Shown one piece after another: positions 1 to 64,000 of a stretch of DNA of 64,000 nucleotides (positions are counted from its first letter, which is position 1; each line of letters opens with the position of its first letter). Source of the DNA: Haloplanus rubicundus (lineage in GTDB: Archaea; Halobacteriota; Halobacteria; Halobacteriales; Haloferacaceae); NCBI RefSeq assembly GCF_003342675.1, contig NZ_CP031148.1, positions 310,001 to 374,000 of the forward strand, written 5' to 3'. The position numbers and the translations under genes were made by a program. The notes beneath the pieces are model-generated. The model was not told the origin of the DNA. It saw only the letters and a program-made list of their open reading frames with translations, and searched no databases.

Positions 1-71
1 GCGCCGCCGCCGGCCCCCGCACAGCCGGCGAGGACGACGAGGGCGAGGACGGGGAGCACACGCCGGAACAT
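1..71 (-). CDS. Lipoprotein, N-terminal fragment (runs off window start)
   Basis: Only the first 23 or so residues are present. They read as a short basic start (MFRR), a hydrophobic stretch (LPVLALVVL) and a lipobox-like LAGC followed by Gly/Ala. This is a classic lipoprotein signal, so the product is probably exported and anchored through the Cys. The function cannot be told because the rest lies outside the window. The ATG at 69-71 is the only start in this frame near the signal. Confidence 0.6.
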   Translation of the reverse strand, partial: MFRRVLPVLALVVLAGCAGAGGG

Positions 72-147
72 GCGCACATCTCGACGGGCGCGGTCCTTCA
101 GTGTCGCGTCGGTCGTGTGCGGCGAGTGGACGACCGTCGGCGGCGGG

Positions 148-783
148 CTACCCCAACAGCCGGCGCTTGAGCCGTTCGAGCGGGCCGGGGGCGTCGGCGT
201 CGATGGGGCGCCAGACGGTGAGCGCGTCGCCCACGTCGGCGCGCTGGCTCGTCACCACGTCCTCCCGCTCCGGCGCGACGACCGCGAGGTGGGTCTCGTA
301 GTAGCCGTTGTAGCCGTACTTGAGCATGTTCCGGTCGGAGAAGCCGGCGACGAACTCGCGCACGTCGTCGGGAACGGTGGGGACGACGACGACGAACGTA
401 AACTCCGTGGCGTAGTGTTCCTCGTCGGCCTCGATCCAGCGGTCGGCGAGGTCGGCGGCGAGGGCGACGAGGCGTTCGAGCGTCGCAACGCGAACGCCGT
501 CGGCGCGGCGGAGAAACAGGTGTTCGTACGACTCGTGGTGGCCGTAGGTGATGGCGGGATGGAAGAACTTCTTCTGGGTGTGGATCTCCAGACGGCCGTA
601 GAGGTCGAACGACTCGGCGTCGACCCGGTAGTCGCGCTCGAGGTCGTAGTTGAACATCAGGCGGTCGCTGACCCGGTCGACGTACTCGTCGTCCCAGTGG
701 GGGACGTCGTCGGGCACGTCGCCGTCGGCGTCCGCGTCGACGCCCGTCTCCGCGCCGCCGCTCGGCACCCCGTCGTCGCTCAC
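148..783 (-). CDS. Conserved haloarchaeal hypothetical protein (211 aa)
   Basis: Unrecognised soluble acidic protein. The first 30 residues are Asp/Gly-rich and probably disordered. The middle is aromatic-rich (YGYNGYYE) and the C-terminus is basic (LERLKRRLLG). There is no signal peptide or membrane segment. It starts with GTG, which overlaps the TGA of the upstream cupin gene by 4 bp (GTGA), so the two are translationally coupled and probably co-transcribed. The mixed alpha/beta composition suggests a binding or enzyme domain, but no catalytic motif is evident and I assign no function. Confidence 0.75.
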   Translation of the reverse strand: MSDDGVPSGGAETGVDADADGDVPDDVPHWDDEYVDRVSDRLMFNYDLERDYRVDAESFDLYGRLEIHTQKKFFHPAITYGHHESYEHLFLRRADGVRVATLERLVALAADLADRWIEADEEHYATEFTFVVVVPTVPDDVREFVAGFSDRNMLKYGYNGYYETHLAVVAPEREDVVTSQRADVGDALTVWRPIDADAPGPLERLKRRLLG

Positions 784-1157
784 GAGTCCGGATCGTACGC
801 GTGGACGTCGCCGTCGATTGCCGGCGCCCCGATGGCGACGACGTCGACGGGTTCCTCGGCGTCCTCGGGGTTGTACGCGAACTGGGGGCTGTCGGGCTCG
901 ACGGTGAGTAACGTATCCGGCCCGGCCTCCAAGTCGCCCTCCGGCGTCTTCACGTGGAGCGTGCCCGAGAGGACGTAGAACGCCTCCTCCTGTTCGTCGT
1001 GGTAGTGGTAGGCGAGCGGCAGTTCCTCACCCGGTTCGGCCGTGTAGCGGTTGATGGCCATGTTGGTGAGGCCGGCGAGGTCGGATAGCGACCGGCGCGT
1101 GCAGGGGCGGTCGGGATCCGGCTCGACTTCGTCGGTGTCGACGACGTGGTAACCCAT
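780..1157 (-). CDS. Cupin-domain protein (125 aa)
   Basis: Single-domain cupin. The first cupin motif is clear: YHYHDEQEEAFYVLSG around residues 48-63 supplies the HxH and downstream Glu metal ligands. A second beta-rich half follows, with FAYNPEDAEEPV. Members of this fold bind a metal and act as small dioxygenases, isomerases or sugar/auxin-type binding proteins; the substrate cannot be told here. The ATG at 1155-1157 is chosen because the cupin starts just after it. The frame stays open far upstream only as an antisense shadow of the plus-strand gene. It is the first gene of a two-gene unit with 148-783. Confidence 0.85.
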   Translation of the reverse strand: MGYHVVDTDEVEPDPDRPCTRRSLSDLAGLTNMAINRYTAEPGEELPLAYHYHDEQEEAFYVLSGTLHVKTPEGDLEAGPDTLLTVEPDSPQFAYNPEDAEEPVDVVAIGAPAIDGDVHAYDPDS

Positions 1158-1211
1158 ATCCGTCCACTGAACGGGCGGGACAAAAAGCTCGTCGTCACCG
1201 GCACGGCAAGG

Positions 1212-1217
1212 TTTAAT
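1212..1217 (+). promoter_or_regulatory. TATA-type box for the gene at 1245
   Basis: TTTAAT lies 33 nt before the ATG at 1245, the spacing expected for a leaderless haloarchaeal transcript. Confidence 0.6.
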
Positions 1218-1244
1218 CCGCCCGTAGCCGTACACGCAGGTACG

Positions 1245-1463
1245 ATGGGTGGCAAAGAAACCGAAACCTGCGGCCGATGTGCCATGAGCTCGGTCGTCGG
1301 CGTGGCCTCGGCGGACGACGAGGGCGACGAACGGGACCCGTATGCGGGCGCCCGCATCGAGGTGGACGAGCGGCAGCTTCGCGCCGTCTCGCCGGCGGCG
1401 TGGCTCGCGCGGGTCAAGCGTCGGATCGACGAGTACGCGACCCGACTCACGTACGGCCGGTAG
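1245..1463 (+). CDS. Small CxxC protein of unknown function (72 aa)
   Basis: Begins MGGKETETCGRCAMSS; the C9-x2-C12 pair suggests half of a metal site or a redox pair. The C-terminal half (LRAVSPAAWLARVKRRIDEY) is a predicted amphipathic basic helix. The ATG at 1245 is chosen because a TTTAAT box lies 33 nt upstream and the open frame before it has no coding character. It is divergent from the cupin gene, with 87 bp between them that hold both promoters. I do not recognise the family. Confidence 0.7.
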   Translation: MGGKETETCGRCAMSSVVGVASADDEGDERDPYAGARIEVDERQLRAVSPAAWLARVKRRIDEYATRLTYGR

Positions 1464-1508
1464 CGCGGAACCGTTTTGTACGCTGGGACCATGGAGGCCT
1501 GACAAGCG

Positions 1509-2195
1509 ATGGAAGAGAGCGTGTCCGGCTTCAAATGCCGGGGAACGTGGGCGGATATCGTCGAGCACGGCGAGCGGATAACGCGCGCGCTCCGCGAGGC
1601 CGGAGCCGACGGCGAGGCGTTCGAGGAGTGGGACGAGTGGCGACCCAAATCCCACGAACGCCTCGGTGAGGACGTGAGCGAAAAGACCGCCGAACAGGCG
1701 AGCGTCGACGAGGGTGAAGGCGAGAAAGCCGGGAAAGAGCCCGACGAGGACCTGCGAACGGCCGGCGAAAAGCTCTCCGAGTCCTACGAACGCGTCGAGA
1801 AGGGGGACAACGAGGGGGCGGTCGAGCGCTGGCAGGACTCGATCAACTACGTCGCCCGCGCCGCCGACTCCGCCGGCCGGAAGGCGCTCCGGGCCGTCGA
1901 GGACACGGTGTATCGGAAGGTGATGACCCAGCTCGCCCCCTACTACTTCGACAACGAACTCGTGAGCGCGAACGTCCAGAAGACGGCCCGCGGCGGCGAC
2001 GAAGACCAGTTCATCTTCGAGGTGAACGTCAACGACGACGAGGTCAAGGCGGTCGTGAGCGACCGGCTCGCCGACTACGAGGACCGAGTGGACCGCTGGC
2101 ACGTCGACACCGAGAAGGAAACCGAGGTGGCGGAAGTCGTCGAGGGCGTCGAACCGCCGCCAAACGGCGGCGAATCGAAGTCGACGACGAACTAG
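1509..2195 (+). CDS. DUF5828-like haloarchaeal protein (228 aa)
   Basis: Highly acidic soluble protein. An N-terminal domain (MEESVSGFKCRGTWADIVEH, residues 1-20) is followed by a charged coiled-coil-like middle (about residues 55-105). The C-terminal alpha/beta domain (APYYFDNELVSANVQK) contains a short polar tail. The opening resembles the haloarchaeal family DUF5828; this is from memory and not checked. A T-rich box (CCGTTTTG, about 1471-1478) lies near -35 of the ATG. No catalytic motif is visible, so the function is unknown. Confidence 0.75.
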   Translation: MEESVSGFKCRGTWADIVEHGERITRALREAGADGEAFEEWDEWRPKSHERLGEDVSEKTAEQASVDEGEGEKAGKEPDEDLRTAGEKLSESYERVEKGDNEGAVERWQDSINYVARAADSAGRKALRAVEDTVYRKVMTQLAPYYFDNELVSANVQKTARGGDEDQFIFEVNVNDDEVKAVVSDRLADYEDRVDRWHVDTEKETEVAEVVEGVEPPPNGGESKSTTN

Positions 2196-2233
2196 ACGCC
2201 ACACCTTTCTCGCCGCCGCGTCTATCACGCCGC

Positions 2234-2476
2234 ATGCACGTCGAGTTCGACCGCGACACCTGTATCGGAATGTTCCAGTGTACCGACGAGTGGGACGCGT
2301 TCGAGGAGAACCGCGACGACGGGAAGGCCGACCTCGCGGAGAGTGAGGAGACCGAACCCGACGTCTTCGTCCGCGAGGTGCCCGACGGGGCGGAACTCGA
2401 CGCCGAGTTCGCCGCCCGCACCTGTCCGGTCGACGCCATCCGCCTGTACGACGACGACGGCGAGCAGATCGTCTAG
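2234..2476 (+). CDS. Ferredoxin with a single Fe-S cluster (80 aa)
   Basis: Small acidic electron carrier. The cluster ligands are C10-x5-C16 (TCIGMFQC) and C64 followed by Pro (RTCPVDAI). Only three cysteines are present, so the cluster is probably [3Fe-4S], or [4Fe-4S] with a non-Cys ligand. A charged insertion (residues 20-50) separates the two halves. The partner enzyme is not adjacent: the neighbours are a DUF5828-like gene and Hef. A second ferredoxin of the same three-Cys pattern lies at 35831-36172. Confidence 0.85.
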   Translation: MHVEFDRDTCIGMFQCTDEWDAFEENRDDGKADLAESEETEPDVFVREVPDGAELDAEFAARTCPVDAIRLYDDDGEQIV

Positions 2477-2580
2477 CGGGGCCGGCGACCGCGGCTCCGT
2501 GGCGAACGGGCCGGCCGGATCGTGCCGTCGCTCTCCGAGGCTCCGAGACGCGAGATCACTTTCACCGCGGTTCGCCAACC

Positions 2581-2585
2581 CTTAA
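2581..2585 (+). promoter_or_regulatory. TATA-type box for hef
   Basis: CTTAA lies 30 nt before the hef ATG at 2611, in the normal position for a leaderless transcript. Confidence 0.5.
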
Positions 2586-2610
2586 CCACGACGACGACGA
2601 ATCGGGCGTA

Positions 2611-5043
2611 ATGGCGGCCACCGACGACGGGCAGGCGTACGTCGATCATCCGCTGCTCGAACCGGGCTTCATCGAACAGCGACGGTACCAGCTCCAGCTC
2701 GCGGCCGACGCCCGCGAGTCGCATACGCTGGTCTGTCTGCCCACCGGCCTGGGCAAGACGACTGTGAGCCTGCTCGTGACCGCCGACCGCCTGCACGAGG
2801 TGGGCGGCACGGCGCTCTTTCTCGCGCCGACGAAACCGCTCGTCCAGCAACACGCCGACTTCTACCGCGAGGCCCTCTCGATTCCCGACGACGAGATTAC
2901 GGTCTTTACCGGCGAGGTGCGGCCGGACGACCGGGCCGCGCTGTGGGCGGAGAGTCGCATCGTCATCGCGACGCCGCAGGTGGTCGAGAACGACCTGATC
3001 GGCGGTCGGATCTCCCTGTCGGACGTGACCCACCTGACCTTCGACGAGTGTCACCGCGCCACCGGCGACTACGCCTACGTCTACATCGCGGAGCGCTACC
3101 ACGCCGACGCCGAGGCGCCGCTCGTCACCGGCATGAGCGCCTCACCCGGCGGCGACGAGGAGGCCATCCTCACCGTCTGTGAGAACCTCGGCCTGAGCGA
3201 GGTGGCGGTGATGACCGAGGACGACGCCGACGTGGCCGACTACACCCACGACACCGAGGTGGAGTGGGAGCGGGTAACCCTGCCCGAACCGGTACTGGAG
3301 ATCAGGGACGCCATCAACGAGGTCATCACCGACCGGCTGTCGCAGTTGAAGGACCTCGGCGTCACCAACAAGACGAGCCCCGACCTCTCCCAGCGCGACC
3401 TCAATTCGATGCGTGGGCAGTTACAGGACCTCATCGACGCCGACCAGTCGGAGGGGTACGAGGGGATGTCGATCCACGCGGAGGTGATGAAGCTCCGTCG
3501 TGCCGTGGAACTCGCGGAGACGCAGTCGGTGGAGTCGCTTCGCCGTTACTTCGAACGCCAGCGCAACGCCGCGCGCGCCTCCGGGGCGCCGAAGGCGAGC
3601 CAACGGCTCGTCTCGGAGCCGAAGGTTCGGGAGGCGATGCGGAAGGCCGAGGCGTTCGACGACCTACACCCCAAGTTCCGACAGACGCGCGTCCTCCTCG
3701 CTCAGACCCTCGGAATCGGCGGCGGCGAGCGCGTCATCGTCTTCACCGAATCCCGCGACACCGCCGAGGCGCTGACCGACTTCCTGAGCGAGAGCTTCGA
3801 CACCCGGCGGTTCGTCGGGCAGGGCGACAAGGAAGGCTCGGACGGGATGACCCAGACCGAACAGGGCGAGACGCTCGACGCCTTTCGAAACGGCGAGTTC
3901 GAGGTGCTGGTCTCCACCTCCGTCGCGGAGGAGGGCCTGGACGTGCCCGAGGTGGACCTCGTCCTCTTCTACGAACCCGTCCCCACCGCGATCCGGTCGA
4001 TCCAGCGGAAGGGGCGGACGGGCCGACAGGACGAGGGGCGGGTGATCGTCCTGATGGCCGAGGACACCCGCGACGAGGCCTTCTTCTGGATCTCCCGGCG
4101 GCGCGAACAGGAGATGGAGGACGAACTGAAGGAACTGAAAGGCGTCGCCGACGAGGTGGAGGCGGAACTCGACGACTCCCAGACGGCACTAGACTCGTTC
4201 GACGGCGCAGCGAGTGCTGACGTCGAGACGAACGGCGACACGGCGACCGAAGCGGACGGTGGCGCGGCGGCGCAACCGGGGCTGGCGGATTTCGGGACGG
4301 CGACCGAGGACGGCGACGCGGAGGCGACCGACGAGAACGGGGACGCCGAGACGGACGACGCCGTCGTCGCCACCGCGGGGACGGAGGAAGACGACGAGGT
4401 GGAGATCGTCGTCGACCAGCGCGAACTCGACTCGGCCATCGCGCGTGACCTCTCGACCCGCGAGGGGATGGCGACGCGGCTGGAGACGCTCGCGGTGGGC
4501 GACTACGTCGTCTCGGACCGCGTCGCAATCGAGCGCAAGACCGTCTCCGACTTCCTCGACACCCTCACCGGCGGCGACCGCTCGCTGTTCGAACAGGTGG
4601 GCGACCTCTCCCGACACTACGCCCGCCCGGTCGTCCTGATCGAGGGCGACGGCCTCTACGAGGAGCGCAACGTCCACCCCGACGCCATCCGGGGCGCACT
4701 GGCGTCGCTCACCGTCGATTTCGGCGTGAGCGTCCTGCGGACGGAGGACGAGGGCGACACCGCGGACCTCCTCGCGGTGCTCGCCGGCCGGGAGCAGACG
4801 ACCCGCGACCGCGCCGTGAGCGTCCACGGGGAGAAGAGTTCGAAGACTCTAGCCGAACAGCAGGAGTACGTCGTCGGCGCCATCGCCGACATCGGCCCGG
4901 TGACGGCGCGGTCGCTGCTCGAACACTTCGGGAGCGTCGAGGCCGTGATGACGGCCCGCGAGGAGGATCTGCTGGCGGTCGACGGGGTCGGCGAGGTCAC
5001 CGCCGACCGTATCCGCGACGTGGTGGGCAGCGAGTACCGCTAA
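2611..5043 (+). CDS. hef: Hef: archaeal FANCM/XPF-type helicase-nuclease
   Basis: Acts on stalled replication forks and branched DNA. The N-terminal SF2 helicase has Walker A LPTGLGKT (K49), the DECH box at residues 145-148, SASPGG, and a C-terminal helicase lobe ending in the QRKGRTGR arginine-finger motif. A long acidic low-complexity linker (roughly residues 520-595) joins it to an ERCC4 nuclease domain (VVDQREL, then IERKTVSDF, the ERKxxxD-type active site). Tandem helix-hairpin-helix motifs occupy the last 60 residues (SLLEHFGSVEAV). At 810 aa it is full length for halophilic Hef. Its stop overlaps the convergent 5040-5618 gene by 4 bp. Confidence 0.96.
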   Translation: MAATDDGQAYVDHPLLEPGFIEQRRYQLQLAADARESHTLVCLPTGLGKTTVSLLVTADRLHEVGGTALFLAPTKPLVQQHADFYREALSIPDDEITVFTGEVRPDDRAALWAESRIVIATPQVVENDLIGGRISLSDVTHLTFDECHRATGDYAYVYIAERYHADAEAPLVTGMSASPGGDEEAILTVCENLGLSEVAVMTEDDADVADYTHDTEVEWERVTLPEPVLEIRDAINEVITDRLSQLKDLGVTNKTSPDLSQRDLNSMRGQLQDLIDADQSEGYEGMSIHAEVMKLRRAVELAETQSVESLRRYFERQRNAARASGAPKASQRLVSEPKVREAMRKAEAFDDLHPKFRQTRVLLAQTLGIGGGERVIVFTESRDTAEALTDFLSESFDTRRFVGQGDKEGSDGMTQTEQGETLDAFRNGEFEVLVSTSVAEEGLDVPEVDLVLFYEPVPTAIRSIQRKGRTGRQDEGRVIVLMAEDTRDEAFFWISRRREQEMEDELKELKGVADEVEAELDDSQTALDSFDGAASADVETNGDTATEADGGAAAQPGLADFGTATEDGDAEATDENGDAETDDAVVATAGTEEDDEVEIVVDQRELDSAIARDLSTREGMATRLETLAVGDYVVSDRVAIERKTVSDFLDTLTGGDRSLFEQVGDLSRHYARPVVLIEGDGLYEERNVHPDAIRGALASLTVDFGVSVLRTEDEGDTADLLAVLAGREQTTRDRAVSVHGEKSSKTLAEQQEYVVGAIADIGPVTARSLLEHFGSVEAVMTAREEDLLAVDGVGEVTADRIRDVVGSEYR

Positions 5044-5618
5044 CGCTCCAGCGCCGAGAGCGTCTCCGCCGCCTCGCGGGCGGCGGCGAGGAACTCCTGT
5101 GCCCGCCGCGGGTCGTCCGTCTCCTCGGCCGCCTGCGCGTACCGAAGGAGCGTCCGCGAGAGCGACGCACGCGCGTCGTCGAGCGGAGCGGCGGCGGAAC
5201 GCGACGACGGGGGCGGAGACAGCGTCGTGTCCGACTCCGCGGCCGGCGCACGACCCTGTCCGTCACTCGCGTCGTCGCCGGACTCGGGTGAGGCGCGGCG
5301 GTCGGGCGTCGTGGCTTCGGGCGCCGGCGTCGCATCGGCGTCCGCCTCCGTCCCGGCGGCGGTCGGGGCGGGATCGGGGTCGGCGGTCGCCTCCTGCGCG
5401 GCCGCCCCCTTCCCGTCTGCCGCCTGACACGTCGGGCAGAACTCCTGGCCGTCGTGGCGGAAGATGGGGTCGCCACAGGTGTCGCAGTGGCTGTTGGTCA
5501 TCGTCGCCCCCTTGAGGAGCAGTTCGCTCATCCGCTGCGTGCTCGCGCGCTTCTCCTGGTCCTGTTCGTACTTCTCCCGGAGACGCTCGCGCTCGGCCTC
5601 CTCGTCGAACCCGCTCAT
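5040..5618 (-). CDS. Sjogren's syndrome/scleroderma autoantigen 1 (p27) family protein
   Basis: The N-terminal half is a charged helix ([20 protein letters not shown]) followed by [12 protein letters not shown]. Then comes a zinc ribbon CDTCGD-x16-CPTC, the hallmark of the p27 autoantigen family (archaeal and eukaryotic). A long Ala/Pro/Asp-rich linker leads to a C-terminal helical segment ([19 protein letters not shown], then [12 protein letters not shown]). The family's role is not established. I start at the ATG at 5616-5618, where the family's charged helix begins, and not 12 codons upstream. It is convergent with hef. Confidence 0.85.
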
Positions 5619-5731
5619 GGGAGGGACAAGGCGGTCGGGGTCGAAAAACCCCACGGGGTCGGGACGCGATTTTCGACGGTCGTCGAGCGGTCGTACGCCG
5701 ACTGCGGGCTGAATACGGGGCTTCCGAAGCG

Positions 5732-5737
5732 TTTAAT
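5732..5737 (+). promoter_or_regulatory. TATA-type box for mdh
   Basis: TTTAAT lies 33 nt before the mdh ATG at 5765, with a purine-rich BRE-like stretch (CGAAGCG) just before it. It is the same sequence and spacing as the box at 1212. Confidence 0.65.
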
Positions 5738-5764
5738 CGGAATCCGCCGCCATCGATACGTGAT

Positions 5765-6679
5765 ATGACGAAAGTGAGCGTCATCGGCGCGGCAGGGACC
5801 GTCGGGGCCGCGGCAGGGTACAACATCGCGCTCCGCGACATCGCGGACGAACTCGTCTTCGTCGACATTCCGGACATGGAGGCCGAGACGGTGGGACAGG
5901 CCGCCGACACGAACCACGGCATCGCCTACGACTCCAACACCGTCGTCCGGCAGGGCGGCTACGAGGCGACCGAGGGCTCGGACGTGGTGGTCATCACGGC
6001 CGGCATCCCCCGCAAACCCGGCCAGACCCGCATCGACCTCGCGGGCGACAACGCGCCGATCATGGAGGACATCGGCTCCTCCATCGCCGAGTACAACGAT
6101 GACTTCGTCTCCATCACCACCTCGAACCCGGTGGACCTCCTCAACCGCCACCTCTACGAGACGGGCGACCGGGATCGGCACTCGGTGATCGGGTTCGGCG
6201 GTCGTCTGGACTCCGCGCGCTTCCGCTACGTCCTCTCCGAGCGGTTCGACGCGCCGGTCCAGAACGTCGAGGCGACGATCCTCGGCGAACACGGCGACGC
6301 GCAGGTGCCCGTCTTCTCGAAGGTCCGCGTCGACGGCCGCGACCCCGAGTTTACGGCCGACGAACGCGAGGAGATTCTCGGCAACCTGCAGGAGTCCGCG
6401 ATGGACGTCATCGAGCGCAAGGGCGCGACGGAGTGGGGCCCGGCGACGGGCGTCGCCCACATGGTCGAGGCCGTCATCCGCGACACCGGCGCCGTCCTCC
6501 CCGGTAGCGTCGTCCTCGACGGCGAGTACGGCTACGAGGACACCGCCTTCGGCGTCCCGGTCAAGCTCGGGTCGAACGGCGTCGAAGAAGTGGTGGAGTG
6601 GGACCTCGACGACTACGAGGCCGAGTTGATGGACGACGCCGCCGAGAAACTGCGCGAGCAGTACGCCGAGATCGCCTGA
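5765..6679 (+). CDS. mdh: Malate dehydrogenase (LDH-like haloarchaeal type)
   Basis: Interconverts malate and oxaloacetate with NAD in the TCA cycle. The Rossmann motif [13 protein letters not shown] starts at residue 6. The substrate loop holds two Arg ([10 protein letters not shown]), followed by the conserved SNPVDLL and the catalytic-His motif GEHGDAQVP. At 304 aa it has the usual length of the haloarchaeal tetrameric, LDH-like MDH. It is monocistronic, with its own promoter, and its 3' side faces uvrC. Confidence 0.96.
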
Positions 6680-6681
6680 CG

Positions 6682-6810
6682 TTTATATTCGGTAGCGCGG
6701 CCAGTCGCCCCGTGATCTGAGTCCGGCCGCGGGGCGCTCGCGGGAGCGTGGCGCCACGTCCCGCGGGCGTGGCCGCTGCCACTCGTGGCCGCTGCCACGA
6801 GAGGCGCCAC
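6682..6810. repeat. Palindrome-rich block between mdh and uvrC, possible small RNA
   Basis: Directly after the mdh stop comes a TATA-like TTTATATT at 6682-6689. It is followed by stacked inverted repeats: GTGGCGCCAC at 6748-6757, GTGGCCGCTGCCAC at 6769-6782, and its second copy inside the larger hairpin at 6783-6800. GGCGCCAC ends the block at 6803-6810. The 15-bp unit at 6768-6782 recurs at 6784-6798. The block lies between two convergent genes, so it may be a bidirectional terminator or a short structured RNA started from the TATA-like box. Confidence 0.5.
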
Positions 6811-6817
6811 CTGTTCG

Positions 6818-8554
6818 CTACAGTCGCCTCGCCAGCGCCGCCGCCGTCTTCTCGCCGACGCCCTCGACGTCTCGCAAGTCGTCGACAGACGCCTCGCGGA
6901 CGTTCTCGACGCTCCCGAACCGCCGGAGGAGTCGCCGCCGCGTCTCGGGGCCGACGCCCGGCACGTCGTCGAGCGCCGTCGACACCTCGTCGCGGACGGT
7001 CCCGTGGTACTGGACGGCGAAGCGATGGGCCTCGTCGCGCACCCGCTGGCAAAGATGGAGGTGGGAGGCGTCGGCGGGCCAGTCGTGGACGCCGTCGGGC
7101 GTCACGATCCGTTCGTCGGCTTTCGCCAGCGCGACGGCGGGCACGTCCCAGCCCGTCTCCGCGAGGGCGTCGCGCGCGGCGGCGAGTTGGCCGTCGCCGC
7201 CGTCGATCAGGAGGAGGTCCGGATCGGGTCGGTCGTCGGTGCCGTCGACGGCGCGGGCCGCCCGCCAGCGAACCAGTTCGCGCATGTTCGCGTAGTCGTC
7301 GTTGCGCTCGGTGAGTTTCTTCCGGCGGTAGGCGGACGTCTCGGCGCTCCCGTCGACGAAGCAGACGTTGCTCCCGACGACCGCCTTTCCGCCGCTGTGG
7401 CTCACGTCGAATCCCTCGATCCGCTCGATCCGGCCGTCGAGGCCGAGTTCGTCGGCGAGACGCACCGCCGCGTCGTCGCCGCCGGACCGGCGACGGGCGT
7501 TTTTCAGCGCGAGATCGACGAGTTTGGCCTCGCGGCCGGCGCCGGGAACGCGGACCGAGACGCCCTCGGTCTCCAGCCACGCGATCACCTCGGGGTCGTC
7601 CGGTCGTTCGGAGCAGAGCACGGCGTCCGGCAACTCGCGGTCTGCGTAGTACTGGGGGACGAAGGCGGCGAGGAGGGCGCCGACCCGGTCCTCGCCGTCG
7701 GGTGCGTCGAGTCGGTGGCGCGAGCGGTCGACGAGTTGCCCGCACTCGCTGTGCAGGCGGGCGACGGTCGCCCGGTCGCCCTCGACGGCGGCGCCGAGGA
7801 CGTCGACGGTTCGCTCGTCGGCGGGGTCGGCAACGGCGTCGCCGCCGGCGCCGTGGAACGACTCGACGGTCTCCAGTCGGTCCCGGAGGTTCGCGGCGCG
7901 TTCGAACGACTGGGCCTGGGCCGCGGCCTCCATTTCCCGGCGGAGCGGGTCGGCCAGGGCGCCGGTCTCGCCCTCGAAAAAGCGGACGGCGGCGCGGACG
8001 TCCTCGGCGTAGGAGTCGGGGTCGATTTCGCCGGTGCAGGGGGCGCTACACAGCCCCATCTCGTAGTCGAGACAGGGGCGGTCGCGGCCGCGGTACTTGT
8101 GATCGGAACAGCCGCGGAGGCCGTACGTCTCGCGGATGGCCTTCACGACCGTCTCGACGCGGCTCTTGTCGGTGAAGGGGCCGAAGACCGTCGCGCCCTC
8201 GTCGGGGTCCCGCGTCACCTCGATCCGCGGGGCGTCGTGGCCGGTGAGCTGGACCAGCGGGTAGGATTTGTCGTCCTTCAGTCGGACGTTGTACCGCGGC
8301 TGGTGGCGCTTGATGAGGTTCGCCTCCAGCAAGAGTGCCTGCGTCTCGGTGTCGGTGACGGCCACGTCGATCCGGTCGGCAGCGTCGACCATGCGCCGGA
8401 TGCGGTCGCTCCGTGGATCGGCGTAGGAACGGACGCGCGCTCGGAGATCGACCGCCTTGCCGACGTAGCGGACGTGCTCGCCCTCGTAGAAGAGGTAGAC
8501 GCCCGGATCGGACGGGAGGTCGGCCGCGCGTTCTCGGACCGCCGTCGCGTTCAT
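6818..8554 (-). CDS. uvrC: UvrABC system protein C
   Basis: Makes the dual incisions in nucleotide excision repair with UvrA and UvrB. The GIY-YIG nuclease is at the N-terminus ([17 protein letters not shown], about residues 18-34). A Cys-rich linker follows ([14 protein letters not shown], then CSAPCTG), and then the UVR region. The RNase H-like second nuclease carries FDVSHSGG and [10 protein letters not shown] acidic motifs, and tandem helix-hairpin-helix motifs end the protein. The length of 578 aa is normal. In haloarchaea this bacterial-type pathway is expected; uvrA and uvrB are not in the window. Confidence 0.96.
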
Positions 8555-8663
8555 CAGGAGCGTCGTAGCCGTCGCGGGCCAATGAGCCTGACGCGTCCGC
8601 TCGGGTTTTCGCCAGTGATAATCGTCAGAAACCGTTAAGAACGGGGGTATCGACCGCTGGCGT

Positions 8664-10223
8664 ATGGATCACGGTCCCGAGTCACAAGGAGGGAAACGGC
8701 CGGCGGAGGCGTCGCCGGACGCGCTCGAAACGGACGGTGGGGTCGGTGCCGACGCCGTCGCGTTCGAGGAACCGGACGCCACCGCCGCGGTGGAGTTGAA
8801 CATCGACGACGACGTGTTGATCGACGGCGTCGGGATGCCGGTGTTCGTCCTCGACCGTGACGGGGCTATCGCGGCGTGGAACCACAGCATCGAGCAGTTG
8901 ACGGGCAACGGTGACGACGCCGCAATCGGGGCGACGCGGCCGAGTACGGTGTTCTACCCCGACGGTCGCGAGACGGAGATGCTCGCCCAGCGGGTGCTCG
9001 ACGCGCCGGAGTCCGCGGACGACCACCCGACCGTCGAACTCGAGGACCCGGAGCTGTCGCTGTACGCGACGGAGGAGACGATCACGGATCGACGGGGCGA
9101 GACGAGACACCTCCGGCATACGTCGATGCCGCTGTACGAGGACGGCGAGTTCGTGGCGGTCATCCAGGCGATCCGTGACCGGACGGCGGCGGTGAAGCGG
9201 CGGGAGGCGGTCGCCGACCTCGTCGAGGAGGTTCGGGGAACGCTCCACGACCTCGCGGAGGGACATCTCGACGCGCGGGCGACGTTCGACGCCGACGAAC
9301 GGGAGGTCGACGACCGACTCGCGCTGGTCGTCCAGGAGTTGAACCGAACGGCCGAGGAGTTCGAGAGCCTCGCCGACGAGGTGGACGGCGAGACGCGATC
9401 GCTGGCTGACGCCATCGACCGCACGGCGTCGGCGGCGGACGCCATCGCCGAGAACGTCGAGGACCAGAACGACCTGCTCTCGGAGGGGGCCGACGAGATG
9501 CAGTCGTTCAGTGCGAGTATCGAGGAAGTCGCGGCCACGACCGACGAGGTGGAGTCGGCGGCCGAGGAGGCACGGGACGCGGCGGCGGCGGGGCAGGACG
9601 CCAGCGAGGAGGCCCGCACGGCGACCGAGAGCGTCGTCGACGTGGGCGAGGACCTCGTCGAGGACGTGACCGTGCTGGGCGACCGGATGGACGACATCGA
9701 GGAGGTGGTGGAGGTCATCTCGGAGGTGGCCGATCGGACGAACTTACTCGCCCTGAACGCCAACATCGAGGCGGCGCGGGCGGGCGAGGACGGCGACGGC
9801 TTCGCCGTCGTCGCGGAGGAGGTGAAGTCGCTGGCCGAGCAGACCCACGATCACACCGAGGCGATCACCGACGACATCCAGGCGCTCCAGGAACAGACGG
9901 GCGAGACGGTCGACGCGGCGACGCACTCGCTGGACCGGATCGAGGAGGCGAGCGACCGGATCGACGCGGTGTTGGCGACGTTCGAGGACATCGCCGACAC
10001 CATCGACCGGGTGGCGGACGGCGTCGCCGAGGTGTCGCGGACGGCCGACGACCAGGCGGCGACCGCCGAGGAACTGACTGCGACGATCGAAAACCTCCGT
10101 GATCGGGCGGAAGAGACCGCCGACGCGGCGGATCGGATCGTCGCCGCGGCCGACGAGGCCGACGGGGCAGTCGACGAACTCCAGCGCAGCGTCGCGGAAC
10201 TCAAGGCGGACGGCCGGCGGTAA
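8664..10223 (+). CDS. Soluble PAS-containing methyl-accepting transducer (Htr type)
   Basis: Cytoplasmic chemotaxis-type signal transducer. A variable acidic N-terminus leads to a PAS domain (about residues 50-175; [21 protein letters not shown] start, typical ITDRRGE end). A long coiled coil carries the MCP signalling tip [22 protein letters not shown] (about residues 352-374), which binds CheA and CheW. There is no transmembrane segment, so it senses an internal signal such as redox, light or a metabolite. A GTTAAG box near 8634 gives a leaderless start. No che genes are adjacent. Confidence 0.92.
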
Positions 10224-10256
10224 AGGGTTAAACACCGCCGGCGGCGATGGCCGTCC

Positions 10257-10517
10257 ATGGAGACGCGACTGTGGCTGGTCGAACGCACCTACGACGACAA
10301 GGGACTCATCTCGCTCGTGTACGCGACGACCGACGGGGACGCCGTGCGGCGGATCGAACGGGCACCCATCGCCGTCGAGCGGTCGGGCGGCGTCACCGCG
10401 GCGGTCGACGCCGATCCGGAGGCGCTCGAACCGGTCGACGACGACGACCTGCAGGAACGGTACGCGGCCGAGGCGGCGCGAATGGTGGAGCGCCACGACC
10501 CCGAGGAGACGGTGTGA
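10257..10517 (+). CDS. Small haloarchaeal hypothetical protein (86 aa)
   Basis: Acidic, compact and soluble, with a beta-rich start (METRLWLVERTYDDKGLISLVYAT) and a C-terminal helix (DLQERYAAEAARMVERH). It has no Cys and no motif I recognise. TTAAAC at 10228-10233 sits 29 nt before the ATG, so it has its own leaderless promoter and is independent of the transducer gene, which ends 33 nt upstream. Confidence 0.75.
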   Translation: METRLWLVERTYDDKGLISLVYATTDGDAVRRIERAPIAVERSGGVTAAVDADPEALEPVDDDDLQERYAAEAARMVERHDPEETV

Positions 10518-10552
10518 TCGGCGTCGGCGTTTCGAATCAGACACCTAAACCC

Positions 10553-10558
10553 TTTAAC
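10553..10558 (+). promoter_or_regulatory. TATA-type box for the ABC exporter operon
   Basis: TTTAAC lies 29 nt before the ATG at 10582. Confidence 0.55.
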
Positions 10559-10581
10559 GGAGACTGGCCCAACGGGTTCCC

Positions 10582-11499
10582 ATGGCCGCAATCGAACTCG
10601 ACGGCGTGACGAAGCGCTTCGGTGACGTCACAGCCGTCTCGGACCTCGACCTCACGGTCCCCGAGGGCGAGGTGTTCGGCTTCCTCGGCCCGAACGGCGC
10701 GGGGAAGTCGACGACGATCAACATGTTGCTCGATTTCGTCCGCCCGACGGATGGCGAGGTACGGGTGCTCGGACTGGACGCGGGGCGCGAGAGCGTCGCG
10801 GTGCGCCGCCGAACCGGCGTCCTCCCCGAAGGCTACGACGTGTACCACCGCCTCACGGGGCGGAAACACGTCGAGTTCGCGATGCGCTCGAAAGAGGTCG
10901 ACGGTGACCCCGACGCCGTGTTGGAACGGGTCGGTATCGCCGACGCCGCCGACCGCAAGGCTGGCGGTTACTCCAAGGGGATGCGCCAGCGCCTCGTCCT
11001 CGGCATGGCGCTGGTTGGCGAGCCCGACCTGTTGATCCTCGACGAACCCTCCTCCGGCCTCGACCCGGGCGGCGCCCGCGAGATGCGCGACATCGTGCGC
11101 AAGGAGGCTGACCGTGGCGCGACCATCTTCTTCTCCAGTCACGTCCTGGGGCAGGTCGAGGCGGTGTGTGACCGCGTCGGCATCATGCGCGAGGGGGAAC
11201 TCGTCGCGGAGGACAGCATCGACGGGCTCAGGGAGGCCGTCGAGGGCGGCGAGACGCTCGTCATCACCGTCGACGCCGCGAGCGAGGACGACCTAGACGC
11301 CGTGCGGGCGCTCGACGGCGTGAGCAACGCCGTCACCGACGGCGGGACGGTGACCGTCACCTGCGACGCCGACGCGAAGACGGCCGTCATCGGCGCGCTG
11401 GAGGATGTGGGAGTGACGGTCAAGGACTTCCAGACCGAAGAGACGTCGCTCGAGGACCTGTTTCTCGCCTACACAGAAGGGAAGGAGGTGTCGGTATGA
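10582..11499 (+). CDS. ABC transporter ATP-binding protein (ABC-2/CcmA type)
   Basis: Energises the membrane partner encoded next. It has Walker A GPNGAGKST (about residues 37-45), the signature YSKGMRQRL, Walker B LLILDEP and the switch His in FFSSHV. A C-terminal beta domain of about 80 residues (ETLVITVDAASEDDLDAV) is typical of CcmA/NatA-like multidrug or Na+ exporters. The stop overlaps the permease start by 4 bp (ATGA). The exported substrate cannot be inferred. Confidence 0.93.
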   Translation: MAAIELDGVTKRFGDVTAVSDLDLTVPEGEVFGFLGPNGAGKSTTINMLLDFVRPTDGEVRVLGLDAGRESVAVRRRTGVLPEGYDVYHRLTGRKHVEFAMRSKEVDGDPDAVLERVGIADAADRKAGGYSKGMRQRLVLGMALVGEPDLLILDEPSSGLDPGGAREMRDIVRKEADRGATIFFSSHVLGQVEAVCDRVGIMREGELVAEDSIDGLREAVEGGETLVITVDAASEDDLDAVRALDGVSNAVTDGGTVTVTCDADAKTAVIGALEDVGVTVKDFQTEETSLEDLFLAYTEGKEVSV

Positions 11500-12320
11500 C
11501 GTGGACGGCGGTGGCGCGCAAGGACTTCGAGGACGCCATCCGGTCGCGGTGGGTGGCCGGCCTCTCCGCGCTGTTCGTCCTCCTCGTCTCGGCGGCGGCG
11601 TATCTGGTCCGACCGGCGCCGGGGCAGACGATCAGTTCGAATCAGGTCCTCAACTCGCTGGTGGTTCGTGACGCCCTCGTGACGACGCTCGTCCCCCTGA
11701 TCGCGTTGATCGTGGCGTACAACGCCGTCGTCGGTGAACGGGAGTCCGGGTCGCTGAAGCTCCTGCTCTCGCTCCCACACTCGCGGGCCGACGTGGTGTT
11801 CGGGAAGGTGCTCGGGCGGTCGGGCGCCATCGCCGCCCCCATCGGCGTGGGCTTTCTCCTGCCCGCCGTAATCCTGCTCGTCGTCCCCGCGGTGAACTTC
11901 GACGTGCTCTCCTACGTCGGCTACACGCTGTTGACGGCGATTCTGGGCGTCGTCTTCGTCAGCATCGCCGTCGGATTCTCGACGGCCGCGTCGTCGAGTC
12001 GGCGGGCGATAGCCGGCGCCGTCGGCACCTACTTCCTCTTTGTCCCGCTGTGGGGGGCGGTCCGGTTCCCGCTCCAGCTGTATCTGGGGATGGGAGGCGG
12101 CCCGTCGTGGCTCCCACTGACGGGCCAGCAGGTGCTGCGGATGCTCCGCCTGATCAACCCGACCGGCTCGTTCAAAATCGTCTCGAACGCCTTCCTGCAG
12201 GGCGCGCTCTACACGGAGGGGAGCGTGAACATGCAGGTGTCGGCCACCCTGATGTTGCTGGTGTGGATCCTCGTGCCGCCCCTGCTGGGCCTGCTGTGGT
12301 TCCAGGAAGCGGACCTATAG
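11496..12320 (+). CDS. ABC-2 type permease (membrane subunit)
   Basis: About six hydrophobic segments: SALFVLLVSAAAYLV near residue 25, LVPLIALIVAYNAVVG near 67, GVGFLLPAVILLVVPAV near 117, LLTAILGVVFVSIAVGF near 143, GTYFLFVPLWGAV near 172, and LMLLVWILVPPLLGLLWF at the end. The ERESGSLKLLLSLP motif (residues 77-90) is characteristic of ABC-2 exporters of the NosY/YhfC kind. It is coupled to the ATPase upstream. Its last 6 bp overlap the convergent aminotransferase gene. Confidence 0.92.
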   Translation: MTWTAVARKDFEDAIRSRWVAGLSALFVLLVSAAAYLVRPAPGQTISSNQVLNSLVVRDALVTTLVPLIALIVAYNAVVGERESGSLKLLLSLPHSRADVVFGKVLGRSGAIAAPIGVGFLLPAVILLVVPAVNFDVLSYVGYTLLTAILGVVFVSIAVGFSTAASSSRRAIAGAVGTYFLFVPLWGAVRFPLQLYLGMGGGPSWLPLTGQQVLRMLRLINPTGSFKIVSNAFLQGALYTEGSVNMQVSATLMLLVWILVPPLLGLLWFQEADL

Positions 12321-13427
12321 GTCGGCCACGTCCTCGATGGCGTCGGTGAGCGCCTCGATGCTCTCGCGGTCGTGTTCGCCCATGTGGCCGATGCGGAACG
12401 TCTTCTCGCCGAGGGTGGAGCCGTAGCCGTTCGAAAACACCATGTCGTATTTCTCGGACACCGCGTCGATGGTCGCGGCCACGTCGATGCCTTGCGTGTT
12501 CTCGATACAGCTCACCGTCTGCGATTCGTACCCCGCCTCGGGGAAGGTGTCGAAGTGCTCGCGCGCCCACTCGCGGGTGTATTCGGCCATCTCGCGGTGG
12601 CGCTCGTCGCGGGCCGCGTGTCCCTCCTCCAGCATCCGCTTCATCTGTGTCCGGTAGGCGAGCATGATGGGGATGGCGGGCGTGGAGTGGGTCTGCCCCT
12701 TGCGGTCGTAGTAGTCGAGACAGCGCTGGAAGCCGCCGTACCACGACGCCGAGTCCGTGTCGAGTTCGCGGTCGTAGGCGTCCTCGCTGACGACGCAGAC
12801 GGCGAGGCCGGGGGGCATGGCGAAGGCCTTCTGGGTCGACGCGAAGATGACGTCGATGTCGTGGGCGTCGATGTCGACGTAGTCGCCGCCCAGCGCCGAC
12901 ACCGCGTCGACGACGAAGTAGGTGTCCGGATACTCCGCGACCACGTCGCCGATTTCCTCGATGGGGTTGCGGACGCCGGTCGAACTCTCGTTCATGACGC
13001 AGGTGACCACGTCGTAGTCGGCGCCGGGTTCTTCGAGCGCCGCCCGCACGTCCTCGGGTTTGACCGCCTCGCCCCACTCGTACTCCAGTCGGTCGACGGT
13101 CTTGCCGAGGCGCTCCGCGACGTTGGCGTGGCGCTCGCTGAAACTCCCGCAGGTCGGCACGAGCATCCGGTCGTCGACGAGGTTGAGCGTCGACGCCTCC
13201 CAGAACTCCGTCCCGGAGGCGGTCAGAACGATCACGTCGTTGTCGGTGCCGAGGAAGTCCTTCGTGTCCTCGACGATGGTCGTATACAGGTCGGTCATCC
13301 GGTCCATCCGGTGGCCGAACATCGGCTGGGCCATCGCCTCGATCACGTCCTCGCGCACCTCGGTCGGACCGGGGATGTAGAGCGTCTTGTCGGGGTAGTC
13401 GTCCGTGTATTCGCGTTTCCTCGTCAT
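12315..13427 (-). CDS. Class V aminotransferase, serine/alanine-glyoxylate type
   Basis: PLP-dependent transaminase of the AGAT/serine-pyruvate family. YIPGPTEV near residue 17 and MFGHRMDRM near 36 contact the active site. TASGTEFWEA near 69 grips the PLP phosphate. VDAVSALGGDYVD holds the Asp that stabilises the PLP ring, and STQKAFAMPPG contains the Schiff-base lysine, K200. At 370 aa it is a standard length. It may feed glycine/serine metabolism together with SerA and SerB at 23.7-26 kb, but it is not linked to them in an operon. Confidence 0.9.
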   Translation of the reverse strand: MTRKREYTDDYPDKTLYIPGPTEVREDVIEAMAQPMFGHRMDRMTDLYTTIVEDTKDFLGTDNDVIVLTASGTEFWEASTLNLVDDRMLVPTCGSFSERHANVAERLGKTVDRLEYEWGEAVKPEDVRAALEEPGADYDVVTCVMNESSTGVRNPIEEIGDVVAEYPDTYFVVDAVSALGGDYVDIDAHDIDVIFASTQKAFAMPPGLAVCVVSEDAYDRELDTDSASWYGGFQRCLDYYDRKGQTHSTPAIPIMLAYRTQMKRMLEEGHAARDERHREMAEYTREWAREHFDTFPEAGYESQTVSCIENTQGIDVAATIDAVSEKYDMVFSNGYGSTLGEKTFRIGHMGEHDRESIEALTDAIEDVADL

Positions 13428-13494
13428 AGGGGCTGGGTACCGGCTAGCGGGGCGCGAGGCGGCATGGACCTTTTGATGCCGTCCCGACAGCGAC

Positions 13495-13746
13495 TCAGAA
13501 CGCCTTCTTCGCCTTCAGAAACGCCTGAAACTCGTCGGTGAAGGCCTTCTTCGCCTTCAGGAACAGTTCGACCACCGGCGTCGTGAATCCCGGCGGGCCG
13601 GCGTCGACGTCGGGCCGGTCACCACCGGGGTCGAGACATGCCGTCCCGCAGTCCGTCTGTGCCGTCCCGGGGCCGACGGCCCCGGCGAGGACGAGCGCGG
13701 TCACGAGCAGCGCCGCTGGCACCGCACGGCTGGTGAGTGAGACCAT
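13495..13746 (-). CDS. Small secreted protein with duplicated FLKAKKAF motif (83 aa)
   Basis: The N-terminal 28 residues form a Sec-type signal peptide (a hydrophobic AALLVTALVLAGAVG, then GTAQ as a likely cleavage site). The mature part is about 54 residues with two Cys (TDCGTACLD), probably a disulfide. The C-terminus repeats FLKAKKAF twice, 14 residues apart, and the protein ends on the second copy. The repeat is also visible in DNA at 13502-13520 and 13544-13562. It is basic at the tail, unlike its acidic neighbours. No family is recognised. An AATATT box at 13773-13778 provides the promoter. Confidence 0.7.
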   Translation of the reverse strand: MVSLTSRAVPAALLVTALVLAGAVGPGTAQTDCGTACLDPGGDRPDVDAGPPGFTTPVVELFLKAKKAFTDEFQAFLKAKKAF

Positions 13747-13772
13747 ACGCTGCGTACGGTGGAGATAACCAT

Positions 13773-13778
13773 AATATT
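13773..13778 (-). promoter_or_regulatory. TATA-type box for the small secreted protein gene
   Basis: AATATT on the minus strand lies about 30 nt before the ATG at 13746, within a locally AT-rich stretch (13765-13790) that stands out from the GC-rich background. Confidence 0.5.
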
Positions 13779-13888
13779 TCGTATGATTTCACGAGGGATC
13801 GGCAGCCTGATCGCGACTCCCTAGAAGGCGCGAACTGTCAGGACGGGCGTAGCGACGTGGCCCGTCACGCCGATTCCGTAACTACTGG

Positions 13889-13895
13889 TTATAAG
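13889..13895 (+). promoter_or_regulatory. TATA box for the metY-metX operon
   Basis: TTATAAG lies 33 nt before the ATG at 13922; the flanking 13872-13921 is AT-rich. It is one of the best TATA matches in the window. Confidence 0.65.
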
Positions 13896-13921
13896 TTCTT
13901 AGAGGATTATGCACTCTAAAC

Positions 13922-15187
13922 ATGACCGACGGCTTTCACACCCGTAGCCTCCACGCCGGGCAGGAGCCGGACCCGGCGACGGGTGCGCGCGCGCCACCCA
14001 TCTACCAGACCACCTCGTACGTCTTCGACGACGCCGACGACGCCGCCGAGCGGTTCCGCCTCGACGTGGAAGACGACATCTACTCGCGGTTCTCGAACCC
14101 GACGACCCGTATCCTCGAACGTCGACTGGCATCGCTGTCGGCGGGCACCGACGCCGTGGCTACGGCGTCGGGGATGGCCGCCCTCGACGCGGGCACGAGC
14201 ATCCTCGCCGAAGCCGGCGACAACGTCGTCGCCTCGGCGGACATGTACGGCGGGACGAGCACCTACTTCACGAAGATGGCGTCGCGCCGCGGCGTCGACG
14301 TCCGAACCGTCGACACCCTCGAGTACGACGCCTACGCCGACGCCGTCGACGACGACACCGCGTTCGTCCACGTCGAGACGCTCGCCAACCCGTCGCTGGT
14401 GACCCCCGACTTCGAGCGGCTGGCCGGGGTGGCCCACGACGCCGGGGCGCCGCTCGTCGTCGACAACACGTTCGCCACCCCCTACCTCTGTCGCCCCCTC
14501 GAACACGGCGCGGACGCGGTGTGGGAGTCGACGACCAAGTGGATCCACGGCTCGGGGACCACGCTCGGCGGAATCCTCGTCGACGGCGGCACCTTCCCGT
14601 GGGACCACCCCGACGCCGACTACCCCGAACTCGCGGGCGAGAACCCCGCCTACGGCTTCGACTTCACCGAGCGCTTCGGCGAGCGAGCGTTCGCCGCCGC
14701 CGTCCGCTACCGCTCGCTCCGGAGCCTCGGGAGCGCCCAGTCGCCGTTCGACGCGTGGGTCACCCTGCAGGGGCTGGAGACCCTGCCGCTCCGGATGGAG
14801 CGCCACTGCGAGAACGCGACGGCCGTCGCGGAGTTCCTCGACGACCATCCGGCGGTCGGGTGGGTGACCTATCCCGGCCTAGAGAGTCACGAGACCCACG
14901 GAAACGCCGAGACGTATCTCGACGGCTACGGCGGCATGGTCACGTTCGGCCTCGCGGACGGCTACGAGGCGGCCAAGGACCTGTGTGAGACGGTCGAACT
15001 CGCCTCCTTCCTCGCCAACATCGGCGACGCGAAGACGCTGGTGATCCACCCCGCCTCGACCACCCACTCCCAGTTGAGCGAGGCCGAACAGCGCGCCGCG
15101 GGCGTCACGCCCGACATGGTGCGGCTCTCGGTGGGGCTGGAGGACGTCGAGGATATCGTCGCGGACCTGGAACGGGGGCTGCCATGA
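13922..15187 (+). CDS. metY: O-acetylhomoserine sulfhydrylase (copy 1)
   Basis: Cys/Met-metabolism PLP enzyme that should turn O-acetylhomoserine and sulfide into homocysteine. The family start [29 protein letters not shown] is present in pieces from residue 7. [17 protein letters not shown] and the PLP-lysine motif [10 protein letters not shown] (K206) follow, with [12 protein letters not shown] near the end. At 421 aa it has the family length. It is coupled to metX by a 4-bp overlap, so the pair makes and then consumes O-acetylhomoserine. Cystathionine gamma-synthase activity is the alternative, but the metX linkage favours the direct sulfhydrylation route. Confidence 0.92.
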
Positions 15188-16407
15188 CCTCCGTCGAGAG
15201 CGGCACCCGGAGCCTGGGCGAGTTCACCTTCGAGTGCGGGGAGTCCATCGACGACCTGGAGGTGGCCTACGAGGCCTACGGCGACTTCGAACCGCAGGGC
15301 GAGGGGAGCAACGCCGTCCTCGTCTGTCACGCGCTCACCGGGAGTCAGAACGTCGCCAGTGAGGGCGTCCCCGGCACCTCCGGGCAGGCCCGCGCGTGGT
15401 GGAACGACATCGTCGGTCCGGGGAAGGCCATCGACACCACGCAGTACTACGTCGTCTGTGCCAACGTCCCCGGCTCCTGTTACGGGTCGTCGGGTCCGCC
15501 GGCGGAGAACCCGGAGACGGGCGAGCCGTGGGGCACCGACTTTCCGCCCGTCACCATCGGCGACTGGACCCGTGCCCAGCGCCGCCTGCTCGACGAACTC
15601 GGCGTCGGGCGCCTGCACGCCGTCGTCGGCGGGAGCGCCGGCGGCATGAACGTCCTCGACTGGGCGGTGCAGTATCCGGACGACGTGGCCCGCATCGTCC
15701 CCGTCGCAGCCGCGGCCCGCCTCGACGCCCAGTGTCTCGCCCTCGACGCCATCGCCCGCCGCGCCATCACGAGCGACGACGACTGGCAGGGCGGCGACTA
15801 CTACGGCGGCGCCAGACCCACGGACGGCCTCGCACTCGCCCGACAGATCGGGCACGTCATGTACCTCTCGAAGACGTCGATGGGCGAGCGGTTCGGCCGC
15901 CGGGCGGCCGGCCGCGACGCCGTACGCTCCTTCCCCGCCGACCGCGCCGCGGGCTATTTCCCCTATCGGGAGGTGGAGTCGTATCTCGACTACCAGGCGG
16001 AGAAGTTCGTCGACCGGTTCGACCCCAACACCTACCTCTATCTCACCCGCGCGATGGACGACTACGACCTGAGCGAGGGGTACGAGGGGGACGCGGACGC
16101 GCTCGCGGCCTACGAGGGCGAGGCGCTGCTCATGTCCTTCACCGGCGACTGGCACTTCACGGTCGCGCAGTCGGAGTCGCTGGCGGAGGCGTGTCGGGCG
16201 GCGAGCGTCCCCGTCGCCCACCACGTCGTCGAGTCCGACCACGGCCACGACGCCTTCCTCGTCGAACCGGAGAAGGTGGGACCGCCGCTCCGGGACTTCC
16301 TCGCGGACGGGCTGGCGGGACGGGCCGTCCACGACACCGCCGAGGAGGACGAGGGAGACGAGGAGGCGGACTTCGCGCCCGTCCACAACTCGCTGTTCGG
16401 CGGGTAG
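15184..16407 (+). CDS. metX: Homoserine O-acetyltransferase
   Basis: Alpha/beta-hydrolase-fold acetyltransferase that commits homoserine to methionine synthesis. The nucleophile elbow is VGGSAGGMN with the catalytic Ser at 151. The oxyanion and substrate region is HALTGSQN near residue 43. The Asp and His end of the triad is in the C-terminal third (TGDWHF and [10 protein letters not shown]). At 407 aa it matches MetX. The ATG at 15184 overlaps the metY stop by 4 bp. The downstream 199 bp carry the liv promoter. Confidence 0.93.
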
Positions 16408-16553
16408 CGCACCTGTTCGGCCGTCACAGTGGGTCGAAAAACGGATTATCACCGAACAGCGGCGCTTGGCGGTCTCCGATCGGATCGGATATTCTTCGAT
16501 GGAAATTAATGTAAAACAGATGTAAGATTAACGCGATATGAGCCCTGTTCTCA

Positions 16554-16604
16554 CAGTCCAATACCACAATAATTAATGCGGGTGAATCGACCCAGTTTGG
16601 ACTG
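16554..16604. promoter_or_regulatory. livK promoter with flanking inverted repeat
   Basis: An AT-rich TATA region (ATAATTAATG, 16569-16578) sits about 33 nt before the livK ATG at 16607. CAGTCCAA at 16554-16561 and its exact inverse TTGGACTG at 16597-16604 flank it. The downstream half also folds on itself (CCAGT/ACTGG, 16592-16605), right at the start codon. This arrangement suits a regulator that blocks TBP/TFB binding or translation. Confidence 0.5.
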
Positions 16605-16606
16605 GA

Positions 16607-17902
16607 ATGTCCGACCGTAGCGTACGGCGACGGCGGTTCGTCAAGGCAGCAGGTACCGCAGGTATCGTTGGTCTCGCCGGTTGTTCCGGTGGGGGCGGCG
16701 GTGGCGACGGAGGCGGTGGCGGTGGCGACGGGGGCGGTGGCGGTGGCGACGGGGGCGGTGGCGGTGGCGGCGATTCCATTCTCGTCGGCACCCTCGCCCC
16801 GTTCAGCCAGGGCCTCGGCTGGGTTGGCGGGAACGCCGCCCGTGGCCGCGACGTCGCCCTCGCCGACATCAACGACGCCGGCGTCGTCGGTAGCGAGGTC
16901 GAGATCAACGAACAGGACACGGAGACGACCCCGCAGGCGGCCGTTTCCGGGTTCACCACGCTGGACGAGGCCGGCGTCGTAGCCATGCTCGGCCCGTCGA
17001 GTACCGTGATGCCGAACCTGTTCCAGCCGATCAAGGACGCGAGCCTCCCGACGCTCTCCGTCTCCGCGGGGACGACCCAGATGGACGACGTCGGCGGCCC
17101 CGGCGAATACCTGTGGCGGACGGTGCCGAGCGACTCCATCGCCGGACGCGCTCAGGGACAGTACGCCCTCGACAACGACTACACCAAGATGGCGGTCACG
17201 TACAAGGACGACAAGGGCTCCCAGAGCTTCTCGGCGTCGGTGGCCGACTACTTCACTGGCCAGGGCGGTGAGCAGGTTGCTGACGTGGCCCTCGGTATCA
17301 ATTCCGACTCTTACCGCAGTGAGATCCAGGAAATCGCCGACTCCGGTGCCGACGTCATCTCCATGACCGCCGGGACCGAGGTGTCCGCGCTGTTCATGCG
17401 CAACTACCTGGAGGCCGGTCTCGACATCCCCATCTTCATCGGGAACGACGTCATCACCCAGAGCTTCATCGAACGGATCGGCGCCGACGCGATGGCCGAG
17501 GCACCGATCTTCGGGCAGGCTCCCGCCCCCGGTCCGGCCTACGACCAGTTCCAGCAGGCCCATCAGGACATGCACGGCGAGGCACCCGGCACCTTCTCGG
17601 CGGCCGGCTACGACGCGATGAACCTCATCGCGCTAGCGGCCCAGCGCGCCGGCGAGGCAACCCGTCAGGCCATCACGGACAACGTCAACTCGGTGGCCCG
17701 TCCCGAAGGCACCAAGGTGTCGACGTTCTCGGAGGGGAAAGAAGAACTCGAAGCCGGTAACGAAATCAACTACCAGGGCGCCTCGAACCCGCAGGACTTC
17801 GACGACGACGGCGACCCAGTCGGGCCGTTCTCCGTCCTCGAAGTCACCGGCGGCGAGTGGACCGAGCTGACGACGTTCTCGGCCGAAGAGCTGACCGCCT
17901 GA
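16607..17902 (+). CDS. livK: Branched-chain amino acid ABC transporter, substrate-binding lipoprotein
   Basis: Extracellular binding protein. The N-terminus is a Tat signal (RRRRFVKAAG, then GIVGLAGC) with a lipobox whose Cys is residue 26. It is followed by a Gly-rich tether made of repeated GGGGGGD units (about residues 27-55). The periplasmic-binding fold type I domain (ILVGTLAPFSQGLGWVGG, then LGPSSTVMP) covers the rest and resembles the LivJ/LivK group. It is the first gene of the five-gene liv unit and is separated from livM by a hairpin. The ligand could be any hydrophobic amino acid, amide or urea; the family assignment is firmer than the substrate. Confidence 0.9.
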   Translation: MSDRSVRRRRFVKAAGTAGIVGLAGCSGGGGGGDGGGGGGDGGGGGGDGGGGGGGDSILVGTLAPFSQGLGWVGGNAARGRDVALADINDAGVVGSEVEINEQDTETTPQAAVSGFTTLDEAGVVAMLGPSSTVMPNLFQPIKDASLPTLSVSAGTTQMDDVGGPGEYLWRTVPSDSIAGRAQGQYALDNDYTKMAVTYKDDKGSQSFSASVADYFTGQGGEQVADVALGINSDSYRSEIQEIADSGADVISMTAGTEVSALFMRNYLEAGLDIPIFIGNDVITQSFIERIGADAMAEAPIFGQAPAPGPAYDQFQQAHQDMHGEAPGTFSAAGYDAMNLIALAAQRAGEATRQAITDNVNSVARPEGTKVSTFSEGKEELEAGNEINYQGASNPQDFDDDGDPVGPFSVLEVTGGEWTELTTFSAEELTA

Positions 17903-17906
17903 CGAC

Positions 17907-17927
17907 CGTCTGCGACGCTCGCAGACG
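17907..17927 (+). terminator. Intercistronic hairpin between livK and livM
   Basis: CGTCTGCG, a 5-nt loop and CGCAGACG form a perfect 8-bp stem directly after the livK stop codon. No T-tract follows it. It could stop part of the transcription or protect the livK mRNA end, giving more binding protein than transporter. An AATATTC box at 17941-17947, 29 nt before livM, may add a second promoter. Confidence 0.55.
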
Positions 17928-17969
17928 ACACATCAACTCCAATATTCAACATATGCACCACACCGAACT

Positions 17970-18929
17970 ATGGCACTCGTAGACCTCCTGCTGGTCGTCG
18001 GCATCATCGCCGGCGTCTACTCGCTGCTGGCGATCGGCATGAACATGCACTGGGGCGACACCGGTCTGTTGAACTTCGCGCACGCGGCCTTCTTCGCGGT
18101 CGGTGCGTACACGTCCGCGATACTCACGACGCCGCCGGCGACGGGCGATCTGGCGACGCGGGTCGTCGGGTTCGACTTCCCCATCCTCGTCGGGCTGCTC
18201 GCGGGGACCGCCCTCGCCGGACTTGTCGGCGTGTTGATAGCCATCACCAGCGTCCGTCTCGAAGGCGACTACCTGGCGATGGTGACGCTGAGTTCGGCGG
18301 AACTCATCCGGCTGATGATACACAACGAGGCGTGGCTGACGACGGGCGCCCAGACGCTGAAGAACATTCCCCGCCCGCTCAGCGGGATGGTGTCGCCCGG
18401 CGGGACGATTCCGGTCAGTTACGACGTCTTCTATTTCGTCCTCGTGTGGGCCATCGTCGGCGTCTGCTATCTGCTGTTCACGCGGCTCTCGCACAGCCCG
18501 TTCGGCCGAGTGCTCCACGCCATCCGCGAGAACGACGACGTCCCGCTCGCACTCGGGAAGAACATCACCACGTTCAAACTGAAATCGTTCGGCATCGGCG
18601 CCGCCATCGCCGGCCTCGCCGGTGGGCTGTGGGCCCACTACGTCTACGCCATCTCGTCGATCATGTTCCTGCCCAGCATCACCTTCCTGATCTGGGCGGC
18701 GGTCATCATCGGCGGTGCCGGGAGCTACGCCGGCGCGATCGTGGGCGCCAGCGTCATCGTCTTCCTCCGGCAGATCACGCGATTCATCCCCGGAGACGTG
18801 CCCTTCGGCGACCAGCTCGCGTACATCCGTCTGATGGTCGTGGGCGCGGTGTTGATCCTCGTCCTCTACTACCGGCCGGAGGGACTCCTCGGCGACGCCG
18901 AACGACTGCAAGCCGGTACTTCGGAGTGA
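17970..18929 (+). CDS. livM: Branched-chain amino acid ABC transporter permease (LivM type)
   Basis: Polytopic inner membrane channel subunit of about 8-9 hydrophobic segments, starting LVDLLLVVGIIAGVYSLLAIGMN. It has the LivM landmarks GLLNFAHAAFFAVGAYTSA near residue 31 and the cytoplasmic ATPase-contact loop GRVLHAIRENDDVPLALGKN near 178. It pairs with LivH downstream (6 nt away) and with LivG and LivF. The order K-M-H-G-F differs from the E. coli order but is common in archaea. Confidence 0.93.
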   Translation: MALVDLLLVVGIIAGVYSLLAIGMNMHWGDTGLLNFAHAAFFAVGAYTSAILTTPPATGDLATRVVGFDFPILVGLLAGTALAGLVGVLIAITSVRLEGDYLAMVTLSSAELIRLMIHNEAWLTTGAQTLKNIPRPLSGMVSPGGTIPVSYDVFYFVLVWAIVGVCYLLFTRLSHSPFGRVLHAIRENDDVPLALGKNITTFKLKSFGIGAAIAGLAGGLWAHYVYAISSIMFLPSITFLIWAAVIIGGAGSYAGAIVGASVIVFLRQITRFIPGDVPFGDQLAYIRLMVVGAVLILVLYYRPEGLLGDAERLQAGTSE

Positions 18930-18935
18930 TCATCG

Positions 18936-19799
18936 ATGGTACTTGACCCACAACTCGTCTGGAACGGACTGGTCGTCGGAAGCATCATCGCCGTCTCGGC
19001 GCTGGGACTGACGCTCATCTTCGGCATTCTCAACTTCATCAACATCGCGTACGGCGACTACATGGCCGCCGGCGCGTACGTCGCCTGGGCGGTCAACGCA
19101 CAGGTCGGCCTCCCGCTCGGGGTCGCCATCGTCGCCGGCATCCTCACCATGTCGGTGGGTGCGGTCGTCCTCGACAAACTCGTGTTCCAGCATTTCCGCA
19201 CCCGGAGCCCGATCACGCTGCTCATCGTCTCCATCGGACTGGCCTTCATCATTCGGAACTTCATCCGTGCCATCTGGGGACCGAGCGGCCACTTCTACGA
19301 CCTGCCGATGGAGGCCAACCCGTCGTTCCTGGGCGTCCGATTCAGCGTCGAGCAGGTGGCCATCATGGTCGTGAGTCTCCTCCTGTTGCTGGGCGTGTAC
19401 GCTCTGCTCCGGCGGACCCGAATCGGCATCGCGATGCGGGCGGCGTCCGACGACCGGATGCTCTCGCGTATCCGCGGCGTCGACACCGAGAAGCTCGTCC
19501 TCTACGTCTGGCTGATCGGCGGCGCCATCGCCGGTCTGGGCGGCATCATGCTCGGTCTCGACGCACAGCTTCGACCGAACATGGGCTTCACCGCCCTGAT
19601 TCCGATCTTCGCGGCGGTCATCCTCGGCGGCATCGGTGACCCCAAGGGTGCCGTCGCCGGTGGCTACACCATCGGCGTCGCACAGGAAGTGAGCGTAGCC
19701 GTGATTCCATCCGAGTACAAGTTCGGCGTCGGACTCGTGGCGCTGATCGTCGGGCTGCTCACACGTCCGGACGGCCTGTTCGGGGAGGCGACGCGATGA
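18936..19799 (+). CDS. livH: Branched-chain amino acid ABC transporter permease (LivH type)
   Basis: Membrane subunit of 287 aa with about eight hydrophobic helices. Landmarks are GLTLIFGILNFINIAYGDYMA near residue 27, the coupling loop TRIGIAMRAASDDRMLSRIRGVD near 156, and the C-terminal FAAVILGGIGDPKGAVAGG. The TGA overlaps the livG ATG by 4 bp. It forms the heterodimeric channel with LivM. Confidence 0.94.
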   Translation: MVLDPQLVWNGLVVGSIIAVSALGLTLIFGILNFINIAYGDYMAAGAYVAWAVNAQVGLPLGVAIVAGILTMSVGAVVLDKLVFQHFRTRSPITLLIVSIGLAFIIRNFIRAIWGPSGHFYDLPMEANPSFLGVRFSVEQVAIMVVSLLLLLGVYALLRRTRIGIAMRAASDDRMLSRIRGVDTEKLVLYVWLIGGAIAGLGGIMLGLDAQLRPNMGFTALIPIFAAVILGGIGDPKGAVAGGYTIGVAQEVSVAVIPSEYKFGVGLVALIVGLLTRPDGLFGEATR

Positions 19800-20560
19800 C
19801 GCTGCTCGAAGCCAACGGCCTCCGGAAGACGTTCGGTGGCATCGTCGCCGTCGACGAGGTCTCCTTCGAGGTAGATCGCACGGAGATCGTCGGCGTCATC
19901 GGTCCGAACGGGGCCGGCAAATCCACCATGTTCAAACTGCTCGCCGGCTTCCACCAACCCGACGAGGGGACCGTGGTGTTCGACGGCGAGGATGTGACGG
20001 AGCTCGCACCCAACGAGCGGACCCAGCGTGGCCTCGTGCGGACCTTCCAGATCGCACAGGAACTCACCGGGATGCGAGTGATGGACAACATGCTGCTCGC
20101 GGCACAGAACCACCCCGGCGAGAAAGTGCTCGCGGCGGCCGCCAACACCGGGAGCGTCCGCGACTACGAGGGTGATGCCCGCGACCGTGCCGAGGAACTA
20201 CTGAAGTTCCTCGAGCTCTGGGACCTGCGCGAGGAGTACGCCGGCAACCTCTCGGGCGGGCAGCGGAAGCTACTGGAGCTCGGTCGGGCGCTGATGGCGG
20301 ACCCGGACCTCCTGTTGCTCGACGAGCCGATGGCCGGCGTCAACCCCGACCTGACCGATCGCCTCCTCCAGCGTATCATGGACCTGCGCGACGAGCGAGA
20401 CATGACGTTCCTCGTCGTGGAACACGACATCGAGGCGATCATGCGGATCTCCGACACCGTCATCGGCATGCACGACGGGGGGGTACTCTCGAAGGGGACC
20501 CCGGAGGAAGTGCAGTCCGACGAGCGGATGCTCGAAGCGTACCTGGGAGGCGAAGTCTGA
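19796..20560 (+). CDS. livG: Branched-chain amino acid ABC transporter ATP-binding protein (LivG type)
   Basis: One of two ATPases of the Liv importer. It has Walker A GPNGAGKST (about residues 37-45), GLVRTFQIAQELTGMRVMDN (Q-loop and LivG-specific region), the LSGGQRKLLELGRAL signature, the Walker B LLLLDEPMAGVNP and the H-loop VVEHDIEAIM. The 254 aa length and the region between Q-loop and signature fit LivG better than LivF. It is translationally coupled on both sides. Confidence 0.94.
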   Translation: MTLLEANGLRKTFGGIVAVDEVSFEVDRTEIVGVIGPNGAGKSTMFKLLAGFHQPDEGTVVFDGEDVTELAPNERTQRGLVRTFQIAQELTGMRVMDNMLLAAQNHPGEKVLAAAANTGSVRDYEGDARDRAEELLKFLELWDLREEYAGNLSGGQRKLLELGRALMADPDLLLLDEPMAGVNPDLTDRLLQRIMDLRDERDMTFLVVEHDIEAIMRISDTVIGMHDGGVLSKGTPEEVQSDERMLEAYLGGEV

Positions 20561-21276
20561 TGCTACTCGAACTGGAGAACGTCGTCAGTGGCTACGGTGA
20601 CGCGATCATCGTCCACGGCGTCGACATGGAGATGTCCGACGGAGAGATGGTCACGATCATCGGCCCGAACGGTGCGGGGAAGTCGACCCTCCTGAAGACC
20701 ATCGTCGGCGTGGTCGAGCCCCGGGAGGGGTCGGTCGTCTTCGAGGGCACCGACCTGGCCGGCAAACCGCCGGAGGATATCGTCAAACACGGCGTCTGTT
20801 ACGTCCGCCAGAACGACAACATCTTCCCGAACCTCTCGGTCATGGAGAACCTGAAGATGGGGGCGTGGCCCGCCGAAGGCGAGGATTGGTTCGACTTCGA
20901 CGAGCGACTCGAAGAAGTGTACGAGCAGTTCCCCGTCCTCGAGGAACGTGCCGACCAGCGTGCGGGGTCGCTCAGTGGCGGGCAACAGCAGATGGTCGCG
21001 ATGGGGACCGCGATGATCCTCGATCCCGACCTACTCGTCCTCGACGAGCCGTCGGCGGGGCTAGCTCCCCAGCTCGTCGAGGAGATGTTCGAGAAGATCG
21101 TCGACATCAACGACGCCGGCACGCCGATCCTGATGGTCGAGCAGAACGCCCGAGCGGCGCTCAAGCGATCGGACCGCGGCATCGTCCTCGATATGGGCGA
21201 GAACCGGTTCCAGGGGACCGGCGAGGAGTTGCTCGACAGCGAGGAGGTGGCCGAACTCTACCTCGGCACCGACTGA
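20560..21276 (+). CDS. livF: Branched-chain amino acid ABC transporter ATP-binding protein (LivF type)
   Basis: Second ATPase of the importer. It has Walker A GPNGAGKST, the Q-loop CYVRQNDNIFPNLSVMENL, the signature LSGGQQQMVAMGTAM, Walker B LLVLDEPSAGLAPQ and the H-loop-region MVEQNARAAL, in which the switch His is replaced by Gln as usual for LivF. The start ATG shares its A with the livG stop (TGATG). It ends the operon; 133 bp separate it from the second metY. Confidence 0.94.
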   Translation: MLLELENVVSGYGDAIIVHGVDMEMSDGEMVTIIGPNGAGKSTLLKTIVGVVEPREGSVVFEGTDLAGKPPEDIVKHGVCYVRQNDNIFPNLSVMENLKMGAWPAEGEDWFDFDERLEEVYEQFPVLEERADQRAGSLSGGQQQMVAMGTAMILDPDLLVLDEPSAGLAPQLVEEMFEKIVDINDAGTPILMVEQNARAALKRSDRGIVLDMGENRFQGTGEELLDSEEVAELYLGTD

Positions 21277-21379
21277 GCCGAGCGGCGACGCTCGCGCGAC
21301 ACCTCGACTCCCGCGGACGGAGCCGCGTTTCGTGAGGACGCCGTCGCAGACACCGGCAGTCCCTGCTTCTGTCCGCCGG

Positions 21380-21386
21380 TTTTACC
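21380..21386 (+). promoter_or_regulatory. TATA-type box for the second metY
   Basis: TTTTACC lies 30 nt before the ATG at 21410, giving the gene a promoter separate from the liv operon. Confidence 0.5.
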
Positions 21387-21409
21387 ACCACGCGGCCGAA
21401 CACCCGGCT

Positions 21410-22705
21410 ATGCCAGACGACGAAGACGGACCCGGATTCTACACGCGAAGCCTGCACGCCGGCCAGTCGCCCGACCCATCGACGGGCGCGCGCGCACCGC
21501 CCATCTACCAGACCACGTCGTACGTCTTCGACGACGCCGACGACGCCGCCGGGCAGTTCGCCTTAGAGAAGGAGGGCCACATCTACTCGCGGCTGATGAA
21601 CCCCACGGTGGGTACTCTGCAGGAACGCCTCGCCGCCCTCGAAGGCGGCGTCGGCGCCGCGGCCACGGCGTCGGGGATGGCGTCGCTCGACCTCGCCACC
21701 TTCCTCCTCGCCGAGGCGGGCGACAACATCGTCACCGCGTCGGCGCTGTACGGCGGCACGTACACCTACTTCACTCACTCCGTCGAGCGCCGGGGCATCA
21801 CGACGAAGTTCGTCGACACGCTCGACTACGACGCCTACGCGGAGGCCATCGACGACGACACCGCGTACGTCCACCTCGAAACCATCGGCAACCCGGCGCT
21901 GATCACGCCCGACATCGAACGCATCGCGGACATCGCCCACGACCACGGGGTGCCACTCTTTGTCGACAACACGTTCGCCACCCCCTACCTCTGTCGCCCC
22001 CTCGAACACGGTGCCGATCTGGTGTGGGACTCGACGACCAAGTGGCTCCACGGGTCGGGGTCGACCGTCGGCGGGGCCCTGATCGACGGCGGCACCTTCG
22101 ACTGGGGCGCCCACGCGGAGGACTACCCCGAAATCGGGCAGGAGAACCCCGCCTACCACGGCGTCAACTTCCACGAGACGTTCGCCCCCGCGGGCTTCAC
22201 CTACGCCGCCATCGCCCGCGGCCTCCGTGATCTGGGCAACACCCAGTCGCCGTTCGACGCGTGGGTCACGCTCCAGAAACTGGAGTCGTTCCCGATGCGG
22301 ATGGAGCGCCACTGCGAGAACGCGATGGCCGTCGCCGAGTTCCTAGAGGATCACCCCGAAGTCGCGTGGGTGAACTACCCCGGTCTGGAGAGCCACGAGA
22401 CCCACGCGGAAGCGAGCGAGTATCTCGACGGTGGGTACGGCGGCATGATCACGTTCGGCCTCTCGGCGGGCTACGAGGCCGCGAAGGGGACGGTGAACGA
22501 GGTCGAACTCGCCTCCCTGCTCGCCAACGTCGGCGACGCGAAGACGCTGGTGATCCACCCCGCCTCGACGACCCACCAGCAGTTGACCGAGGCGGAACAG
22601 GAGGCGGCGGGCGTCACGCCCGACATGGTCCGACTCTCCGTGGGCCTGGAGGACGTCGAGGACATCGTCGCCGACCTCGAAGGGGCCATCGACGCGGCGA
22701 CCTGA
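21410..22705 (+). CDS. metY: O-acetylhomoserine sulfhydrylase (copy 2)
   Basis: Paralogue of 13922-15187, with the same landmarks ([40 protein letters not shown] with K211, [12 protein letters not shown]) and near-identical stretches between them. It is 431 aa, about 10 residues longer, mostly through an extra segment around residues 254-262 (AYHGVNFHET). The ATG at 21410 is used because the TTTTACC box is 30 nt upstream. An open frame begins 26 codons earlier but lacks coding character. It may use a different sulfur donor or acyl-homoserine than copy 1; sequence alone does not decide. Confidence 0.9.
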   Translation: MPDDEDGPGFYTRSLHAGQSPDPSTGARAPPIYQTTSYVFDDADDAAGQFALEKEGHIYSRLMNPTVGTLQERLAALEGGVGAAATASGMASLDLATFLLAEAGDNIVTASALYGGTYTYFTHSVERRGITTKFVDTLDYDAYAEAIDDDTAYVHLETIGNPALITPDIERIADIAHDHGVPLFVDNTFATPYLCRPLEHGADLVWDSTTKWLHGSGSTVGGALIDGGTFDWGAHAEDYPEIGQENPAYHGVNFHETFAPAGFTYAAIARGLRDLGNTQSPFDAWVTLQKLESFPMRMERHCENAMAVAEFLEDHPEVAWVNYPGLESHETHAEASEYLDGGYGGMITFGLSAGYEAAKGTVNEVELASLLANVGDAKTLVIHPASTTHQQLTEAEQEAAGVTPDMVRLSVGLEDVEDIVADLEGAIDAAT

Positions 22706-22711
22706 GGGGGC

Positions 22712-23671
22712 CTACGCCTCGTCGAACGCGTCGTCCAGCCGACCGGCGGCACGGGCGACGATGGCTCGAATCCGCGTTTTCTGGAGGTTCAGATCGGAGA
22801 ACCGACAGCCGAGACGCTGGAGCGTCCGCTCGCTCCCCCGGAAGCCGTACGTTTCGCGGGCGAGGCGGCCCTCCGGACACCGGGTGGTGACGATCACCGG
22901 TATTTCGGCCGTCCGGAGGTCTTCGAGGGCGTCGACGATGGTTTCGGGGACGTGCCCCGCACCCGTGGCGGCGAGACAGACCGCCGCCGCGTCGGCGTGG
23001 GCCGACAGGTGGGAGGCGGGCGCGTCGGCGGTGACGTACACCGCGGCCACGTCGTTCGTGAGGCGGTCGGGATCGGGATCGAACGTCGGGTCCGGATGCT
23101 CGGCGCGCCGCCGCCAGGTGACCGACCCCTCCTCGGCGACGCCGACGGGGCCGAACTCCGGGCATCGGAAGGTGTCGACCATCTGGGAGTGGACCTTGGT
23201 CGCCTCGCGGGCGGGCAGGACGCGCCCGGCGAAGGCGACGAGGACGCCCCGGCCGCGGGCGTCGGGGTCGAGCGCCGTCCGGACCGCCGCGAGCAGGTTC
23301 GCGGGGCCGTCGGGGCTCGCGAGCGACGGGTTCCGCATCGCGCCCGTGACGGCGACGGGCGTCTCGCCCTCGTAACACAGGTCGAGGAAGTAGGCCGTCT
23401 CCTCCAACACGTCCGTCCCCTGCGTGACGACGACGCCCTCGACCGCGGGGTCGGCGTCGAGGTCACGGACGAGCGTCGCGAGGTCGAGCATCCCTTCGAC
23501 GGTGAAGTGGGGACTGGGAATCGTCGAGAACTCCTCGACGCGGAGGGCCACGTCGTCGAGGCCGGGGACGGCGGCGACGAGGTCCGCACCGCCGAGGTCG
23601 GGGGTGGCGTCGCCGCCGTCGTCTTCGGTCGATGCGATGGTGCCGCCGGTCGAGACGACGACGACGGTCAT
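22712..23671 (-). CDS. L-asparaginase (type I-like)
   Basis: Hydrolyses asparagine to aspartate and ammonia. The N-terminal STGGTIAS holds the nucleophilic Thr (residue 11). VVTQGTDVLEETAYFLDL gives the second Thr/Asp pair, followed by the Lys/Arg region AVTGAMRNP and the VHSQMVDTF segment. There is no signal peptide, so it is cytoplasmic. Its start overlaps the serB stop by 4 bp. The length of 319 aa is normal. A glutamyl-tRNA amidotransferase D-type role is unlikely because the N-terminal GatD extension is missing. Confidence 0.9.
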   Translation of the reverse strand: MTVVVVSTGGTIASTEDDGGDATPDLGGADLVAAVPGLDDVALRVEEFSTIPSPHFTVEGMLDLATLVRDLDADPAVEGVVVTQGTDVLEETAYFLDLCYEGETPVAVTGAMRNPSLASPDGPANLLAAVRTALDPDARGRGVLVAFAGRVLPAREATKVHSQMVDTFRCPEFGPVGVAEEGSVTWRRRAEHPDPTFDPDPDRLTNDVAAVYVTADAPASHLSAHADAAAVCLAATGAGHVPETIVDALEDLRTAEIPVIVTTRCPEGRLARETYGFRGSERTLQRLGCRFSDLNLQKTRIRAIVARAAGRLDDAFDEA

Positions 23672-24312
23672 CGGGCGTCGACCAGTCCCCGTTCCTCGAA
23701 GACGCGTCCCAGCCGATCCATCGACGCCACCACCACGTCGCAGGCGGGACGCACCGCGGGCTTGGGGAGGAAGCCGACCGAGAGCCCGGCGACTTCGAGC
23801 ATCGGGAGGTCGTTGGCGCCGTCGCCGACGGCGACGGTCCGGGAGAGCGGGACGGAGACGTCGGCGGCCAGCGACTCCAGGGCCTCGTCTTTCGTCCCCT
23901 CGATCAGCGGGCCCTCGACGCCGCCGGTGAGGTGACCGCCGCTCGCGGGGAGGCGGTTGGCGACGACGGTGTCGACGGTCACGCCCTCGCGGTCGAGGGC
24001 GCGGGCAACGCCGCGCTCGAAGCCGCCGGTCAGGATCGCCGTGTGGTGGCCGGCGTCGTTCAGACGGGCGAGCAGGTCGGCGGCCCCCTCGCGGAGGCGG
24101 ACCTGCGCGAAGGCGTCCTCGGCGTCGTCGAGGGGGAGGCCGTCGAGCAACGCGGCGCGCTCGCGCAGGCTGTCGGCGTAGCTGATCTCGTCGTTCATCG
24201 CCCGCTCGGTCACCTCGGCCATCCGGTCGGCGACGCCGCACTGCTCGCCGAGCAGGACCGTCATCTCGGAGTCCGAAAGCGTGCCGTCGAAGTCGAACGC
24301 GACGAGTCGCAT
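23668..24312 (-). CDS. serB: Phosphoserine phosphatase
   Basis: HAD-superfamily enzyme that finishes serine synthesis from 3-phosphoglycerate. It has DFDGTLSDSEM (nucleophile Asp at residue 7, motif I), TGGFERG (motif II), and the late motif GDGANDLPML with SVGFLPKPAVR. It is 214 aa, close to archaeal SerB. serA begins 107 bp away on the other strand, so the serine genes share one divergent intergenic region. serC is not seen. Confidence 0.92.
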   Translation of the reverse strand: MRLVAFDFDGTLSDSEMTVLLGEQCGVADRMAEVTERAMNDEISYADSLRERAALLDGLPLDDAEDAFAQVRLREGAADLLARLNDAGHHTAILTGGFERGVARALDREGVTVDTVVANRLPASGGHLTGGVEGPLIEGTKDEALESLAADVSVPLSRTVAVGDGANDLPMLEVAGLSVGFLPKPAVRPACDVVVASMDRLGRVFEERGLVDAR

Positions 24313-24388
24313 ACCGGCCCCTCGCCGGCGGGGAAGTTGAATGTCCCGACCCGAGCGCCCAGTGGCCGAGCGAGACGCGTTTGGAAAC

Positions 24389-24395
24389 CCTTAAC
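24389..24395 (+). promoter_or_regulatory. TATA-type box for serA
   Basis: CCTTAAC lies about 28 nt before the ATG at 24419, inside the 106-bp serB/serA divergent region. Confidence 0.5.
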
Positions 24396-24418
24396 AGCCG
24401 TACTCGGTAGGTTCGAGT

Positions 24419-26014
24419 ATGAAGGTACTCGTCACGGACCCGGTCGCAGACGCGGGACTCGACCGCCTTCGCGAGGCGGGGTACGAGGTGGAGACGGCCT
24501 ACGACGTGGAGGGCGACGCGCTCCTCGAGGCCGTCTCCGACGCCAACGCGCTCGTGGTGCGTTCGGGGACGGACGTGACTGAAGCGGTGTTCGAGGCGGC
24601 GCCCGACCTCGTGATCGTCGGACGCGCCGGCATCGGCGTCGACAACATCGACATCGACGCCGCGACGGACCACGGCGTCATCGTCGCCAACGCCCCGGAG
24701 GGGAACGTCCGGGCCGCCGCGGAACACACCGTCGCCATGGCCTTCGCCACCGCCCGCTCCATCCCACAGGCGCACGTCCGCCTCCGGGCCGGCGAGTGGG
24801 CGAAAGGCGACTACCTCGGCACCGAAGTCAACGGCAAGACGCTCGGCGTCGTCGGCCTCGGCCGCGTCGGGCAGGAGGTCGCCAAGCGACTCGGCTCGCT
24901 CGGGATGGACCTCGTCGCGTTCGACCCCTACATCAGCGAGGAGCGGGCCGAGCAGTTGGGCGCCGAACTCGTCGGCTTCGAGACGTGTCTCGAACGCGCG
25001 GACTTCCTGACGGTCCACACCCCTCTCACGCCCGAGACGGAGGGGATGATCGCCGAAGACGAGCTCGATCTGCTGGCGGGTGGCTACCTCGTCAACTGCG
25101 CGCGCGGCGGCGTCGTCGACGAGACGGCGCTCGCGGCGGCGGTGGAAGACGGCACGCTCGCGGGCGCCGCGGTCGACGTGTTCGCGGACGAACCCGTCTC
25201 GCCGGACAACCCCCTGCTGGCCGTCGAGGACATCGTGGTCACGCCCCACCTCGGCGCCTCGACCGAGGCCGCACAGGAACACGTCGCCACGAGCATCGCC
25301 GATCAGATCGTCGCCGCGTTCAACGACGAACCCGTCGCGAACGCCCTCAACGCCCCCTCCATCGACGAGAGCGCGTTCCCCCGCGTCCAGCCGTACATCG
25401 ACCTCGCGGAGACCGCGGGGAAGATCGCGGCCCAGATGTTCGACGGCCGCATCTCCGAGGTGCGCGTTCGCTACGAGGGCGACATCGCGGACGAGGACGT
25501 GGAGTTCGTCACCGCGAGCGCGCTCAAGGGCGTCTTCGAACCCCTGGAGTGGCAGGTCAACGCCGTCAACGCGCCGAAAATCGCGGACGAACGCGGGATC
25601 GAGGTGACCGAGGAGAAGACCCGACAGAGCGAGGACTTCCAGAGCCTCGTCACCGTCACCGTCGGCGACGGCGAGGACGAAATCGGTGCCTGTGGCACCC
25701 TCTTCGCCGGCGACGACCCCCGGATCGTCCGCCTCGACGGCTATCGGGTCGACGCCGTCCCCCACGGGCAGATGCTCGTCGTGCGCAACTACGACCGGCC
25801 CGGCGTCCTCGGCCTGATCGGGACAGTCCTCGGCGACAACGACATCAACATCGCGGGGATGTTCAACGGCCGCGAGACCCTCGGCGGCGAGGCGATGACC
25901 GTCTACAACCTCGACGAACCGGTGCCCGACGCCGTGGTCGAGGAGATTCGCGCCGACGAGCGCATCATCGACGTGAAAGGGATCACGCTCGGCAACGGCG
26001 ACGACGAAGACTAG
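24419..26014 (+). CDS. serA: D-3-phosphoglycerate dehydrogenase
   Basis: First step of serine synthesis, oxidising 3-phosphoglycerate with NAD. It has a substrate-binding half, the Rossmann motif GVVGLGRVGQEVAKRL (about residues 142-157), the catalytic Arg-Glu-His region (NCARGGVVDETAL, then TPHLGASTEA), the ASB intervening domain and a C-terminal ACT domain (RPGVLGLIGTVLGDNDINIAGM). The length of 531 aa is the long type 1 form. The ACT domain suggests feedback control by serine. Its 3' end overlaps the convergent coiled-coil gene by 4 bp. Confidence 0.95.
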   Translation: MKVLVTDPVADAGLDRLREAGYEVETAYDVEGDALLEAVSDANALVVRSGTDVTEAVFEAAPDLVIVGRAGIGVDNIDIDAATDHGVIVANAPEGNVRAAAEHTVAMAFATARSIPQAHVRLRAGEWAKGDYLGTEVNGKTLGVVGLGRVGQEVAKRLGSLGMDLVAFDPYISEERAEQLGAELVGFETCLERADFLTVHTPLTPETEGMIAEDELDLLAGGYLVNCARGGVVDETALAAAVEDGTLAGAAVDVFADEPVSPDNPLLAVEDIVVTPHLGASTEAAQEHVATSIADQIVAAFNDEPVANALNAPSIDESAFPRVQPYIDLAETAGKIAAQMFDGRISEVRVRYEGDIADEDVEFVTASALKGVFEPLEWQVNAVNAPKIADERGIEVTEEKTRQSEDFQSLVTVTVGDGEDEIGACGTLFAGDDPRIVRLDGYRVDAVPHGQMLVVRNYDRPGVLGLIGTVLGDNDINIAGMFNGRETLGGEAMTVYNLDEPVPDAVVEEIRADERIIDVKGITLGNGDDED

Positions 26015-26340
26015 AGGCCGAGAAAGCGGGCCACGCGGGCGACGGCACCGGTCGATTCGGGGGGCGTCCGCTCCGGCCGGTCGTCGGCCGTTTCGTCGTC
26101 CGGTCCGTCGCACGACCGGTCGCGGTCCAGCAACCGCTCGTACCGCTCGACGATCCGTTCGTTCTCGCGGCGCTGTTTTTCCACCGCGGCGCGAAGCGCT
26201 TCGTTCTCGCGTTCCAGTTCGGCGATGCGCGTCTCGGGGTCGGCGTCGCGGTCACGGGGGCGCCGGCCGTGGTCGCGAGTGGCCGACGGCCCGTCGCGAC
26301 CGCTACTCACGGTTCCAGTCGGGAGACCACTCGGAGGCAT
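26011..26340 (-). CDS. Coiled-coil hypothetical protein (109 aa)
   Basis: Residues 36-73 form a strongly charged heptad-like helix (ETRIAELERENEALRAAVEK). It is flanked by disordered Arg/Asp-rich ends and closes with a short hydrophobic tail (VARVARFLGL) that could dock to a partner or membrane. It has no known motif. It is probably a structural or adaptor protein restricted to close relatives. Confidence 0.55.
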   Translation of the reverse strand: MPPSGLPTGTVSSGRDGPSATRDHGRRPRDRDADPETRIAELERENEALRAAVEKQRRENERIVERYERLLDRDRSCDGPDDETADDRPERTPPESTGAVARVARFLGL

Positions 26341-26429
26341 GGGTGGTAGTCACAGCCACACGCGCAAAAAGCCCCGTCAGACGGCCGTCGGACGAAACGT
26401 ATAGGCACGGACGGCCCGACGAACCGACC

Positions 26430-26732
26430 ATGAGCGAGGACTTCGAGGACGCCGTGAGCGAAGCGTTCGCCGACCGATTCGACGCCGACGCCGACGAGGC
26501 GGCCGCCGCCGCGGCGAAGGCGGCGGCGTTCCGCGAGGACGTCGACGAAGACCTGACCGTCGAGGCGTTGGTCGAGGCCGTCGCCGACGTCGACGACTAC
26601 GACGCCTTCGGCCACCGGTTCGACCGCGCCATCGGCGACCTGGCGGCCGCGGACGCGGACTGCACCGACTCGCGGCCGTACCGACTCGCCGGGTTCGACG
26701 ACCTGGCGGCCGATCCGAGGGTCGGCGCCTGA
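26430..26732 (+). CDS. Acidic hypothetical protein (100 aa)
   Basis: Very Asp/Ala-rich and all-helical, with an Ala-rich run at residues 22-34 (DEAAAAAAKAAAF). It has no Cys apart from one near residue 83 and no signal peptide. The ATG at 26430 is chosen because an ACGTATAGG box lies about 32 nt upstream and the preceding frame is a shadow. The family is not recognised. Confidence 0.6.
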   Translation: MSEDFEDAVSEAFADRFDADADEAAAAAAKAAAFREDVDEDLTVEALVEAVADVDDYDAFGHRFDRAIGDLAAADADCTDSRPYRLAGFDDLAADPRVGA

Positions 26733-26739
26733 GAGTGCC

Positions 26740-27435
26740 TCAGGGCGGCGCACGCTCGCTCCGCGACGCGACCACGTCGAGACCCCGGCTGTAGTAGTAG
26801 ACCGGATCGGCGTCCGGCCGGGCGAAGCCGTGTGACCGGAGGAGCGTGTCCGTCTCGATATCGGCCGCCGCCGGAGACAGCGTCCACGGATCGTGGCTCA
26901 CGTCCGTGTACCGGAGCGAGCCGTCCTGTGCCTCGGTGTAGAATCTGTACCGCTCGACCAGGAAAGCGGCGAAGGGATCGTCGGGAGCCGCGAACGGCTC
27001 GCCGGTCAGCCAGTACGTCCCCTCGTAGTGGGCCGGCCGTGCCCCCGGATGGCGGCGGCGACTGCTGAACCGAACCCGTCCGTCCGCGGCGTCGAGCGAG
27101 ATGCGCGCGTAGTAGTACGGCAGGTGATGGAAGAGGCGGGCGCCGAGGACGCTCGCGACGCCCTGCGCGTCGAGGCTGAAGAAGTAGACACTCGGGACGC
27201 CGTCGCGGGTGACGTACGTCCGGACGTTGAGTTCGGGTAGCCGAACGCCGACGGACGCGGGCAGTCCCTTCGGACGGACGGCGACGTTGGTGAACGGGAC
27301 GATGGAGAGCCACGCCGTCCCGTCGTACGTGTCGGGGCTCAGCGCGTCGGGGAGGTGTGCGTCCATCACGGCCGGATCGACCGGCCAGTTCTCGAACAGC
27401 AGGTGTCGCCACCCCATCGCGAGCGGGAGAACCAT
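26740..27435 (-). CDS. YqjF/DUF2071 family protein
   Basis: Protein of 231 aa. Its start (LAMGWRHLLFENWPVDPAVMDAHLP) and LSIVPFTNVAVRP, ELNVRTYV and YFFSLDAQ segments match the DUF2071 (YqjF) family, a beta-barrel fold of unknown chemistry. It is soluble. The ATG at 27433-27435 is the first Met of the family start; the long frame continuing upstream is antisense to threonine synthase and is not coding. Confidence 0.85.
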   Translation of the reverse strand: MVLPLAMGWRHLLFENWPVDPAVMDAHLPDALSPDTYDGTAWLSIVPFTNVAVRPKGLPASVGVRLPELNVRTYVTRDGVPSVYFFSLDAQGVASVLGARLFHHLPYYYARISLDAADGRVRFSSRRRHPGARPAHYEGTYWLTGEPFAAPDDPFAAFLVERYRFYTEAQDGSLRYTDVSHDPWTLSPAAADIETDTLLRSHGFARPDADPVYYYSRGLDVVASRSERAPP

Positions 27436-27482
27436 GCGTGACGGTTGGCTCCGGAGGGAATTCAATCGCCCGGCGCCGACAC

Positions 27483-28748
27483 TTACTCCGCGATGTGGTC
27501 CAGCACCGCCTCGGCGTCGTTCGGGACGGGTTCGGGGTCGTTGCCCGCCTCGAAGGCGGCGTCGGGGTCTTTCAGGAGGTGGCCCGTCGTGAGACAGACC
27601 ACCTGTTCGTCGGCGTCGACGACGCCCCGGTCGCGGAGTTTCCGGAGGCCGGCGACCGAGGTGGCGGAGGCGGGTTCGACGCCGACGCCCTCGCTCGCGA
27701 GCGCACGCTGGGCGTCGGTGATTTCCTCGTCGGAGACGGCGATGGCGGTGCCGCCCGTGTTCCGGATGCCCGGCAGGGCCTTCGGCGCGTTCACCGGGTT
27801 GCCGATGCGGATAGCGGTGGCGATGGTTTCGACTTCGGGCCACCGACGAATCTCGTCGTTGCCCTCCTCGACCGCCTCGACCATCGGTGCCGCACCCTCG
27901 GCCTGCACGCCGGTGAGTTTCGGCACGTCCGCGGGGTCGAGCGCCCCGCTCTGGACGAGTTCCCGGAAGCATTTGTAGAGCGCCGCGGTGTTGCCCGCGT
28001 TGCCGACGGGGAGGACGATGCGGTCCGGATACGTCCCGTGGTCGGCCATGAACTCCTCCAGAATCTCCAGGCCGATGGTCTTCTGGCCCTCCAACCGGAA
28101 GGGGTTCAGCGAGTTGAGCAGGTACGCCTCGCCGGCCATGGCGAGTTCCTGGACGATGTCGAGACAGTCGTCGAAGTTGCCGTCGACTTCGAGGATGCGG
28201 GCGTCGTGGAGGGCGGCCTGGGCGATCTTGCCCGACGCCACCTTCCCCGCGGGCAGGAGCACGAGCGTCTCCATCCCGCCGCGGGCGCCGTACGCCGCGA
28301 GGGCGGCACTCGTGTTACCCGTCGAGGCGCAGGCGAGGCGGCCGACGCCGAGTTCCTGGGCGACGCGGACGCCGACGGTCATGCCGCGGTCCTTGAACGC
28401 CCCGGTCGGGTTCATCCCCTCGTGTTTGATCCGGAGGCGTTCGACGCCCACCTCCGCCTCCAGCCGGGGGACGTGATGGAGCGGCGTGTCGCCCTCGGGG
28501 AGCGAGACGCCCTCCTCGAAGGGGAGGGCGTCGGCGTAGCGCCAGACGCCGCGGCCCTCGAAGTCGTCGAAGGTCGGCGGGTCGGCGTAGCGGACTTCCA
28601 GCAGGCCGTCGCAGTGATCGCAGGTGTATCGGATCGCGTCGAAGGGGGCAAAAGTCTCCCCACAGGCGATACAGGCGAGCCAGACGCCGTCGTCGGCCAC
28701 TGCCGGCGCCGAGGGAGCCGGGGCGGCCAGGTCGAGGCTGGTACTCAT
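27483..28748 (-). CDS. thrC: Threonine synthase
   Basis: PLP enzyme that converts phosphohomoserine to threonine. It starts with a zinc ribbon (C26-x2-C29 and C43-x2-C46), common in archaeal ThrC. The PLP lysine is K119 in NPTGAFKDRG. The phosphate-binding SGNTSAA-like loop (ASTGNTSAALAAY) and the VGNAGNTAALYKC motif follow. The length is 421 aa. A regulator gene lies 42 bp upstream on the same strand. Confidence 0.94.
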   Translation of the reverse strand: MSTSLDLAAPAPSAPAVADDGVWLACIACGETFAPFDAIRYTCDHCDGLLEVRYADPPTFDDFEGRGVWRYADALPFEEGVSLPEGDTPLHHVPRLEAEVGVERLRIKHEGMNPTGAFKDRGMTVGVRVAQELGVGRLACASTGNTSAALAAYGARGGMETLVLLPAGKVASGKIAQAALHDARILEVDGNFDDCLDIVQELAMAGEAYLLNSLNPFRLEGQKTIGLEILEEFMADHGTYPDRIVLPVGNAGNTAALYKCFRELVQSGALDPADVPKLTGVQAEGAAPMVEAVEEGNDEIRRWPEVETIATAIRIGNPVNAPKALPGIRNTGGTAIAVSDEEITDAQRALASEGVGVEPASATSVAGLRKLRDRGVVDADEQVVCLTTGHLLKDPDAAFEAGNDPEPVPNDAEAVLDHIAE

Positions 28749-28790
28749 TGGCGGAGGGTTGGGCCGCGAAGGGAAAAACGGGACGGGTTC

Positions 28791-29174
28791 TCACTCCGCA
28801 CCGAAGCCCTCGATGGCCTCGTGAACCTGCTCGACCCACGCGTCGAGGGTGCGATGCATCAGCTCCTTGGCCTCGGGGAGCGGCGTCGCGGTGTACTGGT
28901 AGACGTAGCCGCCGGGGTCGAGCAGCCGGCGTTCCCGGTCGGCCAACCCCTTCTCCAGCAGCGTCGTGAGCGACCGGTTGACGTTGCTCCGGTCGCGGTC
29001 GAGGTCCTCCGCGAGTTCGGCGACCGTGCTTCCGGGGTTGTCGAGGAGGACGAGGTACGTTCGGCTCTCGTGGTCCTGAATCCCGAAGACACAGGAGAGA
29101 ACGTGCTGGAATCCCGGTTCCTCGACGCCGACGAGCTCCTCGATGTCGGGCGCGTCGGTGTCGGTGTCTGACAT
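28791..29174 (-). CDS. TrmB-like helix-turn-helix transcriptional regulator
   Basis: Protein of 127 aa. Residues 28-90 form a winged helix: FGIQDHESRTYLVLLDNPGSTVAELAEDL leads to the recognition helix DRSNVNRSLTTLLEKGLADR. There is a hydrophobic C-terminal helix, and no ligand domain. It sits 42 bp upstream of thrC on the same strand and may be co-transcribed with it. It might act on amino-acid genes nearby, but no operator can be pointed to. Confidence 0.8.
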   Translation of the reverse strand: MSDTDTDAPDIEELVGVEEPGFQHVLSCVFGIQDHESRTYLVLLDNPGSTVAELAEDLDRDRSNVNRSLTTLLEKGLADRERRLLDPGGYVYQYTATPLPEAKELMHRTLDAWVEQVHEAIEGFGAE

Positions 29175-29239
29175 ACCCGTCGTTGGCCCCGGGTGACGTT
29201 AAAACTGCGGCACGGCCGCGTGGCTCTCTCCCATCCCGG

Positions 29240-29476
29240 CTACGCGTCCCGGCTGTACCCCATGTTCTCGATGCACGTCCGCATCTCCTCGACCGACCGA
29301 TGTTTGTGAAGCGTCGTCGGCGTATCACAGTAGTACGTGGTGCCGTCGTGACGGAGCGTCACCTCGTGGGTGCCGCCGAGCATCTCGACGCGCACGACGA
29401 GGCGCTGGCCCGAATCGAGGGCGTCGAGAATCTCCGCCGCGGTCCACTCGCCCGCCTCGATGGTCTGGGTCGCCAT
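29240..29476 (-). CDS. Small hypothetical protein (78 aa)
   Basis: Compact alpha/beta protein with a beta core (QRLVVRVEMLGGTHEVTLRHDGTTYYCD) and a C-terminal helix (SVEEMRTCIENMGYSRDA). Two Cys are present. The real start is the ATG at 29474-29476; the frame extends upstream only as an antisense shadow of hel308. Divergent from hel308 with 87 bp between them. No function is assigned. Confidence 0.65.
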   Translation of the reverse strand: MATQTIEAGEWTAAEILDALDSGQRLVVRVEMLGGTHEVTLRHDGTTYYCDTPTTLHKHRSVEEMRTCIENMGYSRDA

Positions 29477-29530
29477 CGACGGATGGTCGGACGGACGCGA
29501 CTTAATCGTGGCGCGAGTCCGGACCCGACA

Positions 29531-29538
29531 AGTTAAAC
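29531..29538 (+). promoter_or_regulatory. TATA-type box for hel308
   Basis: AGTTAAAC lies 30 nt before the hel308 ATG at 29564. Confidence 0.5.
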
Positions 29539-29563
29539 GCGGGGACGCGCCAAAGCCGGGTAG

Positions 29564-31801
29564 ATGCACCCGACGGACGTGCCCGGCCTCCCGCCGGGCG
29601 TCCCCGAACATCTCGTCGAGTCGGGGATCGAGGAACTCTACCCGCCACAGGCCGCCGCCGTCGACGCCGGCGTGACCGACGGCGAGAGCCTCGTCGCCAG
29701 CGTCCCCACGGCCAGCGGCAAGACCCTGATCGCGGAACTCGCCATGCTGTCGAGCGTCGAGCGCGGCGGCACGGCGCTCTACGTCGTCCCCCTCCGCGCC
29801 CTCGCCAGCGAGAAGAAGGCGGAGTTCGAGCGCTGGGCCGACTTCGACGTCGACGTGGGCGTCTCGACGGGCAACTACGAGTCGAGCGAGGAGTGGCTCT
29901 CCAGCCGCGACATCGTCGTCGCGACGAGCGAGAAGGTGGACTCGCTGGTGCGCAACGGCGCGCCGTGGATCGACGACCTCACCTGCGTCGTCGCCGACGA
30001 GGTCCACCTCGTCGACGACCCGAATCGCGGCCCGACACTGGAGGTGACGCTCGCGAAACTCCGGCGGATCAACTCGGGGCTACAGGTCGTCGCGCTCTCG
30101 GCGACCGTCGACAACGCCGACGAGGTGGCCGACTGGCTCGACGCCGAACTCGTCAAGTCGGACTGGCGGCCGATCGACCTCCGGACCGGCGTCCACTACG
30201 GCGACGCCATCACCTTCGACGACGGCGAGCAACGCGAGGTGCCCGTCGGCCGGGGGGAACGCCCCACGGCCGCCCTCGTCGCCGACACCCTCGAGGAGGA
30301 CGGCTCGTCGCTCGTCTTCGTCAACTCCCGTCGGAACGCGGAGGCGGCGGCGCGGCGGCTGGCCGACGTGACCGAGAGCGCCCTGACGCCCGACGAGCGG
30401 GCGGCACTGGCCGACGTGGCCGACGAGGTGGCCGCCGCCTCCGACACCGAGACGAGCGAGGACCTCGCCGCGGTGGTGCGGAAGGGCGCCGCCTTCCACC
30501 ACGCCGGCCTCTCGGCCGACCACCGGTCGCTCGTCGAGGACGCCTTCCGCGACAGGAAGTTGAAGGCCATCTGTGCCACCCCGACGCTCGCGGCCGGCGT
30601 CAACACGCCCAGCCGGCGGGTGATCGTCCGCGACTGGCGGCGCTACGACGGCGAGTTCGGCGGCATGAAACCCCTCGAGACGCTGGAGGTCCACCAGATG
30701 TTCGGCCGCGCGGGCCGGCCCGGACTCGACCCCTACGGCGAGGCGGTGTTGCTGGCAAAGGACCACGACACCATGGACGAACTGTTCGAGCGGTACGTGT
30801 GGGCCGATCCGGAGCCAGTGCGGTCGAAACTCGCCCGGGAGCCGGCGATGCGCACCCACCTGCTGGCGACGGTGGCGTCCGGATTCGCCCGCACGCGCGA
30901 TGGCCTGCTCGACTTCCTCGAGGGGACGCTGTACGCCGCCCAGACCGACGAGGGGGACCGGCTGGCGTCGGTCGTCGACTCGACGCTCGACTACCTCGCC
31001 GCCAACGATTTCGTGGACCACGAGGGCGACGAGGTGACCGCCACGAGCCTCGGCCACACCGTCTCTCGGCTCTACCTCGACCCGATGAGTGCGGCCGAAA
31101 TCGTGGGCGGCCTCCGCGACGCCGACGACCCCACCCCGCTCGGATGCTATCACCTCGTCTGCCGGACGCCGGACATGTACGAACTCTACCTGAAGTCGGG
31201 GGATCGGGAGACCTACACCGAACTCTGCTACGAACGGGAGGAAGAGTTCCTCGGACGCGTCCCCTCGGAGTTCGAGGACGTGCGCTTCGAGGAGTGGCTG
31301 TCGGCGCTGAAGACGGCGAAGTTGTTGGAAGACTGGGCAAGCGAGGTGGACGAGGACCGAATCACCGAGCGCTACGGCGTCGGTCCCGGCGACGTGCGGG
31401 GGAAAGTCGACACCGCGGAGTGGTTGCTGGGCGCGGCCGAGCGACTCGCGACCGACCTCGACCTCGACTGCGTCGTCGCGGTCCGGGAGGCGAAAAAGCG
31501 CGTCCAGTACGGCGTCCGCGAGGAACTGCTCGATCTGGCAGGGGTGCGCAACGTGGGGCGCAAGCGCGCCCGCCGGCTCTACGAGGCGGGGGTCGAGTCC
31601 CGCGCCGACCTGCGCGAGGCCGACAAGGCCGTCGTCCTCGGCGCGCTCCGGGGGCGCGAGCGGACCGCCGAGCGCATCCTGGAGAACGCGGGGCGGCGCG
31701 ACCCGTCGATGGAGACGGTGAGCGTCGACGTGGAGGACGGGGGCGACACCTCGGACGCCCGAGACGCCGACGGCCAGGCCAGCCTGGGTGATTTCGGATG
31801 A
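29564..31801 (+). CDS. hel308: Hel308 (Hjm) DNA helicase
   Basis: 3'-5' SF2 helicase that unwinds lagging-strand forks and recombination intermediates. It has a Q-motif-like LYPPQAAAV, Walker A VPTASGKT (K53), the DEVH box at residues 145-148, SATVDN, and the motif VI-like [13 protein letters not shown] winged helix, ratchet domain and C-terminal helix-hairpin-helix ([17 protein letters not shown]) follow. The last residues (GQASLGDFG) resemble a PIP box-like PCNA-binding tail, as in other archaeal Hel308. At 745 aa it is complete. It overlaps the next gene by 4 bp. Confidence 0.95.
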
Positions 31802-32301
31802 GAGTCGTCGAAGGCGTCGCGGAGATAGCCGACCTCGACGCCTTCCTCGCCCGACTGGACGGGATTGCGGCTGACCACGGCGTCACGGTACAGGCGTTCG
31901 ACGCGCGCTACGTCGTCGGCCGGGGCCACCTCGAACGCGCGGTCGAACTGGCGGACCGGGCCATCGCCCGGGAGGAGAACGTGGCGCGGGAGCGGGGCGT
32001 GGAGATCCTGCTGTACGCGGCCGGCCGCCGACAGATCGACGACGCGCTGGCGATGGGAGTACAGGAGGGGCGGACGCCGGCGGCCGTCGTCGTCAGCGAC
32101 GCCGCGGGCGACGGGTCGAGGGAGGCGGCCGCGGCGGACGACGTCGCGGCCCTGCTCGATCCGGCGGCGACGCTCGACGACTACGACGCCGACCGGGTGC
32201 GGGCCTTCTTCGACGTGACCGCGGCGGAACTCGACGCGACGGACGGCGACCTGACCGACCTCGTCGCCGAACGGGTCGCGCTGCTCGACGTGGAGAAGTG
32301 A
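31798..32301 (+). CDS. cgi121: KEOPS complex subunit Cgi121
   Basis: Small alpha/beta protein of the KEOPS complex, which adds the t6A base at position 37 of tRNAs and binds tRNA 3' ends. Landmarks are [22 protein letters not shown] near residue 37, the [20 protein letters not shown] segment and a conserved [12 protein letters not shown]. The length is 167 aa. Its start overlaps the hel308 stop by 4 bp (ATGA), so one transcript encodes a repair helicase and a tRNA-modification subunit. Confidence 0.9.
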
Positions 32302-32430
32302 GGGAGGCGACGGGTCGTCGCGGACCGGTCAGGCGGGGACGTCCCTAAAGAGCGGCGGGGGTTCCGGTAAAAACCCGTGTCAAAAACGCCCCCGGCGCTT
32401 ACATAGGCACCCATCCTGTATCTTCCCAGA

Positions 32431-34146
32431 ATGGCTTCGGATGACACTGACGGCGAGGACGCACCGACGGACATGGAGATCGCGCGCGCGGCGGAGACGC
32501 GCCCCATCGAGGACGTAGCGGGTGATCTCGGGCTCGGTCCCGAGGACCTAGACCCGCAGGGCAACGGCATCGCCAAGATCGAACAGGACGCGATCCAGCG
32601 GACGCTCACCGACGCCGAGGAGGGGAACCTCATCCTCGTCACGGGGACGACGGCGACGCCGAAGGGCGCAGGGAAGACGGTGACGACCGTCGGCCTCGGC
32701 CAGGGGCTGAACCACCTCGGCGAGCGCGGCGTGGTCGCGGTCCGCGAGCCGTCGCTCGGTCCCGTCTTCGGCATCAAGGGTGGCGCCGCGGGCGGTGGCT
32801 ACTCGCAGGTGCTCCCGATGGAGGACATCAACCTCCACTTCACGGGCGACCTCCACGCGCTGACGACGGCGCACAACCTCGTCTCGGCCACCCTCGACAC
32901 CAAGATCCACTACGGCAACGAACTCGACGTCGACGTCGACGAGGTGAGCTGGAAGCGCGCGCTCGACATGAACGACCGGGCGCTCCGGGAGGTCGTGGTC
33001 GGTCTCGGCGGCTCGACCAACGGCCCGCCCCGGGAGGACGGCTTCCAGATCACGGCCGCCTCGGAGGTGATGGCGGTGCTCTGTCTCGCGGACTCGCTCG
33101 CGGACCTCAAGGAACGACTCTCGCGGACCATCGTCGCCTACGACTCGACGGGCGACCCCGTCACTGTCTCGGACCTCGGCATCGAGGGCGCGATGGCGAT
33201 GCTCCTGAAGGACGCCCTGCGGCCCAACCTGGTCCAGACCATCGAGGGCTCGCCCGCGTTCGTCCACGGCGGTCCCTTCGCCAACATCGCCCACGGCACC
33301 AACTCGCTGGTGGCGGACAAACTCGGCCTCGCGCTGGGCGACTACCTCGTCACCGAGGCGGGCTTCGCCGCCGACCTCGGCTTCGAGAAGTTCGGCAACA
33401 TCGTCTCCCGCCACGGCGTCGCGCCCGACGCGGTGGTGCTCACGACCGCCGTCCGGTCGATGAAGTACCACGGCCTGGAGATGTGGCCGGTCGACTACGA
33501 CGAACTGAAGGAACCGAACCCCGAGGCCGTGAGCGACGGCATGGTGAACCTCGACCACCACGCCGGCATCGTCGAGCGGTTCGACGTGCCCTTCGTCGTC
33601 GCCATCAACCGCTTCCCGACGGACACGGACGCGGAGATTCAGGCCATCGTCGACCACTGCGAGGAACAGGGCTACCCGGTCGTCGTCTCGAACGCCTTCG
33701 CCGACGGCGGGGAGGGCGCCGCGGAACTCGCCGAGACGGCGAAGGATCTCGCCGACAGCGACGAGGGCGACTTCGAACCCCTCTACGACCTCGACGCGAG
33801 CCTGGAGGAGAAGATCCGAACCGTCGCCACGGACGTGTACGGTGCCGAGGGCGCCCACTTCACCGAGGACGCTCAGGACGACCTGGAACGACTGGAGGAA
33901 CAGGGCTACGGCGACATGCCGGTCTGCCTGTCGAAGACCCAGCACTCGACGACCGACGATCCGACGCGGAAGGGCGCGCCGAAAGACGACTGGACGCTCA
34001 CGGTGCGTGAGTGTTACCCCGACGCCGGCGCCGGCTTCGTCGTCGTCCTGACGGGCGACGTGCTCACCATGCCCGGCCTCCCCGCCGAACCCGCGGCGGA
34101 GGGGATGGACGTGGACGCGGACGGCAACGTCAGCGGTCTCTTCTAA
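32431..34146 (+). CDS. fhs: Formate--tetrahydrofolate ligase
   Basis: Makes 10-formyl-THF from formate, ATP and THF. It has a P-loop variant TPKGAGKTVTTVGLG (about residues 74-88), REPSLGPVFGIKGGAAGGGYSQVLP in pieces, HFTGDLHA, and GFAADLGFEKF, all in the expected order. The length of 571 aa is standard. The protein opens with a 35-residue acidic extension (DDTDGEDAPTDMEIARA). A TTACATAGG box (32399-32407) lies near -31. folD, the usual partner, is not in the window. Confidence 0.95.
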   Translation: MASDDTDGEDAPTDMEIARAAETRPIEDVAGDLGLGPEDLDPQGNGIAKIEQDAIQRTLTDAEEGNLILVTGTTATPKGAGKTVTTVGLGQGLNHLGERGVVAVREPSLGPVFGIKGGAAGGGYSQVLPMEDINLHFTGDLHALTTAHNLVSATLDTKIHYGNELDVDVDEVSWKRALDMNDRALREVVVGLGGSTNGPPREDGFQITAASEVMAVLCLADSLADLKERLSRTIVAYDSTGDPVTVSDLGIEGAMAMLLKDALRPNLVQTIEGSPAFVHGGPFANIAHGTNSLVADKLGLALGDYLVTEAGFAADLGFEKFGNIVSRHGVAPDAVVLTTAVRSMKYHGLEMWPVDYDELKEPNPEAVSDGMVNLDHHAGIVERFDVPFVVAINRFPTDTDAEIQAIVDHCEEQGYPVVVSNAFADGGEGAAELAETAKDLADSDEGDFEPLYDLDASLEEKIRTVATDVYGAEGAHFTEDAQDDLERLEEQGYGDMPVCLSKTQHSTTDDPTRKGAPKDDWTLTVRECYPDAGAGFVVVLTGDVLTMPGLPAEPAAEGMDVDADGNVSGLF

Positions 34147-34155
34147 CGCGGCAGT

Positions 34156-34172
34156 CTGGGGGTCGACCCCAG
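34156..34172 (+). terminator. Hairpin after fhs
   Basis: CTGGGG, a 5-nt loop (GTCGA) and CCCCAG form a 6-bp stem 10 nt after the fhs stop codon. There is no T-run, so termination is a guess from position. Confidence 0.35.
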
Positions 34173-34315
34173 CCGGCTTGGTCTGTCAGGGGGGATAGAA
34201 TGGAATGGAAAAGATTACCACAGTCCGATCCGAGTATTATGCCGTCCGCCGGTCAGTGGAGGCACCCCACACGTCGATTATCGTCGTGCCGGTGGACAGC
34301 TGATCGCCGATCGCG

Positions 34316-34343
34316 AACCGTGGCGTCCCCCCCTGCCACGGTT
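34316..34343. terminator. Perfect 9-bp inverted repeat in the fhs downstream gap
   Basis: AACCGTGGC and GCCACGGTT flank a C-rich 10-nt loop, and pyrimidine-rich CTCCCCCCTTT follows. It lies in a 273-bp gap with no gene (34147-34419). It may be a transcription stop or a protein site. The TATA box TTCAATA (34390-34396) for the next gene is just downstream. Confidence 0.45.
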
Positions 34344-34419
34344 TCTCCCCCCTTTCGAACGTCGGCGAGCCGATCGAGACGGCTACACGTTCAATAGCGT
34401 CGCGGCCGTACTCCTCCCC

Positions 34420-34737
34420 GTGTCAGACAACGTCCCGACCGTCACCTGCGAACGGTGCGGTCGCGAGTGGGAGCTCTCGTACGAACTCGACGAACTGATG
34501 GCCGGCAATCGCGCTATCGAACAGTTCGCGCTCGACCACGAACGCCACACGGGGCACTATCCGGACGGCGTGTCGACGTGGCGGGCGGTGTGTCGGCGGT
34601 GTCCGGACGGCGTCGAACGCCTCTCCGAGACGGCCGCCCGGCGCTGGGCGCGGACCCACGCCCGTCACACCCGCCACGACGTGACCCTCCACCACGCCGA
34701 GGGCGAAGAGACGACGCTGATCGAGGGCGGGGGCTAG
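34420..34737 (+). CDS. Zinc-finger hypothetical protein (105 aa)
   Basis: Starts on GTG, 29 nt after a TTCAATA box. It has one CxxC at the N-terminus (VTCERCGREWE) and one in the middle (VCRRCPDG), giving one zinc site. The rest is His/Arg-rich (ARHTRHDVTLHHAEGE). It is convergent with a second zinc-ribbon gene and overlaps it by 4 bp. The function is unknown. Confidence 0.65.
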   Translation: MSDNVPTVTCERCGREWELSYELDELMAGNRAIEQFALDHERHTGHYPDGVSTWRAVCRRCPDGVERLSETAARRWARTHARHTRHDVTLHHAEGEETTLIEGGG

Positions 34738-35072
34738 CGCGGATCGCTCTCCCACCGGTAGCCACACGAACACGACGCGTACTCGGTGTCGCGCCGCGTC
34801 GCCGGGTAGAACGCGAAGTCGTCGATCCGCGATTCACAGTCCGGGCAGATCGCACAGTCGGGGACGAGGACCCCCTTGAACGTCGTGTGACACTCGGGAC
34901 AGGTCACCTGTTCGTCGGGGCCGACGCCCTCGACGGTCGCCGAACACTCCGGGCACGTGTAGCGCCGGGGCGGGCCGTCGCCGCCGTACGCGGCGTCGGG
35001 GTCGGTCCAGTCGAGGTCGGTGTCGGTGTCGTCGTCCCCGATGCCGAGCCACGCGAGCACCCGCCCGAGCAT
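34734..35072 (-). CDS. Zinc-ribbon hypothetical protein (112 aa)
   Basis: An N-terminal hydrophobic-acidic segment (LGRVLAWLGIGDDD) is followed by four Cys pairs: CPEC at about residue 40, CPEC near 58, CAICPDC near 73, and CSCGY near 101. This suggests two zinc ribbons in tandem. The first part could bind a membrane or another protein. It is divergent from sirC with 70 bp between them. The function is unknown. Confidence 0.7.
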   Translation of the reverse strand: MLGRVLAWLGIGDDDTDTDLDWTDPDAAYGGDGPPRRYTCPECSATVEGVGPDEQVTCPECHTTFKGVLVPDCAICPDCESRIDDFAFYPATRRDTEYASCSCGYRWESDPR

Positions 35073-35142
35073 GGGCCGAGATACGGCGTCGACGACAAAA
35101 CAGTTCGGGGGAACTTTTCACCGCCCGCGGCGAGGATCGACC

Positions 35143-35802
35143 GTGATCCCACTCGTCCACGACTTCGACGGCGAGACCGTCCTCGTCTTCGGCGGCGGGA
35201 CCGTCGGCGCCCGGAAGGCGCGTCGCTTCGCCCGCGAGGCGCGGGTCGTCGTCGTCAGCCCGACGTTCGCGGACGCCGACTTCGGGGAGAGCGAGTTCGT
35301 CCGCGCCGCGCCCGGCCCCGACGACGTCCCTTCGTGGCTCGACGCCGCCGACCCGGCGCTCGTCGTCGCCGCCACCGACGATGCGGCGCTCAACGCCGCC
35401 GTCGAGGCGGCAGCGAGGGGCCGAGGCGTCCTCGTCAACCGCGCGGACCGGAGCGGCGGGCGGGGCCGCGGGAGCGTCGTCGTCCCCGCCACCGTCGACG
35501 ACGGTCCGGTCGGCGTGGCCGTGACGACGGGGGGCACGAGTCCAGCGGTGAGCCGGTACCTGCGCCGGGAACTGGAGTCAGTCGTCGACGGCGCGGGGGC
35601 CGTGGCGAGGGTGGTGGGGAAGCTTCGGGCGGCGTTGAAGGACCGGGGCGTCGAGCCGGATCGACGGCGGGCGGCGATCCGCGCCGTCGCCGAGTCCGAG
35701 GCGGTGTGGACGGCGGCCCGCGAGGGTGACGGCGAAGCGGTACGCGGGGCCGCCGAGCGGGTGCTGGCGGACGCGCTCGGCGACGACGGCGACGACGCCT
35801 GA
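35143..35802 (+). CDS. sirC: Precorrin-2 dehydrogenase / sirohydrochlorin ferrochelatase-type protein
   Basis: N-terminal Met8/CysG-type domain. It has FDGETVLVFGGGTVGARKARRFA with the NAD-binding GGGxVGxRK, then the AATDDAALN segment. The region VPATVDDGPVGVAVTTGGTSPAVSRYLRREL binds the tetrapyrrole. At 219 aa it is a stand-alone SirC, making sirohydrochlorin from precorrin-2 before iron insertion. The GTG at 35143 is the start because the family's MIPL(x)xDFDG begins there. It serves NirA siroheme together with cobA (37254-38090). Confidence 0.88.
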   Translation: MIPLVHDFDGETVLVFGGGTVGARKARRFAREARVVVVSPTFADADFGESEFVRAAPGPDDVPSWLDAADPALVVAATDDAALNAAVEAAARGRGVLVNRADRSGGRGRGSVVVPATVDDGPVGVAVTTGGTSPAVSRYLRRELESVVDGAGAVARVVGKLRAALKDRGVEPDRRRAAIRAVAESEAVWTAAREGDGEAVRGAAERVLADALGDDGDDA

Positions 35803-35830
35803 TACGGTCGACGGACAGCCGGCAGTCCAA

Positions 35831-36172
35831 CTACCAGTCGACGCTCAGGCTGCCGTCGCCCGCGGGGTCGGGCGCGATCTCCTCGTCGGTGCGGCGGTCG
35901 ATCACGTGGATGACCCCCCGGCCCTTCTTCGCGGGACAGACCTCGGCGGCGCGGACGTTGTGATCCAGATCGTCCTCGCCGACGTAGTACGTCTTCGGGC
36001 GGGCGAGGCCGGTGTCGAGGTCGAGGGCCCAGTTCGACGAGACTTCGGCACATTTCCCGGTGCCGATGCACTTGTTCGCCTCGAAGATGATCTTGTACGG
36101 CTTCTCGTCGACGGGCGGCGCGTCGGCGTCGCCAACGTCGCTCGGGCGGAGTACGTCGTCGGTGTCGGTCAT
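35831..36172 (-). CDS. Ferredoxin, 3-Cys type (113 aa)
   Basis: Electron carrier with C35-x5-C41 (KCIGTGKC) and C79 before Pro (EVCPAKKG). These are the same three-Cys pattern as the protein at 2234-2476, so a [3Fe-4S] or a four-iron cluster with a non-Cys ligand is likely. The charged N-terminal 25 residues are disordered. As the last gene of the nir/siroheme run, 30 bp after the TrpD2-like gene, it is a candidate electron donor to NirA. Confidence 0.82.
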   Translation of the reverse strand: MTDTDDVLRPSDVGDADAPPVDEKPYKIIFEANKCIGTGKCAEVSSNWALDLDTGLARPKTYYVGEDDLDHNVRAAEVCPAKKGRGVIHVIDRRTDEEIAPDPAGDGSLSVDW

Positions 36173-36202
36173 GGGTGCGGTAGTGGCGGCGGGGGGATAA
36201 AG

Positions 36203-37261
36203 CTAGAACGCCCGCAGGTCGTCGAGGACGGCGGCGGCCGACCCGTCGTCGACGGCCGCACGGGCGGCGTCGAGGGCCGAATCGAGGGAGTCGGCGTCGT
36301 CGCGGGCGTAGATCCGGACGGCGGCGTTGAGGGCGACGGCGTCGTACCAGTGGTCGGTCCGGTCGCCGGCGACCACCTCGCGGGTGAGGCGGGCGCTGTC
36401 TTCGGCCACGTCGTCGACCTGTAGGTCTTCTTCCGCGAAGTCCATGCCGTACGCGGCCGTCTCGATTTCGTAGTCGTCGAAGCCGCCGGTCGCCGACCAG
36501 TCGGCCACCTTGGTGTAGCCGGGGCGGATGTCGTCGTAGCCCTCCATCCCCTGGAACATGACAACTCGATCCAGGTCGTGGAACGCGCTCTCCGCGAACG
36601 TCTCGACCACCTTCTTCGCGAACGCGAGGTGGTAGAAGGAGCCGAGGTGGACGCTCGCGCCGGCGGGGTTGGCGAGCGTCTCGACGGTGTTGACGAACGT
36701 GCGCACGCCCATCCGGTCCCGGGCGTCGAACAGGTCGGCGACGGCGGGGTTGAACGCGGGCTGGTAGTAGAAGCCAACGCCCGTCTCGTCGACCATGGCG
36801 GCGGAGTCGCGGGGGGTCAACTCCGTCGCGACGCCGAGTTCGTCGAGGACGTGTTTGTACACGTCCTGTTTCTGGGTGGGTGTCCGGTCGCCGGAGTGGG
36901 CGACGACGGGCGTGCCGGCGCCGGCGGCGACGACGCCCGCGGCGACGCCGAGGATGGCGGTCCGGCCCTTGCCGTCGTAGTTGGCGCCGCAGTCGACGGG
37001 GTCGGCGTCGGGGGTGGCGTACTCGGCGCGCTCACACATCTCGTCGGTGAAGGCCGCGAGTTCTTCGGGCGTGTTGTGTTTCCAGCGGTTGGCGAGCCAG
37101 AAGGCGCCGAGCGTGGTCGGGTAGGGGTCGCCGTCGAAGATGCGGCGCATGGCCTCGGCGGCCTGTTCGCGGGTCATGTCCTCCGCGGATTTCGTCCCCG
37201 AGCCCACCACCTCGGTCATGAGGCGCTTGAGCGGCCAGTCGCCGTCGGCGGCGTCAGTCAC
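36203..37261 (-). CDS. TrpD2-like glycosyltransferase-fold protein
   Basis: Protein of 352 aa with the anthranilate phosphoribosyltransferase fold. Its glycine motif reads VDCGANYDGKGRTA, not the canonical GTGGDG, and the downstream region reads VVAHSGDRTPTQKQ where TrpD has KxGNR. Both changes argue against true tryptophan synthesis and favour a TrpD2/YbiB-like or other nucleotide-binding role. The start is GTG. The SUMT gene upstream overlaps it by 8 bp, tying it to the siroheme/nitrite operon. Confidence 0.8.
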   Translation of the reverse strand: MTDAADGDWPLKRLMTEVVGSGTKSAEDMTREQAAEAMRRIFDGDPYPTTLGAFWLANRWKHNTPEELAAFTDEMCERAEYATPDADPVDCGANYDGKGRTAILGVAAGVVAAGAGTPVVAHSGDRTPTQKQDVYKHVLDELGVATELTPRDSAAMVDETGVGFYYQPAFNPAVADLFDARDRMGVRTFVNTVETLANPAGASVHLGSFYHLAFAKKVVETFAESAFHDLDRVVMFQGMEGYDDIRPGYTKVADWSATGGFDDYEIETAAYGMDFAEEDLQVDDVAEDSARLTREVVAGDRTDHWYDAVALNAAVRIYARDDADSLDSALDAARAAVDDGSAAAVLDDLRAF

Positions 37262-38090
37262 TGTCGGTCACCCCGACGACGCCGTTGGCGGCCGTGAGCG
37301 GCGCTTCGGCCATCGCGTCGCTGCCGCCGAGACAGCGCGCGACCGTCTCGCGGACGCCGACCACGTCGCCGACGACGGTGACGGCGGGAGGTTCGACCGC
37401 CGCCGCGTCCGCCACGTCGACGATGGTGTCGAGCGTCCCCGTGACGACCCGTTCGTCGGGAAGGGTGGCGCGTTCGACCATCGCGACGGGCGTCGTGGGA
37501 TCGACGCCCGCGGCGCGGAGCGCGGCCGCGTTGTCGGGGAGGCGGCCGACGCCCATCAGGATCACCAGCGTCCCGCCGGCGGAGACGAGATCCGAGAGGG
37601 CGCCCCAGTCGAGGGCGCTGTCCGCCTTCGTCGGGTCCTCGTGGCCGGTGACGACGGCGAGCGCCGAGGCGTGGTCGCGGTGGGTCGCCGGGATGCCGGC
37701 GACGCCGGGCGCGGCGACGGCGCTCGTAATGCCGGGGACGACCTCGAAGGGGACGTTGTGGCGCGCGAGGTGTTCGGCTTCCTCGCCGCCGCGGGCGAAG
37801 ATGGTGGGGTCGCCGCCCTTCAGGCGGACCACCTCGCGGCCGGCCTTGGCCTCCCGGATCAGCCGGTCGTTGATCTCGGCTTGCGGCGTCCGGTCGCCGT
37901 TGGCGCGTTTCCCGACGTTCTCGACGCGCACGTCGTCGGGGATGGTGTCGACGACGCCGTCGCCCACGAGCGAGTCGTGGAGGACCACGTCGGCCGAATC
38001 GAGGAGGCGCCGGGCCTTCACCGTCACGAGTTCGGGGTCGCCCGGACCGGCGCCGACGAGATACACCGTGCCGGTCGTCATGGTGCTCAC
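37254..38090 (-). CDS. cobA: Uroporphyrinogen-III C-methyltransferase (SUMT)
   Basis: Makes precorrin-2 for siroheme from uroporphyrinogen III and SAM. It has VYLVGAGPGDPELVTVKA (SAM-binding start), DSLVGDGV, REVVRLKGGDPTIFARGGEEAEHL with the substrate motif, and VVPGITSAVAAP. It is complete at 278 aa if translation starts at the GTG (38088-38090), or 275 aa from the ATG at 38081. The upstream gene stops 1 nt away, and its end overlaps the TrpD2-like gene by 8 bp. Confidence 0.94.
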   Translation of the reverse strand: MSTMTTGTVYLVGAGPGDPELVTVKARRLLDSADVVLHDSLVGDGVVDTIPDDVRVENVGKRANGDRTPQAEINDRLIREAKAGREVVRLKGGDPTIFARGGEEAEHLARHNVPFEVVPGITSAVAAPGVAGIPATHRDHASALAVVTGHEDPTKADSALDWGALSDLVSAGGTLVILMGVGRLPDNAAALRAAGVDPTTPVAMVERATLPDERVVTGTLDTIVDVADAAAVEPPAVTVVGDVVGVRETVARCLGGSDAMAEAPLTAANGVVGVTDSD

Positions 38091-38091
38091 G

Positions 38092-38376
38092 TCACTCCCC
38101 CTCCGCGGCCGCCACGCGGTCGGCGGCGCTCCCCAGTTCGTCCGCGAGGGTCCGCGCCTCGGCGGCCGAGAGCGTCACCCGGTCGGCGTGGGGCGGCACC
38201 GACTCCAACTCGGTGTTGTCGAGTTCGAGTTCGAGCGTGATCTCCTCGGGGTTCTCGCGGGCCGTCCGCACGTTGAGCGTGGCGAACGCTCCCTCCTCGA
38301 AGCCGTGGCCCTCGACGCTCGCGTCGAGCAGGTCGAACGTCGTGAAGGCGTTGACCTTCAGCACGCGGTCGGCCAT
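38092..38376 (-). CDS. DUF6360-like protein (94 aa)
   Basis: Opens MADRVLKVNAFTTFDLLDASV and continues with a beta-rich acidic domain (TLELELDNTELESVPP in pieces) and a C-terminal helix (ADELGSAADRVAAAEG). It resembles the haloarchaeal family DUF6360; the family name is from memory. It is 2 nt from nirA and 1 nt from cobA, which strongly suggests an auxiliary role in nitrite reduction or siroheme supply. There are no Cys and no obvious cofactor site. Confidence 0.75.
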   Translation of the reverse strand: MADRVLKVNAFTTFDLLDASVEGHGFEEGAFATLNVRTARENPEEITLELELDNTELESVPPHADRVTLSAAEARTLADELGSAADRVAAAEGE

Positions 38377-38378
38377 GG

Positions 38379-40157
38379 TCAGTCGTCGGAGGGGAGCGGT
38401 TCGCCCTGCCCGTCCGTCGGCGCGGGCGAGGCGTCCATCGACGTGTCCTCGGCGTAGGGATACCACGTCATCTTCGTGTTGCCGAGGTACGGGTCCTCGT
38501 AGCTCGTCTCCTCGGACTCGGCGAGGGCGGCGAGTTCGTCCTCGTCGCGGTCGGCGACGAAGTCACGGAAGGACTCCTCCGGCCCGGCGCGCTCCTCCTC
38601 GTACGTTTCGAGGAGATTGGCGATGTAGCCGGGCACCTCGTCGGCGGGGACGCGCATCTTCACCCAGTCGGCGAACTGCGGGTTCTCGCCGAGGCCGCCG
38701 CCCAGCCCCACGTCGAACGCCTCGACGGCGTCGCCGTCCTTGCGCGTCTTCATGCCGCGCAGGCTGACGTCGGCGATCTGTGGCTGGGCACACGAGGCGG
38801 TACAGCCCGAGAGGTGGATGTGGAAGTCCTCGACGCCCTCGGGAACGGGAACGTTGTCCCGCAGCCAGCGCCCGTACCGGACCATTCGGTTCTTCGTCTC
38901 GACGATGGATAGCGAGCAGTATTCGGTGCCCGTACACGCGATGGAGCCGCGCAGGAACGGGTGTGGGTCCGGCGAGTAGTCGTCGAGGAGGTCCTCGGCG
39001 AGGAAGTCGTCCAGGTCCTCGTCGGCGATGTCACCGACGATGACGTTCTGACGCTGGGTCAGGCCGATCATCTCGGAGCCGTACGCCTCGGCGAGGTCGG
39101 CGAGTTGGATCACGTCGTCGGCGGCCATGCGGCCGACGAGGACGTAGAGACCGAGAAAGTTCTGGCCGTCGTGCTGGTCGTGGACGCCGATGTAGTCGCC
39201 GGGGGCGTCGGCGCGGCCGGCGTTGTAGTCGTACTCGTCGCGAAGGCCCTCGCCGGCGGTCGGGAGTTCGTAGTCGACGTACTCGTCCTGCAGGACCGAG
39301 CGCACTTTCTCCGGTCCCCACTCGTCGACGAGGAACTTGATGCGGGCGTTGAAGCGGTCCTCGCGGTCGCCGTAGTCACGGAAGAGCGCCGAGAGCCCCG
39401 CGGCTACGTCCGTGGCGTTCTCGGGGCGGCAGAAGACGTCGATGTCGCGGGCGAACCGGGGTTCCTTGCGGGCGAGGCCGCCGCCGACGTTGACGTTGAA
39501 GCCGGCCACCTCCTCGCCGTCCAGTTCCTTGGTCGCGGGTTCGAAGGCGAGGTCGTTGATGTCGCCCTGCCCGGAGCCGCGGCGGTCGCCGGTCATCGCC
39601 ACCTTCCACTTCCGGGGCAGGTTGGCGTAGAGGTCGTTGCCCTTGAACGTCTCGTGGAGTTCCTGGACGACCGGCCAGACGTCGATGAGTTCGTCGGCGT
39701 CGCGGCCGGCAACCGGGGAGCCCACGATGTTGCGCCACGAGTCGCCACACGCCTGAATCGTCGAGAGACCGACCGACTCCAGTTCGTCCCAGATGTCCGC
39801 GATGTCCTCCACCTTGATCCAGTGGAGCTGGATCGACTGGCGGGTGGTGAAGTCGGCGTAGGCGTCGCCGAACTCGGGGTTCTCGACGGGGCCGGTGGCG
39901 TACTCCTTGGCCACCTCGCCGACGGTCCGAAGCTGTTCCGGCGTCATCCGGCCCATCGGCGTCCCGATGCGCATCATGAAGTAGCTCTCCTGTCCTTTCC
40001 GCTGGTGGTACAGGCCCCACCATTTGAACCGCTCGAACCAGGCGTCGTGCTCGTCTTCCGGAATGGCGTCCCATCCCTCCTCGGCGAACCGCAAGAGATG
40101 GTCGCGTATCTCCATCCCGTAGGTCTCGTCTTTCCAGCGTTCGACCTTGGTTGGCAT
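38379..40157 (-). CDS. nirA: Ferredoxin--nitrite reductase (siroheme, assimilatory type)
   Basis: Reduces nitrite to ammonium with six ferredoxin electrons. The siroheme/[4Fe-4S] cluster ligands are C408-x5-C414 (ACTGTEYC) and C452-x3-C456 (SGCTASCAQP). Two nitrite/sulfite reductase ferredoxin-like half domains are seen, starting YFMMRIGTPMGRMTPEQL and TRQSIQLHWIKVEDI. At 592 aa it is slightly longer than plant-type NirA, with a Glu/Asp-rich C-terminal tail. A sulfite reductase is the alternative, but the siroheme cluster and ferredoxin neighbour fit either role. No nasA nitrate reductase is seen in the window. Confidence 0.92.
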   Translation of the reverse strand: MPTKVERWKDETYGMEIRDHLLRFAEEGWDAIPEDEHDAWFERFKWWGLYHQRKGQESYFMMRIGTPMGRMTPEQLRTVGEVAKEYATGPVENPEFGDAYADFTTRQSIQLHWIKVEDIADIWDELESVGLSTIQACGDSWRNIVGSPVAGRDADELIDVWPVVQELHETFKGNDLYANLPRKWKVAMTGDRRGSGQGDINDLAFEPATKELDGEEVAGFNVNVGGGLARKEPRFARDIDVFCRPENATDVAAGLSALFRDYGDREDRFNARIKFLVDEWGPEKVRSVLQDEYVDYELPTAGEGLRDEYDYNAGRADAPGDYIGVHDQHDGQNFLGLYVLVGRMAADDVIQLADLAEAYGSEMIGLTQRQNVIVGDIADEDLDDFLAEDLLDDYSPDPHPFLRGSIACTGTEYCSLSIVETKNRMVRYGRWLRDNVPVPEGVEDFHIHLSGCTASCAQPQIADVSLRGMKTRKDGDAVEAFDVGLGGGLGENPQFADWVKMRVPADEVPGYIANLLETYEEERAGPEESFRDFVADRDEDELAALAESEETSYEDPYLGNTKMTWYPYAEDTSMDASPAPTDGQGEPLPSDD

Positions 40158-40242
40158 GGGGAGCTAGAATAGACGCGAACATATACGGTCGGGCACGTCG
40201 TCAACCTTCCCCGGCTCTCCGGGGACACGACAAATGTTGCCG

Positions 40243-40584
40243 CTATCGTCGAAGCGGCGTCGCGCGTCGGGACCGGCGACCAGGAACGTGGACGCTCTCG
40301 GGGACGACGGGGCGGAACGCGCCGGTGTCGGGGTCGACGCGGCCGAGGGTGAGCCAGTCGGTGACGCCGCTCGTGCCACATTGGATGCACTGGCCGGCGA
40401 CCCGCGCCTCCACGTCGGCGCCGTCGGGGGCCACTTCGACGAACCCCTCGGCGAGGAAGTCGGCGAGCCGGCACGGGCAGAAATCGTGGCGAGCGAGCCG
40501 CCAGAGATCGCTGACGTTCACCTCGCGGGAGTCGTTGACGCTGACCCACGCCCCGTCGTCAAGCTGGTGAACCGAGGTGGTCAT
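40243..40584 (-). CDS. Cys-containing hypothetical protein upstream of nirA (113 aa)
   Basis: Acidic small protein with CPC near residue 36 and CIQC near residue 69 (HDFCPCRLADF and GQCIQCGTSG). These four Cys could bind zinc or an Fe-S cluster. A C-terminal basic tail (GRRSRRATPLRR) may touch nucleic acid. It lies 85 bp upstream of nirA in the same orientation, so co-transcription or a nirA-regulating role is possible. The family is not recognised. Confidence 0.65.
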   Translation of the reverse strand: MTTSVHQLDDGAWVSVNDSREVNVSDLWRLARHDFCPCRLADFLAEGFVEVAPDGADVEARVAGQCIQCGTSGVTDWLTLGRVDPDTGAFRPVVPESVHVPGRRSRRATPLRR

Positions 40585-40812
40585 GACCTCCGATACCGCC
40601 CCGACGGCGGTAAGCCCGTCGGCGGCTGCGACGCTTGCCGGTCCTCGGACGGGAAATTGGGGGGTGATTCGGGCGTGATCGACGGACGAGGTCGGGATTC
40701 GTCCCGAAACCGCCCGTCACGGATACCGGAAAGGACCGCCCCAATACGGGAGAACGGGTAGCAATTATGCCCGAACGCGGCCTTATGCAGACGTACCGTT
40801 TACCGGTGTTCG

Positions 40813-40974
40813 ATGACCGAGAACAGCGAGGTTGTGACGACGCCGTCGGAGGAAACCGACGACGACGAGGCTGCGGACGCACGGAACCATCTCTCTGATG
40901 TCGAACCCGGGGCTGGCTGTACCGAAATCTGGGAACACCTGAGCGAGACGCGCGACGACGCCGAGGGGAACTGA
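40813..40974 (+). CDS. 53-aa protein with a GCTEIWEHLSE C-terminal motif
   Basis: Short ORF. The first half is acidic and disordered (TPSEETDDDEAAD); the second half is ordered (HLSDVEPGAGCTEIWEHLSE) with a single Cys. CTTATG near 40782 fits a TATA box about 31 nt before the ATG, and the stop is followed directly by the convergent glycosyltransferase gene. Clear codon bias and its own promoter argue for a real gene. The lone Cys and a compact helix suggest a partner-binding or regulatory micro-protein. Confidence 0.65.
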   Translation: MTENSEVVTTPSEETDDDEAADARNHLSDVEPGAGCTEIWEHLSETRDDAEGN

Positions 40975-40990
40975 TCCCGTCCGCAGGGCG

Positions 40991-42121
40991 CTATCCTCCG
41001 CGCTCGCTCTCCGCCCGCAGGAGCGCCGCGACTCCCTCACGAACCGCCGCGTGGAACCGGTCGCTCGCGTAGCGGTCCCGCGGGAGCGTGGGCCGGGCGT
41101 CGTCCACAATCGCCGCGGCAATCGTCGCCACGGCGTCGGGCGTCGAATCGAACAGCCGGTCCGAACGGCCGGCGAGCACCTCCCGCTGGCCGCCGGCGTC
41201 GGGCGCGAACGCCACCATCCCCGCGGCGACGTACTCGGCGACCGCCATCCCGAAGTGTTCCTCGGGCTTGCAGTTCAGGCCGTAGCGGTGGGTGGCGAGT
41301 AGCTCCGTCACCCGCTCGGGGGGTGCGTCGCGGTCGAGGTGGACGTACGGCCGGTCGGCGGCCGCGGCCGCCACCCGTCGGCCGTAGTCGGCGTAGATGG
41401 TCGACGACGACCCGACGAGGTGGAGATGCAGGTCGTACCCCCGAGCGCGGACGCCGTCGACGACGTCGATGGCCCGGAGCGGGCGCTTGTCCGGCGCGAG
41501 ACGGCCGAGGACGACGACGCCGGTCTCCCGCTCGGCCCACGGCCGCGGGTTCGGGACGGGATCGACCGGCGGGTGGAGCACGTCGGGGCGCCGTCCGTAG
41601 ATGGCTTCGACGGCGTCGGCCGTCCACGCGGAGTTGGCGAGGAGACGGGCGTCGTCCGGGAGCCGTCGGTCGCCGACGCCGGCCAACCGACTCCACAGCG
41701 GGTCGAGACGGGGCGTCCCGCCGGCCGGGGCGTGCCGGCGATTGAACTGCGGGAAGTGGACGTACTGGAGCGAGGGGAGCGGGAGGGCGAACTCGTTGGC
41801 GGTGCTGACGGCGGCGTCGAAGTCGGCGGCGTGCGGGGCGAAGAGGCGGCGGAGCAGGACGCTCCGCGCCGCCAGTTGCGGGCCGTAGCGGTCGGGGAGG
41901 GCATCGAACCCCCGGCAGACGAGTTCGGTCCCGGGCGGTCGGCGGACCCGCACATCGGCGTCGGTGTCGAAGAGTGCGTTGAGTTCCGCGAGCGACGAGC
42001 GGGAGAGGGTGACCAGCGTCACGTCGTGGACGGCCTGAAGCGCCTCGCAGACGTGGAGACAGACGGTGTCGGCGCCGCCGCGGCCGTCGAGCGTGTTGTG
42101 GAGGACCGCCACCCGTGCCAT
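40991..42121 (-). CDS. GT4-family glycosyltransferase
   Basis: GT-B fold retaining glycosyltransferase of 376 aa. The N-terminal domain has DGRGGADTVCLHVCEAL near residue 12 and YVHFPQFNRR near 140. The C-terminal domain carries VVLGRLAPDKRPLRAIDVV and the E-x7-E nucleotide motif KPEEHFGMAVAEYVAAG. It has no membrane anchor, so it acts at the cytoplasmic face. Its gene diverges from the Gfo-AKR fusion across the palindromic element at 42149-42228, whose outer arm supplies its TATA box. Confidence 0.9.
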   Translation of the reverse strand: MARVAVLHNTLDGRGGADTVCLHVCEALQAVHDVTLVTLSRSSLAELNALFDTDADVRVRRPPGTELVCRGFDALPDRYGPQLAARSVLLRRLFAPHAADFDAAVSTANEFALPLPSLQYVHFPQFNRRHAPAGGTPRLDPLWSRLAGVGDRRLPDDARLLANSAWTADAVEAIYGRRPDVLHPPVDPVPNPRPWAERETGVVVLGRLAPDKRPLRAIDVVDGVRARGYDLHLHLVGSSSTIYADYGRRVAAAAADRPYVHLDRDAPPERVTELLATHRYGLNCKPEEHFGMAVAEYVAAGMVAFAPDAGGQREVLAGRSDRLFDSTPDAVATIAAAIVDDARPTLPRDRYASDRFHAAVREGVAALLRAESERGG

Positions 42122-42145
42122 GTCTGCCCGTCGGGGGGCGACCGT

Positions 42146-42151
42146 CTTATA
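42146..42151 (-). promoter_or_regulatory. TATA box of the GT4 gene, overlapping the element end
   Basis: On the minus strand this reads TATAAG, and it lies 28 nt before the ATG at 42121. The first three bases belong to the element's terminal repeat. The 14-mer GCCGGCAGTATAAG recurs with one change (A for G) at 46121-46134, in the promoter of the PTPS-like gene. Confidence 0.5.
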
Positions 42152-42228
42152 CTGCCGGCTGTAACTGTTTCAAGATCCCCGTCACTCCGGGGTGACGGGG
42201 GTCTTGGTTGACTTACAGCCGGCAGTAT
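42149..42228 (+). repeat. Palindromic element, copy 1 (80 bp)
   Basis: Ends in a perfect 16-bp inverted repeat (ATACTGCCGGCTGTAA and its inverse). Inside is a 12-bp hairpin (42174-42185 with 42192-42203, one G-T wobble) around a 6-nt loop. The arms are joined by asymmetric sequence (CTGTTTCAA and TTGGTTGAC). It fills the gap between the divergent GT4 and Gfo-AKR genes. Aligned to copy 2 at 61468-61546 (opposite orientation), the changes in both stems are paired and keep the fold. Confidence 0.85.
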
Positions 42229-42278
42229 CAACTCCCATCCGGCGCGGGACTTTTCACGACAGCACCCTGCCAGGAGGT

Positions 42279-44246
42279 ATGGAGTGTGCGTTCGTGGGGT
42301 GTGGGGCGGTTGCCCGGAAGTACGCCGCCACGGTCGACGCCTCGGCGCTCTCGGTGACGGCGGTCTGTGACCTCGATGCCGACCGCGCCGCTGCCTTCGC
42401 GGCCGACCACGACGCCGCGGCGTACACCGACCTCGACGCGATGCTCGACGCCGAGGCGGTCCCTCTGGTGCTGAACCTCACGGGCCACGACGCCCACGCC
42501 GCGGTGACCGAGCGCGCCCTGCGGGCGGGGCGCCACGTCTGGAGCGAGAAACCGCTCGCCGTCGACGCCGACCGGGCGCGGAAACTGGTCGCGCTCGCCG
42601 AGCGCCGGGGGCTGGCGCTCGGCTGTGCGCCGATCAACGCCGACTGCGAGGCCCAGCGACACGCGGGGAGGGCGCTCGCGGACGGCCGCCTCGGGACGGT
42701 GCGCCTGGCCTACGCCCACGCCCACGTCGGCCGGGTGACCGCGTGGCACGACGACCCCGACGCCTTCCTCCGGGTCGGGCCGCTGTACGACGGTGCGGTC
42801 TACCCCCTCACCCTCCTCGTGGCGTGGTTCGGTCCCGTCGAGCGGGTTCGAGTCGCCGACGCCACCGACCCGTGGCCGGACCGCGAGGCGAAGCGGCCGG
42901 CGCGACCGAGTCACGTCGAGGCGACGCTCGCGTTCGCCGATGGCCCGCTGGTCCGCCTGACGGCGAGTTTCTACGCCCCCCACCGGAGCCGGGAGTTCAC
43001 GAGCCTCGAACTGCACGGCGACGACGGCTCGCTCTACCTCGACGACGCCGGTGACCTCGGCGGCGAGGCGGGCCACCGCGTCGCCTTCGGGCGCGAGGGG
43101 CGGGGCTACGCGCCGATGCCCATCCAGAAGCCGTCGCGGCGGACCCCCTACCTCGCCGGACCGGAGCGACTGGCCGCGAGCGTCCGGCGGGGGCGGCCCG
43201 ACCGGGCGTCGGCGCGGCGCGCGAGCCACGTCGTCGCCGTCTGTAACGCCGTCGAGCGGGCCGACGAGGCGGGGACGAGCGTCGCCGTCACGGACGCCGG
43301 CGTCGACCGACCCGACCGGCAGCGGGTGGCGTGGTGCGGCGCGGAGGAGGCCCCCCACCCGCCCGACGCCGCGCTCCGCCTCCCGCCTGTCGGCTTCGGC
43401 TGTTCGCGCTACCGCGGCGACGAGTACGTCGACCGCCGGGACTCCATCGCGACGGCACTCGACGCCGGCTACCGCTTGCTCGACTCCGCGGAGCTGTACG
43501 GCAACGAGGCGCGGATCGGCGAGCTACTGGCGGCGCCGGGAACCCCGGACCGCGACGCGCTCTTTCTCGCAAGCAAGGTCTGGAACACGAACCACGGCCA
43601 CGTCGCGGAGGCCTGCGAGACGACGCTCGACGAACTCGGCGTCGACGCCCTCGACTGTTACCTGCTCCACTGGCCGGACGCGTGGGAATACACCGGTCCC
43701 CTGCGCCGCCTCGCCGAGTTGCCGGTCGCGAAGCAGGAGGCACGCACCTTCCCGGAGGACGACGACGGGGAGCGGGCGACGGCCGACGTGAGTCTGGAGG
43801 AGGCGTGGCGAGGGCTGGAGACCCTCCACGACCGCGGCCTCGCGGCGTCGCTCGGGGTCTGTAACGTCGACCGTGCGACGCTATCGCGGGTCGTCGAGTT
43901 CGCACGGGTGCCACCGGCGGTCGTGCAGGTCGAACACCACCCATACCGCCCACAGCGCGACCTGGTGTCGTGGTGTCACGAGCGGGGGATTCGGGTGGTC
44001 GCCCACTCGCCGCTGTCGGCGCCGGGGCTCCTCGACGACGCCGCGGTCCGGGAGACGGCGGCGGAGATGGGCGTCTCGCCCGCGGCGGCCGTCGTCGCCT
44101 GGAACGTCGACCGGGGCGTCGTCCCCATCCCGTCGAGCACCGACTCCGACCACGTCGTCGAGAACCTCGCCGCCGCGGGCTATCGCCTCACCGACGCGGA
44201 CCGGGAGCGCCTGGCGACCCTCGAAGATCCGGAGTTCGGCCGATGA
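42279..44246 (+). CDS. Gfo/Idh/MocA oxidoreductase fused to aldo/keto reductase (655 aa)
   Basis: Two redox enzymes in one chain. Residues 1 to about 345 are Gfo/Idh/MocA: the Rossmann start MECAFVGCGAVARKYA, the EKP motif at residues 90-92, and a beta-sheet C-half. From about 370 the aldo/keto reductase has the catalytic tetrad D402, Y407, K433 and H464 and the PVGFGCSRYRGDEY start. A poorly ordered linker (about 345-370) joins them. The ATG at 42279 follows a TTTTCA box at 42251-42256. It overlaps the CDP-alcohol phosphatidyltransferase by 4 bp. Confidence 0.88.
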   Translation: MECAFVGCGAVARKYAATVDASALSVTAVCDLDADRAAAFAADHDAAAYTDLDAMLDAEAVPLVLNLTGHDAHAAVTERALRAGRHVWSEKPLAVDADRARKLVALAERRGLALGCAPINADCEAQRHAGRALADGRLGTVRLAYAHAHVGRVTAWHDDPDAFLRVGPLYDGAVYPLTLLVAWFGPVERVRVADATDPWPDREAKRPARPSHVEATLAFADGPLVRLTASFYAPHRSREFTSLELHGDDGSLYLDDAGDLGGEAGHRVAFGREGRGYAPMPIQKPSRRTPYLAGPERLAASVRRGRPDRASARRASHVVAVCNAVERADEAGTSVAVTDAGVDRPDRQRVAWCGAEEAPHPPDAALRLPPVGFGCSRYRGDEYVDRRDSIATALDAGYRLLDSAELYGNEARIGELLAAPGTPDRDALFLASKVWNTNHGHVAEACETTLDELGVDALDCYLLHWPDAWEYTGPLRRLAELPVAKQEARTFPEDDDGERATADVSLEEAWRGLETLHDRGLAASLGVCNVDRATLSRVVEFARVPPAVVQVEHHPYRPQRDLVSWCHERGIRVVAHSPLSAPGLLDDAAVRETAAEMGVSPAAAVVAWNVDRGVVPIPSSTDSDHVVENLAAAGYRLTDADRERLATLEDPEFGR

Positions 44247-45037
44247 GCGGGGAGACCGTCCACGAGCGACGGCGGGCGGCGGCGACGGCGACGGTCGGGG
44301 CGGCGGCGGCCGCCGTCGCCGTCGGGGGGTGGACGCTCGTCGCCGACGCCGCCTCGCACGACGCGGCGAACCGGTGGGTGTTGGTCGCCGGGGCGGTGCT
44401 GGCGTACGAAGTCGCCTACCTCGCGTACCATCTCGACGCCGACGGCGTCGGCTCGGCGTTCGCCCCGCCGAACCTGGTTACGCTGGTCCGCGGCGGGCTG
44501 TACGCCGCGACGGCGGGGTTCGTCTTCGTAGCGCCAGACCCGACGATACGGTGGGTGCCCGCGGCGTGTTACGGGGCGGGCGTCGTCCTCGATTACGTCG
44601 ACGGGAGCCTCGCCCGGCGGACCGGGCGCACCACGGACCTCGGGGCGAAACTCGACCTCGCGTTCGACACCCTCGGCTTCCTCGTCGCGCCGCTGGTGGC
44701 CGTCGCGTGGGGTCGCCTCCCCGTCGCGTACCTCTCGTTGTCGGCCGCGCGGTACGTCTACCGGGCGGGGATCGGGTGGCGAGAGTACCGGGGACGGTCG
44801 GTCGGTGACCTGCCCCCGAGCCGGATTCGCCGCCCACTGGCCGCGCTCCAGATGGGCTTCATCGCCGTCGCGCTGGCACCCGTCCTGCCGGCGTCGGTGC
44901 TCCACCCGCTCGCCCTCGTCGTCGTTGCGCCGTCGCTCGCGGTGTTCGCGCGGGACTATCTGGCCGTCACGGGGCGGCTGGGATCGGTACCGTCGGTCGC
45001 GTCGGAGCCGACCGACGAGGGCGGCAGTATGAAGTGA
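44243..45037 (+). CDS. CDP-alcohol phosphatidyltransferase family membrane protein
   Basis: Transfers a phosphoalcohol from a CDP donor onto a lipid or polyol. The family motif DGxxARx8GxxxDxxxD is exact at D120-G121, A124-R125, G134, D138 and D142. About six hydrophobic segments surround it (VGAAAAAVAVGGWTLV, VLVAGAVLAYEVAYLAY, and others after residue 145). The ATG overlaps the previous TGA by 4 bp, and GTG of the next gene overlaps its own stop. The acceptor is unknown. Confidence 0.9.
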   Translation: MSGETVHERRRAAATATVGAAAAAVAVGGWTLVADAASHDAANRWVLVAGAVLAYEVAYLAYHLDADGVGSAFAPPNLVTLVRGGLYAATAGFVFVAPDPTIRWVPAACYGAGVVLDYVDGSLARRTGRTTDLGAKLDLAFDTLGFLVAPLVAVAWGRLPVAYLSLSAARYVYRAGIGWREYRGRSVGDLPPSRIRRPLAALQMGFIAVALAPVLPASVLHPLALVVVAPSLAVFARDYLAVTGRLGSVPSVASEPTDEGGSMK

Positions 45038-46110
45038 GCCGCGACGCTAGGGTGGGCGTGACAGGGAGCGTCGAGGGCGGGCGATCCGGTGTCGACCCGC
45101 CAACGAGCGGCCGATCACTCTACTTCGCCGGCCCCCGAACGGTACGGATCGAATCCGAGACGGTGCCCGACCCCGGCCCGGACGAGGTGATCGTCGAGGC
45201 GCGCGTCTCGGCAGTGAGTTCGGGCACCGAACTCCTGATCTACCGGGGGGAGATGCCCCAAGACCTGCCGGCCGACGAAACCATCGACGCCCTCGCGGGT
45301 GACCTCACGTACCCGCTCAAATACGGCTACGCGACGGTCGGCGACGTGGCCGCGACGGGGGGGAACGTCGACGACGGCTGGCGCGGCCGGACGGTCTTCG
45401 CGTTCAATCCCCACGAGAGCCACTTCACGGCGAAGCCGGCCGACCTCGTGCCCGTGCCGGCGGACGTGTCGCCGGCGACGGCCGCCCTCCTCCCCACCGC
45501 GGAGACGGCGACGACGCTCGTGATGGACGGCCGCCCGCGGGTCGGCGAACGGGTCGTCGTCTTCGGCGCCGGGATGGTCGGGCTGGTCACGACGAGCATC
45601 CTCGCCGAGTTCCCGCTGGAGCGACTGACGGTGGTCGAACCCGTTTCCCACCGGCGGGAGATGGCGGCGACCCTCGGCGCCGACGAGACGCTCACGCCCG
45701 CCGACGCGGCGCAGGTCGGGACGCGGGGCGACCCGCCCGGGGCCGACCTGGCGTACGAACTCTCCGGCCAGCCTGCGACGCTGGACGACGCCATCGACGC
45801 CGTCGGCTACGACGGGCGGGTCGTCGTCGGATCGTGGTACGGGCGCAAGCGCGCCGAGACGGATCTCGGCGGCTTCTTCCACCGCAACCGGATCGACGTC
45901 TCGTCGAGTCAGGTGAGCACGCTCGCGCCAGACCTGCGGGGACGGTGGACGAAAGAGCGCCGGATGGGGACCGCGTGGGAGCGCCTGCGCGACGTGCCCA
46001 CCGACCGCCTCGTGACCCACCGCGTCCCCTTCGCGGACGCCGCGGAGGCCTACCGCCTGCTCGACGAGGGGCCGGAGAACGCGCTGCAGGTGCTGTTGAC
46101 CCACGAGTAG
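45034..46110 (+). CDS. MDR-family dehydrogenase, BchC-like
   Basis: Medium-chain dehydrogenase of 358 aa. The N-terminal half has RVSAVSSGTELLIYRG in place of the Cys-containing catalytic zinc loop, then LKYGYATVGDVAATG. The Rossmann motif VVVFGAGMVGLVTTSIL starts near residue 171 and the C-half carries GSWYGRKRAETDLGGFFHRN. The usual zinc-binding Cys and the structural-zinc Cys cluster are missing, so it may be zinc-free like BchC-type reductases. The start is GTG (GTGA overlap). Confidence 0.85.
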   Translation: MSRDARVGVTGSVEGGRSGVDPPTSGRSLYFAGPRTVRIESETVPDPGPDEVIVEARVSAVSSGTELLIYRGEMPQDLPADETIDALAGDLTYPLKYGYATVGDVAATGGNVDDGWRGRTVFAFNPHESHFTAKPADLVPVPADVSPATAALLPTAETATTLVMDGRPRVGERVVVFGAGMVGLVTTSILAEFPLERLTVVEPVSHRREMAATLGADETLTPADAAQVGTRGDPPGADLAYELSGQPATLDDAIDAVGYDGRVVVGSWYGRKRAETDLGGFFHRNRIDVSSSQVSTLAPDLRGRWTKERRMGTAWERLRDVPTDRLVTHRVPFADAAEAYRLLDEGPENALQVLLTHE

Positions 46111-46120
46111 GCGACACGCG

Positions 46121-46134
46121 GCCGACAGTATAAG
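46121..46134 (+). promoter_or_regulatory. Promoter of the PTPS-like gene, sharing the element-end 14-mer
   Basis: GCCGACAGTATAAG contains a TATA box about 28 nt before the ATG at 46158. GCCGACAGTAT is identical to the terminus of the palindromic element copy 2, and TATAAG follows as in the GT4 promoter. Either a shared control site or the remnant of a third element copy. Confidence 0.5.
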
Positions 46135-46157
46135 TCGCTCCCGGGCCACGAACGAAT

Positions 46158-46538
46158 ATGTACCGGCTCTCGGTCTCACGGGACTTCGTCGCCCAGCATT
46201 TCCTCACCGTCCCGAACCCCGGCCCGGAGGGGGAGGTCCACAGCCACCACTTCGAGGTGGCCGTCCGTCTCGCCGGTCCCGAACTGAACGAGTACGGCTA
46301 CCTCGTCGACATCGACGCCGTGAACGACGCGCTCGACGCCCTCGAGGACCGGTATCGCGACGCGCTCCTGAACGACCTACCGGAGTTCGAGGGGCGAAAT
46401 CCGAGCGTCGAGCGATTCGCCCGCCTGTTCGGCGACCGGTTCGTCGACCGGGTACCCACCGAGGTGCCCACGGAACTGACCGTCCGGATGTGGGAAGACG
46501 AGGACGCGTGGGCGAGCCACGAGCGCACCCTCCGATGA
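46158..46538 (+). CDS. PTPS/QueD-fold protein without the catalytic Cys (126 aa)
   Basis: 6-pyruvoyl-tetrahydropterin synthase fold. The zinc triad is in place: H14 (AQHF), H28 and H30 (VHSHHFEV). The Cys that normally sits four residues before the first His of HxH is E24 here, so the canonical pterin side-chain chemistry is unlikely. The V-D-I-D segment (YLVDIDAV) and a C-terminal WEDEDAWASHE stretch are kept. Its own promoter (46121-46134) and a 4-bp overlap with the methyltransferase are clear. The substrate is unknown. Confidence 0.85.
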   Translation: MYRLSVSRDFVAQHFLTVPNPGPEGEVHSHHFEVAVRLAGPELNEYGYLVDIDAVNDALDALEDRYRDALLNDLPEFEGRNPSVERFARLFGDRFVDRVPTEVPTELTVRMWEDEDAWASHERTLR

Positions 46539-47353
46539 ACCACGCCGACGGGCAGTATCTCGAAGCGAAACGGACGGTGGACGACCGGGCGCTCGACCGG
46601 CGCGTCCGCGACCGGTTTCTCGACGAACTCCCCGCGGCGCCCCGAATCCGTGAGGCGGCCGCCGGGACGGGCGTCACGGTGCCGCGGCTGCTGGACTGGG
46701 GCGTCACCGCCGGCGACTACGTGGGCGTCGACCGCGACGCCGACGTGGTCGCGCTGGCCCGGGAGCGGCGAGCGAGCGAGTGTGGCGGCGAGGCGATAAC
46801 GGATGGGTTTCGGGTCGACGACCTGACCGTCCGGTTCGAGCAGGGGAACGCGCTGACGGCGTTCGCGGGCGACGGCGCCGACTGTCTCGTCGCGCAGGCG
46901 TTTCTCGATCTGGTGCCCGTCGACGACGCGCTGGACGCCTTCGTCGACGCCCTGCGTCCGGGGGGGCTGGTGTACGCGCCGATCACCTTCGACGGCGAGA
47001 CGGCCTTCCAGCCCGACCACCCGGCCGACGACGCCGTCGTGGCGGCGTATCACGATGCCATCGACGCCGAACCGGGGCGGGACAGCCGCGCCGGCCGCCA
47101 CCTGCTCGACCGGTGTCGGGCGCGGGACGGCGACCTGCTCGCGGTCGGCGCGTCGGACTGGGTGGTCTATCCGCCCTATCCGGCCGACGAGCGGGGGTTC
47201 CTCGCGACGATTCTCGACTTCGTCGCCGCGGCAATCGAAGGGCGGGTCGACGGCGCGACCGACTGGCTGCGGACCCGTCGCCGCCAACTCGACGCCGGCG
47301 AACTGAGCTACGTCGCTCACGGCTACGACGTGCTCTATCGCGTTCCCGGGTAG
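46535..47353 (+). CDS. SAM-dependent methyltransferase-like protein
   Basis: Class I methyltransferase fold of 272 aa. A SAM-loop-like LLDWGVTAGDYVGVDRDADVVALARER (residues 48-74) is followed by the VRFEQGNALTAFAGDGADCLVAQAFLD loop. DALRPGGLVYAPITFDG is the family's strand 5 region. The glycine loop is diverged (DWGVTAG), so SAM binding is likely but not certain. It is coupled to the PTPS-like gene by ATGA. The target may be the same lipid or glycan. Confidence 0.8.
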   Translation: MNHADGQYLEAKRTVDDRALDRRVRDRFLDELPAAPRIREAAAGTGVTVPRLLDWGVTAGDYVGVDRDADVVALARERRASECGGEAITDGFRVDDLTVRFEQGNALTAFAGDGADCLVAQAFLDLVPVDDALDAFVDALRPGGLVYAPITFDGETAFQPDHPADDAVVAAYHDAIDAEPGRDSRAGRHLLDRCRARDGDLLAVGASDWVVYPPYPADERGFLATILDFVAAAIEGRVDGATDWLRTRRRQLDAGELSYVAHGYDVLYRVPG

Positions 47354-47355
47354 CG

Positions 47356-48402
47356 ATGCGCGCCCGGCGACGGCGGACGGCGGCGTGGACGCTCGTCGCG
47401 CTCTTGGGGCTCGCACTCTACGTGCGGGCCGTCGGCGTCGGCGCCATCGCGGCGGCGCTCGGTCGGGTCGCCCCCGTCGACGCCGCGGTACTCGTCACCG
47501 TCGGGTGGGTGCCCGTCCTCCTCTGGGGGGGCTCGCTCCACCTCGTGCTCCGGGGCCTCGACGTGCCGACGACGCTCCCGGGGTCCGTCGGACTGTTCGC
47601 GGCGGCGGGCTTTCTGAACAACGTGACGCCGTTCGGACAGGCGGGCGGTGATCCGCTCGGCGGGGCGCTGGTGGCGCGGGTCGGCGGGGTCCCCTTCGAA
47701 CGGGGGCTGGCGGGCGTCGTGAGCGTGGGCGCGGCCAACGCCGTCGCGGTGGTCGGCCTCGGCGTCGTCGGGGGGAGCGTCCTCCTCGCGACGGCCGCCG
47801 GGGACGCCGCCGTCCGCGCCGCCCTCGGCGTCGCGCTGGCGCTGGTGGCGGGCGTGGGCGTCGCGGCGGTGCTCACGTGGCGGCGACGGGAGCGACTCGC
47901 CGTCGGCGTCGGCCGGGGACTCGGGCGGGCGCTCGTCGGCGTCGGGCGGGCGATACCGGGGGTCGAGCCGCCGGATCGAGGGGTCGTCGTCGACCGAGCG
48001 GCAGGGTTCGTCGCGGCGCTCGAACGGGTCGGGGGGTCGCGGCGGCGACTCGGTGCCGTCCTCCTGCTCGGCGTCGGTGGGCACCTGGCGGTGGCGACGA
48101 CGCTGTGGCTGTCGCTCGCGGCGCTCGACGCCGCCGTCTCGCCCGTCCGGGTCGCCGTCGTGGTCCCGGTCGCGCGGCTCGCGGGCGCCTCGCCGACGCC
48201 GGGCGGGACCGCGAGCGCGGAGGCGCTGCTCACTGGGTTGCTCGTGGCCGTCGGCGGCGTGCCGGCACCCGTCGCCGTCGCGGCGACGCTCGTCTACCGC
48301 GCCGCGGCCTTCTGGATGCCGACGCTGGGTGGCGGCGTCGTCACCGCGGTCATGCTCGTGGCGAGCGACGGGACGGGCGGGGCGGAGTCACCGGACGGCT
48401 GA
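47356..48402 (+). CDS. UPF0104/lysylphosphatidylglycerol synthase-type membrane protein
   Basis: Integral membrane protein of 348 aa, about eight hydrophobic helices, with the family signature AAGFLNNVTPFGQAGGDP near residue 84 and ASPTPGGTASAEALL near 279. Members of this group include glycolipid and lipid flippase-like proteins and AglD-related proteins. As the last gene of the operon it fits moving a lipid-linked product across the membrane. The stop region overlaps the convergent gene by 15 bp. Confidence 0.85.
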   Translation: MRARRRRTAAWTLVALLGLALYVRAVGVGAIAAALGRVAPVDAAVLVTVGWVPVLLWGGSLHLVLRGLDVPTTLPGSVGLFAAAGFLNNVTPFGQAGGDPLGGALVARVGGVPFERGLAGVVSVGAANAVAVVGLGVVGGSVLLATAAGDAAVRAALGVALALVAGVGVAAVLTWRRRERLAVGVGRGLGRALVGVGRAIPGVEPPDRGVVVDRAAGFVAALERVGGSRRRLGAVLLLGVGGHLAVATTLWLSLAALDAAVSPVRVAVVVPVARLAGASPTPGGTASAEALLTGLLVAVGGVPAPVAVAATLVYRAAAFWMPTLGGGVVTAVMLVASDGTGGAESPDG

Positions 48403-48762
48403 AGCCGACTGCGACTCCCGACGGTAGAGCACGACCAGAATCGCGATCAGGCCGACCTGCACCACCTTGTCGCCGATGCCGCCGGGGTTGAGCACGTTCG
48501 GCCAGTTCAGGTAGAAATAGAGGACGACCTGGAGTCCGGTGAAGGGAATCCCGACGAGATAGAGCAGCCGGCGGCGAACGTCGAGGAGGAGGAGAACGAT
48601 GGCGACGAAGAAGGCGATGCCGGCGAGGACGAAGCTGGCCCCCTGGACGGTGTCGAGGGCGAGGGCGCCGAAGTAGAGGTGGACGACCCCGGTGATCGAC
48701 GCCAGGACGATGCCGACCCAGTGGAGGCGCGTGAGCGACTCGGTCTCGAACGCGGATGCCAT
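48388..48762 (-). CDS. DUF7475-like small membrane protein (124 aa)
   Basis: Four hydrophobic segments: LHWVGIVLASITGVVHLYFGAL, LAGIAFFVAIVLLLL, YLVGIPFTGLQVVLYFYL and VQVGLIAILVVLY. The short soluble ends carry no motif. It resembles a haloarchaeal family I recall as DUF7475 (unverified). The ATG at 48760-48762 follows a TTTTATC box about 27 nt away. It faces the flippase-like gene and is divergent from the GT2 gene. Confidence 0.75.
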   Translation of the reverse strand: MASAFETESLTRLHWVGIVLASITGVVHLYFGALALDTVQGASFVLAGIAFFVAIVLLLLDVRRRLLYLVGIPFTGLQVVLYFYLNWPNVLNPGGIGDKVVQVGLIAILVVLYRRESQSASAVR

Positions 48763-48842
48763 GAGGAACGGTACCACGCCGATCGATAAAACGGATGGGG
48801 TCGTGGCGCACGCTTATCGGCCACGCGCCCCACGGACCGGGC

Positions 48843-49553
48843 ATGGGAGTCGAGTACGTCAAGCGGGCGCGGGAGCCGGCGATATCCGTCGTCGTGCCGT
48901 CGGTACCCGCGTACGACCACGAACCGACGATGGCCCGGCTGGCGGCCCAGGAGGTGGCCGTGCCCTACGAAATCGTGCTCGTCGACGACGGGAGCGCCGA
49001 CCGGTCGACGGCCCGGAACCGGGGGCTCGAGGCGGCGTCGGCCGAGGTGGTGGCGATGACCGACGACGATACGCGGCCACCGGACGACTGGCTGGCGACG
49101 GCGTACGCGGCCTTCGACGCCAACCCCGACCTGGTCTGTCTGGAGGGGCCGGTGTACGGCGGCTGTCGGAGCTTCGGCCCGCGTCACTACGTCGGCTGTA
49201 ACCTCGCGGCCCGGCGGGCGGCCGCCCTCGACGTGGGGGGGTTCCGGTCGGCGTTCTCCGAGTGGCGCGAGGACGTGGAGTTCGGGTGGCGGATGGAGGC
49301 CGAAGCCGACGGGCGCTGTCGCTTCGAGCCGTCGTTTCGGATGTGTCACCCGGAGGTGCCACGGACGGCGTTCGATCCGGCGCTGGAGCGGCGCCTGAAA
49401 CGCGAGTATCCGGAGCGATACGCCGAGGTGATGGACGCGACGTGGACGCGGCGGCTCTATCGGCGAGCGCGGGCGGCGGGACTCACCCAGCCGATCCAGC
49501 GGGTTCGAAACGAAGTCGGGCGGCGGCTCTGGGGGGAGTGTCGAGGGGCGTGA
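48843..49553 (+). CDS. GT2-family glycosyltransferase
   Basis: GT-A fold. It has VVVPSVPAYDHEPTM, DDGSADRSTARNRGLE (residues 48-63), and the metal-binding DDD at residues 74-76 (AMTDDDTRPP). The later EWREDVEFGWRM gives the catalytic-base region, and no membrane anchor is evident. At 236 aa it is short. A CTTATC box is 29 nt upstream of the ATG. Together with the GT4 at 40991 it frames the cluster and probably adds a second sugar. Confidence 0.88.
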   Translation: MGVEYVKRAREPAISVVVPSVPAYDHEPTMARLAAQEVAVPYEIVLVDDGSADRSTARNRGLEAASAEVVAMTDDDTRPPDDWLATAYAAFDANPDLVCLEGPVYGGCRSFGPRHYVGCNLAARRAAALDVGGFRSAFSEWREDVEFGWRMEAEADGRCRFEPSFRMCHPEVPRTAFDPALERRLKREYPERYAEVMDATWTRRLYRRARAAGLTQPIQRVRNEVGRRLWGECRGA

Positions 49554-49572
49554 CGCGGGGTCGGAGGGTCGG

Positions 49573-49818
49573 TTACCGGCGACGGGCGAGGGAGCCGTAG
49601 ACGGAGCAGCCGTCAAGCGGCGCCCGGAGCGTGGAGACGAACAGAATCGGAAGCATCGCGACCGCGGCCGCGGCGGCGGTCGCCGGCCCGAAAACGTGTG
49701 CAGCGAGGGCGACGACGGCGGCTGTCGCCAGCATCACTGCGCCGAGGGCGACCCGCGCGCTGTCTACGCCGCTCCCTACCCCGGTCTTCCACTGGTTCAG
49801 GTCGTCGACGGCGGCCAT
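49573..49818 (-). CDS. Small two-helix membrane protein (81 aa)
   Basis: Two hydrophobic segments, ALGAVMLATAAVVALAAHVFG and TAAAAAVAMLPILFVS, with a soluble N-terminus (MAAVDDLNQWKTGVGSG). A Shine-Dalgarno-like AAGGAG sits 5 nt before the ATG, and a TTAAATATATT region (about 49850-49860) supplies the promoter. Function unknown. Confidence 0.65.
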   Translation of the reverse strand: MAAVDDLNQWKTGVGSGVDSARVALGAVMLATAAVVALAAHVFGPATAAAAAVAMLPILFVSTLRAPLDGCSVYGSLARRR

Positions 49819-49977
49819 CGTTCTCCTTGCAAATTATGGAGGGATCCAAATATATTTAACGAGGTAATTATCGACCGTGATTAAAATGAACGATACTGAA
49901 GGATTCTGCCGATAACGTAAATGATCATTACTGACAGATGCGGCTCGCCGGGTGGCGTCGAACGAGGAGCCGGGCGA

Positions 49978-50193
49978 TCAGGGGTCGAAACTCGCCATGT
50001 AGGAGACGTGGAGGTAGTAAAACAGGAGCATCCCGCCGAGCCAGCTGAGGATGCCGTAGGCGACGTACGCGAGGTCGGGGAGTTCGAGGTAGAAGTACAT
50101 GTACGACCCGATCAGGAGGTAGACGGCGACGAAGACACCGAGGAGACGGATACCACGACTCGAGACCTGTTGTTTCGGATTGACCATAGACAT
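49978..50193 (-). CDS. Small two-helix membrane protein (71 aa)
   Basis: Protein MSMVNPKQQVSSRGIRLLGV and on, with segments FVAVYLLIGSYMYFYLEL and AYGILSWLGGMLLFYYLHVSYM. The start at 50193 is chosen because a TTTAATGA box lies about 30 nt upstream; the ATG at 50187 is an alternative. It faces the gapB gene divergently. Function unknown. Confidence 0.6.
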   Translation of the reverse strand: MSMVNPKQQVSSRGIRLLGVFVAVYLLIGSYMYFYLELPDLAYVAYGILSWLGGMLLFYYLHVSYMASFDP

Positions 50194-50267
50194 CTGACGC
50201 TGGCTGTGCTGGGGGTCCCCGATCATTAAAGACGAAAGTTCATGCAAAATATGCGACTGGCGCCGAC

Positions 50268-50275
50268 ACTATATG
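50268..50275 (+). promoter_or_regulatory. TATA-type box for the gapB operon
   Basis: ACTATATG starts about 29 nt before the ATG at 50297. Confidence 0.55.
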
Positions 50276-50296
50276 AGGTAGCGGTCAACGACCGGT

Positions 50297-51289
50297 ATGA
50301 TTCGCGTAGGCGTCAACGGGTACGGTACCATCGGCAAACGCGTTGCCGACGCAGTGAACTCGATGCCCGACATGGAACTCGTCGGCATCGGCAAGGCCAG
50401 TCCGAACCACACGGCCGACGCGGCCGCGGAGCGGGGCTACGACATCTACGTCCCCGACGGGCGCGAGGACCGCTGGGACGACGTGGGGATGGCCGTCGCG
50501 GGTGACATCGAGGATCTCATCGACGCGAGCGACATCGTCGCCGACGCGACGCCGGCCGGGATGGGCGCGGAGTACCGCCCCATCTACGAGGACCACGACA
50601 CCCCCGCCCTGTTCCAGGGCGGCGAGGGCGCGGACGTGGCCGAGGCGAGCTTCACCGCCCGCGCCAACTACTCGGAAGCGACGGACAAAGAGTACGTCCG
50701 GATCGTCTCCTGTAACACGACGGGGCTGAACCGGATGTTCGCGCCGCTCCACGAGGAGTACGGCGTCGAGCGCGCGTCCATCACGCTCGTGCGCTGTCGG
50801 GGCGAGCACGCGGTCATCTCGGCCGATCCGGTCGGTCTCCCCTCCCACCACGGCCCGGACGCGCTCGAAGTGATCCCCGACATGGGGCCGGTGATGACGA
50901 TGGGTATGAAGGTGCCGACGGTTCGGCACCACTTCCACGGCATCAACGTCGAACTCGGCGCGGAGCCGAGCGCCGCGGAGGTCCGTGACCTGCTCGCCTC
51001 GCAGTCGCGCATCCACGTCGTCGACGGCGACCTGGGCATCGACTCGGGGTGGGAGCTGCAGGAGTTCGCCCTCGACCGGGGCCGCGACCGGATGAACCTC
51101 TACGAGAACCAGATCTTCGAGGACTCCATCAGCATGGACGGGCCGCAGCTCCACCTCTTCCAGTCCATCCACCGCGAGAGCGACGTGGTGCCGGAGAACG
51201 TGGACGCCATCCGCGCGATGATGGGCGAGGCCGACGCCGAGGAGAGCATCGAACTGACGAACGACGTGATGGGCATCGGCGACATTTAA
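50297..51289 (+). CDS. gapB: Glyceraldehyde-3-phosphate dehydrogenase, archaeal type II
   Basis: Phosphorylating GAPDH used mainly in gluconeogenesis in haloarchaea. It has NGYGTIGKRVADAVN near residue 7, the catalytic C139 in IVSCNTTGLN, VGLPSHHGPDALEV and the late MKVPTVRHHFHGINVEL substrate segment. The length is 330 aa. The next gene starts on the nucleotide after its stop, so the two are one transcript. Confidence 0.95.
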   Translation: MIRVGVNGYGTIGKRVADAVNSMPDMELVGIGKASPNHTADAAAERGYDIYVPDGREDRWDDVGMAVAGDIEDLIDASDIVADATPAGMGAEYRPIYEDHDTPALFQGGEGADVAEASFTARANYSEATDKEYVRIVSCNTTGLNRMFAPLHEEYGVERASITLVRCRGEHAVISADPVGLPSHHGPDALEVIPDMGPVMTMGMKVPTVRHHFHGINVELGAEPSAAEVRDLLASQSRIHVVDGDLGIDSGWELQEFALDRGRDRMNLYENQIFEDSISMDGPQLHLFQSIHRESDVVPENVDAIRAMMGEADAEESIELTNDVMGIGDI

Positions 51290-52639
51290 ATGGCAAACCA
51301 GACCGAGGCAGTCGACGAGGAGTTGGAACCGGGAACGGAACTCACGACGGGCTACGGATCGAGTCCCGGCGTCGCGACCGGCCCCGTGAAGATCATCGAG
51401 GACATCGAGGAGGCCGACCGCATCGACGAGGGCGACGTCATCGTCACCGAGATGACCGCGCCCGACATGGTGCCGGCGATGAAGCGGTCCGCGGGCATCC
51501 TCACCGACGAGGGCGGGATGACCTCCCACGCGGCCATCGTCTCGCGCGAACTCGGCGTCCCCGCCATCGTCGGCTGTGGCGACGCGACCGACGTGCTCAC
51601 CGACGGCCAGCGGGTCACACTCGACGGGCAGAAGGGAACGGTCGTCGTCGCGGAAGAAGAAGTCGAGGACGCCGAACCGGAGGGGAGTCGAGACGTGGAA
51701 GGTGGCAGCGGCGGCCCGCCGACCACGGCCACCGAGGTGAAGGTGAACGTCTCCATCCCCGACGCGGCCCAGCGGGCGGCCGACACCGGCGCCGACGGCG
51801 TGGGGCTCCTGCGGCTGGAACACATCCTGCTCTCGACGAGCAAGACGCCGGAAAAGTACGTCGCCGACCACGGCGAGGAGGCGTTCGTCAAGGAGATTTC
51901 CGAGGAGATTCGGAAGGTGGCGGACGCGTTCTACCCACGGCCGGTCCGTGCCCGGACCCTCGACGCGCCGACGGACGAACTCGCGGAGCTGGAGGGCGGC
52001 GAGAGCGAACCCCACGAACACAATCCGATGCTCGGCTACCGCGGCATCCGGCGGTCGCTGAAGGAGCCGGAGATGGTCAAACTCGAACTGCGGGCGTTCA
52101 AGCGCCTGCACGACATGGGCTACGACAACGTCGAGGTCATGTTCCCGCTGCCGAACGACGCGTCGGACGTGCGGCGGGCGCGGGAGCTGATGGACGAGGT
52201 GGGCATCGACCGGGAGAAACACGACTGGGGCGCGATGGTCGAGACGCCGGCCAGCATCCGCGCCATCGACGAAATCATCGACGAGGGCATCGACTTCGTC
52301 GCCCTCGGCACCAACGACATCGTACAGTTCATGCTCGCGGTCGACCGCAACAACGCGCAGGTCGCCGACCGCTTCGACGACTTCCACCCCACGATTCTGG
52401 AGGCGATGGCGGAGGTCATCGAGGCGTGTAACGAGCACGACGTGGACACGACGATCACCGGCCAGTCGGGGTCCCACCCGGACATGGCGAAGTTCCTCGT
52501 CGAGAAGGGGATCACCTCCCTCTCGTCGAACATCGACGCCGTCGACGAGGTGCGCCGCGTCGTCGCCCGCGCCGAGCGGAAGCTCCAGCTCGACGAGGCG
52601 CGGAAGCACGTCGACGACCCCGGACCGCGACTCGGGTGA
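51290..52639 (+). CDS. PEP-utilising enzyme-like protein without ATP-grasp domain or catalytic Cys (449 aa)
   Basis: Equals the C-terminal two-thirds of PEP synthase/PPDK. The mobile phosphohistidine domain has GGMTSHAAIVSRELG with His80. The TIM barrel has NPMLGYRGIRRSL, EVMFPLPNDASDVR, GAMVETPASIRAID and GTNDIVQFMLAVDRNN. The N-terminal ATP-binding domain is absent. Where PpsA, PPDK and enzyme I have the catalytic Cys (usually CGQ), this reads ITGQ with Thr390. So standard PEP-pyruvate chemistry is doubtful. Being coupled to gapB suggests a glycolytic role such as PEP binding or phosphotransfer. Confidence 0.85.
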   Translation: MANQTEAVDEELEPGTELTTGYGSSPGVATGPVKIIEDIEEADRIDEGDVIVTEMTAPDMVPAMKRSAGILTDEGGMTSHAAIVSRELGVPAIVGCGDATDVLTDGQRVTLDGQKGTVVVAEEEVEDAEPEGSRDVEGGSGGPPTTATEVKVNVSIPDAAQRAADTGADGVGLLRLEHILLSTSKTPEKYVADHGEEAFVKEISEEIRKVADAFYPRPVRARTLDAPTDELAELEGGESEPHEHNPMLGYRGIRRSLKEPEMVKLELRAFKRLHDMGYDNVEVMFPLPNDASDVRRARELMDEVGIDREKHDWGAMVETPASIRAIDEIIDEGIDFVALGTNDIVQFMLAVDRNNAQVADRFDDFHPTILEAMAEVIEACNEHDVDTTITGQSGSHPDMAKFLVEKGITSLSSNIDAVDEVRRVVARAERKLQLDEARKHVDDPGPRLG

Positions 52640-52656
52640 GCGCGGCCCGCGGCCGA

Positions 52657-53289
52657 CTACCCCGCCAGCGGGAGGGTCGCCCGCCCGGTGACGCGAACCG
52701 TCTTTTCGAGGAGTCCGGGACCGGATGCCTGTAGCGTGAACGAACAGTGCAGCCGCTCCGGAAGTGGGGCCGTCCCCGGGTCGAAGACGGCCGGTATCTC
52801 GACGGTCCCCCCTGTCTCGACGTTCCGGAGTTCGACGGTAGTCCGGCGAACGTCCCCGCGGAGGTCGTAGTACGTCGAGAACGCCTCCCACTGCCCGGGT
52901 GGGGCGACCCGGACGCTGTGGTGGAGCGTCGCCTCGTACGTCGTCGGCGGCCACAGTCGGAACCGGACCCGGTCGAGCCGATAGTCGCGGTACGGCTCGC
53001 TCGCGGCGATACCGCCGACAGTCGAGTCGAGCGTGAGCCGCAGGGCTGGCGGGAGCGACGCCCGACGGCGACGACCGTCGACCGCGACCCCGGCGTCGCC
53101 GAGGCCGTCACGGTCGCCGTCGCGGGGGGGATACTGCCAGCGCAGTTCGCCGTCCTCGACCGTCGCTTCGGCGTCGAGGCGTTCGGGACCGAGGCGGCCG
53201 CTACAGCCGCCGAGACTCCCGATGATCGCCGTTCCAAGTCCCGCGAGGGCGTGTCGTCGCGAGCGTCCGTCGGAGCGTGTGGAGGGCAT
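52657..53289 (-). CDS. Tat lipoprotein of unknown function (210 aa)
   Basis: N-terminal SRRHALAGLGTAIIGSLGGC has the twin-arginine motif and a lipobox with Cys29. The mature protein is beta-rich (RFRLWPPTTYEATLHHSVRV, and others) without a known domain. It is exported in folded form and lipid-anchored outside the cell. The ATG at 53287-53289 is chosen; the frame continues upstream without coding sense. Adjacent genes do not suggest a role. Confidence 0.75.
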   Translation of the reverse strand: MPSTRSDGRSRRHALAGLGTAIIGSLGGCSGRLGPERLDAEATVEDGELRWQYPPRDGDRDGLGDAGVAVDGRRRRASLPPALRLTLDSTVGGIAASEPYRDYRLDRVRFRLWPPTTYEATLHHSVRVAPPGQWEAFSTYYDLRGDVRRTTVELRNVETGGTVEIPAVFDPGTAPLPERLHCSFTLQASGPGLLEKTVRVTGRATLPLAG

Positions 53290-53421
53290 CGGATGCGCTC
53301 GGCAGCTACGGGGGCGACGAGCAAATATCCGGCGTTCCAACGGCGAGCGGCGTCGCCACTGGCGAGGTAGTGCGATCGAAGAAGGAACGCGGACGGGGCG
53401 ATCCCGTCGGATGGTGGCCGA

Positions 53422-54813
53422 TTACAGCAGCCCCACGATCGTCTCGATCGAGCCACGTGCCTCCCAGAGACCGGACACGATCATGACGACGCCCGCGAAG
53501 ACGGCGAGGGCGACGGCCCACTTGCGGACCGGCGAGAGCGAGTCGATGTCGATGTCGAAGGACATGTACATCACCGAGAGGTACATGAGTCCGATCGCGG
53601 GGGCAAAGAGCGCGCCGGAGAGCGCAAAGAGGATCAGCGGCGCCTCGATGAAGAGGTTGAGCGAGAGCGGAATCGCCGCGAACAGGACGATGGTCGCCCG
53701 GAACGTCGTGTCCCGGGTGATGTTGTAGTTGTCGAAGACGCCGTGGAGCGCGAAGGCGTCCTCCCAGAGGCGGGACATCCCGTACAGCGGGCCGATCAGC
53801 GTCGAGAACAGCGCGGCGACGGTAGTCAGCAGGAACAGGATGGCGGACCACTCGCCGAACTGCGTCGTGAAGATGGCGGCCATCTCGGGGATGACGGTGA
53901 AGCCGCTCGGCTGGATGCCCTGCACGTGCAGGGTCGCGGCGGCGGCCGTCCACATGAAAAAGGAGAAGACGGCCAGGATGACAGAGGAGAGGAGGTTCTG
54001 CCAGAGGACGATGTCGCCCCAGCCCTTGAGGCGGGACACCTCCTCGTCCGTGAGGTCGTACTTGTCGATTTCGACGCCGTCGTCGAGCGGTTCGAACATC
54101 CCCATGACCTTGTCCTTCGCGAACCAGACGTAGGAGACGGTCGGACCGAAGCCGGCACCGATCCAGCCGAACATGGTCAGGATGAAGGCCATGCCACCGA
54201 CGCCGAGGCCGTCGACGCGGCCGGGCATGGACGGGACGAGGCCGGACGCGAGGTTCGGCGCCCAGACGCCGGCGGTCTGGAGCGAGACGAACGCGATCAG
54301 GATGAGGAAGATCCACAGCAGCGACGTGGCGAGCTTCTCGATCAGGCCGTACGAGCGGACGCCGACGACGAGGAGGCCGGCGGCGACGGTGATGAGCATC
54401 CAGCCGGTCGTGCCGATGGCCGGAAGCAGTGAGTTGAACGCGCCGGCAGTCTCGCCGAGGTGGCCCGAGAGGCCGATGGCGTAGATGAGGCCGCCGAGGA
54501 ACACGTAGTAGAAGATCCACTTCAGCGCCCAACTGCGTTCGTAGAGCGCGTCGAGGAACGTATCGCCGGTCATGACGCCGTAGCGAACGAGGTAGTACTG
54601 GCCGAAGATCTTCGTGAACGTGATCAGCGGGATGAGCCAGATGCCCTCCATGCCGAGGTACGCGCCGCCGAGCGGGACGCTCAGCACCTCACCGCCGCCG
54701 ATCTGGGAGGCGGTGAACACCCACGCCGGCCCCATGTAACTGAGGAACTCCTTGATCGACGACGGCGGCTCGGAGATCCGATGCTCCGTCGCGTCGGCCG
54801 TGCCGGTGCTCAC
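53422..54813 (-). CDS. NRAMP-like membrane transporter without the DPGN motif
   Basis: APC/LeuT-fold transporter of 463 aa with about 11 hydrophobic helices. It starts SYMGPAWVFTASQIGGGEV, where NRAMP has DPGN in helix 1; here the metal-binding residues are replaced by IGGG. In helix 6 the family MPH motif is also missing (TMFGWIGAGFG). So a divalent-metal role is doubtful; other ions or small organic solutes are possible. Its promoter TTTATA sits far away (about 54950-54955 on the minus strand), implying a leader of roughly 115 nt. Confidence 0.82.
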   Translation of the reverse strand: MSTGTADATEHRISEPPSSIKEFLSYMGPAWVFTASQIGGGEVLSVPLGGAYLGMEGIWLIPLITFTKIFGQYYLVRYGVMTGDTFLDALYERSWALKWIFYYVFLGGLIYAIGLSGHLGETAGAFNSLLPAIGTTGWMLITVAAGLLVVGVRSYGLIEKLATSLLWIFLILIAFVSLQTAGVWAPNLASGLVPSMPGRVDGLGVGGMAFILTMFGWIGAGFGPTVSYVWFAKDKVMGMFEPLDDGVEIDKYDLTDEEVSRLKGWGDIVLWQNLLSSVILAVFSFFMWTAAAATLHVQGIQPSGFTVIPEMAAIFTTQFGEWSAILFLLTTVAALFSTLIGPLYGMSRLWEDAFALHGVFDNYNITRDTTFRATIVLFAAIPLSLNLFIEAPLILFALSGALFAPAIGLMYLSVMYMSFDIDIDSLSPVRKWAVALAVFAGVVMIVSGLWEARGSIETIVGLL

Positions 54814-55152
54814 GTCGGGTCACCACCCGTCCGTGTGAAACCTGGCTGCAGCTGAGCGATACGTCCGGGGGTGCCGAGAGAGCTCGGCGTGGAGATGAGT
54901 CGTGATGGTCTCTGCCGCATGTCCAACCCGACGAAAGATAGTGAACGTGGTATAAATGCGGAAAGGTGCACTTTTTGCATGATTTATCATGAAGTCCATA
55001 TTCCTTAAGGTCATTTAATACGATCCCGACGCGGCGAATCGCCCGACTGCAGTACGATATCCCGTCTACGTGGGGCGGGCGAGACCGACTGCGGATAGTA
55101 ACGAATGACGCGGTCGAAAGTGCTTTAATTATCGTTAGGAATTACTGTTCGC
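54814..55152. other. 339-bp gap between the NRAMP-like and uspA genes, with a palindrome
   Basis: No coding sequence is supported here. AT-rich 54940-55025 holds a minus-strand TTTATA (54950-54955), a 14-bp palindrome CATGATTTATCATG at 54978-54991, and CATTTAATACG. A CTTTAATTA box at 55123-55131 serves uspA. The palindrome sits 165 bp before the transporter start and could be an operator. A short minus-strand open frame (54820-55014) has no coding bias. Confidence 0.55.
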
Positions 55153-55572
55153 ATGGTGATACTGACAGCCATTGACAGGGACCCCGGCTGTAAAGGGGTC
55201 GTCGAGACGGCGTACGAACTCGCGACGAGCATGGACATGGAGCTGGTGATCCTCCACGTCGTGCCCGAAGACGGGAACGAGGAGAAGGCACGGGAACAGG
55301 TCGAGGACATCGTCACGTCGGTGATCGGAACCCTCGAGGGCGTGGACCTCCGGATCATGCCGGAGCAGACGCGCCGTGACCTGCCCACCGGTCGGACGGC
55401 GAATCACATCCTGCAGGTGGCCGAGGATATCGACCCGGACTACATCGTCATCGGCTCGCGCAAGCGGACGGGGCTGGGCAAGATCCTGCTCGGGAGCGTC
55501 TCGAAGCTCATTCTCGCCAACGCGGACGTGCCCGTGGTGACGGTCGAACAGAAGCGGAAGGCGGAAGCGTAG
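55153..55572 (+). CDS. Universal stress protein (UspA family)
   Basis: Single UspA domain of 139 aa. The nucleotide-binding signature is GSRKRTGLGKILLGSVSKLIL (G-x2-G-x9-G-S type, about residues 108-128). The start TAIDRDPGCKGVVETAYELA binds the adenosine side. ATP binding is therefore expected. It has its own leaderless promoter and faces the MFS gene. Its role is likely stress-linked; the trigger is unknown. Confidence 0.92.
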   Translation: MVILTAIDRDPGCKGVVETAYELATSMDMELVILHVVPEDGNEEKAREQVEDIVTSVIGTLEGVDLRIMPEQTRRDLPTGRTANHILQVAEDIDPDYIVIGSRKRTGLGKILLGSVSKLILANADVPVVTVEQKRKAEA

Positions 55573-55576
55573 TACG

Positions 55577-56773
55577 CTACCGCGTCCGGAGGAGGTAGCC
55601 GCCGCCGGCGACGACGGCCACGACGCCGGCGACGACGAGGAGCGTCCGGTAGCCGGCGACGGTGCTTTCGAACGCGATATCGGCGGTGGCGGTGAAGGCG
55701 ACCGGGCCGACCGTCTGGCCGAGGCGGAGGACGCTGGTCCGAAGCCCCATCACGCCCGCCCGGAGGTCGTCGTCGACGAGCGTGACGACGGTCGTATCGA
55801 TGGCGGGCATCACGACGCCGAAGCCGACGCCGAACACGAGAAGCGCGGCGGCGACGGCGCGGGGCGAGCCAGCGAGTCGGACGCCGAACAGCCCGAGACC
55901 GTAGGCGACGAAGCCGACGGCGACGAGGCGTGGCGCCGCCAGCCGGTCGGAGAGACGGCCGTACTGCGAGGAGACGACGGCGCTCGCGACGGCGACGGCC
56001 GAGAGCGTCGCCCCGATCCGACCGGTGCCGAGGGCGTAGGCGTCACGCAGGAGCAAGGGGAGGGCGGTGAGGACGGCGCCGTAGAAGATGAGGAAGGCGG
56101 CAAAGAGCGCGACGAAGACCCCGAGCGCCTGCGGCAGGGTAGCCACGGCCCGGAGGCGGCCGAGATACGTCCGCACGTCGGTCGAGCGCTCGGCGTCGGG
56201 TTCCTCGAGGGCGACGACGGCGACGACGGCGACGACGGCACCGACGCCGAAGAAGAGAAACGGCGCCGACCAGCGAATCCCGGCGAGTGCGCCGCCCAGA
56301 AGCGGGTAGAACGCCGCGCCGGTGCCGATGGTGCTCCCGTTGACCCCCATCACCGCGTCGCGTCGCGGCCCCTCGTAGACGTCGCCGATGAGCGTCACCG
56401 CGAGCGTGATGAGCGCGCTCGCGCCGACGCCCTGGAGAAAGCGGAGGGCGATCACCTCGGCGAACGTGCGGGCGAAGGCGACGCCCGCGCCGGCGACGGC
56501 AAAGAGGACGAGGAGGGGGACGACGACCCGCCGACGCCCGAACCGGTCGGCGACGAGGCCCACGAAGGGCGTGACGACGACGCCGGGGAGGGTGTAGGCG
56601 GTGATCACCAGCCCCACCTGTGCGTCGGTGACGCCGAAGACGGGCCGCAGGTCGGGGAGGACGGGGCTGACCAGCGAGACGCCCATCACGCCCATCAGCG
56701 AACACGAGAGGATGACGTAGAGCGTCGAGGAGCGCCAGGGGACGACCGCCAACCCGCCGTCGAGGTCCGACAC
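55577..56773 (-). CDS. MFS transporter
   Basis: Twelve-helix permease of 398 aa. It has the MFS loop motif GLVADRFGRRRVVV between helices 2 and 3, a second copy-like GRLSDRLAAPRLVA between 8 and 9, and GxAFYPLLGGALAG near helix 5 (antiporter-like). It is likely a drug- or metabolite-export family (DHA1-like), with the substrate unknown. It is convergent with uspA, only 4 nt apart. Confidence 0.88.
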   Translation of the reverse strand: MSDLDGGLAVVPWRSSTLYVILSCSLMGVMGVSLVSPVLPDLRPVFGVTDAQVGLVITAYTLPGVVVTPFVGLVADRFGRRRVVVPLLVLFAVAGAGVAFARTFAEVIALRFLQGVGASALITLAVTLIGDVYEGPRRDAVMGVNGSTIGTGAAFYPLLGGALAGIRWSAPFLFFGVGAVVAVVAVVALEEPDAERSTDVRTYLGRLRAVATLPQALGVFVALFAAFLIFYGAVLTALPLLLRDAYALGTGRIGATLSAVAVASAVVSSQYGRLSDRLAAPRLVAVGFVAYGLGLFGVRLAGSPRAVAAALLVFGVGFGVVMPAIDTTVVTLVDDDLRAGVMGLRTSVLRLGQTVGPVAFTATADIAFESTVAGYRTLLVVAGVVAVVAGGGYLLRTR

Positions 56774-56889
56774 GGTGTCGACGTGGGACCCGCGGCTTGT
56801 TAGAGTAGCGTTCGTGAGTCATCGGACACCGTCGTGCGATCCGGTGTGCGGACAGTCCGACAGCGGAGCGCTTCCCGCTCGGAAGGGTA

Positions 56890-57267
56890 TCAGAACTGCT
56901 CCGCGGTGTCGATGCCGACGACGACACCCGCCTCGTCGGAGGTGAAGCGGTCGTCGGCGCCGACGGCCGTCGCGAAGAGGAGCCGCGCCTGTTCGGTGTG
57001 GGCGAGACGGAGGGCCGCGGCCGTCGACTCGTCGAAGTCGAAGTCGTCGAGCAGGGCCGCCCACTCGTCGCGGCCGACCCGATACGCACGCGTGCCGTCG
57101 ACGGTGACGTGCTCCGCCCGCCGTTCGAGTTCGCCGTGACGCCCGATCAACTCCGCGTTGAGCGCGAGGAGCGCGTCGGCGATGGCCGACGGCGTGGGGT
57201 CGACCCCCTGGGCCACGCGCTCGACGACCGCTCCGGTGATCGGTGCCTCGCCGGTGTCGACTGTCAT
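56890..57267 (-). CDS. Haloarchaeal hypothetical protein (125 aa)
   Basis: Soluble acidic all-alpha-looking protein. ALLALNAELIGRHGELERRAEHV (residues 33-55) and DEWAALLDDFDFDESTAAALRLAHTEQ (residues 69-95) are the conserved-looking parts. The ATG at 57265-57267 is chosen; the upstream frame is an antisense shadow of the ABC gene. No domain is recognised. Confidence 0.65.
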   Translation of the reverse strand: MTVDTGEAPITGAVVERVAQGVDPTPSAIADALLALNAELIGRHGELERRAEHVTVDGTRAYRVGRDEWAALLDDFDFDESTAAALRLAHTEQARLLFATAVGADDRFTSDEAGVVVGIDTAEQF

Positions 57268-57378
57268 ATGACAACTATTCACAAGAATGGACCTTCGGTC
57301 TTTCGGGGCCGAACGTTCATGCGCGCCGGGGTGCAAGGGCTCGATACGGGCGCGAATCGACCGCACGCCCGGGGACTC

Positions 57379-58047
57379 ATGACGCATCTGCGTGCCGACG
57401 GACTGAGTTACGAAGTCGACGGCGAGCGCATCCTCGACGGGGTGAGCCTCGACGTGGCGAGCGGGGAGACCGTCGCCATCGTCGGACCGTCGGGTGCCGG
57501 CAAGTCGTCGCTGCTCCGACTGTGCAACCGCCTCGACGAGCCGACCGAGGGGACGGTCTACCTCGACGGCACCGACTACCGGACGCTCCCGCCCGAACGG
57601 CTCCGCAAGCGGGTCGGGCTGGTGCCCCAGAACCCCGCGCTCCGTGACGGTACCGTCCGCGACAACGTCACCATCGGCCCGCGGCTGCGGGGGGAGTCGG
57701 TGAGCGAAGAACGACTCGCCGCGGTCCTCGACGCCGTGGGGCTCGCGGGCTACGCCGACCGGGACGCGGGCGACCTCTCGGGTGGTGAGGCCCAGCGAGT
57801 CGCCATCGCCCGGACGGTGATCAACGATCCGGAGGTACTCCTGCTCGACGAACCGACGGCGAGCCTCGACAGCGCGGCGGAGGCGGAGGTCGAACGCCTG
57901 CTGGCCGACCTCCTCGCGTCCGGCGAGCGGACCGTCGTCCTCGTCACCCACGACGAGCGACAGGCCGAGCGGCTGGCCGACCGGGTGGCACGGATGGCCG
58001 ACGGGCGGATCGTCGCCGTGGGGACGCCGCGGGAGGTGATCACGTGA
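57379..58047 (+). CDS. FetA/YbbL-like ABC ATP-binding protein
   Basis: ATPase of 222 aa with Walker A GPSGAGKSS, Q-loop GLVPQNPALRDGTV, signature LSGGEAQRVAIAR, Walker B VLLLDEPTAS and H-loop LVTHDERQ. It pairs with the UPF0014 permease next to it by a 4-bp overlap (GTGA). The closest known relatives are the FetA/FetB iron-efflux pair and the YbbL/YbbM/STAR1 group, so metal or metabolite export is a fair inference. Confidence 0.9.
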   Translation: MTHLRADGLSYEVDGERILDGVSLDVASGETVAIVGPSGAGKSSLLRLCNRLDEPTEGTVYLDGTDYRTLPPERLRKRVGLVPQNPALRDGTVRDNVTIGPRLRGESVSEERLAAVLDAVGLAGYADRDAGDLSGGEAQRVAIARTVINDPEVLLLDEPTASLDSAAEAEVERLLADLLASGERTVVLVTHDERQAERLADRVARMADGRIVAVGTPREVIT

Positions 58048-58892
58048 GCGTGAGCGCCCTCCCCGAGGGGCTGACCGATCCCGTCGTGATCGAGGGGCTG
58101 TTTCAGGTCGCGGCGGCGGCGGCCATCGCGGCCGTCGTCATCGGCATCTCGTCGATCCGCGATCTGGGACTGGAGCGGGAACTCGGCGGGTCGTTCGTCC
58201 GCGGGTTCGTCCAGGTGCTGGCGATGGGCGCCCTGATCGGCGTCCTCTTTACCATCCCGCTTTCCTTCTCCGGCCTCCTGCTCGCGGCGATGGTCGTCTA
58301 CGCGGCGTGGGAGTCGCGCAAGCGGGGCGACGGCGTCCCCCGGGCCTTCCGCATCTCCGTCGTCTCGCTGGCCGTCGGCTCGGCCGTCGTCATCGTCACC
58401 ATGGTCGCCGCGGGCGCCATCGAGCGGACCGTCCGCAACCTCGTCCCCGTCGGTGGGATGATCATCGCGAACGCGATGAAGACGAACTCGCTCACCCTCG
58501 ACCGGTTCCAGGGGGAGATCGAGTCGAACCGGGACGAGATCGAAGCCGTCCTCGCGCTCGGCGTCCCCCCCGAACGCGCCATCTCGGCGTTCGTCACCGA
58601 GTCCGTCCGGGCGTCGCTCATCCCCGTCGTCGACGCCATGCGGACGCTCGGGCTGGTCTACATTCCCGGCATGATGGCGGGGATGATCCTCGGCGGCGCA
58701 AACCCCATCTACGCCGCCGAGTACCAGTTCGTCATCATGGGGATGATCTTCGCGGCCGGCGGGCTGACGAGCATGACGGCCAGCCTCCTGCTGGGCCGCG
58801 CGGCGTTCACCGACGCGGCACAGCTCCGCCGGTTCGAATCGACCGACCAGACGCTGCTCGCGTCGCTCCGAGCGGTGCTCGGCCGCCGATGA
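58044..58892 (+). CDS. UPF0014/FetB-like ABC permease
   Basis: Membrane partner of the previous ATPase, 282 aa with about seven hydrophobic helices. The UPF0014 landmarks are seen: FVRGFVQVLAMGALIGVLF, PVGGMIIANAMKTNSLTLDRF and YIPGMMAGMILGGANPIYAAEYQ. The start is GTG, overlapping the upstream stop. Related FetB proteins export iron; the substrate here is not proven. Confidence 0.92.
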   Translation: MSVSALPEGLTDPVVIEGLFQVAAAAAIAAVVIGISSIRDLGLERELGGSFVRGFVQVLAMGALIGVLFTIPLSFSGLLLAAMVVYAAWESRKRGDGVPRAFRISVVSLAVGSAVVIVTMVAAGAIERTVRNLVPVGGMIIANAMKTNSLTLDRFQGEIESNRDEIEAVLALGVPPERAISAFVTESVRASLIPVVDAMRTLGLVYIPGMMAGMILGGANPIYAAEYQFVIMGMIFAAGGLTSMTASLLLGRAAFTDAAQLRRFESTDQTLLASLRAVLGRR

Positions 58893-58933
58893 CCGTGGGG
58901 GATTACTTATCCGTTCACTCCGCGAGGGCGTAG

Positions 58934-61468
58934 GTGGAGATGGGACCCGGAACCGACCCGATCCGCGTACTTCACGTCGACGACGACCCCGCCTTCCTCG
59001 ACGTGGCGGCGACGTTACTCGAACGCAAGGACGACCGGATCGAGGTGGCCACGGCCACGAGCGCGGACGAGGGGCTGGAACGCCTCGACGATGCCGACGT
59101 CGACTGCATCGTCTCCGATTACGACATGCCCGGACTGAACGGTATCGACTTCCTCGAACGCGTCCGCGCGTCGGGGGATGGCCGTCCGTTCGTCCTCTTC
59201 ACCGGGAAGGGTAGCGAGGAGGTGGCGAGCGAGGCCATCTCGGCCGGCGTGACCGACTACCTCCAGAAGGCTCCGGGGAGCGAACAGTACGAGATTCTGC
59301 TCAACCGGATCGTCAACGCCGTCGAGGCGGCGCGAATCCGTGCCCGAGCGACCAGACAGGAGCGGATCAACACGCTGATCAGGGAGAGCAACCGCCGGCT
59401 GGTCGCCGCCGACACCGTCGAAGACATCGAGGGCGCCGTCTGTCGGACGCTCACCAACGCCACCCCCTTCCGGTTCGCGTGGATCGGCGAACCCGAAGCG
59501 AACGGCGAAATCGTCCCCCGGACCTCGGCGGGCGACGCCGACGACTACCTCGACGAGGTGACGATCTACCACGACGACCGGCCGCGCGGGCAGGGGCCGG
59601 GCGGCCGCGCCATCCGGACGGACGAACTCCAGGTCGCCCAGAACATTCCGGACGACCCCTCGTTCGCACCGTGGCACGACGTGGCCGAACGGTACGGCTA
59701 CGAGTCGGTAACGGTCGTGCCGCTGTCGTACGGTGGCGGCCGGACGGGCATCCTGGCCATCTACGCCGACAGCCCACACGCCTTCGACGAGGTGGAGCTG
59801 AGCGTCCTCGAGGAACTCGGCGAGACGATCGGTCGGGCGCTCGAAGCGGCCGAGACCAGACGCCGACTCGAATCGCGGCGAGCGGCCGAACGGACCCGGA
59901 AGGAAGGCCACTACCGGACGCTCGTTGACGCCCTCCCCAACGGCGCAATCGCCCTCTTCGACACCGACCTCCGATACACCGTCGTCGGGGGCGCCGTCTT
60001 CGATGACCTGGACCTCTCGCCCGAGGACATGGAGGGAGAGGCGCTGACGGCCGTCCACTCGACGGCGTTTTGCGAGGCCTACCTCCAGCATTACCGGGCA
60101 GTCCTCGACGGCGCGGAGCGAACCTTCGAGTTCGAGTACGCGGACCGCACCTTCGAGGCCCACGTCGCGCCCGTGCGGGACGAGACGGGCGCCGTCGACG
60201 GCGGCATCGCGATGACACAGGACGTGACCGACCGGGTGCGGCGCCAGCGGGAACTGAGACGGCGGGAGCGCGTCCTCCGCGAGACGTACGAGGTGATCGC
60301 CGACCCGTCGCTGTCGGTCGAGGAGGGGGTTCGGCGGCTCCTGGCGATCGGCGCCGACGTCCTCGACGTTCGGTACGGCATCCTCTCCCGCGTCGACGGG
60401 GACGAGTACGCCTTCGAGGTGGTCCACGCGCCCGACGAGGACGGCAAAGCGGTCGGGGACGGCGGGCCGGCCGAGGGCGACACCGTCGCGCTGACCGCGA
60501 CGAACTGCGAGCGCGTCGTCCGGAGCGGGGAGACGGTCGCCGTCGCGGACGTGAGCGACGACCCGGACTGCGACGCCCGGACGCCCGCCGCCGAGTCCGA
60601 CCTCGCGTGTTACGTCGGCGCCCCCGTCGTGATCGACGGCGAGACGGACGGGACGTTCTGTTTCTACGATACGGACCCCCACGACGGGGCGTTCTCGGAG
60701 TGGGAGCTGACGCTCGTCGACCTGCTCTCGCGGTGGGTGGGCGTCGCACTCGACCGCCACGAGACCAACGCCCGCCTCCGCACGCAGAACGAACGGGTCC
60801 GGGAATTCACGAGCATCGTCTCTCACGACCTGCGCAATCCGCTCACCGTGCTCGGTGGCGCGCTCGAACTCGCCGAGGCGACTGGGGAGACCGAACAGTT
60901 CGACCGCTGCCGACGCGCGCTGGACCGGATGGGGTCGCTCGTCGACGACCTCACGACGCTCACGCGGGAGGGGGCGGTCGTCACGGACGCCGAACCGGTG
61001 GCGCTGGGGTGGGCGGCGCGGGCGTGCTGGGAGACGGTGGAAACTGGGACGGCCGAACTCCGTCTCGACGGCGACGCCCCGATTCTGGCTGACGAGGCGC
61101 GGCTGCGACAGCTACTGGAGAATCTGTTTCGGAATTCGGTCGAGCATGGCTCCACGGACAACCGGCGCGGAGACGCCGGTGATTCGGTCGAGCACGGCTC
61201 GACCGACGACGACGGACTGACGGTGCGCATCGGCGTCCTCGACGACGGGTTCTACGTCGAAGACGACGGGGTCGGGATCCCCGAGGACGAGCGTGCTCGG
61301 GTGTTCGAGCGCGGCTACTCGACGACGGCGACCGGAACCGGGCTCGGACTATCTATCGTCGAGAAGATGGCCGCCGCCCACGGCTGGACCGTCGCCGTGA
61401 GCGAGAGCGGCGCGGGCGGCGCCCGGATCGACGTGCGGGGCGTCGAGATGGACGACGGGCGCGAGTGA
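58934..61468 (+). CDS. REC-GAF-PAS-GAF hybrid histidine kinase (844 aa)
   Basis: Soluble multi-domain sensor. Residues 1-130 are a receiver domain (phospho-Asp D62 in VSDYDMPG). A GAF domain follows (about 150-310), then PAS (about 320-430), a second GAF (about 445-605), and the kinase core with H631 in SIVSHDLRNPL, N-box LENLFRNSVEHG and G-box GTGLGLSIVEKM. The N-box is followed by a 16-residue in-frame duplication (SVEHGSTD twice, 61135 and 61183). The start could be GTG 58934 or ATG 58940. Its stop codon overlaps the palindromic element copy 2. Confidence 0.88.
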   Translation: MEMGPGTDPIRVLHVDDDPAFLDVAATLLERKDDRIEVATATSADEGLERLDDADVDCIVSDYDMPGLNGIDFLERVRASGDGRPFVLFTGKGSEEVASEAISAGVTDYLQKAPGSEQYEILLNRIVNAVEAARIRARATRQERINTLIRESNRRLVAADTVEDIEGAVCRTLTNATPFRFAWIGEPEANGEIVPRTSAGDADDYLDEVTIYHDDRPRGQGPGGRAIRTDELQVAQNIPDDPSFAPWHDVAERYGYESVTVVPLSYGGGRTGILAIYADSPHAFDEVELSVLEELGETIGRALEAAETRRRLESRRAAERTRKEGHYRTLVDALPNGAIALFDTDLRYTVVGGAVFDDLDLSPEDMEGEALTAVHSTAFCEAYLQHYRAVLDGAERTFEFEYADRTFEAHVAPVRDETGAVDGGIAMTQDVTDRVRRQRELRRRERVLRETYEVIADPSLSVEEGVRRLLAIGADVLDVRYGILSRVDGDEYAFEVVHAPDEDGKAVGDGGPAEGDTVALTATNCERVVRSGETVAVADVSDDPDCDARTPAAESDLACYVGAPVVIDGETDGTFCFYDTDPHDGAFSEWELTLVDLLSRWVGVALDRHETNARLRTQNERVREFTSIVSHDLRNPLTVLGGALELAEATGETEQFDRCRRALDRMGSLVDDLTTLTREGAVVTDAEPVALGWAARACWETVETGTAELRLDGDAPILADEARLRQLLENLFRNSVEHGSTDNRRGDAGDSVEHGSTDDDGLTVRIGVLDDGFYVEDDGVGIPEDERARVFERGYSTTATGTGLGLSIVEKMAAAHGWTVAVSESGAGGARIDVRGVEMDDGRE
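61135..61209 (+). repeat. 48-bp in-frame repeat in the kinase N-box region
   Basis: TTCGGTCGAGCA starts at 61135 and recurs at 61183, a 48-bp period (16 codons) encoding SVEHGSTD twice. Between the copies, CCGGCG-x6-CGCCGG forms a 6-bp hairpin at 61162-61179. This kind of repeat can vary in copy number by slippage while staying in frame. Confidence 0.7.
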
Positions 61469-61546
61469 TACTGTCGGCTGTAAGTCAATCGAGACGTTCG
61501 CCACCCGGGGTGGCGAACGTTTTGAAACAGTTCCAGCCGACAGTAT
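61468..61546 (-). repeat. Palindromic element, copy 2 (79 bp)
   Basis: Opposite orientation to copy 1 at 42149-42228. It has 16-bp terminal repeats with one mismatch and a perfect 12-bp hairpin (ACGTTCGCCACC with its inverse, 61494-61505 and 61509-61520). The asymmetric motifs between the arms are kept (AACTGTTTCAA and GATTGACTTA on the minus strand). It begins on the last base of the kinase stop codon and ends 2 bp before the peroxiredoxin stop, filling the whole gap between the convergent genes. Confidence 0.85.
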
Positions 61547-61548
61547 GC

Positions 61549-62022
61549 CTATGCCGACCGGGCGGCGTCGAGGACGGCCTCGTAGTCGGGTTCGTTCGTC
61601 GGGTCGTCGGCCACCCAGGTGTACGTGACGGTGCCCTCGTCGTCGAGGACGAAGACGGCGCGGTTGGCGATCCCGTAGAGGCCGAGGTCGGGGATGTCCA
61701 TCGTCAGCCCGTAGGCCTCGATGGTGTCGCCGTCCATGTCGCTCACGAGGTCGAACTCCAGGCCGTGTTCCTCGCGGAACGCGCCCTGTGAGAACGGCGA
61801 GTCGGCGCTGATACCCAACACCGTCGCTCCGGCGTCGTGGAAGTCGTCGAGGTGATCCTGCAGCCCGAGCATCTCGTTCCGACAGGGCGGGGTGAAGGCG
61901 CCGGGGAAGAAGGCGAGGACGACGGGACCGTCGCCGAGGTGGTCGTCGAGGTCGAACGATTCGTGTTCGGCCGTGCCACGCGTCGCGGTAAAGATCGGGG
62001 CGGTGTCGCCGGTGGATACCAT
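61549..62022 (-). CDS. Peroxiredoxin (AhpC/TSA-type, probably 1-Cys)
   Basis: Thiol peroxidase of 157 aa. The active-site region FFPGAFTPPCRNEM puts the peroxidatic Cys in a P-x3-T/P-x2-C context, and no clear resolving Cys is near the end, so a 1-Cys or AhpE-like type is likely. GISADSPFSQGAF and GIANRAVFVLDDEG are typical. The ATG at 62020-62022 is used, about 27 nt from a TTTTATTTTG promoter. It removes peroxides in the cytoplasm. Confidence 0.9.
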   Translation of the reverse strand: MVSTGDTAPIFTATRGTAEHESFDLDDHLGDGPVVLAFFPGAFTPPCRNEMLGLQDHLDDFHDAGATVLGISADSPFSQGAFREEHGLEFDLVSDMDGDTIEAYGLTMDIPDLGLYGIANRAVFVLDDEGTVTYTWVADDPTNEPDYEAVLDAARSA

Positions 62023-62108
62023 ACGGGATGGAAGGGCCGCGGACAAAATAAAACCCGTCACGAACGGGTGGCACGAGCTTTTACTACCGATGGGGAGTAG
62101 GGGGGCGC

Positions 62109-63701
62109 ATGGCCGAGTTCGGCTCACTCTCGCTCGTTCCCCCGTTGCTCGCCATCGGGTTAGCTATCGTGACGCGAAAGGCGGTGTTGTCGCTCTTCCT
62201 CGGCGTGTGGGCGGGGGGAGTCATCTTCACGGGCGGGTTCGGGCTGGGGCAGACGTTCGAGTGGATCGCCGCCGCCATCGGCGACAGCACGTTCCACGCC
62301 CAGATCATCATCTTCACGCTGTTGCTCGGGTCGGCGGTCGCGATGATCTGGCGCCTCGGCGGCTCCCACGCGGTGCGGGACTGGGCCATCGAGCGCCTCG
62401 ACACGCGGCGCAAGGTCGGCGTCGCGACGTGGCTGCTCGGCCTCCTCCTCTTTTTCGACGACTACGCCAACACGGCCGTCGTCGGGAGCACGATGCGCGA
62501 CGTCTCCGATCACCTGCGGATCTCGCGGGAGAAGCTGGCGTATCTCGTCGACTCGACGGCCGCCCCGGTGGCGACGCTCGCCGTCTCCTCGTGGGTCGCC
62601 TTTCAGCTGTCGATGATCGAGTCGGGCTACGAGGCGGCCGACATCGCCGCCAGCGAGGTGCCGAACGCCTTCGCGGTGTTTCTCGAATCGATCCCGTACA
62701 ACGCCTACGCCATCCTCGCCATCGCGATGGTGGGTATCGTCGTCCTGAGCGGCCGGGACTACGGCGAGATGCTCGCCGCCGAACATCGGGCCGCCGAGAC
62801 GGGGCGGGTCACCCGCGAGGACGCCCGGCCGATGCAGGACGTGGCGGCCGAACTCGGCGAACCGAGCGTCGAGAACCCGCGGCTGCTCGCTTTCTTCCTC
62901 CCCATCGGCGTGCTGGTCGTCGCGACGCTCGGGACGGCGCTCTGGACGGGGTACGCGCCGGGCGCCTCGCTGTACGACACGGTGATCGACGCCGACTACG
63001 CGGTGGCGCTCATCTTCGGCTCCTTCGCGATGGTGGTCTCGACGTACGTCCTCGGCTACACCACCGGCCGGCTGACCCTCGGCGAGAGCGTCGACACGAC
63101 CATCGACGGGTTCGGGATCATGCTGACCGCGGTGACGATTCTCGTCCTCGCGTGGTCCATCGGCAACGTCGTCGAGGCGCTCGGGACCGGCGAGTACGTC
63201 GGCGGCGTCGCCGGACAGGTGCTCGATCCGGCGCTGTTGCCCGTCGTCGTGCTCGGTACCGCCGCGTTCGTCGCGTTCTCGACCGGGAGTTCGTGGGGGA
63301 CGATGGCGATCGTGACCCCCATCGCCGTCCCGGTCGCCTGGGAGCTGACCGGTGATCACACCATGGTCGCGGCGCTGGTCGGCAGCGTCTTCTCCGGCGC
63401 CATCTTCGGGGATCACGCCTCGCCCATCTCCGATACGACCGTCCTCTCCGCGACCTTTACCGGTGCGGACCTGGTCGATCACGTCCGCACCCAACTGTAC
63501 TACGCCGTCACCGTCGGAGTCGTCGCCGCCGCCCTGCTCGTCGTGTGGGGATACACCCGCATCACGCCGTGGCTCCTGTTGTCGGTCGGCGTCGTCGCAC
63601 TCGTCGGGCTAGTGTACGGCCTCTCGGCGCTCGACGGCCGCCGGCGCGGTGTCGACCCGGCCGTGTCGGACGACGCGGACGCGGCGGTGGCCGACGACTG
63701 A
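62109..63701 (+). CDS. nhaC: Na+/H+ antiporter, NhaC family
   Basis: Membrane transporter of 530 aa with about 12 hydrophobic helices. It has the NhaC-type FDDYANTAVVGSTMRDVSD motif near residue 117, STGSSWGTMAIVTPIAVPVAW near 397, and FGDHASPISDTTVLSA near 435, which hold the ion-binding acids. It is likely to swap sodium for protons and suits a halophile. A CTTTTAC box (62078-62084) is 29 nt upstream. Confidence 0.92.
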   Translation: MAEFGSLSLVPPLLAIGLAIVTRKAVLSLFLGVWAGGVIFTGGFGLGQTFEWIAAAIGDSTFHAQIIIFTLLLGSAVAMIWRLGGSHAVRDWAIERLDTRRKVGVATWLLGLLLFFDDYANTAVVGSTMRDVSDHLRISREKLAYLVDSTAAPVATLAVSSWVAFQLSMIESGYEAADIAASEVPNAFAVFLESIPYNAYAILAIAMVGIVVLSGRDYGEMLAAEHRAAETGRVTREDARPMQDVAAELGEPSVENPRLLAFFLPIGVLVVATLGTALWTGYAPGASLYDTVIDADYAVALIFGSFAMVVSTYVLGYTTGRLTLGESVDTTIDGFGIMLTAVTILVLAWSIGNVVEALGTGEYVGGVAGQVLDPALLPVVVLGTAAFVAFSTGSSWGTMAIVTPIAVPVAWELTGDHTMVAALVGSVFSGAIFGDHASPISDTTVLSATFTGADLVDHVRTQLYYAVTVGVVAAALLVVWGYTRITPWLLLSVGVVALVGLVYGLSALDGRRRGVDPAVSDDADAAVADD

Positions 63702-63710
63702 TCGAGGCCG

Positions 63711-64000
63711 TTACGCGCGCCCGTTGAGCGGGCAGATGAAGAAGTCCGGCGGGCCGAAGCCGGGCCGCCCCAGCGTCACCTCGACGTAGTCCGCGTCGAG
63801 CACGTCGTCGACGTTCGTCAGCGGGGCGTCCTCGTTGAACGCGTCGAGGTCAGTCACTTCCGCCGAGAAGTGCGTCCACTTGCCGCCGTTCCAGTCGCGG
63901 TCCCCGGGCGCCGATTCGGAGACGAAGGGCGACGCCTGGTCGTCGCTCGCGTCCGGATTGTCGACGATTGGCCCGCTGCCGTCGTGGAGGAAGTAGATTT
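63711..64000 (-). CDS. Hypothetical protein, C-terminal part (runs off window end)
   Basis: The final 96 or so codons of a minus-strand gene. The readable part runs IYFLHDGSGPIVDNPDASDD, then DWNGGKWTHFSAEV and ends FGPPDFFICPLNGRA. It is mixed and acidic, with one Cys near the end. The start lies outside the window, and the product is not recognised. Confidence 0.65.
   Translation of the reverse strand, partial: IYFLHDGSGPIVDNPDASDDQASPFVSESAPGDRDWNGGKWTHFSAEVTDLDAFNEDAPLTNVDDVLDADYVEVTLGRPGFGPPDFFICPLNGRA

Follow-up and report, generated by a model that had tools for sequence, protein, structure and literature searches.

Among described systems, the PTPS-IV proteins, of which SCO6650 is an example, come closest to the locus considered here. 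Their neighbourhood is given in a passage of PMC5445326 as PF00925 plus RibD_C, which matches the bacterial loci described below. A passage of PMC5041015 (Zallot et al. 2016) carries the unpublished statement that PTPS-IV is involved in F420, and another defines PTPS-III by the motif ExxHGH. Like PTPS-IV and SCO6650, the PTPS-fold proteins of the cluster have lost the catalytic Cys and His and have a GP motif in common. The early riboflavin/F420 pathway (RibA or GTP cyclohydrolase III, RibD_C/ArfC) resembles the cluster in the opening of GTP and in a DHFR-like reductase; it differs in that most of the copies in bacterial clusters are additional paralogues and, to our knowledge, in having no PTPS-like protein, MDR, methyltransferase or GT4. 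BchC, the bacteriochlorophyll MDR, is the best NCBIfam model for the cluster MDR (74 bits), but this score is far under the 291-bit cut-off and we know of no bacteriochlorophyll context in haloarchaea. Finally, archaetidylinositol phosphate synthase-type head-group enzymes are, like the CDP-alcohol transferase of the cluster, membrane enzymes with a complete catalytic motif; unlike in phospholipid head-group synthesis, the cluster enzyme accompanies a pteridine-type core. Among open-licence PubMed Central papers we found no description of a pathway with these genes, and the pathway is likely undescribed.

The region at 40991-49553 of the window (the whole 64,000-nucleotide stretch of Haloplanus rubicundus DNA that was analysed) is an archaeal version of a biosynthetic gene cluster that is common to haloarchaea and many bacteria, with the same gene order. 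In our estimate there is an even chance that this cluster makes a GTP-derived pteridine-type compound that is methylated, glycosylated and, here, attached to the membrane.

Organization of the locus

The original prediction had named eight genes in this region, and all eight are open frames, sitting together, with the family matches given there. The GT4 glycosyltransferase (40991..42121, minus strand; Pfam GT4 domains) is divergent from the remaining genes and separated from them by a 157-bp gap. On the plus strand follow a 655-aa Gfo/Idh/MocA-aldo/keto reductase fusion (42279..44246; PF01408 and PF00248), a 264-aa CDP-alcohol phosphatidyltransferase (44243..45037; PF01066 at 55.6 bits, scored on a longer open frame), the BchC-like MDR oxidoreductase (45034..46110; PF00107), the PTPS-fold protein (46158..46538; PF01242 at 87.5 bits), a class I SAM-dependent methyltransferase (46535..47353), a UPF0104/LPG_synthase_TM membrane protein (47356..48402; PF03706 at 111.7 bits) and a GT2 glycosyltransferase (48795..49553; PF00535) that is probably accessory. 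The placement of the eight was thus right, but the divergence of GT4 and a ninth gene, encoding the four-helix membrane protein DUF7475 (48388..48777, minus strand; PF24287 at 39.1 bits against a Pfam cut-off of 31.3), had been missed. The predicted coupling of most genes by 4-base overlaps is seen at three of the five co-directional junctions (fusion/CDP-alcohol transferase, CDP-alcohol transferase/MDR and PTPS/methyltransferase); at the other two, MDR-PTPS and methyltransferase-UPF0104, there are gaps of 47 and 2 bp. An Rfam search of 40000-50500 gave no match.

The methyltransferase has a weak Pfam match and a predicted model of pLDDT 91.9, for which Foldseek returned general class I methyltransferases only and therefore no hint of the substrate. 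For the MDR, no close solved relative was found.

Conservation among haloarchaea

A relative of the PTPS-fold protein is present in 165 of 293 haloarchaeal genomes. From the list of these relatives we hand-picked 80 PTPS-anchored neighbourhoods in 79 genomes, about one per genus plus extras; with the window added, they make the 81 loci used for ORF clustering. Within 3 kb of the PTPS gene, an MDR was found in 68 of the 80 neighbourhoods and a methyltransferase in 64, and a CDP-alcohol transferase lies within 6 kb in 47, so that the clustering is not due to chance. The order MDR>PTPS>GT4>MT (MT being the methyltransferase) is collinear in 32/80. Both the counts and the collinearity bear out the view of these genes as a single conserved unit; scattering of the genes in relatives, for which we checked, was not seen.

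The constant core consists of the MDR, the PTPS-like protein, the methyltransferase and usually a GT4. The latter is in most cases not the type found in the window: window-type GT4 occurs in 16 of the 81 loci and the core GT4, which elsewhere stands between PTPS and methyltransferase, in 51, the two never together. The fusion protein (median ORF 665 aa) is an optional module, present in 21/81 loci and in 18 of these with a CDP-alcohol transferase alongside. GT2 matches were limited to two of the 80 other haloarchaeal loci, one of them split in two pieces, and the window UPF0104 protein had a BLAST match (E 1e-3) in none. GT2 and UPF0104, which had been counted as cluster members, are therefore without conservation in haloarchaeal relatives, although an LPG_synthase_TM protein comes next after the methyltransferase in several bacterial clusters.

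These counts bear on the idea, put forward in the original prediction, that the cluster makes a sugar- or polyol-modified archaeal lipid, the PTPS-fold protein then having a non-pteridine role. In its favour, the window holds a fusion with sugar-type oxidoreductase domains, a CDP-alcohol transferase, two glycosyltransferases and a UPF0104 protein. But the fusion, GT2 and UPF0104 stand outside the conserved core, the bacterial core is accompanied by RibA and RibD_C, and the pterin-anchoring Glu of the cluster PTPS proteins is invariant (see below), which makes this reading unlikely. The view of three sugar or polyol redox domains as the defining chemistry is not supported, the fusion being optional and outside the core.

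A bacterial counterpart

A scan with an MDR profile confirmed at least 581 of at least 595 pattern stretches, the best 80 of which were used. Among these best 80, PTPS was found in 72, GT4 in 70, the methyltransferase in 67, RibD in 47, RibA in 35 and the CDP-alcohol transferase in 23, and MDR-PTPS-GT4-MT is collinear in 61. The bacterial core is often accompanied by RibA, RibD_C, a CDP-alcohol transferase and an LPG-synthase-TM protein. Compared with the cluster MDR of Methylosinus, the genome of the window gave a single match, the window MDR (E 3.7e-49). The retention of one gene order for this unit in haloarchaea and in many bacteria suggests that a class of metabolites has been missed.

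The PTPS-fold protein

The cluster PTPS proteins of both domains form one group apart from QueD in the tree (support 99/94), divided into a haloarchaeal (97/99) and a bacterial half (98/97). In E. coli QueD numbering, the catalytic His71, which follows Asp70, is found in none of the 160 cluster proteins. The position of Cys27, the catalytic Cys of CxxxHGH, is occupied by Glu or Asp in 81/81 haloarchaeal-labelled rows, the window included, and by Ala or Gly in 77 of the 79 bacterial-labelled rows; the other two have Glu and, by inference, are the haloarchaeal plasmids L120 and L125, both of which are in that set. What is retained, in 160/160, is the equivalent of Glu110, which we take to be the pterin-anchoring residue near the C-terminus of the QueD family.

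The nearest solved relative of the window protein is SCO6650 (PDB 3d7j, deposited as uncharacterized), with an E value of 5.7e-53 against 1e-8 for QueD. At the PTPS-IV signature, FGPAQ is read in 7/7 bacterial rows of the compared alignment, a sequence criterion that identifies the bacterial branch with the published PTPS-IV. The haloarchaeal branch is its sister: it differs in reading PGPEG (as in the window), in keeping the second zinc-type His (the motif is HSH, as against HGA in bacteria) and in being accompanied by GTP cyclohydrolase III rather than RibA. Nor does the PTPS-III (folate) motif apply, as the window sequence PEGEVHSHH has no Glu three residues before its first His, and HSH instead of HGH.

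Two grounds could be given for taking the protein as a common QueD (archaeosine) or folate enzyme surrounded by unrelated neighbours: no other PF01242 match was found in the genome of the window, and in named relatives the cluster PTPS is automatically annotated as 6-carboxytetrahydropterin synthase. We give this proposal hardly any credence, as many genomes with a cluster PTPS, including both congeners (G199 and G260), have two PF01242 matches and conservation of the neighbours extends over two domains. As an identity for the protein itself, QueD or folate enzyme was rejected on the missing catalytic residues and the separate clade.

GTP cyclohydrolases and RibD_C

GTP cyclohydrolase III is encoded in 25 of the 81 haloarchaeal loci; neither RibA nor RibD was found in any of the 80 examined for them. 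Against a pteridine product, the window has no cyclohydrolase beside the cluster genes (nor a RibD_C), and GTP cyclohydrolase III is a single-copy gene in this genome. Genomes with two copies of the latter carry the cluster PTPS more often (29/36) than haloarchaeal genomes overall (165/293; Fisher p 0.002). The enzyme is near-universal in haloarchaea (283/293 genomes) and, according to a passage of PMC8305020, is required for riboflavin in Haloferax volcanii, so that the copy next to the cluster may, in some genomes, belong to riboflavin synthesis. On the bacterial side, 13 of 14 genomes with a cluster RibA have another GCH2-domain gene, and the cluster RibD_C is without a deaminase domain in both proteins tested. 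The association with RibA and RibD_C in bacteria, and with GTP cyclohydrolase III in many haloarchaeal copies, argues for a GTP-derived pteridine over a head group made purely of sugar or polyol.

A role in coenzyme F420 synthesis was also considered: a ribitylaminopyrimidine precursor could be common to F420 and the cluster, the bacterial branch bears the FGPAQ signature and CofD is present in the genome of the window. However, CofD was found in only two of 23 cluster-bearing bacterial genomes, making such a role unlikely in bacteria, and no FO synthase or Cof gene is annotated in the 10 annotated bacterial and haloarchaeal plasmid regions. We consider a general F420 function very improbable.

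A FAPy-only RibA, reportedly known from work on SCO6655, was considered as the source of a common intermediate and rejected as a general rule, Tyr105 being retained in 35 of 37 cluster RibAs; the FAPy type is present in one, at most two, with Met in Streptomyces and Leu in L196. The Streptomyces locus with the Met-type RibA also has a creatininase-family gene.

The CDP-alcohol transferase and the membrane proteins

The CDP-alcohol transferase of the window, one of three members of its family in the genome, has the complete motif DxxDGxxAR(x)8GxxxDxxxD (D..DG..AR.{8}G...D...D; DYVDGSLARRTGRTTDLGAKLDLAFD), the defining motif of CDP-alcohol phosphatidyltransferases. Across 20 cluster members from archaea and bacteria, its Asp, Gly and Arg residues do not vary and its Ala is found in at least 90%. 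With the archaetidylinositol phosphate synthase model it scores 29.3 bits, against an NCBIfam equivalog cut-off of 180. A full-motif enzyme makes a lipid-anchoring step plausible, and to this extent the lipid idea of the original prediction has partial support, with pteridine chemistry instead of sugar redox as the defining feature. Attachment to lipid lies outside the core, since the enzyme is absent from 37/81 haloarchaeal loci and from 57 of the best 80 bacterial loci.

Membrane proteins often go with the enzyme. DUF7475 is found in 34 of the 44 haloarchaeal loci with a CDP-alcohol transferase (40/81 loci in all); its single-sequence model has four helices (pLDDT 73) and no PDB match at E ≤ 0.001. 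All 15 bacterial loci with LPG_synthase_TM have a CDP-alcohol transferase. The UPF0104 protein of the window scores above the cut-off of the TIGR00374 flippase-like domain (55.4 versus 43.2 bits) and is possibly a flippase; BLAST gave no significant similarity between it and the Microbacterium LPG_synthase_TM protein. In 48 of the best 80 bacterial loci, MdoH takes the place of the CDP-alcohol transferase, and the two are together in none of these 80, an exclusion that is strong by plain count but, once relatedness is allowed for, goes back to few independent changes (two well-supported independent pairs) and is not significant by sign test.

The variable presence of the CDP-alcohol transferase and the existence of the MdoH loci would suit a glycosylated pteridine that is soluble or secreted and serves as a pigment, cofactor or photoprotectant, made by the MDR-PTPS-GT4-MT core and carrying no lipid anchor, the transferase then making a soluble phosphodiester or being loosely associated. 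We find this doubtful: the solved relatives of the transferase are phospholipid enzymes, it often occurs, where present, with DUF7475 or LPG_synthase_TM, and MdoH is itself a membrane glycosyltransferase.

Proposed pathway

From the gene content we infer a pteridine product, the order of the steps and the attachment to lipid as follows. GTP would first be opened to a ribosylamino-pyrimidine by a cyclohydrolase, which in archaea would be GTP cyclohydrolase III and in bacteria RibA. The PTPS-like tunnel-fold protein would bind the pterin-like ring through the conserved Glu and shape or close it without Cys/His chemistry. The BchC-like MDR would then change the oxidation level of a side-chain carbon, a further reduction being supplied in bacteria by the DHFR-like RibD_C reductase, after which the methyltransferase and GT4 would decorate the pteridine. 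Lastly, the CDP-alcohol phosphatidyltransferase would couple CDP-archaeol to a hydroxyl group on the product, and DUF7475 and UPF0104, both small membrane proteins, may help to move or hold the product.

More tentatively, and with less confidence than in the pathway above, a lipid-anchored, glycosylated and methylated pteridine could be a new membrane lipid class common to haloarchaea and bacteria. Its synthesis would rely on a PTPS-fold protein that lacks the classical catalytic residues and uses a ribosylamino-pyrimidine derived from GTP, with two membrane modules able to replace each other: a CDP-alcohol transferase together with a flippase-like protein, or a glycosyltransferase of the MdoH type. 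If the proposal is true, PTPS-IV proteins such as SCO6650 gain a function, the early riboflavin pathway has a branch into membranes or glycans, and the widespread automatic annotation as 6-carboxytetrahydropterin synthase is to be corrected. Natural charged pterins occur in haloarchaea but play no part in the argument here; the one open-licence PubMed Central paper found with the word 'halopterin' uses it for a synthetic compound.

Organization and conservation of the cluster

The original prediction had placed an undescribed lipid head-group or glycan synthesis cluster at 40991-49553, and the eight genes it named, for a GT4, a Gfo/Idh/MocA-aldo/keto reductase fusion, a CDP-alcohol phosphatidyltransferase (CDP-OH), a BchC-like oxidoreductase (MDR), a PTPS-fold protein (PTPS), a methyltransferase (MT), an LPG_synthase_TM-type membrane protein (UPF0104) and a GT2, were all found intact and in place on the 3.77 Mb genome. 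A ninth, overlooked, encodes the small membrane protein DUF7475 (48388-48777, minus strand). The eight do sit together, but the GT4 gene (40991-42121, minus strand) is divergent from the operon on the opposite strand, and the 4-bp overlaps proposed for most junctions exist in three of the five co-directional ones and not in the other two. We conclude that the cluster represents a genuine and as yet uncharacterised pathway with wide conservation, that its product is likely of the pteridine type, and that lipid anchoring is plausible for the window's version. All the enzymes belong to familiar types, and the bacterial neighbourhood had in part been noticed before. A lipid-anchored pteridine, if true, would be a new lipid class.

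PTPS matches were present in 165 of the 293 genomes of the order (E ≤ 0.001), five of them weak (5e-5 to 8e-4) and probably QueD. Eighty neighbourhoods were hand-picked from 79 PTPS-positive genomes, about one per genus plus extras. MDR (68/80), MT (64/80) and a core GT4, located between PTPS and MT (50/80), lay within 3 kb of PTPS; within 6 kb were CDP-OH (47/80), DUF7475 (40) and the fusion (21). When the open reading frames of these loci and the window (81 in all) were clustered, 16 loci had the window-type GT4 and 51 the core GT4. Since the two never occurred together (0/81), the former looks like a replacement for the latter, whose best match in the window's own genome was weak and partial (E 3.6e-17). 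Haloarcula halophila carries GT4, Gfo/Idh, CDP-OH, GTP cyclohydrolase IIa, MDR, PTPS and MT, arranged as in the window and followed by a minus-strand hypothetical gene matching the window's DUF7475 gene at 39%.

Two loci features may be added. The cluster is present in Haloarcula marismortui pNG700 (~9.0-9.4 kb), with CDP-OH, MDR, GT4 and an aldo/keto reductase gene, which probably represents the fusion, and a creatininase-family gene lies close by; its PTPS gene, being unannotated and only partially matched, is probably interrupted. In eight of the 81 loci a sulfatase/alkaline-phosphatase-like gene (cluster C20, e.g. L090:7405-8289) adjoins the fusion, and it always occurs with it.

The cluster in bacteria

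Plasmid records of Methylosinus, Streptomyces, Thiodictyon, Microbacterium and Neorhizobium carry an adjacent zinc-binding alcohol dehydrogenase (MDR) and '6-carboxytetrahydropterin synthase', mostly with GT4 and methyltransferase; GT4 was absent after PTPS in the records of Palleronia and of one Rhodobacteraceae strain. An Arthrobacter plasmid record was without annotation, and Rhodococcus opacus, with MDR and no PTPS, was rejected as a carrier. A search of the window's genome with the Methylosinus MDR found the window gene (E 3.7e-49) and no other. Outside haloarchaea, the PTPS profile matched five further genomes of the phylum sample (22/148 in all).

A scan of genome contigs gave at least 595 stretches with the pattern, 581 of them confirmed. 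The best 80 of these at least 581 loci contained MDR (80), PTPS (72), GT4 (70), MT (67), MdoH (48), RibD (47), RibA (35), CDP-OH (23), LPG_synthase_TM (15) and a creatininase family gene (7). The collinear order MDR>PTPS>GT4>MT was seen in 61 of these 80 and in 32 of the 80 haloarchaeal loci.

The PTPS-like protein

By profile, the nearest solved relative of PTPS is SCO6650 (3d7j, E 5.7e-53), QueD structures coming next at 1e-8. At the position of E. coli QueD Cys27, all 81 rows labelled haloarchaeal have Glu or Asp; the 79 labelled bacterial have Ala (76), Gly (1) or Glu (2), the two Glu rows being, we infer, the mislabelled haloarchaeal plasmids L120 and L125. His71 was not among the residues listed for any of the 160 cluster proteins, and Glu110 is retained in all 160 (E. 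coli QueD numbering). These residues rule out QueD. In a tree of 69 rows, drawn without L120 and L125, haloarchaeal (97/99) and bacterial (98/97) PTPS form one group (99/94) that excludes the 13 QueD-type proteins; with an alignment of just 134 columns and long branches, the finer branching order is unsure. The window's genome yielded one PF01242 protein, the cluster PTPS, and both congeners carry two; this genome may lack the normal archaeosine QueD, or the gene may have escaped assembly.

Bacterial members possess FGPAQ. The AGeNNT paper (PMC5445326) gives FGPAQ as the PTPS-IV signature and PF00925 and RibD_C as adjoining PTPS-IV (561 sequences); the bacterial PTPS-RibA-RibD neighbourhood is therefore already in print. 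Searches of open-licence PubMed Central papers found no description of the core formed by MDR, GT4 and MT, of the module with CDP-OH, or of the cluster as it occurs in haloarchaea.

Proposed precursor supply and probable nature of the product

A GTP cyclohydrolase III gene occurs in 25 of the 81 haloarchaeal loci. Two copies exist in 36 of the 293 genomes (hand count from tables), and PTPS is present in 29 of these 36, against 165 of all 293 (Fisher p 0.002, relatedness ignored). Among 23 bacterial genomes tested, 14 have RibA inside the cluster, 13 of which possess another GCH2-domain gene; RibD_C is present in all 23, in at least two copies in 22. Tyr105 is retained in 35 of 37 cluster RibAs, and the two cluster RibD proteins tested have the reductase domain only. 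That the cluster serves F420 would agree with the presence of CofD in the window's genome, but CofD is found in only two of the 23 cluster-bearing bacterial genomes.

As to anchoring of the proposed pteridine, the main rival is a soluble pteridine glycoside. The window's CDP-OH protein has a complete motif and its similarity spans both domains. In the best 80 of at least 581 bacterial loci, CDP-OH (23) and MdoH (48) were never found together (0/80; neither in 9), and LPG_synthase_TM occurred only with CDP-OH (15/15). This pattern is suggestive, not proven, because an MDR tree shows no more than 5 to 8 changes in these traits, with just two independent pairs on well-supported branches. DUF7475 accompanies CDP-OH in 34 of 44 haloarchaeal loci. 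A pure sugar lipid is disfavoured by the optional character of the sugar-redox fusion.

Other features of the window

A dispersed palindromic element of ~80 bp, with arms ATACTGCCGGCTGTAA, is located at 42149-42228, between GT4 and the fusion, and at 61468-61546. The former copy has a predicted fold of -59.7 kcal/mol (z -10.1). An exact 14-mer of the palindrome gave 10 genome matches (both arms of the window copy and eight other places), against none for the backwards control. In eight further copies the second arm is inverted, imperfectly in several, and the inner part is variable. The 80 other haloarchaeal loci (1.54 Mb) gave no match. The element is REP- or MITE-like. Finally, regions 13930-15176 and 21433-22685, 7.5 kb apart and ~80% identical, are probably a duplicated gene.

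Follow-up and report, generated by a model that had tools for sequence, protein, structure and literature searches.

The two palindromes in the 64,000-nucleotide stretch of Haloplanus rubicundus DNA analysed here (the window) are copies of a MITE and not a structured RNA, and they represent a family that is new in sequence and ordinary in kind. This reading follows from the copy number of the element, its terminal inverted repeats, its TNA target duplications, the presence of empty orthologous sites, and the existence of insertion sequences with matching ends. A sequence-only reading of the window had offered a MITE/REP-like mobile element, a structured RNA, or a protein site as explanations; the first is supported, in the form of a MITE, and the other two are very unlikely.

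The two palindromes

The palindromes lie where the sequence-only reading had placed them and have the layout it described. Copy 1 (42149-42228) comprises 80 bp, and copy 2 (61468-61546, minus strand) comprises 79 bp, one base of the central loop being missing. Both possess the terminal arms, linkers, and central hairpin; the hairpin arms, CCCCGTCAC versus TTCGCCACC, differ between the copies and yet pair in each, and the paired change of the outer arms from C-G to T-A is found at alignment columns 7 and 74. Relative to shuffled sequences, the fold of copy 1 had a z of -11.5 and that of copy 2 a z of -9.5. Chance does not account for the resemblance of the two copies, as a BLASTN search with copy 1 reached copy 2 at an E value of 7e-12.

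The 80 bp as first delimited take in one base of a TNA duplication on each side. The element itself consists of a 78-bp core (TACTGYCGGCTGTAA...TTACAGCCGRCAGTA), TACTG...CAGTA, situated between 3-bp TNA duplications, the core being 77 bp in copy 2. The core of copy 1 (42150..42227, plus strand) lies in the divergent spacer between a glycosyltransferase gene (40991-42121, minus strand) and a GFO/IDH/MocA-aldo/keto reductase gene (42279-44246, plus strand). Its terminal inverted repeat, TACTGCCGGCTGTAA, occupies 42150..42164 on the plus strand and 42213..42227 on the minus strand, and its central near-perfect palindrome (42171..42206, plus strand) is formed by pairing of 42171-42186 with 42191-42206. 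The core of copy 2 (61469..61545, minus strand) is inserted in the TGA stop codon of a GAF/histidine-kinase gene (58934-61468, plus strand), which is convergent with an AhpC/TSA peroxiredoxin gene (61549-62127, minus strand); its central hairpin (61494..61520, minus strand) pairs 61494-61505 with 61509-61520. The target duplications of both window copies are imperfect. The left duplication of copy 1 is TTA (42147..42149) and the right now reads TCA (42228..42230), one transition from TTA, while copy 2 has on its left the TGA of the kinase stop codon (61466..61468) and on its right what is now TGC (61546..61548), probably a decayed TGA. A lone end, TACTGTCGGCCG, follows TTA at 46119-46130 on the minus strand without a convincing partner end, and is possibly either a truncated relic of the family or a chance match.

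Copies, subfamilies, and distribution

The two copies first recognized are accompanied by others. BLASTN with copy 1 (E values down to 7e-36) revealed about 21 full-length copies of 77-80 bp in the window's genome, all on the main chromosome, and fragments besides. Running a structure-aware model of 21 copies on the same genome then identified roughly a dozen further copies, a second subfamily having a different tip and stem and similar inner motifs, TGTAACTGTT and TGACTTACA; these asymmetric subterminal motifs are conserved across the subfamilies. One second-subfamily element is nested within a decayed first-subfamily copy and flanked by TCA/TCA (L064 2001-2082, corresponding to G000:C2:577799-577880). 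The chromosome carries more than 30 copies, and none was found on the genome's two plasmids, C1 and C3 (~367 kb).

The lack of copies on these two plasmids and the conservation of the asymmetric subterminal motifs would suit a protein-binding site or chromosome-architecture element kept by the host, but the presence of the element varies among sister species, plasmids of other species carry it, and its copies decay, which makes a host-maintained site highly improbable. Plasmid copies were found in Haloarcula, Halomicrobium, Natribaculum, and Haloplanus, an example being that of Haloplanus sp. HW8-1 (NZ_CP098520.1, 22432-22511).

Of 195 genomes of the order, 30 contained the end motif TNATACTGTCGGCTRTAR together with a duplication; the reversed end motif, used as a control, gave 0 matches in the genomes listed in that scan. 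Among candidate end pairs across genomes the core length was mostly 77-80 bp, with 78 bp by far the commonest. There is also a 102-108 bp class (L082, L083, L084, and L054) that has the same TACTGTCGGCTGTAA ends and mostly TNA flanks around another interior. The strict internal pattern was found only in Halorhabdus amylolytica in a scan of named genomes, a collection that may omit Haloplanus. Phage records gave no match to the element, and viral contigs gave 7 one-ended matches. The one-ended matches L085, L089, L096, and L098 have no partner end and were set aside as degraded copies. Searching the open literature for the exact end strings returned unrelated papers only, and the family is widespread in haloarchaea and apparently undescribed so far.

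Target duplications and empty sites

In 56 elements the terminal repeats were 15 bp long with a mean complementarity of 90%, and the element is without coding capacity. The check for target-site duplications proposed in the sequence-only reading gave a clear outcome: the three flanking bases were identical in 53 of 106 candidate end pairs, a set that includes some false nested pairs, as compared to 0-5 at eight shifted offsets. The 51 exact duplications retained were TGA, TCA, TAA, or TTA, most commonly in the context CTNAG.

The joined flanks of 14 copies were then searched against seven Haloplanus genomes. Uninterrupted matches were obtained in sister species for copy 1 and for L029, L012, L019, L021, and L018, and the aligned empty site contained a single TNA for L029, L019, L021, and L012. 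The site orthologous to that of copy 1 is empty in one sister species (G005), where it reads CGTCTTAACTTCC with a single TTA.

These results also bear on a REP/PATE/IS200-605-type element, which a Y1 transposase would recognize as a single-stranded hairpin. The element is indeed palindromic, short, and intergenic, and Haloquadratum is rich in PATEs and short mobile repeats (PMC3119063). However, PATEs and IS605 are without the terminal inverted repeats and target duplications (PMC3119063) that the MITE has, and a Y1-type mover, contradicted by the duplications and the empty sites, is scarcely credible. The MITE family is mildly unusual in its near-invariant length of 78 bp and in duplicating TNA, not TA.

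Insertion sites

With open reading frames called by codon usage, approximately 17 of 33 copies, copy 2 among them, abut a gene exactly at the stop codon. Of the nine non-coding CTNAG sites in the window, four are stop codons, so that the preference for CTNAG and selection against disrupted genes would be enough to give this share. Insertions into stop codons would persist because duplication of TGA or TAA supplies the stop again. Copies occur in spacers of all three kinds, divergent, tandem, and convergent, and the family accounts for many puzzling palindromes at the 3' ends of genes.

In G001 and apparently in G002, the site of copy 1 is occupied by elements resembling the second subfamily (with TAA and a one-base offset in G001), and the L029 site holds a different element in G009; some sites have therefore been struck repeatedly. 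The copy 1 site, seen as L288, L289, and L169 in G001, G002, and G005, is an insertion hot spot. Separately, unrelated insertion sequences appear to sit centrally in palindromic elements of this type (L127, in G139:C1, and L216, at G139:C1:235453), as if hairpins were attractive to other transposons.

Paired changes in the central palindrome

The sequence-only reading had taken a changing sequence with a conserved structure as a sign of selection on the fold. Covariation is certainly present, as the alignment of copies contained 38 two-sided cells compared to 12 in shuffles, with 0 of 500 shuffles reaching the observed number, and arms within one copy paired better than arms across copies (0.80 versus 0.62). 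Of 13 compensated states, 11 fall within the central region, and 2-7 copies share several of these states. The changes private to a single copy were, however, 44 one-sided and 7 two-sided, and between the orthologous copies L025/L175 and L022/L297 most of the differences lack compensation, although a single outer-arm pair of L297 may have been restored. Once inserted, the copies thus show no visible upkeep of the fold, selection on it is not supported for them, and the covariation is no demonstration of a host RNA fold under selection.

A structured RNA, or an element of RNA processing or termination whose hairpin was selected in transcripts, would generate compensatory changes, and in its favor are the excess of two-sided changes over shuffles, the very stable RNA fold, and the frequent location at gene 3' ends. 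We nonetheless regard it as very unlikely. No Rfam family was matched in the window, copy 2 when searched contained no terminator-like site, and the copies occupy spacers of every orientation. The sites are empty in sister species that retain the neighboring sequence, private changes are mostly uncompensated with orthologues decaying likewise, and L099, a 78-bp relative that shares the ends and has a matched duplication, is not palindromic at its center. Compensatory changes between repeat copies alone are not evidence of a functional RNA, since subfamily inheritance in mobile elements or correction from arm to arm yields the same pattern.

For the MITE, the surplus of paired changes is consistent with their having been inherited from palindromic master copies, possibly via arm-to-arm copying. 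The paired changes of the central stem would arise in the amplifying (master) elements, either by conversion between arms or because transposition requires palindromy or a given length, and inserted copies would then decay without compensation. We entertain only tentatively the idea that the central palindrome is actively kept, both arms changing together between subfamilies at a length fixed at 78 bp; the center of L099 indicates that length may outweigh palindromy. Were the palindrome kept, the multiplication of the MITE under a TNA-specific IS630 transposase would involve either the hairpin in its DNA form or a repair step that copies palindromes.

A putative IS630-type transposase

A transposase with matching ends, which the sequence-only reading had suggested looking for, is found in other haloarchaea in the form of IS630-family elements of approximately 1.07 kb. 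From sequence comparison, we consider it highly probable that this TNA-inserting MITE family is mobilized in trans by an IS630-family transposase. Two 1070-bp elements of G161 that are identical to each other (L203/L215) encode a transposase matching DDE_3 (9e-33) and the NCBIfam model transpos_IS630 (2.4e-44), and the putative parent transposase also carries the Pfam domain HTH_33. The L203/L215 end TACTGTCGGCTGAAAATTC is identical to the MITE end at 14 of 16 positions, and L215 is flanked by TAA/TAA; only this one end of the insertion sequence matches well, the other being identical at 10 of 16. The IS630-family elements of approximately 1.07 kb have the end TACTGTCGGCTGAAA / TACTGTCGGCTGAAAA and TNA duplications like those of the MITE. 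Homologues were identified in 165 of the 392 genomes, and many of those examined (L262, L269, L271, L273, L274, and L275 included) have TACTG....GCTRAA ends and matched TTA, TCA, or TGA duplications. A second IS630 element in the window's genus (L202/L214, in G001) has ends of the form TAGTG, and both of its copies show CTGA...TGAG; still other IS630 elements combine ends beginning in TA with TNA duplications.

The flanks of the IS630 copies L203, L253, L259, and L260 agree at the T and A of the TNA and differ at the middle base (for example TGA/TCA), which recombination between copies would explain. Two overlapping frames encode the transposase of L203 (1438-2465), one with the HTH part and one with the DDE part, which suggests frameshifted expression.

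No IS630 transposase was detected in the window's genome (0 matches in G000), so that mobilization is deduced from other genomes, in which IS630 elements have one near-identical end and the same TNA duplications. The DDE transposase of such an element would cut and paste the MITE in trans, and the copies in the window's genome are probably orphans.

Several other candidate parents were rejected. At approximately 30 sampled loci, IS4/IS5-type transposases (PF01609, DDE_Tnp_1) had other ends. L127, which at first seemed to be an element of 1.5 kb, looks like a MITE with an unrelated insertion sequence inside it, and L216, the first IS630 candidate (in G139), was seen by comparison with two other copies to have its own ends, GAGTGGTC, and to sit within a palindromic element. 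The plasmids of the window's genome held no convincing parent. The DUF4096 domain (PF13340) was found in 0 of 22 genomes.

TNA duplications of 3 bp are associated with the IS1031 group of IS5, and canonical IS630 elements duplicate TA. The MITE might on that account belong to another TNA-duplicating transposase family, for example of the IS5/IS1031 type, with the match to an IS630 end being convergence. This seems unlikely to us, as DUF4096 was absent from the genomes examined, the sampled DDE_Tnp_1 loci had other ends, and multicopy IS630 elements with TNA flanks were found directly. Since the duplication made by canonical IS630/Tc1 elements is TA and not TNA (PMC2170065), the haloarchaeal IS630 lineage appears to differ from them by one base pair of stagger. 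The palindromes of the window are, on the IS630 reading, members of a haloarchaeal MITE family whose associated IS630 lineage is unusual in targeting TNA.

Comparison with known systems

Bacterial MITEs of the ERIC/RUP type are palindromic, intergenic, and about 100 bp long, and duplicate TA. The haloarchaeal MITE is like them in its palindromic intergenic form and differs in its TNA duplication and unrelated sequence. With prokaryotic MITEs in general (PMC10969869) it shares short length, absence of genes, terminal inverted repeats, a target duplication, multiple copies, and probable movement in trans; it is distinguished by a new sequence family, a near-invariant 78-bp core, and near-complete palindromy. 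The putative parents resemble the IS630 family (relatives of Tc1/mariner, for example ISY100; PMC2170065) in carrying DDE_3 and HTH_33 and in their two overlapping frames, but 3 bp of TNA are duplicated in the MITEs and haloarchaeal IS630 elements alike, in contrast to the 2 bp of TA typical of that family (PMC2170065).

A search of the Haloquadratum plasmid PL47 for SMRs turned up no element of the MITE's kind. SMR-A and SMR-B of Haloquadratum walsbyi (PMC3119063) are, like the MITE, haloarchaeal, gene-less, 80-110 bp in length, and bounded by terminal inverted repeats, but they are reported to be without target duplications or related transposons (PMC3119063), both of which the MITE has, and the description of the SMRs sets it apart. 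The PATEs of Haloquadratum (PMC3119063) are also short, palindromic, and haloarchaeal; unlike the MITE, they are related to IS605 and have neither terminal inverted repeats nor a target duplication.
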